Origin: a virus
Virus record (IMG/VR): IMGVR_UViG_3300042549_003104
Span: 1-35,615 of that record
Strand: one strand, 5' to 3'
DNA: 35,615 bases
This document shows positions 1-35,615 of the stretch, piece after piece. The translations under genes were made by a program, and so were the position numbers. The notes beneath the pieces were generated by a model that made no database searches, had not been told where the DNA came from, and saw only the letters and a list, made by a program, of their open reading frames with translations. Within the stretch, counting starts at the first letter, position 1, and each line of letters begins with the position of its first letter.

Positions 1-20
1 GTTCTAGCGTTGTATCGCTT

Positions 21-317
21 TCAACATTTTCGCCCCCTCCCGCCATGAGTTTTGCCGTTGTGGCAGGCTCTGCAAATGCTCTGCAGGTTCTGCCATTCTG
101 TCCGCTTCGGATCATTCAACCCCTCAAATGGAACGATGTGGTCAACGTCAATTGCTGCTGCGTTGCGACACACCTCACACACTGGATTTGCCTGTCGCTT
201 CGATAGGCTAATCCGTTCCCACTCACCACCATAGCCACGGCTCTGCTTTGACCCTCGGAACTGCTCACGTTCTTTGCGTCTCTGATTGCTTCTAAATGTC
301 TTCGGTGATGACGGCAT
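21..317 (-). CDS. HNH endonuclease, packaging-associated
   Basis: A 98-residue HNH nuclease. The N-terminal 40 residues are basic. A first zinc knuckle (Cys47, Cys50) is followed by Asp59-His60 of the HNH core, Asn77, and a second knuckle (Cys82, Cys85) with His86. In many HK97-type phages with cohesive ends a small HNH protein is encoded just before the small terminase and helps cut cos DNA. Here it is the last leftward gene, and joining the window ends puts it 59 bases ahead of the small terminase. Its ATG overlaps the upstream stop as TGATG. The family is clear; the packaging role is inferred from position. Confidence 0.88.
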   Translation of the reverse strand: MPSSPKTFRSNQRRKEREQFRGSKQSRGYGGEWERISLSKRQANPVCEVCRNAAAIDVDHIVPFEGLNDPKRTEWQNLQSICRACHNGKTHGGRGRKC

Positions 318-700
318 CAGACATCAACTCCATGCACCTCAACCAAACAATCAACCGCATCTGTCTTGCCAGTGCTCTTAACAAACTTGACTGTCACTGT
401 GCTGCATCCTGCACCAACAGAGCCACCTGACAGCGTAAACGATGCCCCTTTATTGGCAGCAATGACATATGTCGATGTCGTTGTGTTTCCCTGCTCATCC
501 CTGCTTGTTGTGGTGACTGTCGTTGCATTGGTCAAAACCGACGCAGACGCCGCCGTCATGTTCGCATCTGATGGCGTCACTGAGGTAATGCTGCTGACAG
601 TTTCACCAGTTCCAAGACGAGGAGCCAGATCGACATAATAGGTGTCGTTAGACTCAACGTGTTTGCAGATCACATTGATTGATTGCACACACTCAGCCAT
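317..700 (-). CDS. Hypothetical virion or decoration protein
   Basis: A 127-residue protein, rich in Thr, Ser and Val, with no motif I can name. The composition and predicted beta character resemble small phage fibre or Ig-like decoration proteins. I chose the ATG at 700 because GAGGG lies six bases upstream, whereas a longer reading needs a TTG at 715. It overlaps the preceding gene by eight bases and hands over to HNH with TGATG. It sits among likely virion-surface genes, so a structural role is reasonable but unproven. Confidence 0.6.
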   Translation of the reverse strand: MAECVQSINVICKHVESNDTYYVDLAPRLGTGETVSSITSVTPSDANMTAASASVLTNATTVTTTSRDEQGNTTTSTYVIAANKGASFTLSGGSVGAGCSTVTVKFVKSTGKTDAVDCLVEVHGVDV

Positions 701-911
701 TGTCAGCCCTCGCAATCCAAACTCTGTCTTGTGGCGTTGTTATACTCACCCGTTTTGCCGCTGATGCCACGAAATGCCTTGTCGCCGGCCGTGCTGTCCA
801 TCCGGCAACAGGATCCGTGGCAGTGGCCTCTCCCTCCCCAGCCAAACCCCACGGCCGAAACGCGAAGCTCTGAAACGCCCATCCTCGTTGTGCAAATCTG
901 CCAGTGCTCAT
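693..911 (-). CDS. Hypothetical small protein
   Basis: A 72-residue product with no recognised domain. It is rich in Arg, Ala and aromatic residues, and has no membrane segment or signal peptide. The case for coding is its fit in the gene chain: ATG at 911 overlaps the upstream stop as ATGA, and its stop lies inside the first codons of the next gene. It may be a small virion component like its neighbours. Confidence 0.5.
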   Translation of the reverse strand: MSTGRFAQRGWAFQSFAFRPWGLAGEGEATATDPVAGWTARPATRHFVASAAKRVSITTPQDRVWIARADNG

Positions 912-1402
912 GATTTCGTCAGCGTTGGCGCTGTCCTTGTTCCTGTGGAAGTTTGGCCAGCCATGTCCACGGTGAACGTCGAACCGAACACCGTTATTGC
1001 GTATGTCTCAGATGATGTCTGCGGGTCCGCACACGCACCGGCCAGAACTGCCAGCGTGTAGCCGGCAGCGTTCTCGATGTTCGTGATCTGCGTACCAACA
1101 GAGGAGTCCAGTACCGCTGCTCCGATTTCGGTCGATGACCAGACTTTTGCCAGATATCCGGATGTGCCGGCGATCGTCGCCGTGACATACAGCTCCAGAA
1201 AGTCGTCAATCGACCAGCCTGAGCCAGTTGTGAAAACAGCTTTGTAAAGGCCAGTTTGTGCAGTCGTGCTAACAGTCACAGAAACGCCACTTGCCGATCC
1301 ATTCCGCCACAGAACCGCCGTTGGTGTTGCATCTGCAGCAGTGCCCACGCCTGCAATAGTCGCAGCAAAAAGAATCGTGTATTCAAAATTCAGCTTAATC
1401 AT
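908..1402 (-). CDS. Hypothetical phage structural protein, beta-rich
   Basis: A 164-residue protein dominated by Thr, Ser, Ala, Val and Gly, with alternating beta-strand-like stretches. There is no signal peptide; the N-terminus (Met-Ile-Lys-Leu) leads directly into a beta-like segment. It sits between the LamG-like protein and two more small beta-rich products, and overlaps both neighbours as ATGA. The context suggests a tail-fibre or baseplate accessory component. I do not recognise the family. Confidence 0.6.
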   Translation of the reverse strand: MIKLNFEYTILFAATIAGVGTAADATPTAVLWRNGSASGVSVTVSTTAQTGLYKAVFTTGSGWSIDDFLELYVTATIAGTSGYLAKVWSSTEIGAAVLDSSVGTQITNIENAAGYTLAVLAGACADPQTSSETYAITVFGSTFTVDMAGQTSTGTRTAPTLTKS

Positions 1403-2178
1403 GTTCCGAGCACCCCGACTCCTGAAAGACCTGTGAAGCCTGATGTGCCGCTCGTCCCTCCGACTACCGGAGCAGCAGCCTTAAACGGATGCCCGACCGG
1501 CAATGAGGATGCTAAACCGTGACGATGCGCTAGGTAGCCTTCGATCACCACCGCATGACGATTGAGCCTCGCAACTGGCCCCCAAATCAATTCACTAAAA
1601 TCTGCATTAGCAAAGTGCGATGTGCCCGGCCTCGCACCAACAGTGTTCAGCGTCGTGCCCGTGCTTCCTGATGTGGTAACTGCCGTGAAAGTCCCATTTC
1701 GATACAGCGTTGTGCTGTTCGCCACGATCAGCTTGTTCAAATTGTTTCCCGCACCAGTTGCAACACTGAAAGTTGTTGAGTTTGTGAAATACACGCTGCC
1801 GTCTGAAAAATCGGTGTAAGGATATCCTCCGCCGACTCCTGAACCTGGAGCCAGCACAAACATCGCATTTCCGCTTGCCCGTTTTTGTACTACGCCGAAA
1901 AACACGTAATCTGTGGCAGTTAAAGACGCTGCCAACGTGAGCGAATCATTACTGCCGTCAAAACGAACGCCACCAGTCACGCGCAACGGACGAGACAGCA
2001 CTGTAGATTGCGTCGCATGATTCGCGTTTCCCGATTTATCCTGCCACCGTGCAATGGCCGCATTTAACGCTACCGCAGAACCACCGCTGACAGCGTCGAA
2101 CATCGTTCCCGCGTCGAGCCCATCGAGCCAAAGCAGCATGTCAGCAGATGTAAGTTCTGAGGGCGTCCAGTCCGTCAT
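1399..2178 (-). CDS. LamG/concanavalin-like domain protein, candidate fibre or receptor-binding protein
   Basis: 259 residues with the pattern of a laminin-G-3 type jellyroll: an early Leu-Trp-Leu-Asp segment, Trp-Gln-Asp-Lys-Ser-Gly-Asn at about 45-51, Gly-Gly-Val-Arg-Phe-Asp-Gly at about 69-75, and a late Glu-Gly-Tyr-Leu-Ala-His-Arg block (about 217-223) followed by His-Pro-Phe-Lys. That block recurs in Planctomycete LamG-like surface proteins as far as I recall. LamG domains commonly bind glycans. The last 30 residues are Gly/Ser/Thr-rich and look like a flexible tail. The ATG overlaps the upstream stop as TAATG. A receptor-binding or decoration role is inferred. Confidence 0.75.
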   Translation of the reverse strand: MTDWTPSELTSADMLLWLDGLDAGTMFDAVSGGSAVALNAAIARWQDKSGNANHATQSTVLSRPLRVTGGVRFDGSNDSLTLAASLTATDYVFFGVVQKRASGNAMFVLAPGSGVGGGYPYTDFSDGSVYFTNSTTFSVATGAGNNLNKLIVANSTTLYRNGTFTAVTTSGSTGTTLNTVGARPGTSHFANADFSELIWGPVARLNRHAVVIEGYLAHRHGLASSLPVGHPFKAAAPVVGGTSGTSGFTGLSGVGVLGT

Positions 2179-2735
2179 TACTCACCACCAATCACAGCAA
2201 GAATCTGCTCAATTGTTGTGATTGTGCCGTCATGGATGCCTTCAGCGACGACCGCAGAGCGTGCGGTCCAGATTGGCTGAATTTCGGCTTTTGCAAGGGC
2301 TGCCGTTCGCTGTGCTGCGAACTGCTGGACCGTCAAATCTTTGAAAGGCCGCCCACCATCCAGAGCGTAGAACGAATCCACCAACGCTGCAGCATCTGGG
2401 GCCGCTTGAGTCAGCCCCTGAATGATCTGCCAAACCAGTCCGGCCCACGTCGGAACCGTCGTCAGAAGATTTTGAGCACCATCCCCAAAGACAGCGGACC
2501 AAAACAGGCCAAGTTGCTGTTTGGTTTCCGATGGCGTTTGAGCCGATTCGAGAACAGTTTGAATTGATCCACCCATCGTGGTCGGAGACGTGCGGAACCA
2601 CAGCAGGTTTTCGCGGAGCCACACGCGAACAGCATCGACGGCAATGTTCGACACCGTCAGAGTCTTCAGAACAGCCACGATTTCCGCGTCAGTTCCGGCC
2701 AAATTTAACGACTGAGCTTTCTCGTAACCGTTCAT
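2178..2735 (-). CDS. Hypothetical protein, helical, fibre-cluster
   Basis: A 185-residue mainly helical protein rich in Ala, Leu, Gln and Thr, with no membrane segment and no motif I recognise. It is the first gene after a 46-base spacer that holds one copy of the intergenic palindromic repeat. It is preceded by a GGGGGA ribosome-binding sequence four bases from ATG. It heads the group of likely virion-surface genes that includes the LamG-like protein, so it may be a fibre base or attachment component. Confidence 0.6.
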   Translation of the reverse strand: MNGYEKAQSLNLAGTDAEIVAVLKTLTVSNIAVDAVRVWLRENLLWFRTSPTTMGGSIQTVLESAQTPSETKQQLGLFWSAVFGDGAQNLLTTVPTWAGLVWQIIQGLTQAAPDAAALVDSFYALDGGRPFKDLTVQQFAAQRTAALAKAEIQPIWTARSAVVAEGIHDGTITTIEQILAVIGGE

Positions 2736-2752
2736 AAATCCCCCAAAACCGT

Positions 2753-2775
2753 CAACAGCGGATCAACGATCCGAT
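2753..2775 (+). repeat. Intergenic palindromic repeat, copy A
   Basis: A copy of the CAACAGCGGAT...ATCCGAT motif between two leftward genes. It includes a perfect GGATC-AAC-GATCC stem. It lies in the opposite orientation to most copies between 6.4 and 8.4 kb. Confidence 0.6.
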
Positions 2776-2781
2776 CCTACT

Positions 2782-3444
2782 TTATTCTCGACCGCCAACC
2801 TGTTCCTGCATCGTCACTTTGACCGGCAGGTTCACGAGTCCCGTCCTCTGCAACAATTCCACGACATTGTTCAGGCCGAAAATTGACAGTGCGAACGCGA
2901 CAAACGTCGCCGCAATCTTTGGATGTCGCTGAACCATTCGAATCGTCCCGAGCACAAATCTATCCTCATCCGTTTGCGTCGTTACCGTCTTAATTTCCGT
3001 CGTCATTGCTTCCAGCCTCTTGGTGATCTCCCCATAGTTTTCCATCGCTTGCGTGAACGCTGCCGCCGTTCCATTTTTTAGAGGCTCCCAGGTACACAGG
3101 CAACATTCAATCGTGCCGCTGAGCGGATATCTCATAACTGTTAATTGACCCCACTCAGGCTTCGCACCTTTGGGGATGTATTGTTTTTTGACTGCATAAC
3201 TTGGATTGTAGGCATCAAGGTTTTTTGCCTCATCGACATCCGCTTGAAGGTTCTTATCCGGCACGCTGATCTGCATCCACGTCAACTGTCGCAACTCATT
3301 CAGCGTGTACTGCGACCACTCACAAAACGCTGCGTTAGCCCACAAGATTCGACCGTCTAAAGTGCTGACCAGCTTCATTGCAGGGCAGTGCTTCACCCAT
3401 GTTCTAAGTTGCTCCTCTTTCGCTTCGTCGATCCACATTCGCAC
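2782..3444 (-). CDS. PAS-domain protein with C-terminal membrane segment
   Basis: A 220-residue protein. Residues 20-120 fit a PAS fold: a Leu-Asp-Gly-Arg-Ile-Leu turn near 29-34, Ala-Asn-Ala-Ala-Phe at 36-40, Tyr46 with Thr-Leu-Asn-Glu-Leu, and a closing beta block with Cys114, Cys115 and Cys117. A charged coiled-coil-like stretch (125-160) leads to a hydrophobic segment at about 177-198 and a short tail. There is no kinase, cyclase or GGDEF output domain. PAS domains sense ligands, redox state or light, or mediate dimerisation. It is last in a run beginning with holin and peptidase genes. GTG at 3444 is favoured by AGGA five bases upstream; ATG at 3438 is the alternative. A link to lysis timing is only inferred. 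Confidence 0.72.
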   Translation of the reverse strand: MRMWIDEAKEEQLRTWVKHCPAMKLVSTLDGRILWANAAFCEWSQYTLNELRQLTWMQISVPDKNLQADVDEAKNLDAYNPSYAVKKQYIPKGAKPEWGQLTVMRYPLSGTIECCLCTWEPLKNGTAAAFTQAMENYGEITKRLEAMTTEIKTVTTQTDEDRFVLGTIRMVQRHPKIAATFVAFALSIFGLNNVVELLQRTGLVNLPVKVTMQEQVGGRE

Positions 3445-3456
3445 CCGTTCCTGTTG

Positions 3457-3810
3457 TTAGTCTTGTTGTGTGTTTCGCTGTGATTCAATCCACCGCTGAG
3501 CCAGCTCCAGCAGCAATGGGAACGCCCAATTCCAAAGCAACCAGCCGAACAGCCCTGCCCCAATACCCGCCGTTCTGCACTGCTTTCGCCACAGATCAGC
3601 GAGCATCTCCCCCGGCAGCAACTTTGCCGCAGCTGGCCATGTGACAACCTGCTCTGTGATTTGGCTCCATTGATTTCTCTGCTTTCCCGTCAACGCCTTC
3701 CGTGACTTCCGGCCGGCAACGACAGGCGAAGCGACAGCCTCAGCGAGCGAGCGTAAAACCGCCGCTTCTTTCAGTGCTTCGCATCGCTCATCAAATGCCG
3801 CTGTCATCAT
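3457..3810 (-). CDS. Small membrane protein, lysis-region
   Basis: 117 residues: a soluble basic N-terminal part of about 80 residues, then one strong hydrophobic segment near residues 83-102 (rich in Gly, Leu and Trp) and a polar tail. It resembles a tail-anchored membrane protein. The ATG overlaps the upstream stop as TAATG, and the gene is followed within 12 bases by the PAS protein. By position it could be an accessory holin, antiholin or spanin-like factor. No family is recognised. Confidence 0.6.
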   Translation of the reverse strand: MMTAAFDERCEALKEAAVLRSLAEAVASPVVAGRKSRKALTGKQRNQWSQITEQVVTWPAAAKLLPGEMLADLWRKQCRTAGIGAGLFGWLLWNWAFPLLLELAQRWIESQRNTQQD

Positions 3811-4085
3811 TAGTACCTAAACGGGATGTCCTTTACGCTCAGGCTCAGTGTTCCCGTGCCATCATTTTGTGCCGTCACCTTTATCATGTCGGGATCAAAC
3901 GGCCCCGGAATATCAACCTCGACCGTCCCGTCTGTTACCGTCAAAACAGCCCTTTCCCCGTCATGCGTCAACTTCAAATTGACCGTCTCAGAAAACTCAA
4001 TTCGCTCGATCCGTCCGCTGATGACCGCCTGAATCGCTTCGCGGATGTTGAGGTGCCTTAGATCGATCGGCTTGATAAAACTCAT
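3810..4085 (-). CDS. Hypothetical small beta-rich protein
   Basis: 91 residues, rich in Thr, Val, Ile and charged residues, without a membrane segment. I chose the ATG at 4085 because it overlaps the lipoprotein stop as ATGA; a longer reading from 4139 would run back into that gene. The middle of the protein alternates like a beta-sandwich. No domain is recognised. It belongs to the lysis-region chain only by position. Confidence 0.55.
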   Translation of the reverse strand: MSFIKPIDLRHLNIREAIQAVISGRIERIEFSETVNLKLTHDGERAVLTVTDGTVEVDIPGPFDPDMIKVTAQNDGTGTLSLSVKDIPFRY

Positions 4086-4834
4086 CGACGTTTCCCAAAC
4101 AGGCCACGTCTTGGTGTTGGGCAAACGCCGCCAGGACAACTGGACCCGCGCGACACAAACTGTACTGGCTTCGATTTCATTGCGACTGGCTTTCCATCAT
4201 GCAGATCAGCGTGAATGTCGGCCATTTGCTGGTGAGTCATACCGTTCGTGTCGATGCCGTGGTCAGCCTTGAGATGTGCAGATGTTTCCAGAATTGTTGG
4301 ATTCCAATTTCCTTCGACGTTCCACCGCAACCGAGTGCCATCGGATGCAACACGAGAAGAAGAAGTCCCCGGCGTAGCGACTTTGAGAGGGGCTTGTTGG
4401 GTGTTCGCCTTTGCCGGGGACTCGAGGGCAGACTTGATCACCTCCTGACCTTTTGGGGTTTCGGAAACGACCTGAAGTGCATCAACTTTGGCTTTGATCG
4501 CAGCCAATGCGGTTGAGTTTGATTCGACGACCTTCAGGATCTCGTCTGACTTCGTCTCGACCGTTTTGGTCGATGTCAGCAGTGCAGACAGCTCAGCAGC
4601 ACGGGCGGAAACTTCGGGCGAAACAATTTCCGCTGGTGAGCCGCATCCGATCGCGAAGAACAGGCAAAAGCCAGCCAGCATCAGATCGCGAATGGTCGAT
4701 GGGATGTGACCAAGCGGCACTCCACGACCAAACCACCTTGCGACGTTCATGCAATCCCACGCTGACACGGTCCACGTTGCCACAATTTCCACGCCGCCGT
4801 GATTCGGAGCGTCATCTCTGATTGTATTCATCAC
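4082..4834 (-). CDS. Putative lipoprotein, lysis-region
   Basis: 250 residues if read from the GTG at 4834, which overlaps the peptidase stop (GTGA). A hydrophobic stretch (about 52-63) ends in Ala-Ile-Gly-Cys64, a plausible lipobox, so the mature protein may be lipid-anchored at Cys64. The in-frame ATG at 4681 would put this signal at the exact N-terminus and may be the true or a second start. Beyond it lie a helical, coiled-coil-like part (about 70-135), a soluble domain, and a basic tail with two Cys in a Cys-Pro-Gly-Gly-Val-Cys-Pro motif. A phage-encoded lipoprotein beside a holin recalls outer-membrane spanin subunits, but it is longer than usual. Confidence 0.6.
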   Translation of the reverse strand: MMNTIRDDAPNHGGVEIVATWTVSAWDCMNVARWFGRGVPLGHIPSTIRDLMLAGFCLFFAIGCGSPAEIVSPEVSARAAELSALLTSTKTVETKSDEILKVVESNSTALAAIKAKVDALQVVSETPKGQEVIKSALESPAKANTQQAPLKVATPGTSSSRVASDGTRLRWNVEGNWNPTILETSAHLKADHGIDTNGMTHQQMADIHADLHDGKPVAMKSKPVQFVSRGSSCPGGVCPTPRRGLFGKRR

Positions 4835-5709
4835 GCCACCCCCCTGCTGGGACTGAAATACCCGCCACCGCTGACAATTCGATTGTGATAACGCTCAACT
4901 GGCTTGTCTGGCATGATCAGATAGCCGCCGAATGGGCTCCATTGCTTGTTCTGGAGCTGTTCATAGGCTCGCTGGCTCATCAGATACGCTCCGTATCCGT
5001 GCGAGTTCCAGACAGTCAGATACCACTTTCCAGCGATCCGAATTGCTCCGATGATCTCTGTCGCATGACCGCCGCCTCCAGTCGGGGCTGAATCCATGCA
5101 CTTATATCCGCCCACGTCGGACACCTTAAACGGCCAGTATGTTCCGATGTGCCCAACGCCACCGGCAGCAAGGCTCAATAACAACTGGCTGAACTCTGGC
5201 AGTGCCCCTGACTCAGCGACGAATGTGTTTTGAATCTTCGCAGTCTTTGCCCGTGTCTCAAATCGGCCGACATCCCGCTCGTATGGCTCGTAAGCCCAGT
5301 CCGACTCCAATGGCAGCCCCGGAGCAATCGCAAGAGACTTGATTCCTTCAACGCGGAGAATCACACCTGATTCCATCGACGCGCCTGAGTCTCGGCCCAC
5401 GTTTGTGCGGCCCATAATTCGTTCAGATCCTTGATATCCGTACGTATCCGAGTATTGAACGATGGTTCCGTTGACCCACTGATGCTGAGCTTCTGCCCCG
5501 TTCGCCGTCGCGTTGCCTTCGCAGTCGCTACGCTTTTGATTTTGCTTTCGCATGATCGACATTAGCAGTTTAGTGCGTGTCTCCAATCGGTCTTCCCAGC
5601 CTGGAAGATTATCTTCGGCCATTGCTTTGACGCGAAACGTCGACAGAACCTCTCGGATGCCTTCCGGAGTCGATGGCAGCAGCCCGTAGAATTGCAGTGG
5701 CTCACTCAT
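4831..5709 (-). CDS. Papain-like cysteine peptidase, candidate lysis enzyme
   Basis: 292 residues with the order of a C1-type papain fold: Gln59 and Cys63 in a Ser-Asp-Cys-Glu-Gly-Asn block, His215 in Gly-Gly-Gly-Gly-His-Ala-Thr-Glu, and Asn235 in Trp-Asn-Ser-His-Gly-Tyr-Gly, where papain has Asn-Ser-Trp-Gly. No signal peptide is seen, so export would need a holin or another route. It lies two genes after the holin and overlaps both neighbours by four bases. AGAGGT stands about seven bases before ATG. Cleavage of a cell-wall or surface protein during lysis is a reasonable inference. A virion-associated or host-directed protease is the alternative. Confidence 0.7.
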   Translation of the reverse strand: MSEPLQFYGLLPSTPEGIREVLSTFRVKAMAEDNLPGWEDRLETRTKLLMSIMRKQNQKRSDCEGNATANGAEAQHQWVNGTIVQYSDTYGYQGSERIMGRTNVGRDSGASMESGVILRVEGIKSLAIAPGLPLESDWAYEPYERDVGRFETRAKTAKIQNTFVAESGALPEFSQLLLSLAAGGVGHIGTYWPFKVSDVGGYKCMDSAPTGGGGHATEIIGAIRIAGKWYLTVWNSHGYGAYLMSQRAYEQLQNKQWSPFGGYLIMPDKPVERYHNRIVSGGGYFSPSRGVA

Positions 5710-6164
5710 CGCACGTACCTCTCAATGTGGCTGGCTTCTTTTTCAGCCGTCCATTGCTCGCCGCCAAATGCTTTCGCCTCTTCGGTCAGCAACACAATCC
5801 ACGCCGCTTCAGCCTTTGGGATGAACCGCGATGACATCCAGGCGGCTGAATCTGCCTCACTCTTGATTTCCCCGGCGCGGAGTGCTTTGGCCCGCTCTCC
5901 TGATAGGCTGCGGAATTCTAATTCCTGCGTATCGAACACGACAGAAACTGAGTCCGCAGGCACTGGCTCCGGTCCAACCTCAATGCCACCCGCTGCATAA
6001 ACTCCAACCACAGCACCGCAAACAATCCACGCAACAGCCTTGGCCCCACCTACTAGCCAAGACCGCCACGCGATTGACTTCGATGTCGCGACAGCGATGG
6101 CAGGGGCTTTCTTGGCCGCTGGCTTTCGCTTCGATGGAGGTTTTGCGGGGGCTTTTTTGGCCAT
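5706..6164 (-). CDS. Membrane protein with Lys/Ala/Pro-rich cytoplasmic tail
   Basis: 152 residues. The first 25 are an alternating Lys-Ala-Pro tail like that of histone H1-type proteins. One membrane segment follows (about 36-58), then an acidic soluble domain of about 90 residues. The topology would put the basic tail inside and the domain outside, as in inner-membrane spanins, though the tail is unusual. The start at 6164 overlaps the holin stop as TGATG; the GTG just upstream at 6167 is equally possible. Confidence 0.62.
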   Translation of the reverse strand: MAKKAPAKPPSKRKPAAKKAPAIAVATSKSIAWRSWLVGGAKAVAWIVCGAVVGVYAAGGIEVGPEPVPADSVSVVFDTQELEFRSLSGERAKALRAGEIKSEADSAAWMSSRFIPKAEAAWIVLLTEEAKAFGGEQWTAEKEASHIERYVR

Positions 6165-6367
6165 CACTCACCACCGATCGGCAGGACCGTGATGATTCGC
6201 AGGGCGATGTTCAGCCCGCCGAGAACAGCGACGATTGCCGCCGCAGCTTTTGGGTTTTCCGCAACGATCTGCTGACCACCAAGCACGGTGAGAGTCGCGG
6301 TCGCAGCAGTGATTGCGTTAATCCAAATCGTTTTGGATTGCCACCAGCTCTTTGACTTTGCAGCCAC
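6164..6367 (-). CDS. Phage holin-like membrane protein
   Basis: 67 residues with an N-terminal Trp-Gln-Ser-Lys-Thr-Ile-Trp motif and two hydrophobic segments (about 16-33 and 42-61), the second ending near a Gly-Gly-Glu terminus. Small two-segment proteins with Ser-Lys-Thr-x-Trp near the start are common phage holins. They form membrane lesions that release or activate lysis enzymes. The GTG start has GGGGTGA four bases upstream. It is the first gene after a good promoter (6453-6480) and precedes the peptidase gene by one gene, which supports the call. Confidence 0.72.
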   Translation of the reverse strand: MAAKSKSWWQSKTIWINAITAATATLTVLGGQQIVAENPKAAAAIVAVLGGLNIALRIITVLPIGGE

Positions 6368-6452
6368 AGCTCACCCCACGACGCGATAAGTCCGCCACAT
6401 TTCTGAGGGCGGTCAGCAGTCGACAAAGTTTTCGAGCCAATTGGGTGCAATC
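6368..6452 (-). other. Lysis-operon leader with very short reading frames
   Basis: Between the predicted start of transcription and the holin, the leader holds a 13-codon frame starting ATG at 6455 and a 9-codon frame (Met-Trp-Arg-Thr-Tyr-Arg-Val-Val-Gly) whose stop lies four bases before the holin GTG. The second could couple holin translation to a leader peptide. Frames this short can arise by chance. Confidence 0.25.
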
Positions 6453-6480
6453 ATGTTACCAGGGTTCTGGCCGCTGTCAA
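6453..6480 (-). promoter_or_regulatory. Candidate sigma70-type promoter of the lysis block
   Basis: On the minus strand, a perfect TTGACA (6480-6475) and TAACAT (6458-6453) are separated by 16 bp in the 150-base gap upstream of the holin. The -10 box matches at four of six positions. Confidence 0.5.
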
Positions 6481-6491
6481 TCCCTTAGCGA

Positions 6492-6516
6492 CTATCGGAG
6501 TTCCGATCCTCTGTTC
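6492..6516 (-). repeat. Intergenic palindromic repeat, copy B
   Basis: On the minus strand it reads GAACAGAGGATC, then a short middle, then TCCGATAG. It contains the palindrome ATCGGA-GT-TCCGAT. It starts next to the TAA stop of the HAD-like gene. Confidence 0.65.
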
Positions 6517-6517
6517 A

Positions 6518-6805
6518 TTAGTGCCCCAGAGCACATTTCCGAGGATCGTCGTCGATCCAGACATCAACCTTGATTCCACGGGCCTTCATAAACTCGACTT
6601 TGCTGCCGAGGCCAGTGAAGTATGTGTGCAGGTCAATGCCGTGCATTCGCATCCATTCCGCCAGCGTGTCGCGATTTTCGTCCGTGTCTCTGCGGGCAGT
6701 GACACACACAACGTGATGGCCAATAGCCCGACAAGCGTCGACGAATCCACGCCATAGGGCTGCGTCGAGCGTTAGTGTTTCGTCAAAATCGATTGCAATT
6801 CTCAT
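6518..6805 (-). CDS. HAD-superfamily phosphatase-like protein
   Basis: 95 residues. The N-terminus carries the HAD nucleophile motif Asp-Phe-Asp-Glu-Thr (residues 6-10), motif II Cys-Val-Thr-Ala-Arg is near 34-38, and the acidic motif Trp-Ile-Asp-Asp-Asp-Pro is near the C-terminus. The protein has no cap domain and is short for the family. Small phage HAD proteins of this kind may remove phosphate from nucleotides or nucleic-acid ends; the substrate here is unknown. ATG at 6805 was chosen because GGGAG stands five bases upstream; GTG at 6811 is possible. It forms a single-gene cassette between two repeat copies. Confidence 0.82.
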   Translation of the reverse strand: MRIAIDFDETLTLDAALWRGFVDACRAIGHHVVCVTARRDTDENRDTLAEWMRMHGIDLHTYFTGLGSKVEFMKARGIKVDVWIDDDPRKCALGH

Positions 6806-6819
6806 CGCCACTCCCGCGC

Positions 6820-6837
6820 CTATCGGACGTGCTGTTC
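6820..6837 (-). repeat. Intergenic palindromic repeat, short copy C
   Basis: A shortened copy, minus strand GAACAGC...GTCCGATAG, lying between the stop of one small gene and the GGGAG site of the HAD-like gene. Confidence 0.55.
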
Positions 6838-6841
6838 GCGT

Positions 6842-7135
6842 TTACTTTTTTGCTTTTGCTGCTTGTTTGGCCCGATACCTTGCGTCTGACTCACGCCAAA
6901 ACGCGTCAACCTCTTCTCTTCTTTTTTGCTCTGCAGCCTCTTTTACGATCGCTGATTCGGTGTTTTTTATGACCCATTCCAGAGCGCCTATCAAATGGCC
7001 GAAATGCATCATTGCATCCTGCCACTGAATTCGCTCACTTAGCGAACTGCCAGCAGCCGCCAACGTTTCGGCATCGTCAGCCGATCTCTGCACTGTCGTC
7101 AGTAATTTTTGTATTGCTCCAACGTCGCGTTCCAT
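6842..7135 (-). CDS. Hypothetical helical protein
   Basis: 97 residues, predicted almost wholly helical, with a very charged C-terminal third rich in Lys, Arg, Glu and Ala. It has no membrane segment or known motif. AGGA lies eight bases before ATG. Repeat copies flank it on both sides, so it is one of the accessory single-gene cassettes. Confidence 0.6.
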   Translation of the reverse strand: MERDVGAIQKLLTTVQRSADDAETLAAAGSSLSERIQWQDAMMHFGHLIGALEWVIKNTESAIVKEAAEQKRREEVDAFWRESDARYRAKQAAKAKK

Positions 7136-7148
7136 GCTTTTCGTCCTG

Positions 7149-7173
7149 CTATCGGATTCCGGATCCGCTGTTC
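7149..7173 (-). repeat. Intergenic palindromic repeat, copy D
   Basis: The clearest copy. The minus strand reads GAACAGCGGATCCGGAATCC, then GATAG. It begins within the TGA stop of the upstream gene and ends beside the AGGA site of the next. Confidence 0.7.
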
Positions 7174-7366
7174 ATTTCGTCGGCAGCTTCCGGTACGTGC
7201 AAACCACTTTGAAACGTTTATGCTGATGGTATTCGGCTTTTTTGTCAGTCATCCATAGCCCCGGCATTTTCCCCATCCATCCTGAGCCGATGGTTTCGAT
7301 TCCAACGTCGCACATAGCCTCACCAGCACTTGCTGCCTTCACAAAATACACTTGCCGTTTTGACAT
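7172..7366 (-). CDS. Hypothetical small protein
   Basis: 64 residues, basic at both ends, with no recognisable domain. The sequence alternates in a way that suggests a small alpha/beta fold. ATG at 7366 has AGAGG seven bases upstream; the GTG at 7372 would leave no room for that site. Its TGA stop forms the first bases of repeat copy D. Confidence 0.55.
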   Translation of the reverse strand: MSKRQVYFVKAASAGEAMCDVGIETIGSGWMGKMPGLWMTDKKAEYHQHKRFKVVCTYRKLPTK

Positions 7367-7386
7367 CGTCACGCCTCTCGAAATGG

Positions 7387-7566
7387 TTATGCGCTGTTGC
7401 TCTCATGAATTTCGAATAGCACTTTCGGACCACGGACTGTAAGCATCGCAAGGCAATTTGCATGGCTCTGGAACCATGTCGCTAATGGCTTCGTGTATTC
7501 GCCGTCGACGCGGACGTGTTCGATAACCAGCTTCGCGAATTCAACGATGGCCTGTTCTCGTGTCAC
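7387..7566 (-). CDS. Hypothetical small protein
   Basis: A 59-residue frame from GTG at 7566 to TAA at 7387, filling an otherwise empty gap between two genes. AGGAAGG stands seven bases before the GTG. The product begins Met-Thr-Arg-Glu-Gln-Ala and is mostly helical with one Cys. No family is recognised. It fits the tight leftward gene chain. Confidence 0.6.
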   Translation of the reverse strand: MTREQAIVEFAKLVIEHVRVDGEYTKPLATWFQSHANCLAMLTVRGPKVLFEIHESNSA

Positions 7567-7584
7567 CGCAGCACCTTCCTGTTT

Positions 7585-7800
7585 TTACTTCGATTCATAT
7601 TCAGACCGTGCTTCTTTCATCCGAGCGGACAGCGCACACAAGGCTTCCGCATTATCGACGATCACATTCCTGATTTCCTTCCTGCCGGATTCTTGGACAA
7701 GCTTGGAAACCAGCTCACAGAATGCAGCCACAGCGAACACAACCAGAATCGCCGCGATTCCTCCAGCCGTGAACATAAACCCGTCGATAAACTGCTGCAC
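7585..7800 (-). CDS. Small membrane protein with C-terminal helix
   Basis: 71 residues with one hydrophobic segment (about 9-28), then an amphipathic charged helix rich in Glu, Lys and Arg. The GTG start at 7800 is supported by GGGAG seven bases upstream. It could be a minor membrane-targeted accessory protein; there is no basis for a more specific role. Confidence 0.6.
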   Translation of the reverse strand: MQQFIDGFMFTAGGIAAILVVFAVAAFCELVSKLVQESGRKEIRNVIVDNAEALCALSARMKEARSEYESK

Positions 7801-7818
7801 AAAAGCACTCCCAAAAGA

Positions 7819-7843
7819 CTAGCGGATGCAATTACCTCTGTTC
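7819..7843 (-). repeat. Intergenic palindromic repeat, copy E
   Basis: Minus strand GAACAGAGG...GCATCCGCTAG. It starts within the TGA stop of the upstream gene and lies before the GGGAG site of the next gene. Confidence 0.6.
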
Positions 7844-8264
7844 AAAACGACCCGACATCCGTAGCCCAATCCGCCGCAACATCCAGCTCGCGTCGAATAC
7901 CCTCCAGACTCACCCACAGATCATGCTCAGTCTTGCAGATCCCGCCGTCAGCCATTCCAGCCTGCACGATGGCCTCCAGTTTCTTTTCTGCCTGCTGCAC
8001 GGCATTCAGCAAATGTGGGGCACACGCAATCAGCACCACGTTCCGCCACCGATCGCCGTCCTCGCCATCGCGGATAATATTGCTGTCGCCGTACTCATCC
8101 GGCCCGCATGGAATGCAGTCGATTTCGCAAACCTGCACAACCATGTGCGGACTGCCTGCGATAGGGATATGAATCACCGCCGTCGCCTCGTCAGCCTCCG
8201 GGTGATCCCTGTCGATCCTGCATTCCCACGACATCATTCCGTTTTCCAATAGCCTGCTTTTCAT
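7842..8264 (-). CDS. Hypothetical phage protein
   Basis: 140 residues, acidic, with several Cys and His. A segment Ala-Pro-His-Leu-Leu-Asn-Ala-Val near residue 81 is like many small phage accessory proteins with an Ala-Pro-x-Leu-Leu helix. No enzymatic motif is seen. GAGGT lies about four bases before ATG. The 93-base upstream gap holds two repeat copies. Confidence 0.6.
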   Translation of the reverse strand: MKSRLLENGMMSWECRIDRDHPEADEATAVIHIPIAGSPHMVVQVCEIDCIPCGPDEYGDSNIIRDGEDGDRWRNVVLIACAPHLLNAVQQAEKKLEAIVQAGMADGGICKTEHDLWVSLEGIRRELDVAADWATDVGSF

Positions 8265-8277
8265 GTGGACCTCAAAT

Positions 8278-8300
8278 CAACAGCGGAGTCATATCCGCCG
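8278..8300 (+). repeat. Intergenic palindromic repeat, copy G
   Basis: Plus strand CAACAGCGGAGTCATATCCG, so it is inverted relative to copies B-F. Confidence 0.5.
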
Positions 8301-8343
8301 CATAAACCCTGTAAATTCGAACCGTCAAGCCATTCCTGACAGT

Positions 8344-8370
8344 TCAACAGCGGATGTTCATTCCTCTGTT
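8344..8370 (-). repeat. Intergenic palindromic repeat, copy F
   Basis: Minus strand CAACAGAGGAATGAACATCC, then GCTGTTG. It overlaps the last codons and stop of the ribbon-helix-helix-like gene. Confidence 0.55.
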
Positions 8371-8525
8371 GCTTGCTCGGCCTTAATAGCCCTCTCAAGC
8401 CGTTCGCGTTTTCTTTTCTTCCAGCTCTCGACAATCTTCTTGACCGCCTGCGAAACTCGCACGTTGACGTTCACAAGAACCTCAGTCTTCTTTTTCTTCG
8501 GTCGGCCTTTTGGTTTTTTCTTCAT
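8358..8525 (-). CDS. Small ribbon-helix-helix-like DNA-binding protein
   Basis: 55 residues. The first 14 are highly basic with Gly-Arg-Pro-Lys-Lys, an AT-hook-like core. A beta-like Val-Leu-Val-Asn-Val-Asn-Val-Arg-Val stretch follows, then two charged helices, the pattern of a small ribbon-helix-helix repressor. ATG at 8525 begins this product; an upstream frame to 8606 runs back through the promoter. The promoter just ahead is bracketed by two GTATAC sites, so autoregulation is plausible. DNA binding is inferred from composition and layout, not from a confirmed family match. Confidence 0.62.
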   Translation of the reverse strand: MKKKPKGRPKKKKTEVLVNVNVRVSQAVKKIVESWKKRKRERLERAIKAEQATEE

Positions 8526-8534
8526 TGTGGTTTT

Positions 8535-8588
8535 CCGTATACGAATAATAGCGGGCGAATTGCTCGCGTCAACATTTATTGTATACGG
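8535..8588. promoter_or_regulatory. Paired GTATAC operator-like sites
   Basis: CCGTATACG at 8535-8543 and GTATACGG at 8581-8588 form an inverted pair on the two sides of a promoter. The first sits just after the -10 box, the second just before the -35 box. The neighbouring small DNA-binding protein is the likely ligand. Confidence 0.5.
8545..8572 (-). promoter_or_regulatory. Candidate promoter for the accessory-gene block
   Basis: Minus strand TTGACG (8572-8567) and TATTAT (8550-8545) with 16 bp between them, each matching consensus at five of six positions. It lies just after the helicase gene and ahead of the small DNA-binding gene. Confidence 0.6.
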
Positions 8589-8602
8589 CCTGTGCAATAG
8601 GC

Positions 8603-9802
8603 TCAAAGCCTTTTGTCAACCCATGAATATACTGGCTCTTCCGCATCAAATTTAAACCGTGGTCCATCCAGCTTCAGCGTAATCTCACCAGTCCCGCCAC
8701 CTCGCTGTTTCGCAACCTGCAGCAATGTTTCCGGCCCGTCATCCGAAGCACTCAGCAGCAACACGATATCCGCATCCTGCTCAATAGATCCTGACTCTCG
8801 CAGGTCTGCCAGTGTCGGCTTTCCCTTCTTGGTCGATTCGCGATTCAACTGGCTGCCAACAATGACCGGCTTCTGCAGGTCCAATGCCATCCGCTTTAGC
8901 CGCCTGCTAATCGTGGCAATCTGCCGTTCTCGGCTGTCGTGCTTGTTTCCGGGCACTTCCATCAGTTGGAGATAGTCAATCACGATCAGGCCAATTTTGT
9001 ACCGACGACACGCAACCCGCACGAGGCTTTGAATTGTCCCGAGATCAGAAGTTGAATCGATAAAATACAGCGGCAACTGGTGCAACCTGTCGAAGTCAAT
9101 GGTCCTGCTCAATCTGTCAATCAGTTCTTCTTTCATCATCTCAAGGCTGACGATCAGGACGCCCGAGCCTTGCTCCGCGACTTTGGCCCCGATCTGGACC
9201 ATCAGTACTGACTTTCCGGCACCTGGACGGCCGCCAATGACGATCGACTGACCATCCCGAAGTCCGCCCCTCAATGTGTCGTCAAGTGCTTTTATTCCCG
9301 TCCGATGAATTGCCCGAGGATTTGCCTTGCGTTCCTGCAGCCCTTTGACGGCATCCGCCACCGTCTTGATTTCGTCTTTCCGGCCTCGCTGGATCTGGTC
9401 AAGCTTTGAGATATACCCGTCGATGACTTCCTGATTGACAATCGGTTCGTGTGCCAGTTGCTCGCCAAGAATGTGTGCGTCGTCGGTCGATGCGTGCTGT
9501 TGCAGTGCCGCGCAATAATGGTCGATGTGAGCTGATTCCCACGATCCTGCCCTGAGGTCGATCAGCAGTTCCAGCCCGATCGACTGCGGAACCCTGCCCG
9601 CCTGCGTCATGTGTTCCAGCACCAAAACTGGGTCGAATGCCTTCCCAACTTCTGCCATCGCTTCCAGAGCGTTCCAGACGGCCCGCAGATCGCTGGTGGA
9701 AAAATCCATTGGGTTTATCTGCGATGCAATCCTGTCGACCGCGTCAGGGCCGTCGAATGCTGCACAGATGATTGCTCGTTCAATTGCTTGTCTTGATTCC
9801 AC
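8603..9802 (-). CDS. dnaB: Replicative DNA helicase, DnaB family
   Basis: 399 residues. The N-terminal helical DnaB domain covers about 1-110 and the RecA-like motor about 165-395. Visible motifs are Walker A Gly-Arg-Pro-Gly-Ala-Gly-Lys-Ser (191-198), Walker B Leu-Ile-Val-Ile-Asp-Tyr-Leu-Gln-Leu (272-280), Gln-Leu-Asn-Arg (318-321) and Leu-Arg-Glu-Ser-Gly-Ser-Ile (334-340). It unwinds DNA at the phage fork and probably recruits host primase and polymerase, since no phage polymerase is present. The likely start is GTG at 9802, inside the end of the initiator gene. Overlap with that gene supports a replication operon. Confidence 0.95.
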   Translation of the reverse strand: MESRQAIERAIICAAFDGPDAVDRIASQINPMDFSTSDLRAVWNALEAMAEVGKAFDPVLVLEHMTQAGRVPQSIGLELLIDLRAGSWESAHIDHYCAALQQHASTDDAHILGEQLAHEPIVNQEVIDGYISKLDQIQRGRKDEIKTVADAVKGLQERKANPRAIHRTGIKALDDTLRGGLRDGQSIVIGGRPGAGKSVLMVQIGAKVAEQGSGVLIVSLEMMKEELIDRLSRTIDFDRLHQLPLYFIDSTSDLGTIQSLVRVACRRYKIGLIVIDYLQLMEVPGNKHDSRERQIATISRRLKRMALDLQKPVIVGSQLNRESTKKGKPTLADLRESGSIEQDADIVLLLSASDDGPETLLQVAKQRGGGTGEITLKLDGPRFKFDAEEPVYSWVDKRL

Positions 9803-10760
9803 TGCGAATGTCTTTCAGGTTTTCGTTGAACAGTTTTTCCAGCGTCCCGAGTTCAGCCCCATGAGCGTTTGCAACTCTTGCGGTTCCTGTTCTCTTCATC
9901 GCCTCAAACAGTTCGTCTCCGAGTTCTTTTTGCCGCCTACTCCAATCCTCTGGATACTGGCGGGTGATGTTCAATGCTCGTATCCACTCGCTGCTTGATG
10001 CTGCTTGCGAGGCCGGTTGCGCGGTCTCCCGCAGGCTCACCCAGCCCTCGGCCATCGCCTTTTCGGCCTGGGCAAGGAACTTCTCAGGGCCGAGTCTTCC
10101 AGCCTGTCTCCACCACGCCTGCTCCTGCGGACTGTTTCGCGGTGGAATCTTTTCGTGCTTGCCTTTGTTCTCTAAATGCTGGAACCACTCACCGACGACT
10201 TTCATCACTTCTGGGGTGTTTAGCTTTTCCGGAATCTGAATTTCTTCGCCCGGAGAATAAGAAGGAGTAGGCAAAGGCACAGGGATAGAAGGTTCCCCCT
10301 GTTTATCCCCTGTTTGTACCCCACATTGTACCCTCTTTATACCCTCGATTATCCCCTGTTTATACCCGTCATCGTACCCCTGTTTATACCCATTTTCGGG
10401 ATTCACAAACGTACACGCTTCTTCGATCGGCGTATCTGAGATTTGCTCATATCCATCTGGAATCGTGACGTAATACTCACCGGATGTCCTCTTGCCGTCG
10501 CCTGCGTAAATCAGCCAGCCGGAATCAATTGCCTTCCGTCTCGCTTTGTCGAACTGATCCCACTTCGTAAATCCAAGCGTTTCAATCAACTGCGAGTTCC
10601 AAAACTTTGCAGCCCCACGATATCGCATCGCGTCCTCAGTATGAGCCACAACGACCAAAAGGCTGAAGGCATCTCGTCCAATGTCAGCAGCAACGGCGGC
10701 CTTGTGTAAAAGCCTGACGAACTTGTGAGCAAAAAAGGGCTCGCGTTTTGGGTAATTCAT
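9780..10760 (-). CDS. Replication initiator, winged-helix, with origin repeats inside the gene
   Basis: 326 residues. The N-terminal 110 residues look like a winged-helix domain of phage O/RepA-type initiators (helices around 15-60, a Trp-Asn-Ser-Gln-Leu-Ile-Glu-Thr helix near 54-61). The middle, about 124-155, is low-complexity Gly-Tyr-Lys-Gln repeats encoded by the iteron cluster. A Pro-rich linker (about 160-185) joins a helical C-terminal part with a Trp-Trp-Arg-Gln motif near 217-220, probably the helicase-loading part. It lies immediately before dnaB. The layout copies that of lambda O, whose gene contains the origin. Function is inferred from domain pattern and context. Confidence 0.72.
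   Translation of the reverse strand: MNYPKREPFFAHKFVRLLHKAAVAADIGRDAFSLLVVVAHTEDAMRYRGAAKFWNSQLIETLGFTKWDQFDKARRKAIDSGWLIYAGDGKRTSGEYYVTIPDGYEQISDTPIEEACTFVNPENGYKQGYDDGYKQGIIEGIKRVQCGVQTGDKQGEPSIPVPLPTPSYSPGEEIQIPEKLNTPEVMKVVGEWFQHLENKGKHEKIPPRNSPQEQAWWRQAGRLGPEKFLAQAEKAMAEGWVSLRETAQPASQAASSSEWIRALNITRQYPEDWSRRQKELGDELFEAMKRTGTARVANAHGAELGTLEKLFNENLKDIRSGIKTSN
10296..10394. repeat. Iteron cluster, candidate replication origin
   Basis: Nine consecutive units built on CCCCTGTTTATA (plus strand) with 11-12 bp spacing. Three or four units are near perfect and the rest keep the CCC and T-rich parts. Spacing drifts between 11 and 12, so the reading frame shifts from unit to unit. This shows that the repeat is kept as DNA, not as protein. 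It lies within the initiator gene. Confidence 0.65.
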
Positions 10761-10846
10761 TTTACCACCTTGCGACGCTCAGCATCCCATGCAAGCAAAG
10801 CCGCAATCTGCTCCGCCTTGTGTTGCTCAAATTGCTCTTTTGTCAT
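10757..10846 (-). CDS. Very small hypothetical protein
   Basis: A 29-residue frame from ATG at 10846 to a TGA that overlaps the initiator start as ATGA. The product is a charged helix (Met-Thr-Lys-Glu-Gln-Phe-Glu). There is no good ribosome-binding site, so confidence is modest. It may act mainly as a leader peptide for the initiator. Confidence 0.4.
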   Translation of the reverse strand: MTKEQFEQHKAEQIAALLAWDAERRKVVK

Positions 10847-10849
10847 AAC

Positions 10850-10919
10850 GCAGCCAAAGAAAAAACCGCACACAACCGGGTCGAAGTCCAGTTGCGGCGG
10901 TTTAGAAAGCCCGAGGGCT
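10850..10919 (-). terminator. Intrinsic terminator ahead of the replication genes
   Basis: On the minus strand, AAACCGC (10903-10897) pairs with GCGGTTT (10869-10863) around a smaller CAAC/GTTG stem, followed by TTTTTTCTTT. A weaker AGCC/GGCT hairpin precedes it at 10919-10908. The rest of the 150-base gap to 10996 holds no convincing gene. The replication genes must be read through this hairpin or have their own promoter. Confidence 0.55.
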
Positions 10920-10996
10920 ATCGTGTTTGTTTTGTGCTGTCACTCGCTTCGACTCGACTGACGGCCATCCCACATTATTCGATTTCCGGCATTCCG

Positions 10997-11266
10997 TCAA
11001 TCAAAAAGATTTCTTTGCGCCGCCAAAGGTTTCTTTGCCTCTGGCTTCTCCGTTATCCATGCCTGCAGCTCCTCCCACGTTTTGACCGGCGTGTTCTCGC
11101 CATGAATCACCGCACGTCCGTCCCGAGATGCGAGCCAGAACGATTCCTGAATGCCATGACGCACGCCATTAACCCACATGCTGGTTCCAAGTTCTGGAAC
11201 TTCGTATGAACCTGCAGTGTCGTAGCCGAGCGTTCTCAGCCAGTAGAGTCTTTGGTTGTGGCTCAT
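10997..11266 (-). CDS. Hypothetical phage protein
   Basis: 89 residues, mixed alpha/beta, with no known domain. Trp-Leu-Arg, Trp-Val-Asn and a later Trp-Glu-Glu-Leu-Gln-Ala-Trp helix are the most notable parts. ATG at 11266 was chosen because the upstream gene ends two bases before it; a longer frame would overlap that gene. It is the last gene before the terminator at about 10850-10919. Confidence 0.55.
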   Translation of the reverse strand: MSHNQRLYWLRTLGYDTAGSYEVPELGTSMWVNGVRHGIQESFWLASRDGRAVIHGENTPVKTWEELQAWITEKPEAKKPLAAQRNLFD

Positions 11267-11267
11267 A

Positions 11268-11465
11268 TCAATGCTGCTTATGCGTATCAAATTCCATCAA
11301 CGAATCGTCACTGCCGCTTGTTTCGGTCACTGGCTGCAATCGCTGTTTTGCATGGTCCAGGGCTTTTCGGACTACGGATAGGCCTTGCAGCAAGATTCGA
11401 TTTGGGATGTCAGTGCCGTGCACCTGATGCCACTCGGCGCTGAGGTCTTTAAGTTCAGAGTTCAT
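11268..11465 (-). CDS. Hypothetical small protein
   Basis: 65 residues, helical and charged, no recognised domain. The ATG overlaps the upstream stop as ATGA and the gene is followed at once by the next frame. It is part of the recombination and replication gene chain. Confidence 0.55.
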   Translation of the reverse strand: MNSELKDLSAEWHQVHGTDIPNRILLQGLSVVRKALDHAKQRLQPVTETSGSDDSLMEFDTHKQH

Positions 11466-11671
11466 CGAATTACCTCCGCTCCTTTTACCTTTGCCCGCAG
11501 CAACGCAGGCTTTGTCGGATGTCGCAAAATCACTTCTTCGCAGTCTTCGAACTCTGCAGCCTGCTCAGCATTGAGCGACGCGCGAAGAACAATCAGATAA
11601 TCCACTGGCTTGTCTACTGGCCTTTGCGCTGGCTCGTGGTTTCCGTCCGGGCCGATTGTTACGCTGCTCAC
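11462..11671 (-). CDS. Hypothetical small protein
   Basis: 69 residues. A Pro-rich polar start is followed by a compact part with Val-Asp-Tyr-Leu-Ile-Val-Leu and Glu-Glu-Val-Ile-Leu, suggesting a beta-alpha-beta fold. No family is recognised. It overlaps both neighbours by four bases. Confidence 0.55.
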   Translation of the reverse strand: MSSVTIGPDGNHEPAQRPVDKPVDYLIVLRASLNAEQAAEFEDCEEVILRHPTKPALLRAKVKGAEVIR

Positions 11672-12624
11672 GCCGCACCGCCCTTCAGCTCTGCCTGCCT
11701 TGCCTGATAGAACGGACGCACCAACGACAGCACCTGCTGGCTCACACTGGCTTTCATTGCCGCCAGTTCCTTGCCAGCCTCTTCCAGTTTTTCATGAGTC
11801 TTTGCCGCTGCGATCTCATTCCAGACGGTTTCGACGAACGTCAACTGGTCCGGATTGTCGCTGAGAATCTTGCGAATGCGTGCCAGTGATGGTTCGTGCT
11901 TTTCGGTTTCGGATTGCTCAGGCTCCGATACCACTGCCGGTTCCTCAATCAGCATCGTCTGCGGGATCACTTCCACGTCGTCCGCTTGGTCATCATTCAG
12001 AATCGGGCTGACCTTGTTCCACAAAGCCTTGAGAAGCTGCCTGCGGCCTTTTGCAGTGATTCCCGCCACATTGTCCGACTCATAGCCAGGCAGGCCCAAT
12101 GCCATTGCCCCGAAGAATTCCACGGCATATTCCTTGCCGCCGTAGGAGCAAGATGCCTTTCCTTCGACACGCCAGATTTTCTTCCCTGACTTTCCAAGCG
12201 GAACAAACTCCGGATGCCCGACCGAAACCTCTGGCACAATCCCAAGGTGAGCAAACAGCGTCCTGAATCCCGCCTCCTTCGTGTAAAGCTTTCCGCCGCC
12301 CTTGCCGCCGAAAACGGCGAACTGATCGTCACCAGGACAAAACCCGCTGAGGATGGCAATCGCACAGACCCTGATGCGATCTTCGTCCGTTGGATTGTTG
12401 GCCAGTTCGACCATGTTGATTCGCGGGTCAGTCATCCGCAGCAGACGGGCTTTGATGTTTTCGTCCGTCAGCGATTCGATCAGTTGCACTCGAGCCTCGG
12501 CCATCGCAAACGCCGCACTGATTCGCGAGCCATTCTTTGCGGCGTCAATCAGTTCGTTCCGACTTGCGTCAATTCGCGTGAGCCAGTCTGAAACTGTGTT
12601 GGTTGTCGTAGTGATCGCGCCCAT
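11668..12624 (-). CDS. Possible RecT-like single-strand annealing protein
   Basis: 318 residues. The core (about 85-215) has a Gly-Gly-Lys-Leu-Tyr-Thr-Lys-Glu-Ala-Gly-Phe-Arg segment (about 109-120), similar in layout to the tool-strand region of RecT/Red-beta relatives, then a cysteine near Ser-Cys-Ser-Tyr-Gly, and a Lys/Arg-rich helix Ala-Lys-Gly-Arg-Arg-Gln-Leu (about 191-197). The C-terminal third is acidic and helical. Phage annealing proteins pair single strands during recombination. The neighbouring NinG-like nuclease supports a recombination role. The match is weak and by pattern only. AGGT lies nine bases before ATG. Confidence 0.45.
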   Translation of the reverse strand: MGAITTTTNTVSDWLTRIDASRNELIDAAKNGSRISAAFAMAEARVQLIESLTDENIKARLLRMTDPRINMVELANNPTDEDRIRVCAIAILSGFCPGDDQFAVFGGKGGGKLYTKEAGFRTLFAHLGIVPEVSVGHPEFVPLGKSGKKIWRVEGKASCSYGGKEYAVEFFGAMALGLPGYESDNVAGITAKGRRQLLKALWNKVSPILNDDQADDVEVIPQTMLIEEPAVVSEPEQSETEKHEPSLARIRKILSDNPDQLTFVETVWNEIAAAKTHEKLEEAGKELAAMKASVSQQVLSLVRPFYQARQAELKGGAA

Positions 12625-12938
12625 TTTCGTATTACCTCGATTTCTGAAAGAATTGTTTCGTCCGTTAAATGTTCAGCGAGCAACTGCACCCGCTGTTCTG
12701 ATTTGTGCTTCTCAATGTCTCGCTTCGCTTTTTCGATCCGCTCACGCCACGCCGGCACGGTGATTGGCTTCGATTCCTGTTCGTCTCTGTATCTCGCAAA
12801 CGGATCGATTTCGTCATAATCGCCGTATCCCATCCAGAACGAATCTCCAGCGGTTGCACCGTAGGTTCTTTCGTTCATCACACGCCGATAGACGTGGTCC
12901 CTGTATGCGTTGTCACCAGTAAACAAAACCGCGATCAC
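12549..12938 (-). CDS. Hypothetical protein
   Basis: 129 residues from GTG at 12938, which overlaps the NinG stop as GTGA. An acidic, aromatic-rich middle (Tyr-Gly-Asp-Tyr-Asp-Glu) is followed by a long charged helix. The last 76 bases overlap the start of the next gene in another frame, an unusually long overlap for this genome, so the C-terminus may be shorter in related phages. No family is recognised. Confidence 0.5.
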   Translation of the reverse strand: MIAVLFTGDNAYRDHVYRRVMNERTYGATAGDSFWMGYGDYDEIDPFARYRDEQESKPITVPAWRERIEKAKRDIEKHKSEQRVQLLAEHLTDETILSEIEVIRKWARSLRQPTQFQTGSRELTQVGTN

Positions 12939-13408
12939 TTGACCGGCAGACGCTTCAACGCATCCTTCTGCATGTCCAGAAACTGAATCTTCTTCTCTGC
13001 CAGTTGCTCGCATGTCCATTTCAGTTTCTGCTCCCCGCAAATCTTCAAATCGTCGACAGCTTCTTTGCCATACTTCGCGACCATGTATTCCTCATACCGT
13101 GCCGCGTTTCCGCCTTTGTGATCGTTGCACGACGCACACTGAGGATGGCAGTTAATAAAGTGAAACACGGTCGCATGTCGCGCCCTACTGACAAAATGCC
13201 CAGCGTTCATGCCTGCATCATTCCACGGCAAAACCTTGCTGCATGTGACGCAGGTACAGTTTCCGTTTTCGTCCGATTCCAGCATTCTCACGAGACGCTG
13301 GAACGCTCTGGCAACGTCGTTAATGCGGTTCTGCGGAGCCATCGCGGCTAGACGAGTCGCCATCTTCTCGACCTTGTTTCTCCGCTTTTCTGCTGCTGTC
13401 AGTTTCAT
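12935..13408 (-). CDS. ninG: NinG/Rap-type recombination endonuclease
   Basis: 157 residues with the pattern of lambda NinG (Rap), a Holliday-junction and D-loop nuclease. A basic N-terminus leads to Cys53-x2-Cys56, Trp62-Asn63, Gly-His71-Phe, a later Cys91-x2-Cys94-Asn95, and a Gly-Asn-Ala-Ala-Arg-Tyr-Glu-Glu-Tyr motif after 100. This is a zinc-supported HNH-like core. It would resolve recombination intermediates and works well with an annealing protein, possibly the gene two places downstream. The ATG has GGGGGCAGGG just upstream and overlaps the previous stop (ATGA). Confidence 0.85.
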   Translation of the reverse strand: MKLTAAEKRRNKVEKMATRLAAMAPQNRINDVARAFQRLVRMLESDENGNCTCVTCSKVLPWNDAGMNAGHFVSRARHATVFHFINCHPQCASCNDHKGGNAARYEEYMVAKYGKEAVDDLKICGEQKLKWTCEQLAEKKIQFLDMQKDALKRLPVK

Positions 13409-13653
13409 CCCTGCCCCCTCAATACGCCCCTACCGCTTGGAAGCATCTTTGTCGAGCATTCCCGTATCATCGGAGCCCTATATATGCCCTTGTTTTCCGG
13501 ATGGTCCGGACGCTCCAACCTGATTTGCTCAGCAAGTCCCATCGTGGTTTCCGTGCCCCAGATTTCCTCTAGCGTCGGATCTCGTGTCACTGGCTTGTGA
13601 CCTGTCGGCATGTGCATCCGTTTCGATTTCTTGCCAGCCTTGCGTCGTGTCAT
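13405..13653 (-). CDS. Hypothetical basic protein
   Basis: 82 residues with a strongly basic N-terminus (Arg, Lys in the first 15), suggesting contact with nucleic acid. The C-terminal half has a conserved-looking Met-Leu-Pro-Ser-Gly-Arg-Gly segment. No family is recognised. It is overlapped by four bases by csrA upstream and ninG downstream, so the three are probably translated together. Confidence 0.55.
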   Translation of the reverse strand: MTRRKAGKKSKRMHMPTGHKPVTRDPTLEEIWGTETTMGLAEQIRLERPDHPENKGIYRAPMIRECSTKMLPSGRGVLRGQG

Positions 13654-13913
13654 TGCGGCTTTCTCCTCATCAGCTCGCCTGGCAATCGCTCGCCAATTCG
13701 AATAACCGTGGGCTTCACCGGATTCGCTTCCGGATTGAATCCGGTTTCCATGATCGCATCATGAATTTCTTTGCGATCGATTTTGACGTTTTGAGACGCT
13801 GTGATTCCGAGCTTTACCTGTCGACCAGTCATCTCGATCGTTTTGACGATGATTGTTTCATCGCCAACGGTCATGATGATTTCCTGTCCATAATTCCTTC
13901 CGAGCACCAACAT
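13650..13913 (-). CDS. csrA: CsrA/RsmA-family RNA-binding translational regulator
   Basis: 87 residues. Residues 1-58 follow CsrA closely: Met-Leu-Val-Leu-Gly-Arg6, a Gly-Asp-Glu strand, Lys-Leu-Gly-Ile at 34-37 and Val-Lys-Ile-Asp-Arg47-Lys-Glu-Ile. Arg6 and Arg47 occupy the positions of the two arginines known to bind GGA motifs in RNA. A 28-residue C-terminal extension is longer than the usual 61-residue form. CsrA homodimers bind GGA in hairpin loops or near ribosome-binding sites and change translation or mRNA stability. AAAGGA stands seven bases before ATG. The leader carries three compound hairpins, which suggests regulation at RNA level. Confidence 0.88.
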   Translation of the reverse strand: MLVLGRNYGQEIIMTVGDETIIVKTIEMTGRQVKLGITASQNVKIDRKEIHDAIMETGFNPEANPVKPTVIRIGERLPGELMRRKPQ

Positions 13914-13943
13914 GCTGAAATCCTTTCATTTAGAACAAAGCCA

Positions 13944-14150
13944 GTGAGCGGTACATGGCGTCTGTGCACGCCATCAGTGCTACCTGGACCGCTCACGGGA
14001 GAACACAAAACCTGCGAACAGTCTCGGCGTGACTGCTAAAAAACGCCGACCCTTGGCGACTGTTCGCAGGAGGACAAATCAGAGCCTGACCAGCCTTAAT
14101 GGCTTGCGGGGGCCAGCCGTTGGCTTCTTCTCCAATCGGTCAGGCTCTGA
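13944..14150. ncRNA. Three tandem compound hairpins upstream of csrA
   Basis: Three stem-in-stem elements. One: 13944-13952 with 13988-13996 (9 bp), inner 13955-13961 with 13968-13974. Two: 14011-14023 with 14058-14070 (13 bp), inner 14024-14030 with 14043-14049. Three: 14079-14091 with 14138-14150 (13 bp), enclosing two AGCC/GGCT hairpins. Plus-strand linkers are GGGAGAACACAAAA, AGGACAAA and GGGAGTAGAA. On the minus strand this is the csrA leader, with short U-rich stretches after each stem. On the plus strand it would be a GGA-bearing antisense RNA. The rest of the 273-base gap shows no gene. Confidence 0.6.
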
Positions 14151-14186
14151 GGGAGTAGAAATCCGGTGCACCCTTGCGCTCGCCGG

Positions 14187-14339
14187 TTAGTAAGTTCTTC
14201 CATACTTTGCACGGATCTGCCGTTCAATTCGTTTGCGCTCTGTCCGCTCACATGTGATCTCAGACGAGCCGGCCGCAAAGCATCCGAGCATCACAAGAAT
14301 CAAAAACACAAAGCACTTTGTTGCGATTTCAGCGAGCAT
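14187..14339 (-). CDS. Small exported or membrane protein
   Basis: 50 residues from ATG at 14339, with GGAG eight bases upstream. A hydrophobic segment (about 7-22) ends near Met-Leu-Gly-Cys, which is close to a lipobox, followed by a highly basic tail. It may be a tiny lipoprotein or a single-span membrane protein. It overlaps the end of the preceding gene by 11 bases. Confidence 0.5.
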   Translation of the reverse strand: MLAEIATKCFVFLILVMLGCFAAGSSEITCERTERKRIERQIRAKYGRTY

Positions 14340-14733
14340 GTTCGAGGCTCCTTTTCTCGTTGTTCCTAATCCTGACACCAGGTTCCCCGACTGGAGTTGT
14401 CACTGCTTGCTCAACGCTCATTCCGCATCGAAGTCGGTCATAAATGTGGCTCGGTCGTATTCCGTAGAATCGTGCCCATTGCTCGACCGTTCTCCGTTGT
14501 CCGTTCACCTCAAGAATCGATTTGCGAAAATGCTGCTTTGTCGTCTTGCATCCACAATCTGTTTTTCGCCCATCACGCAGGACATCACCGCGAACTCTCA
14601 CATGCTTTCCGCACGAACATTTACACATCCAGTACGGTCTGCTTTCTCCATTGGCTCGAAGTATTTCGATGAGCCGAATGACAATCAGTTTGCCGAACGT
14701 TTTCTGCGTGAGATCGATTAGTTCTCGCGGCAT
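14329..14733 (-). CDS. Zinc-ribbon and helix-turn-helix DNA-binding protein
   Basis: 134 residues. The N-terminal half has the phage motif Asp-Leu-Thr-x-Lys-Thr-Phe-Gly-Lys-Leu, then Trp-x-Cys-x-Cys-x-Cys-Gly (about 35-41) and a late Cys-Gly-Cys near 60-62, a zinc-ribbon often found as the DNA-binding part of AP2/HNH homing endonucleases. The C-terminal half has a helix-turn-helix-like segment around Tyr-Gly-Ile-Arg-Pro-Ser-His-Ile-Tyr-Asp-Arg-Leu. No HNH catalytic domain is present, so it is more likely a regulator or a remnant of a mobile nuclease. AGGAGG is placed well before ATG. Confidence 0.68.
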   Translation of the reverse strand: MPRELIDLTQKTFGKLIVIRLIEILRANGESRPYWMCKCSCGKHVRVRGDVLRDGRKTDCGCKTTKQHFRKSILEVNGQRRTVEQWARFYGIRPSHIYDRLRCGMSVEQAVTTPVGEPGVRIRNNEKRSLEHAR

Positions 14734-14735
14734 TG

Positions 14736-16133
14736 CTACGCCTCCTGCAGTGTTTGTTTCTCTGACGACTCACCAACCTGCTGACTCGTCAACACCGTTG
14801 ACAGTGCCTCAACAAACCCGCTGAAGTCTCGGAACAGTTTCGAGCGTTCCTCTCGATTCATTTCCTCAAACGTGATCAATGTCATGCAGGCGTCAGCCAA
14901 TGCGTCTTCGTTCTCTGACTTCAGGTGATAGGCCAACCGTGGATGCTCACTGTTGAGATAAATCACAGCACCGGGAATATCGACCTCTCCCATCAAGCCG
15001 TCATGTCGTGGTCGCCACTCCATTCGAACGCGGCCAGCGAGACGACTTGCAACACGATTGCCGGGCTGAGTCTTTCCTGTTGGGTTTCGCTTGCGTCCAG
15101 AATCCTTTGGCTTTACTCCGCCAGTTGCGTTTGTGGCTGGATCTCGTTTCTCCATCACGCCACTTCCAAGCATCAATCGAAGCTTTTCAGTGACAGAGCT
15201 CTCGAGTGCTGTATTGCGAAGATGCCTAGCCTGTGCTGAAGATGCTTTAAGAATTTCTTCGCATCTGTAAAACATTGCTTCTGCGAGCTCGTCGCTGTCT
15301 GTATCCACGAGCTCCGTTTTATTTCTGGACAGCATCCATTCCGCATCAAGTGTCAGCACGCCGCAAATTCGTGATGTTGAATAGCCGCCAGATCCAAACG
15401 ATGTGTTGCAAATCATGCGGTGAGCATGGCAAACGTTAAATCCGTTTTTTTCGTTGACTGAGTCCATTGGGACTATTCCAGCCACCAAATGAACGCGCTT
15501 TCCGTTGACCTCAAACCGGTCGTTTACTTGCTGACTCAAGTCAGGAAGCTGCCACGGACGAACGCAAATCGGCGGCTTCTTACTTCGAAAAATCCTAATC
15601 TGCCTTCCGTGTAGAATTGCAGGGGCAAACATGTAGCCAAGAGTAGCTGCTAGTGAATCAAACTCGGGAGGCTTTCGCGTGATATCATTAAAAACCAGTT
15701 GCGTGCCGCTTCCTGTCGAATCAGTGGGCACCGGCGTAATGATCTTCCATGATTTCGACCTGCTTAATGCCTCCCAGTCGATATCAGCTTTGTGCAACTT
15801 CGCATTCTTTGTTGTGCGAATCTTCAGCCTTCCCCACAACCAACATGCCGCGTCTTTGAGCCCGACTCCATACCTGCCTAGCTTTGTTGACGACTGCTTG
15901 TAATGAGCTCCAATCGTCAGCATCTTTTCAATGTTGTCGCAACCTGCACCATCGTCGCTGACCATCATCGACTTGCCATTGAATTCGATGTCAACACGCG
16001 TTGCCCCAGCATCCAGAGAGTTGTCGACGAGCTCGCCGATCACTGTTGCCCAATTGCATGGATTCGATCGCATCGAAACCAAAATTGAAGGCGGGATCTG
16101 GCCCAAATCGATTTCTTGCTCGTTTGTCATCAT
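14736..16133 (-). CDS. GHKL-family ATPase (MORC/MutL/Hsp90-like)
   Basis: 465 residues. The N-terminal ATPase has all GHKL boxes: Glu34 with Asp37-Asn38 (N-box), Asp60-Asp61-Gly62-Ala-Gly64 (G1), and Gly86-Arg-Tyr-Gly89-Val-Gly91-Leu-Lys93 (G2). A second alpha/beta part to about 300 resembles a transducer domain. A Lys/Gly/Pro-rich linker (about 335-375) separates a C-terminal domain. Such proteins clamp or compact DNA or couple ATP to a partner nuclease. No kinase domain is present. The ATG overlaps the ParB-like gene's stop as ATGA, so the two are probably made together. A role in DNA handling, defence or counter-defence is open. Confidence 0.82.
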   Translation of the reverse strand: MMTNEQEIDLGQIPPSILVSMRSNPCNWATVIGELVDNSLDAGATRVDIEFNGKSMMVSDDGAGCDNIEKMLTIGAHYKQSSTKLGRYGVGLKDAACWLWGRLKIRTTKNAKLHKADIDWEALSRSKSWKIITPVPTDSTGSGTQLVFNDITRKPPEFDSLAATLGYMFAPAILHGRQIRIFRSKKPPICVRPWQLPDLSQQVNDRFEVNGKRVHLVAGIVPMDSVNEKNGFNVCHAHRMICNTSFGSGGYSTSRICGVLTLDAEWMLSRNKTELVDTDSDELAEAMFYRCEEILKASSAQARHLRNTALESSVTEKLRLMLGSGVMEKRDPATNATGGVKPKDSGRKRNPTGKTQPGNRVASRLAGRVRMEWRPRHDGLMGEVDIPGAVIYLNSEHPRLAYHLKSENEDALADACMTLITFEEMNREERSKLFRDFSGFVEALSTVLTSQQVGESSEKQTLQEA

Positions 16134-16966
16134 TGCTCGAACTCCCCGAGATACATGTGAAACGTCTGGATTGCTTCCGGGTGGCGATCAGATGGCCACT
16201 TCGCCATTTCCTTCAGCACGAAATTGCGAATGCGTTCTGTCGCTTCCACCTCGTCGAAGCCTGATTCCAAACGCATTGGAACGGCTTCTTCGCGAATTTT
16301 TGCTGCTGCCTGCTTGACCGCCTTCGGGCCTTCTGCGGCAATCGCCTTCTGCTTGTCTTCCGGAAGATCTGCGACCAATGCGGCGGCGCTCACAGCGACT
16401 TCGCCACGGTCAACAGCTTCGACAATTTCAGGGACTGCTTTTGCGTGAACCTTTGCGGCCATGTCCACGACTTTGCCGGACACGTTCATCGCCGCCCCGG
16501 CTTTGTCACGCGCTCTTCCGGCATCCTTCCGCTCTTGATCAGCCGCCCACAAATCAGCCGTGGAAGGCTGTGGCAAATTTTCCCCAGCCTTGCCGACCTT
16601 AGTTCCGGGCTTAGCCTGTGTTGCCTTCAATCGCTTTGCTGCCTGCTCCTCATAAAAGGGCATCAGCTTCGCAGCAACGCTTGCCCGCTGGCTTGTTGTT
16701 AAATGCCTGCGGTGAATGTTGCATGAGACAACAAAAGCCAGCTTGTCCTCATCGCTTCCGACGAAAGGCTCATAGACTGGCTCAACTCCAGCAATTGCAC
16801 AGGCTGCGGCGCGGTTTCTACCATCAAGAATCTTGTCATCGGCATCAATGACAATCGGAATTCGCAAACCATTCTTTGCGATGTCGTCTGCAAGTTCCTG
16901 CACTTCCTCATCGGAAAGCATAGGGAACAGACGCGCGTATTCGTGATGAGCAAGTGATTTGCCCAT
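16130..16966 (-). CDS. ParB/Srx-fold domain protein
   Basis: 278 residues from ATG at 16966, chosen because GGAGGTG lies exactly seven bases upstream. Residues 5-70 carry the ParB N-terminal (sulfiredoxin-like) domain, with a helix near 17-31 and the key Leu-Asp-Gly-Arg-Asn-Arg-Ala motif at 47-53. The rest is helical and Lys/Ala-rich, with a Val-Val-Asp-Met-Ala-Ala-Lys-Val-His helix and repeats of Ala-Glu-Ala type. Phage ParB-like proteins serve in partition, transcription or as nucleases; some bind CTP. No ParA is next to it. It heads the early leftward unit and pairs with the GHKL ATPase. Confidence 0.8.
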   Translation of the reverse strand: MGKSLAHHEYARLFPMLSDEEVQELADDIAKNGLRIPIVIDADDKILDGRNRAAACAIAGVEPVYEPFVGSDEDKLAFVVSCNIHRRHLTTSQRASVAAKLMPFYEEQAAKRLKATQAKPGTKVGKAGENLPQPSTADLWAADQERKDAGRARDKAGAAMNVSGKVVDMAAKVHAKAVPEIVEAVDRGEVAVSAAALVADLPEDKQKAIAAEGPKAVKQAAAKIREEAVPMRLESGFDEVEATERIRNFVLKEMAKWPSDRHPEAIQTFHMYLGEFEQ

Positions 16967-17140
16967 GTATGCACACCTCCGTGCGGCCCGGACGAATCCG
17001 CTCCGCACTCCGTTGCATCACGCTCCACGATGTGGAGTTGTCGCCCGTTGCTCGGGCTGCGTGACAAGTCTAGTTATCACAATCGCGTCACAGACATCAC
17101 TCTGTTTCACAATTGAATCATCAACACTTACAGAACGTTA
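16967..17140. other. Early leftward leader region
   Basis: A 174-base gap holding the ParB-like gene's ribosome-binding site and a GCCCG-TTGCT-CGGGC inverted repeat at 17043-17057. No open frame with a good start is visible. The early promoter should be here or at the operator next to it, but I see no clear -35/-10 pair. Confidence 0.4.
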
Positions 17141-17160
17141 CCGGGTGGTATTCCACCCGT
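17141..17160. promoter_or_regulatory. Operator-like palindrome O1
   Basis: CGGGTGG-TATT-CCACCCG (17142-17159) immediately after the repressor gene's stop. It matches the site at 17420-17440 at 15 of 20 positions. A likely repressor site controlling the early leftward genes. Confidence 0.6.
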
Positions 17161-17393
17161 CAAGATGCACTGGAAAGAATTCTTTTGGATTTCTCAACTA
17201 GGTTCGAAAGCGGAATTCCCAATGCTTTTGCGATTTTCTCGGCACGGGACAAGGTGCAGCCTTCCTTTGCTCGCAAAACCTTCGACAAGTTTGATCGATC
17301 CATTTCGCATCGATCCGCCAAGTCCTGAATAGTCCAGCCGCGTGCCTGCAGTGCTGATAAAACGTTGTCGGAGAATATGGTCATGACATCCAT
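17160..17393 (-). CDS. XRE-family repressor, Cro/CI-type helix-turn-helix
   Basis: 77 residues from ATG at 17393 (Met-Asp-Val-Met); a second Met at 17384 is possible. Residues 15-60 form a five-helix XRE domain: Trp-Thr-Ile-Gln-Asp-Leu-Ala (helix 2), Met-Asp-Arg-Ser-Asn-Leu-Ser-Lys (recognition helix), and a Leu-Gly-Ile-Pro-Leu-Ser-Asn-Leu end. No C-terminal dimerisation or self-cleavage domain is present, so this is the Cro-like or short CI type. It sits between two matching palindromes and next to attP and integrase, the usual place for a lysogeny repressor. Confidence 0.8.
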   Translation of the reverse strand: MDVMTIFSDNVLSALQARGWTIQDLADRCEMDRSNLSKVLRAKEGCTLSRAEKIAKALGIPLSNLVEKSKRILSSAS

Positions 17394-17440
17394 TTTGCGC
17401 TTGCTCCCGCCAGTTGTCAACGGGTGTTATGGAACCCGTT
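17393..17440 (-). promoter_or_regulatory. Repressor promoter with operator O2
   Basis: Palindrome ACGGGTG...ACCCGTT at 17419-17440 (AACGGGT/ACCCGTT, 8-base centre) lies over a perfect minus-strand TTGACA at 17420-17415. Seventeen bases further on, CAAAAT matches a -10 at four of six positions but overlaps the ATG at 17393, so a near-leaderless start from 17384 is possible. A further ACGGGTG half-site lies at 17461-17467. Confidence 0.5.
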
Positions 17441-17448
17441 CGAGGATA

Positions 17449-17515
17449 CAAAAAAACCAAACGGGTGATGTCCTCTCTGGCCGGGACTTGTAACCATGCC
17501 AGAGAAGCCGTTTGG
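17449..17515 (-). terminator. Strong leftward terminator between attP and the repressor
   Basis: On the minus strand CCAAACGG (17515-17508) pairs with CCGTTTGG (17464-17457). An inner TCTCTGGC/GCCAGAGA stem (17505-17498 with 17481-17474) is enclosed, and seven Ts follow. It would stop transcription from across attP (host DNA in a lysogen) before it reaches the repressor. Confidence 0.75.
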
Positions 17516-17520
17516 CTTAA

Positions 17521-17572
17521 TGCGCAAGACAGGAGTTGAACCTGCACGAGTTTTACCTCACTAGCTCCTGAA
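17521..17572 (-). other. attP: attP core: 3' half of a tRNA-Leu(CAG) gene
   Basis: Read on the minus strand, the sequence starts in an anticodon loop (TTCAGGA) and continues through the 3' anticodon strand (GCTAG), a long variable arm (GAG-GTAAAA-CTC), a T-arm (GCAGG-TTCAACT-CCTGT), a 3' acceptor strand (CTTGCGC) and discriminator A. That is the class II tRNA-Leu pattern. The 5' half is absent, so no tRNA is made. Integrases often use the 3' end of a tRNA gene, and integrase starts 78 bases away. Integration would rebuild an intact host tRNA. Confidence 0.78.
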
Positions 17573-17629
17573 GGGACCGCGACGGAGTACCAACGGGGTG
17601 GATCGCGCTAGCTTGTATCAATTTTTTTG

Positions 17630-17659
17630 AAACGTTCGCAACTCATGTCATGAACGTTT
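17630..17659. promoter_or_regulatory. Inverted repeat around the integrase start
   Basis: AAACGTTC (17630-17637) and GAACGTTT (17652-17659) with a 14-base spacer that contains the ATG at 17650. It could be an arm-type integrase site or an operator. Confidence 0.4.
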
Positions 17660-18603
17660 TGTTGCCGAAATATAGGGTGACTTACCACAGCCCCTCTTCG
17701 CCAGTGAATGGAGTCACGTCACTGGATCAGCCTACGATGAACATCGTTGAACATGCACGGGAATACTGTGCCCGCAAACAGATATCAAAAACGCCCATTT
17801 ACGCCTGTCAGCGAGTCGCTGAAGTGATTGGCGAGATCGAAGCCAACCAGGTGACTCAGCAGCACGTCGAACAGTATGTGCAGCAGGCCCGGAAAGACCG
17901 CGTCCCAGAATGGACGATCAAAGGTGCGGTCAAGGATCTGCGGACGATCGTGATTGATGCCGGTGGCCCGGTGTTGCTCAACACTGTGAAGAAGCCAAAG
18001 CCGGACCCGAAGCCCTGCGAGATTTCCGACATTGACACAATCTGGCAATGGCTGGCTCCTTGGTCCTGCCAATTGATTGTGCTGACATACTGGTGTGGCA
18101 TTAGGCTGGAAGATGCCATTCGGCTGCAACTCAAGGTAGATCCGTCTTGGCGGTCAATCACATGGGAAGCAAACAAGACCGGCCACAGGCACAGGATTCC
18201 AGCACCGAAATGGCTGAGCAAATGGTTGCAACCTGTAAGGCTGCCTTACAAGTCCAGCAACGACCATGCGCAGGTCATCGTCAGGGGCGAACTCGACCGC
18301 GTCTGCACGGTCGCAGGCATTCCGCGAATTCTGCCCAGCACCATCCGTGACCGGGGAATCACCGAATGGAGCAAGGTGTCATCCGATGCCGGGGCTTTGC
18401 TGCATGGGCATGGCTTGGGCACTAGGGACCACTACGTTCCGGCCTTGGAGATCCTGACGGCCGCAATGGACAGGGTGCGAGTTCCAACCGCGTTTGGGGC
18501 TGCTCAGTCGTCAGAAGACAGCCTTTTGTCAGCCTATCGCCGTCTCGACCCGTCCGCTCAGGGGCTTGTCAGCATGACTGCGGAACGGCTTGCGGCGGGG
18601 TGA
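17650..18603 (+). CDS. int: Tyrosine recombinase, integrase
   Basis: 317 residues. An N-terminal SAM-like core-binding part (about 30-115) precedes the catalytic domain. Arg152 sits in Gly-Ile-Arg-Leu-Glu-Asp, Lys176 in the beta-hairpin, Arg233 in Ser-Thr-Ile-Arg-Asp-Arg, His254 in Leu-His-Gly-His-Gly-Leu-Gly, and the nucleophile Tyr262 eight residues on. The usual first His of the His-x-x-Arg box appears to be Ser230, a divergent feature. It inserts phage DNA at the host tRNA-Leu. No clear ribosome-binding site precedes ATG 17650; ATG 17737 is an alternative. Rightward orientation sets it apart from the rest. Confidence 0.82.
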   Translation: MNVLLPKYRVTYHSPSSPVNGVTSLDQPTMNIVEHAREYCARKQISKTPIYACQRVAEVIGEIEANQVTQQHVEQYVQQARKDRVPEWTIKGAVKDLRTIVIDAGGPVLLNTVKKPKPDPKPCEISDIDTIWQWLAPWSCQLIVLTYWCGIRLEDAIRLQLKVDPSWRSITWEANKTGHRHRIPAPKWLSKWLQPVRLPYKSSNDHAQVIVRGELDRVCTVAGIPRILPSTIRDRGITEWSKVSSDAGALLHGHGLGTRDHYVPALEILTAAMDRVRVPTAFGAAQSSEDSLLSAYRRLDPSAQGLVSMTAERLAAG

Positions 18604-18643
18604 TTGGTTGACATTTCGCCCGTTCGCGTCAATCCTGTCTGCC

Positions 18644-18739
18644 ATGAACCCGTCCCGCCGGATCGCCCGTGATCTCCGCGCCTGCCTTGTCGTAGGCCCG
18701 ATTCTGCTGCTGATGTGGGTGCTGAAGGGGTGTGCGTGA
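18644..18739 (+). CDS. Very small membrane protein
   Basis: 31 residues: a basic start (Asn-Pro-Ser-Arg-Arg), one hydrophobic segment (about 13-27), and Lys-Gly-Cys-Ala at the end. The stop overlaps the next ATG as TGATG, so the two are probably translated together. No family is recognised. The gene is short but the coupling argues for coding. Confidence 0.45.
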   Translation: MNPSRRIARDLRACLVVGPILLLMWVLKGCA

Positions 18740-19020
18740 TGGCTGGACTTTGCGCGTTTCTGTTTCCCGGCCTCGGACACCTGATTGTTGGCAAACCGTT
18801 TCAGGCGATGCTGTGGTTTGTTGGCATCGTAACCGGCTACCTGTTGTTTATCGTTCCGGGGCTGTTTCTGCACATCGGTTCGATCGTTCATGCAGTCAGC
18901 ATCGAGTCTAAGCAGAAATCACAAGCGATGACGGAGGCGATTCGGCGTGCACAAACACCACCACCACCAGAGTGGGTTAACTCACCGCAGGCGCAGAAAT
19001 GGAAACACGGTCGCCGGTAA
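18739..19020 (+). CDS. Small membrane protein, TM2/DUF-like
   Basis: 93 residues from ATG 18739, with AGGGG about nine bases upstream. A Phe-Pro-Gly-Leu-Gly-His motif (about 8-13) precedes two hydrophobic stretches (about 21-35 and 37-55), and a polar Pro-rich tail follows. The Pro-Gly-Leu-Gly-His pattern is typical of small TM2-like bacterial membrane proteins. Lying beyond integrase and transcribed with it, it could be expressed from the prophage, for example as a superinfection or membrane-modifying factor. That role is inference. Confidence 0.6.
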   Translation: MAGLCAFLFPGLGHLIVGKPFQAMLWFVGIVTGYLLFIVPGLFLHIGSIVHAVSIESKQKSQAMTEAIRRAQTPPPPEWVNSPQAQKWKHGRR

Positions 19021-19069
19021 AACGCAGCGAGCCAACCCGATCGAGTTGGCCCTTCCCAGGCTGCGTTTT
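19019..19069. terminator. Bidirectional terminator between converging genes
   Basis: AAAACGCAG (19019-19027) pairs with CTGCGTTTT (19061-19069), enclosing GCCAAC/GTTGGC. T-runs follow on both strands. It separates the rightward lysogeny genes from the end of the leftward late unit. Confidence 0.75.
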
Positions 19070-19082
19070 TGAGTCGCGTTGT

Positions 19083-21245
19083 TTATCCACTCGACTCCGG
19101 GCCGTAACCATGCTTCCTTCGCGCCCAAAAATTGCCGTGCGTCTTCTCGTGGGGAATTATTCGATACACCTCAAAGCCAACGGATTCGAGATGCTGTTTA
19201 AGCGTATCAATCGACCACTCAGAATTGACGTGGTGATACTCGCCCAGAATGTGTTCGACGCGATGCAGTTCGGAGCACGTCATCAGGATTGGGTATTCGG
19301 AACCCTCGCAGTCCAGCTTTAAAATGTGAACCTGCTCAAACCGTCTCAGTACCGAATCCAGATCAATCGCAGCCGCGGCAATCGCGTGGCCAGTTTTTGG
19401 CAGTACAGCCGAGACAGATCCCGAGTGCCTTTCTCGATGCGATGGAGCCAATGACAGCGATTCGACTGGCTCATCCGACCTCCAGACGGCTCGCTGAATC
19501 AGTTCAAACCGCTCGCCGAACTCTGCACAGTTTTTCGATGCCAGTTCAGCAACTGGCCCCGGCTCAAATGCCAGAACGAATCCAGCACCGCGACGAAGGC
19601 AGGCGTAGCTGAACGCTCCGGAGTTCGCCCCGATATCGATCACAACGGCATCGGCCGGAATTGTCGGAGCCAGAAGGTATTCGTTCCGGCCGAGAACATC
19701 GAGCCACGTTTCCCGGCTGATCCGATCGGGTTCGATCGCAAAACATCGCTCCGGAGCAATGCAACGGAGAGCATCTTTGATTGATCCGTCCAGAAACTCA
19801 AGCGGGCCTTTGAATGCGGCCGCTTCCTCGATCAGCTGGTTCCCTTTGAGATTTTGAATCGCGTGGCCGTTGTTGAGATGGCCCTTCCGATGGCAGGCGT
19901 GCTGGAAGATCACATCGCCGTCAGGATCGCAGTGTTCATAGAACCCGCCGGCGTTCCATCGGTTCCAAGGCTGGATGTGATGCGGCGTCTCTGTCAGTTT
20001 GAACCCCATGTGAAACGATGTCTTGTCACCGTACCACACGCCACGTTCACCTCCGTTGAATCCTTCCCAATAGTCCGCCCTGTCTGCGAAGTGCTTTACG
20101 ATCTGGAGTGCTTTGGCCCCTCGCACTTTATCGATCACCATCTGCCCGGTTTCGATGTCGTTGATTCGATCCCGCCGATCGGATCCAGTTCGCTTCCACT
20201 GGTCTTCAATAATTCGCCCGTGGAAGTCGTTGACGTTCGGGTTATCCATCCAAAACATTGCCGCGTTTTGCTTGAACGCCTCGCAGTCGAACAGATACGA
20301 CGGGTCACGGGTCACGATGTTGTCGGCATCAAGATGAATGATCTGGGTGTACTCACTTTGCAAAATCGCATTTATCTTGATCTGCCACCCGTGAACGCAT
20401 CGCATTCCGCTCGTATCGACCACATGGCAGGTTGCCGCCACTCGTCTCGCGTGAAGCTCGCAATGCTCGATCTCCTCCATCTCGCCAGGGAGGAACCAGA
20501 ACTGAATCGGCAGCGTGCAGCCGTAAGACCTGAGAACCCAAGCCGCGGCATAAGCGCCCCAGAAATAGAACTGAGGGGCTGACTTGTCGTAAATCTGGCA
20601 GCGACCACCAGCAGGGATCAGGATAGCTCGGGATGGATCGCCATCGATCCGACTTTCTTCTGACTTTCTTCCGAGTTCAGTCTTCAGCAGCTCCCTGTGA
20701 TACTCGATAACGTTCGGCCAGTTCCGCCAGCCATCTGGCCACTTGTGAGCGGGTGACGCCAACCGAATGGCGATTTCTTGGACACTCATTCTCTGGTTTG
20801 GCGCTTGCTCTGCCATTTCAATAGCTCTCTTGATAATAGCCGTGATTCTTCGCCTGCCTTCCATTGGGCCAATGATTGGAACTTGCAGCCCGAGCCTAAT
20901 CGCCTGACTGACTTGTGGATTCGTTGAGGCCTCGTCGTAAAGGTGATCGACGATCTCTGTTAGATGCTCTCTGCATCCGGACGGCCCCCAGGCGTTCATC
21001 TTGTCAATCCACTCCTGGCACTTGCAGGAGGCGACCCTAAACCCGTGTTCTTCTCTCAGGATTCCATGCAGGACATCGCCGGGCCGGTTCTGAAGTTCGA
21101 TCACTCTGGCCGCCGCTGTTTCGTCGTACTCCGGAAGCGTGTAGCCTTCTGCCGACCACTGCTCTCGATAACGTTGAGCCGTTTCGACTGGCAGACCGGC
21201 CGCGCCTGATGCTATGTCGTGCATTCTGCCAAATAGTTGCTTCAC
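19083..21245 (-). CDS. Glycosyltransferase (GT71-like) fused to FkbM-type methyltransferase
   Basis: 720 residues from GTG 21245, chosen because AGGTGG is five bases upstream and the start overlaps the previous stop. Part one (about 50-110) is a small Cys domain (Cys74, Cys76, Cys91). Part two (about 205-480) resembles GT71 alpha-mannosyltransferases: Ser-Tyr-Gly-Cys-Thr-Leu-Pro-Ile, His-Gly-Trp-Gln-Ile-Lys, and the metal-binding Leu-Asp-Ala-Asp (305-308) followed by Arg-Asp-Pro. Part three (about 530-700) is FkbM-like: Val-Val-Ile-Asp-Ile-Gly-Ala-Asn-Ser-Gly (534-543), Phe-Glu-Pro-Gly, Leu-Lys-Leu-Asp-Cys-Glu-Gly-Ser-Glu (642-650). It probably adds a sugar and methylates it; target may be a virion protein or host surface. 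Confidence 0.78.
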   Translation of the reverse strand: MKQLFGRMHDIASGAAGLPVETAQRYREQWSAEGYTLPEYDETAAARVIELQNRPGDVLHGILREEHGFRVASCKCQEWIDKMNAWGPSGCREHLTEIVDHLYDEASTNPQVSQAIRLGLQVPIIGPMEGRRRITAIIKRAIEMAEQAPNQRMSVQEIAIRLASPAHKWPDGWRNWPNVIEYHRELLKTELGRKSEESRIDGDPSRAILIPAGGRCQIYDKSAPQFYFWGAYAAAWVLRSYGCTLPIQFWFLPGEMEEIEHCELHARRVAATCHVVDTSGMRCVHGWQIKINAILQSEYTQIIHLDADNIVTRDPSYLFDCEAFKQNAAMFWMDNPNVNDFHGRIIEDQWKRTGSDRRDRINDIETGQMVIDKVRGAKALQIVKHFADRADYWEGFNGGERGVWYGDKTSFHMGFKLTETPHHIQPWNRWNAGGFYEHCDPDGDVIFQHACHRKGHLNNGHAIQNLKGNQLIEEAAAFKGPLEFLDGSIKDALRCIAPERCFAIEPDRISRETWLDVLGRNEYLLAPTIPADAVVIDIGANSGAFSYACLRRGAGFVLAFEPGPVAELASKNCAEFGERFELIQRAVWRSDEPVESLSLAPSHRERHSGSVSAVLPKTGHAIAAAAIDLDSVLRRFEQVHILKLDCEGSEYPILMTCSELHRVEHILGEYHHVNSEWSIDTLKQHLESVGFEVYRIIPHEKTHGNFWARRKHGYGPESSG

Positions 21246-21430
21246 TGCTGCCACCTGTGTTCTGGCTTGATCGACAGCAATAGTTCTAACTCCTGTTGCC
21301 GTGCCTCTTCCTGCATTTCTTCAACCATTGCCCGCTCTAGTTCGGCCCCTCCGTTTGCAATCAGGGCTACAGAATAGGCTCCGGGAAATGAAAGCAGGCC
21401 GACCAGCACGATTGCCAGAATCTCTTTCAC
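21242..21430 (-). CDS. Small membrane protein
   Basis: 62 residues from GTG 21430, with GGAG eight bases upstream. A hydrophobic N-terminal segment (about 3-23) is followed by a Glu/Gln-rich helix. It lies between the Cys-rich tail protein and the glycosyltransferase, and overlaps the latter as GTGA. A membrane anchor for the modifying enzyme is conceivable. No family is recognised. Confidence 0.55.
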   Translation of the reverse strand: MKEILAIVLVGLLSFPGAYSVALIANGGAELERAMVEEMQEEARQQELELLLSIKPEHRWQQ

Positions 21431-21434
21431 TGCG

Positions 21435-21986
21435 TTACTCCGTGATCGTGACTTCCCATTCGACAGGTCCAGGAGGAGCCATCGGATCTTGACATAGCGC
21501 CTCAAAGATCGAGCCCGCCGCGTCGCCAGTTACCACTCTGAATACAAGAACCAACGGGGAACAACTGCTTAAATTAGCCTGCACTGACGGAAACTCACCA
21601 CCAATTAAAATGCCGTTTTCTTCATATGGTGCATCTACGCAGCGATCGACTCCTGAACCATCTGGAGTAGATCCAGCAGACAAGATTAGGTCTGATGGAT
21701 TTCCGACCTGCTGTATTTGCCCAACGGTACAGTCAAGCATGAAATAAACAGTTTGCGTCGTTGTCACGCCGTTAATCGTGGTACATGGTCCTGTGGCACA
21801 GCCAGCCCATCGCACCAGCCCAGACGTTTGGCCTATATTTGTTTTCTTCAATTCGATGGTGATGCCAAGCCATCCGTTGCAGGTGCAATTAACAAGGTCA
21901 GTGACAGTCAAGTACAAAATTGCCGGCAGATTGGTTCGCCCGCAACACGGCTTTCCACAGCAGCAATCTGCAGACGCATCAGCCAT
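21435..21986 (-). CDS. Cysteine-rich tail-associated protein
   Basis: 183 residues from ATG 21986, overlapping the previous stop as TAATG. The N-terminus has Cys-Cys-Cys-Gly-Lys-Pro-Cys-Cys-Gly, and about ten further Cys follow, with beta-like Thr/Val stretches. Clustered Cys suggest metal binding or disulphide cross-links. It is the last of the tail genes, so a tip or fibre role is likely. Confidence 0.6.
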   Translation of the reverse strand: MADASADCCCGKPCCGRTNLPAILYLTVTDLVNCTCNGWLGITIELKKTNIGQTSGLVRWAGCATGPCTTINGVTTTQTVYFMLDCTVGQIQQVGNPSDLILSAGSTPDGSGVDRCVDAPYEENGILIGGEFPSVQANLSSCSPLVLVFRVVTGDAAGSIFEALCQDPMAPPGPVEWEVTITE

Positions 21987-22645
21987 TAACTTCCGCTCCC
22001 GCTTCCAGTACTGCAAGGGTCAAGCCGCTGCGACATTGCCTCCCCGAAGAACCATATTCGATTCCATTCGGTAATCTTTAGACCGTCGACGGGACAACAT
22101 TCAATTTTGTTTGGAATTTCTGTGACACATCGAAGCCGCCGCCCAACGATCACAGTCCAGCCCTGCCACGTTCCGCCGCTGCCTGAACCTGAACCAGAGC
22201 CGGAACCGCTGCCAGAAGTTCCGCAGGTCGGCATCTTGATCAGTCCGACTGGCCCCGCCTTGTAGCCCGCTGGGACCAAAGCCGTCACACTTCCGAGGCT
22301 ATCGCAGAGACTCAGGTCCATGTCGAGAAATGAGCAGTCGCCACCGGAGCCACTTCCGGAACCAGAGCCAGAGCCGCTGCTAAACCCATCAGAACATGGC
22401 CCGCAGAGAAACGGAACGAACTCTTCGAGGGATGCCCCGCGATAGAGCGAGACCGAAAGAATGCTGTCGTCTTTGCCGGTGTCTTGGCCGAGAGTACCCC
22501 ACGCGACGCGTAACGATCCAGCTTCTTTCTGTTGCCATCGTGCTCGATGCGGCTTTTCATTTACAACGCGACGCGCTACCTTGCGGGCTATGCCCTCATA
22601 CTGTTTGTAGCCGTCTGCATTAAAGCCGATGGACACGTCTGTCAT
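21986..22645 (-). CDS. Tail protein with Gly-Ser linkers
   Basis: 219 residues with three Gly-Ser runs: about 90-100, 145-157 and the last ten residues. Between them lie compact Cys-containing segments (Cys-Ser-Phe-Leu-Asp-Met; Pro-Thr-Cys-Gly-Thr). The design is of small domains on flexible linkers. It overlaps the previous gene as ATGA. Function unknown; fibre, adhesin or baseplate is plausible. Confidence 0.62.
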   Translation of the reverse strand: MTDVSIGFNADGYKQYEGIARKVARRVVNEKPHRARWQQKEAGSLRVAWGTLGQDTGKDDSILSVSLYRGASLEEFVPFLCGPCSDGFSSGSGSGSGSGSGGDCSFLDMDLSLCDSLGSVTALVPAGYKAGPVGLIKMPTCGTSGSGSGSGSGSGSGGTWQGWTVIVGRRLRCVTEIPNKIECCPVDGLKITEWNRIWFFGEAMSQRLDPCSTGSGSGS

Positions 22646-23511
22646 GTAAGCGGCAGTGCTGAAAAGTCTTTGGACTCGTAAACAACGTCGACTCGATACT
22701 GAGCATTTGCTGGTGATGGATTTTCTAGGGCTCTACCGGATCCATCCAACGGAACAGGTGCCGCTGGTAGTTCATCGTCGCCAGGGTTCCGGATGTTGAT
22801 TAGTTCCACCCCGCCAGAACCACTGCCGGAGCCAGAACCTGAACCGTCTGACAGTTCCCTGAACCCAGCATCCAGTTGCCGCGACTGCCAGCCCTGTTTT
22901 TGCAGGTGAATCGAAAACGTAACAGTTCGAAACGAGGTTCCGTTTCGTGATTGCGCCCGGGTGACCGTGATGTTTTGCATCTTGGCAAGCCCAGCACCAA
23001 CAGTGACACCATCGACCACGAATGATGACGAATTCACTGCGTCTTGGTATGTCATGATCCAGACTGGCACGGATGCAAGATTTTTCGAAATCGTGACGTA
23101 CGGCCGCGAATCATCGATCATGATGGGCGGATCAAACGGGTCGCCGGCACTGTTCAGAATCGCTTGCCCGGCATAGTTCGTGACAGCCGGTTTTTGAAAC
23201 TGTTCGTACCCCCAAGTGATTTCAGCTGGGTCATCTGTTGGATCTTCAGCCAGTTCGCGTTCCGTCGAATACTCGGCCGTGACAGTCCAGCCCTTCCACG
23301 GGTCGGATGGATCAACCTGCAGCGTCGTGCACCATGCTCCAGCGTCGTCAGGGTGCACCTCGCCAATAACCGGCAATGACGCATGTGATCCGACATGATA
23401 GGCTCGCTCAGTCTTTGCTGATGTGACCAGCTTGAATGACCGCGTATAGCTGCGAGCCCCTTTTGTGTTCGTCGCTGGAGCGTGGTTTTCGCCAAGGTAT
23501 GTGATTGTCAT
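22642..23511 (-). CDS. Tail-tip or baseplate protein with Gly-Ser linker
   Basis: 289 residues with a beta-rich N-terminal part (about 1-220) and one Gly-Ser run near 225-236, then a short C-terminal domain. It follows the tape measure protein by one gene, in the position of distal-tail or baseplate proteins. Pro-Ser-Asp-Pro-Trp and Gly-Trp-Thr-Val motifs recur. The family is not recognised. Confidence 0.62.
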   Translation of the reverse strand: MTITYLGENHAPATNTKGARSYTRSFKLVTSAKTERAYHVGSHASLPVIGEVHPDDAGAWCTTLQVDPSDPWKGWTVTAEYSTERELAEDPTDDPAEITWGYEQFQKPAVTNYAGQAILNSAGDPFDPPIMIDDSRPYVTISKNLASVPVWIMTYQDAVNSSSFVVDGVTVGAGLAKMQNITVTRAQSRNGTSFRTVTFSIHLQKQGWQSRQLDAGFRELSDGSGSGSGSGSGGVELINIRNPGDDELPAAPVPLDGSGRALENPSPANAQYRVDVVYESKDFSALPLT

Positions 23512-23732
23512 TCAGTCACCTCGACCGCAACGCCTTGAGCGATGGCGTTTTCTGCTGACTCTCCCTCAAGAATTGTGCCTTTGCGATAGACTGCCCACAG
23601 GCCCGTGACTGGAGAACTGGCATCTTCGGGATTGCTGCGCGTGACTCGAGCAAATTGAATAGCGTCGCGCCTTGCTTGCGGCCAATGCAGAGCACTTTCT
23701 TCCCATCGTGTAACAGCCAGTTTCGCTTTCAT
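23508..23732 (-). CDS. Hypothetical small tail protein
   Basis: 74 residues from ATG 23732, which overlaps the tape measure stop (ATGA). A Trp-rich start is followed by a beta-like part with Gly-Leu-Trp-Ala-Val-Tyr. A distal-tail or minor tail component by position only. Confidence 0.55.
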   Translation of the reverse strand: MKAKLAVTRWEESALHWPQARRDAIQFARVTRSNPEDASSPVTGLWAVYRKGTILEGESAENAIAQGVAVEVTE

Positions 23733-25252
23733 AATCCTACGATCCCCATAGCGATCATTGCTTGCGGGCTCATTTCCTTCCATGCCTTTTTCAGCTCACG
23801 CGTTTGCTTCTCGGTGGCTGCAACGTTTGGGTCTTTGCCACGCTTGAGCATTGCCGCAAAGATGGTCGAAAACGCCTCTTGTGATCCGGCCGCCATTGCT
23901 CCGGCCAGTTGCGGTTCCTGCTTCTTTGCTGCGTCTTGATTTGCATTCTGCCAGTCTGGTGAGCCGAACCAGTTTTCAAACATGCCGGCTAGTGCACCGC
24001 CGCTGATCTTTGCACGGTCTAACATGCCGCTAATTCCGTTTTGCACCGAAGAAACGAGCGGATCGCTTTTCATGCTGTCAAACAGTCCAGTAACTGCATT
24101 ACTCAGCGACTTCGGAGCATTTCTTTCGACCCAACCGCGATTGAATCCAGGCCGTCCTATTGCGTCACCTGCTTGCATATTTGGTTCATTAGGCGCAATT
24201 TGTTGCAGAAGCCCTTTCAGTCGATTTTGTGCCACATCCATGTCTTGCTCGCCGGGCTTTTTCTGCATCAACGCCCCAAGAGCGTCCATCGCTTGGCCTT
24301 CTACTGGATTGATCAACCCCATCCAGTCAATCTTCATCGCATCCATAACCATGTCTTTCAACATGGCTTTCCATTTCGTCTTGACGGACAAAAACGCAAC
24401 GCCCATTGATGCGTCGATTACGTCGCCAACAAACTTGATTTTATCCGGGAGTTCATTGAACTTGGCCAATACCGCGTTGATTTCCGACACCATCAATGTC
24501 AGCTTCGGAAGTATGGCTTCGCCAATTCCCCTTCCGATAGATTTGATGTTGTCAAGCAACGTTGATGTTTGCCCCTCGAACGTTTGGCTCATTTCAATCA
24601 TCATTCCGGCAAAGTCACCGCCTTCTGATGTCATAGCCTTCAACGCTCGCTCCAAGTGGCCGAAGTTCACTTGGCCTTTTTCAACTGCCTCCCTGACGTT
24701 ACCGAACTCTTTGGCCAGTTCTGCGGATATGTTGATTCCGCGTCCCTGAAGCTGATTGATGTCCTCCATGAACAAGCGGCCCTGAATGCGAGCCTTGCCA
24801 TAAATTTCCGCCAGTTCCGTCAATGGTATTCCCATTCCAGACGATAGTTCACCGAGTGTCTTGAGCTCAGTGATTACGGTTCCAGCGTCTCCACCAAACG
24901 CCAGCAACTGCTTCGCCGCCTGTGTGATTTCCATTGACTCAAAAGGCGTGCTAGCTGCAAACTTGTTTATCTGATCCATCACCCTCGCAGCTGATTCGGC
25001 AGATCCTGTAAGAACTTTAAACTGCACAGACGCGGTTTCCGCAGACGCTGCAAGCCCTACAGTTCCAGACGCTAAACCCAACATGCTGGATGCTGACGAT
25101 TTGAAAACATCCACGATTGCAATGCCGGAAACGATCTTCGTAACGTCAGCCGCGAAGCTGCGAGTTTCCCCGCGTGCTTTAGCTAGCCCGCTTTGAAACT
25201 TCCGCCCATCGACGCCGAGCCTTGTTACAAGATCGCCAGCAATGACTGCCAT
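23729..25252 (-). CDS. Tape measure protein
   Basis: 507 residues. The region of about 33-230 fits the tape-measure N-terminal domain (TIGR02675-like): Thr-Pro-Phe-Glu-Ser-Met, Leu-Leu-Ala-Phe-Gly, and Asp-Ile-Asn-Gln-Leu-Gln-Gly-Arg-Gly near 175-183. A hydrophobic part lies near 40-75 and the rest is helical. Tape measure length sets tail length, so 507 residues predicts a short siphovirus tail of roughly 75 nm (about 0.15 nm per residue). The ATG overlaps the chaperone stop as TGATG. It sits just after the tail chaperones, the standard place. Confidence 0.88.
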   Translation of the reverse strand: MAVIAGDLVTRLGVDGRKFQSGLAKARGETRSFAADVTKIVSGIAIVDVFKSSASSMLGLASGTVGLAASAETASVQFKVLTGSAESAARVMDQINKFAASTPFESMEITQAAKQLLAFGGDAGTVITELKTLGELSSGMGIPLTELAEIYGKARIQGRLFMEDINQLQGRGINISAELAKEFGNVREAVEKGQVNFGHLERALKAMTSEGGDFAGMMIEMSQTFEGQTSTLLDNIKSIGRGIGEAILPKLTLMVSEINAVLAKFNELPDKIKFVGDVIDASMGVAFLSVKTKWKAMLKDMVMDAMKIDWMGLINPVEGQAMDALGALMQKKPGEQDMDVAQNRLKGLLQQIAPNEPNMQAGDAIGRPGFNRGWVERNAPKSLSNAVTGLFDSMKSDPLVSSVQNGISGMLDRAKISGGALAGMFENWFGSPDWQNANQDAAKKQEPQLAGAMAAGSQEAFSTIFAAMLKRGKDPNVAATEKQTRELKKAWKEMSPQAMIAMGIVGL

Positions 25253-25572
25253 CAGTTCATTCCTGCTAGAATTCGCAGATGAGAAGCAATGGCTATGGCG
25301 CTTTGCTTAGGCGACAAGGCTTTCAGTTTTGATCGCTTTTTGTGTTTTGCAATCCACGGCATGAAATCACGGTCTTTCATTTCCTGCCCCATAAACGCCG
25401 CAATCATTCTGCCGATCTTTGTAAGAATCCGGCAGACTGGCTCACTTGTTCCGATCGGTTCAATCATGTCCTTTGCGCACCACTCATCGAATTGCTGGTG
25501 CGACATCTGCGACAGCATCCCATCCACGTCAGTCGTTCTTGCGACGTGTTCAGCCAGCCGAAGTGCCGTCAA
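25252..25572 (-). CDS. Tail assembly chaperone, C-terminal (T) part
   Basis: 106 residues if read alone from TTG 25572, but it more likely exists as a -1 frameshift extension of the previous gene, since the two frames join in continuous reading at the slippery site. Phe-Asp-Glu-Trp-Cys and Glu-Pro-Ile-Gly motifs resemble the second tail-chaperone part (lambda gpT-like). The fused product, 237 residues, coats and stabilises the tape measure during tail assembly. The TTG has no convincing ribosome-binding site, which supports frameshifting as the main route. Confidence 0.75.
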   Translation of the reverse strand: MTALRLAEHVARTTDVDGMLSQMSHQQFDEWCAKDMIEPIGTSEPVCRILTKIGRMIAAFMGQEMKDRDFMPWIAKHKKRSKLKALSPKQSAIAIASHLRILAGMN

Positions 25573-25964
25573 TCTTCGAGGGCTGCGTCTGAGTTTTTTG
25601 CGATCTTCTCGATATCTTGTTCAGAAAACCCTGACAGGTCCAAAGCCACGTTGACAAGTCGCTCAATTACATCGCCGCGCCGCTTGCCAAGTTGCTCAAT
25701 CTGATCTGCCGTGAACAACTGCACGCCGTCATCATTTCGGCAGCACTCGACAAGAATCCTTTCGCGAACCTGCAACTTGTGCTTTGCTCGTTTCGCCTCA
25801 GATAGCTGACTCTGCTTGTCTTCCCATGCAGACCGTTCCCGGGGAGTCATGCCCCACACTGGAATAACCATGCCTGGCCCAAGCTCCGGAACTGGTACGT
25901 CTTTTTTTGCTTGGGATAGTTCTGGTGCACTCAAAAACTGTTCGGCCGTTGGAATCACTCTCAT
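25569..25964 (-). CDS. Tail assembly chaperone, N-terminal (G) part
   Basis: 131 residues, helical, with a Trp-Gly-Met-Thr-Pro-Arg-Glu-Arg-Ser-Ala-Trp block (about 37-47). The gene lies between the major tail protein and the tape measure, and its last codons contain the heptamer A-AAA-AAC. Like lambda gpG it is made alone most of the time and as a fusion with the next frame part of the time. Its ATG overlaps the upstream stop as ATGA. Confidence 0.78.
   Translation of the reverse strand: MRVIPTAEQFLSAPELSQAKKDVPVPELGPGMVIPVWGMTPRERSAWEDKQSQLSEAKRAKHKLQVRERILVECCRNDDGVQLFTADQIEQLGKRRGDVIERLVNVALDLSGFSEQDIEKIAKNSDAALED
25593..25599 (-). promoter_or_regulatory. -1 programmed ribosomal frameshift site
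   Basis: A-AAA-AAC in the exact phase needed, at codons 122-124 of the G part. After the slip the frame continues through 25572 into the T part without a stop. A CGAAG/CTTCG stem with AGC/GCT flanks lies some ten bases downstream and could act as a stimulator. Confidence 0.85.
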
Positions 25965-26350
25965 TCGTCATCCTCTTCGGTGTCGTCGTCGTCCGGCTCG
26001 ATCCAATTCGGGCCGGGAATATCGTTGCCGTTTTCGTCGTAGCCAAGAATTTCGCCGTTGCGAAAACGCTCACGGTCTTCAGGATCGATCGCACGGGCGA
26101 GCATTTCACGAGAAAGCAATACGGCATCTCGATTCGCTCGCCAGTTTTTACAGACTGCCTCAGCTTCTTCGTCAGCTGGCTCACAGTCGCCATTGCCAAC
26201 AAGCAATTGCGCCCCGCGCCGATCGACTTCAACGATAGCCCCGAGCTTCCAAAATGGCTGCCCAGAGCTTCTGTCGATTTGCTCCGCGTATTCCGGCGTA
26301 TCAAATGCCGCAGCCACGCCGTTGTCTGATCGCACAAACTTGATTTTCAA
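25961..26350 (-). CDS. Hypothetical tail-region protein
   Basis: 129 residues with a strongly acidic C-terminus (Asp/Glu-rich over the last 12). TTG at 26350 is supported by GGAG six bases upstream. It lies between the major tail protein and chaperone genes. Its early Val-Ala-Ala-Ala-Phe and Pro-Phe-Trp-Lys segments are not known to me. Confidence 0.6.
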   Translation of the reverse strand: MKIKFVRSDNGVAAAFDTPEYAEQIDRSSGQPFWKLGAIVEVDRRGAQLLVGNGDCEPADEEAEAVCKNWRANRDAVLLSREMLARAIDPEDRERFRNGEILGYDENGNDIPGPNWIEPDDDDTEEDDE

Positions 26351-26362
26351 GGCCGACTCCGA

Positions 26363-26779
26363 TTAGGTTGAGTAAGCGAGCAAGCCGGTAATTTTGAGGC
26401 TCACGTCAGCCTTCAATCCGTCATTCATCGCCCCGGTGAAGCCAAACCCAACGCCCGCGGACGTAAACTGCATCGCGGCCGCTGTGGCCGCTGTGGTCGT
26501 GATGTTCCAAACACATGCAGCAGGAGTCGTCACGAGATCCGTAATCGCCTGATGTCCGGCCAAAGTGTCGTCGTAGAAAATGGTAAACCCGAAGTTTCCG
26601 CCTTCCGAGTATCCTGTTTGGCTGTACTCTTTTCCTGCTCCGGATGTGTCGAGCGTCGTGGCGTCAAAGGTTTCCGATTCTGCTCCGTCGTGATTGAAAT
26701 CAGTGATTTGAGCGACAGCCGTCAATGAGGCTGATATTGTCTGCTTGATGATCGTGCCTTTGCACCGAAGTTTGGCCAT
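26363..26779 (-). CDS. Major tail protein (tail tube)
   Basis: 138 residues, beta-rich, Thr/Ala/Gly-dominated, with Thr-Gly-Tyr-Ser-Glu-Gly and Phe-Thr-Ile-Phe-Tyr segments typical of the tail-tube fold. It lies after the tail terminator and before the chaperones, the usual position. AAGGAAA lies eight bases before ATG. Hexamers of this protein would stack to form the tube. Function inferred from position and composition. Confidence 0.75.
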   Translation of the reverse strand: MAKLRCKGTIIKQTISASLTAVAQITDFNHDGAESETFDATTLDTSGAGKEYSQTGYSEGGNFGFTIFYDDTLAGHQAITDLVTTPAACVWNITTTAATAAAMQFTSAGVGFGFTGAMNDGLKADVSLKITGLLAYST

Positions 26780-26790
26780 GTGCGTTTTCC

Positions 26791-27192
26791 TTATGTGTTG
26801 AACTGAACATCAAGATCCAGCGTCACGACATGGACGCCAATATCAGAACCATCCTGCGGCAATTCGTAGTCGTCGCTTTCGTCATTCATGACGACTGCGC
26901 CGATCGTGTAACCTCCAGCCGCTCCTGTGTAGTCATCCAAAAACACCCTGACTGCGTTCGCTAATTCTTCCGATTTAACGCTCGTTGTTGCCCTGCAGTC
27001 GATGTCGAAGTTGATGAATCGTAGTTGCCCCGAACTGCCGTCCATGCTTGGGTTTTCTTCACTGCTCATCTGAGTAATAACGATGTGTGGAAAAGTGGCT
27101 TTCTGTGGTGCCTTGTTGACGTAAATTCGCGACCCGCAAATTGCGTTGACCGTCGATTCGTTCGCCAGCAATGAAACCAACCCGCTTTTCAT
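26791..27192 (-). CDS. Tail completion/terminator protein, DUF3168-like
   Basis: 133 residues. The opening Leu-Leu-Ala-Asn-Glu-Ser-Thr-Val segment and the Asn-Lys-Ala-Pro-Gln-Lys-Ala-Thr-Phe-Pro-His block (about 27-37) resemble DUF3168/HK97 gp11-type tail terminators. These cap the tail tube and join it to the head. It follows the gp10-like gene, matching the usual order. Confidence 0.75.
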   Translation of the reverse strand: MKSGLVSLLANESTVNAICGSRIYVNKAPQKATFPHIVITQMSSEENPSMDGSSGQLRFINFDIDCRATTSVKSEELANAVRVFLDDYTGAAGGYTIGAVVMNDESDDYELPQDGSDIGVHVVTLDLDVQFNT

Positions 27193-27686
27193 AACCGCTT
27201 TCTGGCCTGCCTAACCGTTTCTTTCCAAATGCCTTTTTCTATCCCACGTCGGATGATCTCATTCAGCTCGCCTCTGGCTGACATCAGCACATCAGAAACG
27301 CCTACTGCCTGCTTCGGCATTCTGCCTGTTCTTTTGCCTGCCCGCGTTCGCCGTTGTCCGGTTCCAACAAACCACCAATGAACGTTGCGAGCCCCGATTC
27401 CAACTCCCTTTTTGCCACTTCTGTCTTTGTCCGATTCTCTTTTGCGGGCCACGCCTGCCCCGACCTTTACGCCAGCCACGCCACCATTAAATTTTGTTTT
27501 GACCGACCGCGATTTGATTGCCTTGCGAACGGTCTTGTATCTGCTTGGAATGCTCGCTTTGACTTTCTTAACTGCAAGCCTGCCAGCCTTTGCAAGCCCC
27601 GGTCTTGCTATCCTGTTTGCCATTCCTTTCGACAGTTCGCGAAACACTTTGTCGAGTTCGGCAACACCCGTCACCGCAGACATCAC
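27189..27686 (-). CDS. HK97 gp10-like head-tail joining protein
   Basis: 165 residues, very basic (Arg/Lys-rich through 45-125), with Ala-Gly-Arg-Leu-Ala-Val-Lys-Lys-Val-Lys near 30-39 and a Phe-Val-Gly-Thr-Gly-Gln-Arg-Arg segment (about 107-114). This is characteristic of the HK97 gp10 family. It is placed between a head-closure and a terminator gene. It probably helps fasten tails onto filled heads. Confidence 0.8.
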   Translation of the reverse strand: MMSAVTGVAELDKVFRELSKGMANRIARPGLAKAGRLAVKKVKASIPSRYKTVRKAIKSRSVKTKFNGGVAGVKVGAGVARKRESDKDRSGKKGVGIGARNVHWWFVGTGQRRTRAGKRTGRMPKQAVGVSDVLMSARGELNEIIRRGIEKGIWKETVRQARKRL

Positions 27687-28027
27687 ACCACCTTACGACG
27701 GGTCAAAATCTGAATTTCCTCATGGTCCATATTCACGTCGATTGCCGTCAGAATCTCGTAAGTGTTGCCCTCATAAATCAGCCGCATGTCAGGAGTCACG
27801 TTTTGCAGTGTCTTTGACCATTGCGTTGTCCAGGCCTGATCAGTGTCCGCGTTGACCTGCTGCACTTTCCAGAACTCTCGACCGCCTTTCGTGATGACCT
27901 TACAGAACGCGGTGGCGTAGGTTTGCCAGTTGCTTGCGGTCGTCAGATCGACGTGGCCGTGAGCGTCTGGAGTGCCAACAGCTTTCTGAATCGTCACCTT
28001 CTTGTCGTACTCGGAAAGGCATGTCAT
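27683..28027 (-). CDS. Head closure protein (SPP1 gp16-like)
   Basis: 114 residues, beta-rich, beginning Tyr-Asp-Lys-Lys-Val-Thr-Ile-Gln-Lys and containing Ala-Phe-Cys-Lys-Val and a Gly-Gly-Arg-Glu-Phe-Trp turn, which matches the phage head-tail adaptor family (SPP1 gp16). It closes the portal channel after packaging. Its ATG overlaps the previous stop. Confidence 0.78.
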   Translation of the reverse strand: MTCLSEYDKKVTIQKAVGTPDAHGHVDLTTASNWQTYATAFCKVITKGGREFWKVQQVNADTDQAWTTQWSKTLQNVTPDMRLIYEGNTYEILTAIDVNMDHEEIQILTRRKVV

Positions 28028-28227
28028 GGCTCAATCTCTGACAACGAGTAACGCTTGTGGTGTTCTTCAATCTCCTTTGCCTCAGAGTCTTTAACAATGA
28101 AGTCACAACGAAGTTCAGGGGCTGCTTTCATTGAAAGAATCAACTCCACCCGCGTGCAATGCTCAGGAATCTGAGGAATCAATTGCCGCAAGGTGGCGAG
28201 TAAACTTGTTGTTGCTGGCTTCGTCAT
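28024..28227 (-). CDS. Hypothetical small head-tail protein
   Basis: 67 residues from ATG 28227, overlapping the connector's stop as ATGA. Helical at the start, acidic near the end (Glu-Ala-Lys-Glu-Ile-Glu-Glu). No family is recognised. Placed between connector and closure genes. Confidence 0.55.
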   Translation of the reverse strand: MTKPATTSLLATLRQLIPQIPEHCTRVELILSMKAAPELRCDFIVKDSEAKEIEEHHKRYSLSEIEP

Positions 28228-28796
28228 CCCTGTGCAACTCCGTAGCCAGTCCACGCCAGTTGATTCATGAGCCGGTCATAGACTGCCCGGCTGCCGGTAC
28301 AGTCTTTCCAGTTCATCTTGCCAAGTTCCTTGATTGCCAGTTTTGCTTCGACTGGAACAGCGGACGCTGCCCCATATCCGCAAACCATTTCAATCTGGAC
28401 TGCGTTTGGTCGCTTGATCTGAACCATTGGCCATGAGTAGCCAAGTTTCAGTTCAATCTCCGGCGGTGTTTCAATCAAATTTGTCCAATAGTCGCCGGCT
28501 GGCAACGTCTGCAGCGTTTCTGATTCGTCGTAATACTTCACAAAGTTAATGGCCGACACCGGAGCAAGACGAATTTCAATTTCGTCCTCATCCGGGAAGT
28601 CATCCATGTACATCGTCACCGTTTGAGTGATCAGCTTCCGATAGCTGTCGTGCTCGACCTGCTTGCGGCACACTTTCAGCAGTTCCGTCAGCTGCTCGTC
28701 GAAGTCACAACCAGTCACGCGCAGAGCGTCTTTGAACTGATCCAGTGTGATTGGCTCAGTCGTCGGCTCTGTCGTGACTTTGTAGGTTGTGCTCAT
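28224..28796 (-). CDS. Head-tail connector (HK97 gp6-like)
   Basis: 190 residues. The early Asp-Ala-Leu-Arg-Val and Asp-Glu-Gln-Leu-Thr-Glu-Leu-Leu helices and a central beta part are those of gp6-type head-tail connectors, which form a ring under the portal. It is located after the capsid and before closure genes, as expected. Its ATG overlaps a small upstream frame. Confidence 0.78.
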   Translation of the reverse strand: MSTTYKVTTEPTTEPITLDQFKDALRVTGCDFDEQLTELLKVCRKQVEHDSYRKLITQTVTMYMDDFPDEDEIEIRLAPVSAINFVKYYDESETLQTLPAGDYWTNLIETPPEIELKLGYSWPMVQIKRPNAVQIEMVCGYGAASAVPVEAKLAIKELGKMNWKDCTGSRAVYDRLMNQLAWTGYGVAQG

Positions 28797-28966
28797 CGTT
28801 TCGATCGATGCTTTTTGGCTTGATGCTGCGGCTGCTGCATTACTTGAGTCGTGAACTCAGCAGTACCAGCCATAATCAGAGTTTTCATGATGCCAAGAGG
28901 CAGCCGTGAGTCTTGCGACCCCACGGCCCGCCCTTGCCAACCACGAAGGAACGTGATTGTCTGCAT
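28793..28966 (-). CDS. Small hypothetical protein
   Basis: 57 residues from ATG 28966 to a TGA that overlaps the connector start as ATGA. The product has Gly-Trp-Gln-Gly-Arg-Ala-Val-Gly-Ser near 9-17 and a basic C-terminus (Lys-His-Arg-Ser-Lys-Arg). It fills an otherwise empty gap, which supports coding. Its function is unknown. Confidence 0.6.
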   Translation of the reverse strand: MQTITFLRGWQGRAVGSQDSRLPLGIMKTLIMAGTAEFTTQVMQQPQHQAKKHRSKR

Positions 28967-28968
28967 GA

Positions 28969-29421
28969 TTACGCCACCAAAATTTCGTTGCAGCCCGCTT
29001 CGCTCGCGGATGCTGGTGAAACTTCCGGACGGCTCAGAATGCCCAGAATTGCGACGAATGAACCGGCTGCTCCGTCGCCAGTCGTGGCCGTCACGTCGAT
29101 GTAACGCTTCTTGCCCTTCAGGTCGATTCGAGCCCGCTGAAACAGATTGTCATCCGTAGCCGATGGCAACGCTGAAGTGCTGCCGTCGATGTTCGTCGAC
29201 GTTCCCCAGATGAGGCCAGTGATATTTGCGTGACCGCTTCCGGCAGTGTCAGACTGAGTGACAGACAAGGCCGCCATCGCAATGTCGGTTGCTCCGAGAT
29301 AAACGATAATGTCAAGAAATCGCCAGCCGAGCGTGTCGATTTCGCCAGTCGTAAGTGTGGCGTTGTCGCTGATTGCCGCTGGTGGCGTGACGCTTACCAG
29401 TTTTGTACTCAAGTGATTCAC
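28969..29421 (-). CDS. Hypothetical head protein, possible capsid decoration
   Basis: 150 residues, rich in Ala, Thr, Ser and Asp, beta-like, starting at GTG 29421 with AGGGG nine bases upstream. It follows the capsid gene directly, the place often taken by decoration or connector proteins. Ala-Ile-Leu-Gly-Ile-Leu near the end is hydrophobic. No family is recognised. Confidence 0.6.
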   Translation of the reverse strand: MNHLSTKLVSVTPPAAISDNATLTTGEIDTLGWRFLDIIVYLGATDIAMAALSVTQSDTAGSGHANITGLIWGTSTNIDGSTSALPSATDDNLFQRARIDLKGKKRYIDVTATTGDGAAGSFVAILGILSRPEVSPASASEAGCNEILVA

Positions 29422-29456
29422 TATAGTTTCCCCTTACAGGATGATTCGCAAAGAAT

Positions 29457-29481
29457 GCGGGGCTTCAACGCGAAGCCCCGC
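29457..29481 (-). terminator. Stem-loop after the capsid gene
   Basis: Ten-bp GC-rich stem GCGGGGCTTC/GAAGCCCCGC with a five-base loop, 20 bases past the capsid stop. The T-tract is weak, so partial termination or mRNA protection is likely. Confidence 0.6.
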
Positions 29482-29500
29482 GTATCGTGTCAGCCGTCGA

Positions 29501-30943
29501 TTAGCTTCCGGCCATTTCCAGGCCAACGATTGGCCCTGCGGCCGAATTGGTTCCAAAATCGTGGCACACAAAATCGTTTCGGCTAGTTGCCTTCACTGCG
29601 ATCTGATCGCGTTCCCAAACGGACTGCCCGCCAACGGAAACCTGATCGCTGAATTCGATGTTCATCATGCGACGATCACCAAACTGGCAGCCCAGTGCGA
29701 GATCGCCAAAGATGACAGGAATCTGGCTATTTGCCGCCACTGATGGCATGACCTGAGAAAACTCGACTGCGTAGCCGAGAAACTGTGCTGCGATGCCGTT
29801 GGCAATGTCGGCCGCAGTCGTTCCGCCAGCAGCCAGAGCCAAAGGCTGCATCACGTTGTAAAAGAACGTGCGATGGCAGGTCCAGCGAGGGCTTGCGGCT
29901 GCATACTGTGGCAAAGCGGCCACAACGCTACTGAAGTTCGCCAGCGTCAGTTCGCTGTAGGCATTGCCCGCACCAAGAATCAGGCCCGGAGCAGTTCCAG
30001 CCGTCAGCGTGTCAAGCTTCGTGAGAATTCCCACGATGCCGTTAAACGTCGATGTGCCGGTTCCGGTAAAGCCCGCCAAGTCCTCAGCGTAAGCAAATGC
30101 CAGAGCGATTTCGCGAATCAATTCGTTAGCAATTGACACTACGGAATCTTCTGACAGTTCGTTGCTCATGCGAGTTAGAACCATCCACTTCTTGGCAACG
30201 AGTTTGACTTCGTTCCATTCAGCGTCTGATTCTGTTCCGGCCGTGTTTTCGCCAACTGCATAAGCAGTCAAACCACCCACTCGTCGCGGAGTCGTCTTCG
30301 TTTCCGACTTCATTAACGTTGCCGGAACGAGACGACGAATAACGCCGTACTGTTCAACAAGCCGAATGATGTCGGTTGAAAATTCGTCCGGAACGAAAAT
30401 GCCAGCCCCGGAAACGTCGCCGCCGCCTTCACCGTGGACATTCATCAGCCCGTTCTGCTGACAGAACTCAACCGAGCTGTAAAACTGGAACTTGCCAGGC
30501 ATACACATTGTGGCGGTGGCAAGTGCCCACTGGCCGAAGCGGTAAGCACGCTCGACTGGCTGCCGTCCTGCTTCGTCAGCGTGCGGAGCAAAGTTGCTTG
30601 GGTTTGCTCGGCGGACATTGGCGGGCAACTTGAACGCACCGTTGCCGCCATTTGATGGCATTGCTGGTGCATTAGTGCCAATCATTCTGATCCGGTTCAC
30701 AAGCGGATTGAGGCGAGTTGCCTTGAGCTTGTTCTGTGCGTCCTGTGCTTTCGCGGCTCGATCGTTTGCGGCCTGAAGATCGTTGATTTTTGCGGTCAGG
30801 GCTTCTGCCTGTGCGTGCAATTCGCCAATCTTCTTGTCATCGTCTTCGCTGAGTGAGCCAGCCGTGACGCCTGCGTCAACCAGTGCCTGAGCCTGATCGA
30901 GTAGCGTGGTTCGTTCGCCAACAAGTTTTTGAAATTCGCCCAC
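29501..30943 (-). CDS. Major capsid protein, HK97 fold
   Basis: 480 residues from GTG 30943, with AAAGGA ten bases upstream. Residues 1-75 are a charged coiled coil (the scaffolding delta domain), followed by a flexible basic region (about 75-125) where the protease probably cuts. The mature part has Phe-Val-Pro-Asp-Glu-Phe-Ser near 178-184, Leu-Val-Glu-Gln-Tyr-Gly-Val-Ile-Arg and Gly-Thr-Gly-Thr-Ser, all familiar from phage_capsid proteins. It follows the portal and protease genes. Hairpins lie on both sides of the gene. Confidence 0.93.
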   Translation of the reverse strand: MGEFQKLVGERTTLLDQAQALVDAGVTAGSLSEDDDKKIGELHAQAEALTAKINDLQAANDRAAKAQDAQNKLKATRLNPLVNRIRMIGTNAPAMPSNGGNGAFKLPANVRRANPSNFAPHADEAGRQPVERAYRFGQWALATATMCMPGKFQFYSSVEFCQQNGLMNVHGEGGGDVSGAGIFVPDEFSTDIIRLVEQYGVIRRLVPATLMKSETKTTPRRVGGLTAYAVGENTAGTESDAEWNEVKLVAKKWMVLTRMSNELSEDSVVSIANELIREIALAFAYAEDLAGFTGTGTSTFNGIVGILTKLDTLTAGTAPGLILGAGNAYSELTLANFSSVVAALPQYAAASPRWTCHRTFFYNVMQPLALAAGGTTAADIANGIAAQFLGYAVEFSQVMPSVAANSQIPVIFGDLALGCQFGDRRMMNIEFSDQVSVGGQSVWERDQIAVKATSRNDFVCHDFGTNSAAGPIVGLEMAGS

Positions 30944-30984
30944 TGTGTTTGATCCTTTGATTTTGAGTCAGGACCAAACGAAAA

Positions 30985-31039
30985 CAGCGTCGGTCGCTGA
31001 CAGGTTTGGAAATACCAAAACTGCAAACGACCGACGCTG
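30985..31039 (-). other. Long compound hairpin between protease and capsid genes
   Basis: A 12-bp outer stem (30985-30996 with 31028-31039) encloses an eight-bp inner stem with one mismatch. On the minus strand TTTTCGTTT follows, so it may be a weak terminator or a 5' stabilising structure for capsid mRNA. The rest of the 176-base gap (30944-31119) shows a small TAGCGA/TCGCTA repeat at about 31107-31118 and no supported gene. Confidence 0.6.
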
Positions 31040-31119
31040 CTCATGAACATCAGATCGAAATTTGCCCGCGTGCCCTCATGGGTCGCTGAGCTGATGCGTG
31101 AATTGTTAGCGAGTGATCG

Positions 31120-31806
31120 CTACCTTGTCAATGCTCGTTTCCACATTCGCAAACGATCTGCACTGACAGAGTTCTTCGGCTTACTTCCCTGCGGAGCCTT
31201 GCCGGTGATCTGAATGACCTCATCCACATACCCAGCCGCCTTCGCTTCAGCCGCTGTGAAGTGCGTTCCGTCGCCATGCGGCCCGATCAGATGCGACTTT
31301 GTAACCTCAACAGAGTTTCCCGTGCGAGTCGCGTAAAGCTGCTCGAGATCAGCGTCCAGCTTTTCCATCATCAGCAGCGTATCGGCGATGTCCGCCTTGT
31401 GCCCCATCGCAATGCACAGCGAATAGTGCGGATGGAACTTGCTTGTAGCATAGGCTTTGATCGTATCACAGGCCATTACAGCGAGACTGGCCGCCGATCC
31501 TGCCAGCCCCTCAATAATGCCGGTCGTCGGTCCTGTGTGGGCCTGAATAGCGTTGAAAATGGCAACGCCATCATAGGCCAGCCCGCCAGGGGAATTGACG
31601 TACAAGTTGAGTGGCTTGCCGCGATTTGACATCAACACTTTGCTGATCGATGCGGAGTCCGTTTGCGTGTATTCGTCGCCGACGATGCCATGAAGCCATA
31701 CGTCTACGCCGTCCGCCTGAACGGCGCAAGTGATCTTGAAGTTTGAATCGAACACGGAATCACGAAGTGTCGGGATTGTTGCCATGAGTTTTGTTTGTGG
31801 TCTCAT
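31120..31806 (-). CDS. Prohead protease, ClpP-type
   Basis: 228 residues. The ClpP fold is shown by Val-Asn-Ser-Pro-Gly-Gly (70-75), the nucleophile Ser104 in Gly-Leu-Ala-Gly-Ser-Ala-Ala-Ser, His127 (or His125) in the His-Pro-His-Tyr-Ser block, and the Gly-Asp-Gly-Thr-His-Phe-Thr segment near 178-184 that should supply Asp179. It cuts the N-terminal delta domain from the capsid protein during maturation. The start overlaps the portal stop as ATGA; Met8 is an alternative start. Confidence 0.92.
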   Translation of the reverse strand: MRPQTKLMATIPTLRDSVFDSNFKITCAVQADGVDVWLHGIVGDEYTQTDSASISKVLMSNRGKPLNLYVNSPGGLAYDGVAIFNAIQAHTGPTTGIIEGLAGSAASLAVMACDTIKAYATSKFHPHYSLCIAMGHKADIADTLLMMEKLDADLEQLYATRTGNSVEVTKSHLIGPHGDGTHFTAAEAKAAGYVDEVIQITGKAPQGSKPKNSVSADRLRMWKRALTR

Positions 31807-33437
31807 TTCACCGCCGCCTTCAAAAGATTATCAACCAGAATTTCCCCACGATCCGACCAGCAAGCAACCAAATCCCTGACGTGAGTCTCGAGTGTTGAAC
31901 TTGTCGCCACTCCAGCCACATCCATGACCTGACGTTTGCTTTCCTCGGTATGTTTCGCGATTGCAACCACCGTTTCCGGAGACTGCCAGCCAAGATCAGC
32001 TGTGAATGTGTCCGTCCAAGTTTGATAGATTGCATCAACCGACGACAGAAACCCATCTGCCCGCTTTGATGCCCGAACAATGCGGTCTTTCTCGATCTGC
32101 AGTGCATTTGTCACGGAACTGGCAATCATGGCCCGCAAAACGTTGTTCTGTGGCGTTTCAGGTGGTGTTTTGTCTGGACTTTGCGCGGGGTTCTGCATGG
32201 GTTGAGCAGGCTTCTCAACAGGTTCAATACCGTCCTCCATCCAGTTCGCCGGATGAAAACGCTTATCTCCGTCAGGTCCAATGTCAGGCATGTTCATCAT
32301 TCTCCGGCCTTCATTCCATGTGATCAGGCCCATTTCCGTCTGACGATAGATTCCGTTGACTTTTGTCTCAAAGCTCATTTGAATCAGAGCTTCGCGGTTA
32401 AACTCAAAGAAATGAGTATTGTTTTTCCGTTGCCGATCGGTCAGCAGTTTTCGTTTTGCTTCTCGCTCGTGCCGCTTCAGCCAGACATTGAGGCAGTCAT
32501 CCAGCAGAGATTGATTCTCTGACTCTAGGCTGTTGTGGCTCGTGCGGGTATCGTCTCCGAGCTTATGCGGTGGAATGCCGTAGATGTTTCCAACCGTCGC
32601 CCGGATTTCGTATTGCCGCGTCTCAAGAAATTGGGCCTGATCGTTGGTGATGGTGAGCTGCTGAAACTTTGCCCCGTCCTGCAGCAGTGCAACCTTGTGA
32701 GCCTTCTGCAGCCCCTGCGTCATCTTCTCCCATGCGTCGATTGTGTTTCTAATCTTCTCTTCGCTAAAGTGCCCTGGAATCATCAGGATGCCGCCAGCGT
32801 TTGAGCCTTGCCCAAAGAACCGACCGCCGAACTGTTGAGCCGCCATGCCGACGCCAAGAGCGTCCTTCATGATGTCAATGACGTTGATGCCTTGAATTCC
32901 GTTGTGGCTTAACCCTTTTATGTGGTAAACGTCACGCTGCGGAAACTTGATTTCCTCGTGATCAATCCGCGTCACGTACCACAAAGCACCGTCATAGAAT
33001 GCCGGAAACGTCTTCTGCGGATCGAGCAAATACATCTCTAGCGGATTGCCTCGTGAGTCTCGATCGATGACCGCGTATCCGTTGCCGTAGAGTGCTGCCA
33101 TCGCAGTGATGACTTCAATGAACGTTCCCGCGTCCATGTTTTCGTTTATGTCACCGGAAAACATGATGTTTGCCCGATGCTGTTCGTCGTAAGTGCGATC
33201 GCTGCCGTTACGCTGAAAGCAATCGAACGGAAGACACGACACTCGCGAACTGATGAGATTGATCGCACGCCAGAGCGGTGGATATCCCATTGCTGACATC
33301 GGCGTGACACGGACGCCAGCCGATGATTTGCCTCCGCCGATGATTGATGTCCAGCCGCCAGCATCACGCGCCGACAAGTTCTGCAGACCGCTGCCGATCG
33401 GGGATGGATTCGCGATGATTTCAGAAACGCCGTACAT
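31803..33437 (-). CDS. Portal protein, HK97 family
   Basis: 544 residues. The N-terminal Pro-Pro-Leu-Trp-Arg-Ala-Ile-Asn-Leu-Ile segment, Gly-Asn-Gly-Tyr-Ala-Val-Ile-Asp-Arg-Asp (about 115-124), Ile-Pro-Pro-His-Lys-Leu-Gly-Asp near 286-293 and Asn-Ser-Leu-Glu-Ser-Glu-Asn-Gln are standard for phage_portal proteins. It forms the dodecameric DNA channel at the capsid vertex. The C-terminal 130 residues hold a Gln/Pro-rich linker and a helical tail. AAGGTG lies before ATG. Confidence 0.93.
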   Translation of the reverse strand: MYGVSEIIANPSPIGSGLQNLSARDAGGWTSIIGGGKSSAGVRVTPMSAMGYPPLWRAINLISSRVSCLPFDCFQRNGSDRTYDEQHRANIMFSGDINENMDAGTFIEVITAMAALYGNGYAVIDRDSRGNPLEMYLLDPQKTFPAFYDGALWYVTRIDHEEIKFPQRDVYHIKGLSHNGIQGINVIDIMKDALGVGMAAQQFGGRFFGQGSNAGGILMIPGHFSEEKIRNTIDAWEKMTQGLQKAHKVALLQDGAKFQQLTITNDQAQFLETRQYEIRATVGNIYGIPPHKLGDDTRTSHNSLESENQSLLDDCLNVWLKRHEREAKRKLLTDRQRKNNTHFFEFNREALIQMSFETKVNGIYRQTEMGLITWNEGRRMMNMPDIGPDGDKRFHPANWMEDGIEPVEKPAQPMQNPAQSPDKTPPETPQNNVLRAMIASSVTNALQIEKDRIVRASKRADGFLSSVDAIYQTWTDTFTADLGWQSPETVVAIAKHTEESKRQVMDVAGVATSSTLETHVRDLVACWSDRGEILVDNLLKAAVK

Positions 33438-33447
33438 TCAAAGCACC

Positions 33448-35130
33448 TTAGAAAAGAACGACGCCTGAACCGGCGGTGGAATATGCAAAGCTTGACTCAC
33501 CCTTTTCGACACCAGCAAGAGCCATGACGGCCGCCTGCATTCCGTCGATCGTCCTGACATCATCTTTTCCGTTAGGTTTGCACAGCAGGCCATTCTTCCC
33601 CCTTGTCACGTTGCTGGCCTGCCATGCGGCAATTGGGTTTCCATCGTGCGTTAATTTGTGGGACATCACGAGCTTTTCGAATTCTTCAATCGGCTCATTC
33701 AAAATGAACGGGCCTTGCCCGCATTCCTCAATTGGAAACTCTGCCGGCCGATGCTTCCAAGTCCCGTCACTGTTTTGTTCTCCCACTATCACCCGCTGAA
33801 TCAGATAGTCTGCGAATCGCTTGTCGTAAAGTAGCTTTTGAATCTGAAATCGCTCACCAATCTGACACAGTGTCGACCAGACATAATCATAGTCGATCCA
33901 GTCTCCATCTGTCAGGGTCAATTGAGCCTTTTCGTCATGCTCCCAGTCAGTAAATGGGGCCGCTGCAACACGCTGTTTTGCCGTGTCTTCAGGCATCCAG
34001 AACCACCACCGAAAGTGCAGCGTGCCGTCATGGTCTTTGAAGCAAAGACAGAGTGCCGTCAAGTCGCGAGTTCGTGACAGGTCAAGCCCCGCCCAGCATG
34101 GCAACGTCTCAAGATGTTCCCAAGACACGTCACGCTGACAGGCTTCCCAGTCGTGAGACTGAAGAAATGGATTTGATGACTGTTGCCAAATGTTGAGTCG
34201 GTACATCTTGAACGTGCGTAACGCTGACGGAGTATCGCAGCTCTGCAGGTCGGCAATGAATTCCTCTTCTCCAACAGTGTGGCCCCAGGCCGGATTGGCC
34301 ATCATGCCAAACTTAATCGGGTCTTTCTTCAAATCATCGTCGGTCAGATCAAATGGAGCCTCATGCCAGTCGAAGAAAAATGACTCGTTTTCGAATGCTC
34401 CGGACTCGACCCGCTTGCCGTAGTCGTAACGCTGCTTTCCGTAGCTTGTTGGATCGTTTCCGGCCGTCGTCACCTGAATAATCATTGGCTCCGAGCGACT
34501 GATGCCCATGCGGCTGATTCGCTTCATGAACTCAGCGTCAACGACGTGAATTTCGTCAACCGAGCATGAACCGTTCAGCCCTTCCTTTGACTTCTGAGAA
34601 GCGACGTTGTCACTGCTCAAAATCCTCATTGCCGAGTTCGTTTCGTCTACGGTAATGCTGGAATCTGTCTTGTTAATTCGCATGTATGCCGACAGCGTTG
34701 GCGATGCCTGAACCATCTTGATCGCGTGGCCCTGAACGATGCGAGCCTGCTGCCCATCTTTGGCTGCCGTGTAAACGTTTTGGCCTGGCTCACCGTCACC
34801 GTCAAGCAAATACAGATCCCACCACGCCACAGTCGGTGACTTCTTGTTTTTCTTTGGCTTGCCAATTAACGCCTCGCGGAATCGCCGCACCTCGCGTTTC
34901 CATCGAGCGGACATTTTGACCCAACCGAACAGCCGCATTGCACAATCTGCTTGCCAGTCGCTGGCAATCAACGGCAGCCCAGCACAGTCACCTTCCCAAA
35001 GAACCAGATTGTCACGCGCCCAGTCGATCACGAACTGGCCCCGGGCCTCGTCCATGCGGCATCCGTTCGCAGCCGCTCGCTCGTCGGCTTCGTTTCGAAT
35101 CCATCGCTTTGTGACTTTGTCAATTTTCAC
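33448..35130 (-). CDS. terL: Terminase large subunit
   Basis: 560 residues from GTG 35130, which overlaps the small terminase stop (GTGA); longer readings would lie inside that gene. The Walker A of the packaging ATPase is Gly-Lys-Pro-Lys-Lys-Asn-Lys-Lys-Ser near 90-98, with Lys where HK97-type enzymes have Gly. Walker B is Ser-Val-Asp-Glu-Ile-His near 190-195. The nuclease domain carries Leu-Asp-Leu-Ser-Arg-Thr-Arg-Asp (about 349-356). It pumps and cuts DNA with the small subunit. Confidence 0.94.
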   Translation of the reverse strand: MKIDKVTKRWIRNEADERAAANGCRMDEARGQFVIDWARDNLVLWEGDCAGLPLIASDWQADCAMRLFGWVKMSARWKREVRRFREALIGKPKKNKKSPTVAWWDLYLLDGDGEPGQNVYTAAKDGQQARIVQGHAIKMVQASPTLSAYMRINKTDSSITVDETNSAMRILSSDNVASQKSKEGLNGSCSVDEIHVVDAEFMKRISRMGISRSEPMIIQVTTAGNDPTSYGKQRYDYGKRVESGAFENESFFFDWHEAPFDLTDDDLKKDPIKFGMMANPAWGHTVGEEEFIADLQSCDTPSALRTFKMYRLNIWQQSSNPFLQSHDWEACQRDVSWEHLETLPCWAGLDLSRTRDLTALCLCFKDHDGTLHFRWWFWMPEDTAKQRVAAAPFTDWEHDEKAQLTLTDGDWIDYDYVWSTLCQIGERFQIQKLLYDKRFADYLIQRVIVGEQNSDGTWKHRPAEFPIEECGQGPFILNEPIEEFEKLVMSHKLTHDGNPIAAWQASNVTRGKNGLLCKPNGKDDVRTIDGMQAAVMALAGVEKGESSFAYSTAGSGVVLF

Positions 35131-35576
35131 CGCTGGCGTCTCATCCTCGCTGGTGCCGTTTCTTGTGTGACATTTACTCGCGATCTTGACGCTGGAGTCA
35201 GCCCGAACTGGCAAAGGTATTTGTGCATTTCCGCCGAACATCTTAGGGCGATTTTCGACGATGGGTTTTCGTACGATCCATGTTCTGAACTCAGAACAGC
35301 CCCCTCCCTTGCAACCGCCCGAAGTGCGTCACGCCATGTTCCGTACAGCACGCAATACTGTTCCATTGCGGCACGATCTGGGAGTGTCATCACCTTCATG
35401 GATTTGATTTCTGCCATGATCCGGATCCATTCTTTTCTCGCATCGCCTTTCATCCATGCCGGACAGTCTGGAGTTTCTGATGGCAACAGCGGTTCCGCCT
35501 TGTTCCGACGTTGCGGATCTTTGGCAAAATCGCCGTGCAGGATTTTCAAAGCCGTTGGTTTTCGTGGTCTACCCAT
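35127..35576 (-). CDS. terS: Terminase small subunit, P27 family
   Basis: 149 residues. The start Gly-Arg-Pro-Arg-Lys-Pro-Thr-Ala-Leu-Lys is the P27-family signature, then helices with Ala-Trp-Met-Lys-Gly and Glu-Trp-Ile-Arg. It recognises packaging sites on phage DNA. The ribosome-binding site is weak (AGAAG). Read across the window ends it is preceded by HNH. Confidence 0.9.
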   Translation of the reverse strand: MGRPRKPTALKILHGDFAKDPQRRNKAEPLLPSETPDCPAWMKGDARKEWIRIMAEIKSMKVMTLPDRAAMEQYCVLYGTWRDALRAVAREGAVLSSEHGSYENPSSKIALRCSAEMHKYLCQFGLTPASRSRVNVTQETAPARMRRQR

Positions 35577-35615
35577 CTTCTAATTTCATAAATTTTGCGG
35601 AAAAATGCGTGCGAG
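35577..35615. other. Right-end non-coding DNA, possible cos region
   Basis: 39 bases before the small terminase, which together with bases 1-20 would make a 59-base spacer between HNH and terS. No direct repeat is visible between the two ends of the window. AT-rich near 35580-35605. Confidence 0.4.

Follow-up and report, generated by a model that had tools for sequence, protein, structure and literature searches.

The question raised by this locus is what role is played by a short element which punctuates a row of small genes in a 35.6-kb virus record (IMGVR_UViG_3300042549_003104, positions 1 to 35,615; GC 53%, genes mostly on the minus strand), the whole of which is referred to here as the window. 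An earlier note on this DNA had listed seven copies of the element and had put forward three possible roles, a recombination boundary which lets cassettes shuffle, an mRNA-processing signal or a protein-binding site. The genes that serve as landmarks are as follows.

33448-35241: terminase
31803-33437: portal
29501-30943: capsid
23729-25252: tape measure
8603-9802: DnaB-like helicase
7842..8264, minus strand: cassette gene casA, 140 aa, function not assigned, protein 91-99% identical in nine other phage records
6518..8264, minus strand: row of variable cassette genes, mostly without a Pfam family, with members 6518-6811, 6842-7135, 7172-7372, 7387-7566, 7585-7800 and 7842-8264
6518-6811: cassette gene, HAD-like by sequence, hypothetical phage family

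Relatives were collected through the helicase (5 loci), casA (9), the terminase (26) and a PAS-domain protein (15), sets which overlap, and were examined as whole records or long stretches, with genes taken as simple ORF predictions and slot families set by blastp thresholds. The sample is a single loose group of metagenomic phages. Named phages gave no DNA match to the window and no relative of casA or of the integrase-like protein described below, the terminase was only about 30% identical to terminases of unrelated named phages, and none of the GTDB genomes had terminase and helicase alignments. The site-bearing phages differ in their terminases and replication modules. A more distant relative with the terminase and a holin-like homologue (G020) contained no credible site, so the site system is not universal in the wider phage group.

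Relatives which cover the helicase-to-holin-like region carried the same type of element behind nearly every small gene. The hand-curated catalogue holds 149 sites in 26 related phage records, 119 of them unique when two outlier records are taken out. A site is about 28 bases long and, read on the coding strand, consists of a left half-site, a core of 7 bp (sometimes 8 bp) and an inverted right half-site. The half-site motif is ARCAKMGGW, of about 10 bp (arms 10-11 bp); the left arm reads [TG][GT]ARCAKMGGW and the right arm, as its reverse complement, ANCAKMGGA, which is the same motif. Facing half-sites were 7 bp apart in 65 pairs and 8 bp apart in 17, with any other spacing from 0 to 30 seen in at most four. 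This geometry matches that of a tyrosine-recombinase core site, taken as inverted half-sites of 9-13 bp round a 6-8-bp overlap. Most sites sit between a stop codon and the next ribosome-binding site (RBS), and the earlier observation that copies lie within or next to a stop codon, ahead of the following RBS, is right for most copies in the window, which are listed here with arms and core.

8345..8372, minus strand: site, core ATGAACA, GCAACAGAGGA-atgaac-ATCCGCTGTTG, 23.9 bits, overlaps the stop of ORF 8358-8606; core present at the same place in G001
8278..8300, minus strand: degenerate site, good only in its right arm CCGCTGTTG, core around TATGACT, below the matrix threshold, immediately ahead of the RBS of gene 7842-8264
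7817..7844, minus strand: site, core AATTGCA, TGAACAGAGGT-aattgc-ATCCGCTAGTC, 26.6 bits, includes the TGA stop of gene 7842-8264
7373..7400, minus strand: weak site, core TAACCAT, GCAACAGCGCA-taacca-TTTCGAGAGGC, where ORF 7387-7566 ends
7147..7174, minus strand: site, core TCCGGAA, TGAACAGCGGA-tccgga-ATCCGATAGCA, 23.8 bits, includes the TGA stop of ORF 7172-7372
6818..6845, minus strand: site, core CAGCACG, GTAAACGCGAA-cagcac-GTCCGATAGGC, 15.0 bits, includes the TAA stop of ORF 6842-7135
6490..6517, minus strand: site, core TCGGAAC, TGAACAGAGGA-tcggaa-CTCCGATAGTC, 27.0 bits, directly behind the stop of ORF 6518-6811; final site ahead of the holin-like gene
2753..2780, minus strand: site E7, core TCGTTGA, GTAGGATCGGA-tcgttg-ATCCGCTGTTG, 22.8 bits, between ORFs 2782-3444 and 2178-2735
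1096..1123, minus strand: site, core ACTGGAC, GGAGCAGCGGT-actgga-CTCCTCTGTTG, 23.8 bits, inside ORF 908-1402

An element was present at all seven places named in the earlier note, although the copy at 8278 is the degenerate one; the list had missed the weak copy at 7373-7400 and the strong copy at 1096-1123 inside an ORF. The weak copy scored 11.6 in the site listing and 10.4 bits with the relatives-trained matrix, which is inside the shuffle range, and its core and rank are consistent with other records. A sequence similar to the degenerate site, GGCGGATTTGACACCGCTGTTG, is found in L007. The consensus given earlier, GAACAG[AC]GGAT...ATCCGATAG, fitted closely at 6492 and 7149 and only there, and its first half taken literally occurs at chance level when two mismatches are allowed, the true element being a half-site, a 7-bp core and an inverted half-site. 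The copies had also been described as lying in both orientations with self-complementary cores. All of them, that at 2753 included, fit the model on the coding (minus) strand, as curated sites do throughout, and the impression of two orientations comes from the mirror-image arms; it is the half-sites which complement each other, and the cores are not self-complementary.

A weight matrix built from relatives alone gave seven matches of at least 14 bits in the window (right ends 8372, 7844, 7174, 6845, 6517, 2780 and 1123) as against 0.25 per dinucleotide-shuffled window (maximum 2). When one core at a time was left out, a left-arm matrix scored left arms and reverse-complemented right arms far above random positions. 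Since the arms were first gathered by eye the arm statistics are partly circular, and independent checks come from the relatives-only scan of the window and from an arms-only, core-free search of the collection. The core-free pattern TGARCAGMGGW-N7-TCCKCTGYTC matched seven contigs, two of them known, four new and one unrelated. The four new contigs (L212, L215, L216 and L217) carried known cores in known order, that of L212 being GTGGAAC>AATTGC>ATTCCG>CTGGTA>GTGACGC>ATAACT>TCGGAA; the arrays of L212, L216 and L217 are mostly common, so these contigs amount to about two independent confirmations. The remaining match (L211), a lone perfect palindrome near a tRNA-like fragment and without an array, was set aside as unrelated, and a gapped literal pattern run against viral_contigs proved too permissive. 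An origin as chance repeats, or as a functionless by-product of common ancestry, would fit the near-chance frequency of the literal half-motif and the shared descent of the arrays, but it is contradicted by the window count, by the recovery of the same cores in order from arms alone and by cores which stay while genes and outer arms are replaced, and we regard it as extremely improbable.

The key property of the element, absent from the earlier note, is a position-specific core in invariant order. Cores at the same position were near-identical despite differing flanks (AATTGCA 13/13, ACTTGTA 11/11, ACTGGAC 20/20, ATAACTG 5/5), with single-base variants recorded for GTGGAACA, TCGGAAC, ATTCCGT, TAACCAT and CTGGTAC and with E7 in three forms, whereas cores of different positions are unrelated and were alike at 1.82 of 7 bases, which is chance level. 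Among sites with non-homologous flanks, the arms matched at about the same rate in same-core and different-core pairs and positions outside the arms were at background level; half-sites can be interchanged from site to site. Core variants were merged by hand before repeats and order were counted, and within any single record no core was found twice. The order begins ATGAAC/GTGGAAC, AATTGC, ACTTGT, ATTCCG, TGTCGAT, (GTGTGGT, GTTGGT, TCTGCA, CTTGTA), continues after this bracketed group with TGAGCG, ATCGTG, TCGTGG, CTGGTA, GTGACGC, ATAACT and ends TAACCA, TCCGGA, CAGCAC, TCGGAA, E7, ACTGGA. After de-duplication 16 records were left, with L212 and L215 as out-of-sample members, and in these 386 ordered core pairs were concordant and none discordant (null mean 117.5 discordant, minimum 86), and the order graph was acyclic. 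Three discordances in an earlier order count all came from G017, a contig which opens elsewhere on the gene map and was rotated. Common descent of the arrays contributes to this order, but ancestry alone does not account for genes and outer arms replaced around persisting cores. With cores that are position-specific, unrepeated and constant in order, genes are apparently exchanged in numbered slots while the genome stays unscrambled.

Cassette content between matching boundaries, a comparison proposed in the earlier note, does differ among relatives. The gene set in slot AATTGC>ACTTGT changes between most records, and in G001 this slot contains no gene; in G002 and L212 it is the slot GTGGAAC>AATTGC which has none. 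Nine gene families were found in more than one slot (F10 and F22, both methyltransferase-like by eye, with F11, F21, F24, F26, F27, F31 and F32). A single upstream flank at AATTGC, that of casA (86-99.8% identical DNA), meets nine downstream flanks; TCGGAA shows the converse, with a single downstream flank on the holin side meeting nine upstream flanks; and E7 provides one complete four-gamete set. Homology of the window to L005 and L008 stops at site 7817..7844, whose core is common to 13 records, and homology to G004 starts at 1117, in site 1096..1123, whose core is common to 20; the core CAGCACG with the same 38-nt leader as at 6818..6845 stands in L005 ahead of an unrelated gene. Of the pairwise homology breakpoints, 21% lay no more than 20 nt from the centre of a site, as against 4% with rotated sites (maximum 7%), and the 79% away from sites would be expected were divergence and recombination to go on inside genes as well. 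A short sequence is kept at the same border of otherwise different phages and breakpoints fall there, as in a conserved boundary. Exchange at the sites is well supported by these observations, the many-to-many flank joins and the concentration of breakpoints giving strong support to the recombination boundary for cassette shuffling suggested earlier, and the sites are very probably slot-addressed exchange boundaries.

In G006 the F18 cassette lies behind TGTCGAT and in G009 behind ATTCCG, and it keeps its outer right arm and leader (CGATCGTGACTCATTACC) in both places. This case is the clearer indication that arms move with a gene between slots; where the motif by itself would make arms match, the indication is weak. 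The right arm of TCGGAA sites varies while the downstream gene side is constant, so crossovers are not all inside the core.

Inverted arms which adjoin stop codons, many of them foldable as single copies (for example TGAGCAGCGGAgtggaacATCCGCTGCTCA in L009), could also be RNA hairpins acting as terminators, processing sites or translation insulators between cistrons. The covariation test suggested in the earlier note went against this, with left and right arms of one site matching less well than arms exchanged at random between sites (identity z -3.1; pairing including GU z -2.6; for array sites only, z -2.6 and -2.4 respectively). The in-ORF site at 1096-1123 has the core ACTGGAC and familiar arm variants and is translated through in frame, and the arm GTAAACGCGG, which holds the upstream stop TAA at intergenic sites, is read there in another frame; the site listing showed no regular T-run downstream of sites. 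A site within an ORF and arms which do not covary argue against a hairpin, a terminator or a processing signal, and the RNA explanation, the mRNA-processing role included, is very unlikely. A CsrA-like phage protein was considered as the arms contain GGA and was rejected, GGT being present in 38% of left arms and G001, G003 and G004 having yielded no member of its gene family.

The protein-binding role fared better, with half-sites common to all sites and a fixed 7/8-bp spacing in its support, and half-sites common to all positions imply a common DNA-binding protein. Such a protein might be a phage or host regulator with binding sites spread through an accessory operon and recombination as a by-product, for which dyad half-sites at gene borders, mostly between stop codon and RBS, would be suitable. 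A parallel is found in the ESAS elements of Cluster K mycobacteriophages, imperfect inverted repeats with a variable spacer at the borders of phage accessory genes for which regulator binding was suggested and pairing of the repeats as RNA likewise found little support (PMC3203893). The ESAS have 17-bp repeats and 4-13-bp spacers, unlike the 10-11-bp arms and 7/8-bp spacer here, they lie upstream of a 13-bp start-associated GGGATAGGAGCCC, of which there is no counterpart in our site listings, and they are tied to a gene family, whereas here the core stays with the slot while families change and move. A regulator has no need of different, strictly conserved, unrepeated 7-bp spacers in fixed order, nor does it account for the site inside an ORF, and we consider regulation as the primary role unlikely.

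In the mechanism that we prefer, the sites would split part of the phage genome into numbered slots with the core as slot address. A dimeric DNA-binding protein could recognise the two inverted half-sites. Once two related phages were inside one cell, crossing over would take place between sites of identical core and would replace the slot gene, usually together with adjoining arm sequence. Different cores would be unable to cross over, so that intervening genes would not be deleted and order would be kept; a core which matches its partner and differs from all other cores would account for the fixed order and also for the lack of deletions. Protein binding of the half-sites is likely on this evidence, and core identity would presumably be required for exchange. 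The likeliest chemistry would be that of the tyrosine recombinases, conservative and site-specific, whose partner sites must match in a 6-8-bp overlap, and the enzyme could be a host, helper-element or unrecognised phage protein. We put forward the whole statement, slot-addressed DNA exchange with the tyrosine-type recombinase included, at barely short of even probability, and hold the question of whether a site-specific recombinase acts as the catalyst at the sites to be near balance, if leaning slightly against.

A search of 17 records, some of them fragments, with the PF00589 and PF00239 profiles found no recombinase common to the site-bearing phages and indeed no recombinase at all, although the PF00589 profile also misses an integrase-like ORF of the window (17650-18603). 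This ORF matches phrog_1 at 1.9e-6 and, by eye, keeps tyrosine-recombinase-like residues; relatives of it were found only in G014, G017 and G020, and tblastn detected none in G004 or G006-G010. Structure predictions were poor, with a mean pLDDT of 49 for the integrase-like ORF and 56 for a 318-aa early protein. Genes for homologous recombination are present, namely NinG/Rap in the window, a RuvC-like resolvase in G004, RusA in G010 and a Sak4-like family in G006, G007 and G009, the last supported by a single fragment that matches weakly (E 0.011). In the early region breakpoints also fall at gene borders without half-sites (24% vs 9% expected). These genes and these breakpoints make homologous recombination at short linkers the main rival: phage enzymes would recombine or anneal strands at short conserved linkers, the sites being the sole homology at junctions, cores would persist as crossovers must fall there, and the half-sites would serve another DNA-binding role. 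It accounts for exchange and order, it agrees with the lack of a common recombinase in our search, and its boundary-targeted version is an accepted model for some phages (PMC3233612). It leaves unexplained one motif in both arms everywhere, the fixed 7/8-bp spacing and the in-ORF copy, and the identity between unrelated flanks, about the core plus inner arms, is short for this route. We regard it as a serious possibility, although clearly on the less probable side.

Several known systems resemble the slot-addressed array in part. Core sites of the lambda Int type consist of inverted core sites of about 9 bp round a 7-bp overlap, and in tyrosine-recombinase systems partner sites must match in the overlap. 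The order of half-site, 7-bp overlap and inverted half-site is the same here, and overlap identity would explain partner choice; unlike the lambda Int type, there are about 20 overlaps in one genome group and no arm-type sites or common integrase were found in these records. Integron attC sites, with RYYYAAC / GTTRRRY cores, are structured single strands which recombine irrespective of order by means of the IntI integrase. Integrons likewise have promoterless single-gene cassettes with recombination sites between them, but here the order is fixed, each core occurs once only and the 17 records gave no PF00589 match, within the limited sensitivity of that model.

The pdif modules of Acinetobacter plasmids, in which spacer identity decides the recombining partners and the host recombinase XerCD is borrowed, are gene modules also bounded by sites of about 28 bp with conserved arms and variable spacers (PMC13141974). 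Their 11-bp arms (XerC ATTTCGTATAA and XerD TTATGTTAAAT; PMC13141974) differ from the ARCAKMGGW arms here, their spacer is 6 bp instead of 7-8 bp, and their orientation alternates, giving inversions and deletions, whereas here there is one direction and a fixed order. Engineered assembly with phiC31 integrase uses one recognition site with differing, orthogonal overlaps which fix the order of cassettes and allow them to be replaced one by one (PMC3936721); phiC31 is a serine integrase acting on attP/attB pairs, whereas the array here is natural and our profile search found no serine recombinase. Lambdoid phages have short conserved intergenic sequences proposed to target recombination and so produce mosaicism, and the available text of PMC3233612 does not mention shared half-sites or an address code for them.

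A natural multi-site array, with one recombinase-type half-site at about 20 positions, orthogonal 7-8-bp overlaps and a recombinase which is not visibly phage-encoded, is a reading that we hold tentatively, at somewhat under even probability. Were it true, these phages would swap accessory genes freely with order and completeness preserved, and if a recombinase does act the array would do in nature what orthogonal-overlap assembly does by design, and it might yield a tool for multiplex recombination. The origin of phage mosaicism has long been debated between boundary-targeted recombination and random joining followed by selection (PMC3233612). The boundaries here are explicit, are common to phages with different terminases and replication modules and have an address that can be read, which opens the question to direct test. 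As a simple handle, the sites also allow accessory cassettes, several of which look methyltransferase-like, to be found and delimited in metagenomic phages.

The kind of Holliday-junction enzyme encoded in the early region varies among the relatives of this phage (RuvC-like, RusA-like or NinG/Rap). These enzymes were found at the following positions, G004 and G010 being related phage records:

window 12935-13408, early region, NinG/Rap enzyme
G004 22305-22799, early region, RuvC-like enzyme
G010 9179-9643, early region, RusA-like enzyme

The RuvC-like and RusA-like ORFs have a common start (VFDANA..W.RR.EGAGM), after which they diverge.

Further features of the window, and one from contig L211, are as follows:

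window 10296-10398, iteron-like array of 11-12 bp repeats (CCCCTGTTTATACCC...), inside ORF 9780-10760
window 11668-12624, 318-aa protein
window 14736-16133, protein of 465 aa, carries an ATPase domain of the histidine-kinase/gyrase/HSP90 type (PF13589, 3.9e-20)
window 17650-18603, opposite strand, integrase-like ORF (phrog_1, 1.9e-6)
L211 4090-4240, lone perfect palindrome, TGAGCAGCGGA-N6-TTCCGCTGCTC

The 318-aa protein is possibly a recombination or replication protein; searches of Pfam and PHROG returned no match and its predicted structure was a poor model. Two forms of this family were observed, in which the first two-thirds differ and the last ~75 residues are almost identical; this looks like an internal module swap. 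The iteron-like array adjoins the DnaB-like helicase gene and may be a replication origin.

The ATPase domain of the 465-aa protein is unusual for a small phage. In the small-protein family at window 13650-13913 the G007 and G010 members appeared CsrA-like by eye (MLVLRRSVSEEIIITVGEE...), and the family could possibly be a phage-encoded RNA-binding regulator. The integrase-like ORF was missed by the Pfam Phage_integrase model, and its relatives were found only in the related records G014, G017 and G020.

L211 is a 47.7-kb contig, unrelated apart from its palindrome, which lies ~50-80 nt after a tRNA-like 3' fragment; ARAGORN called no tRNA. Within the window, intergenic positions 14007-14078 are conserved (G004 counterpart 92% identical over 73 nt) and are a candidate non-coding RNA or terminator; they contain a long inverted repeat (CTGCGAACAGTC...GACTGTTCGCAG) enclosing a second stem.
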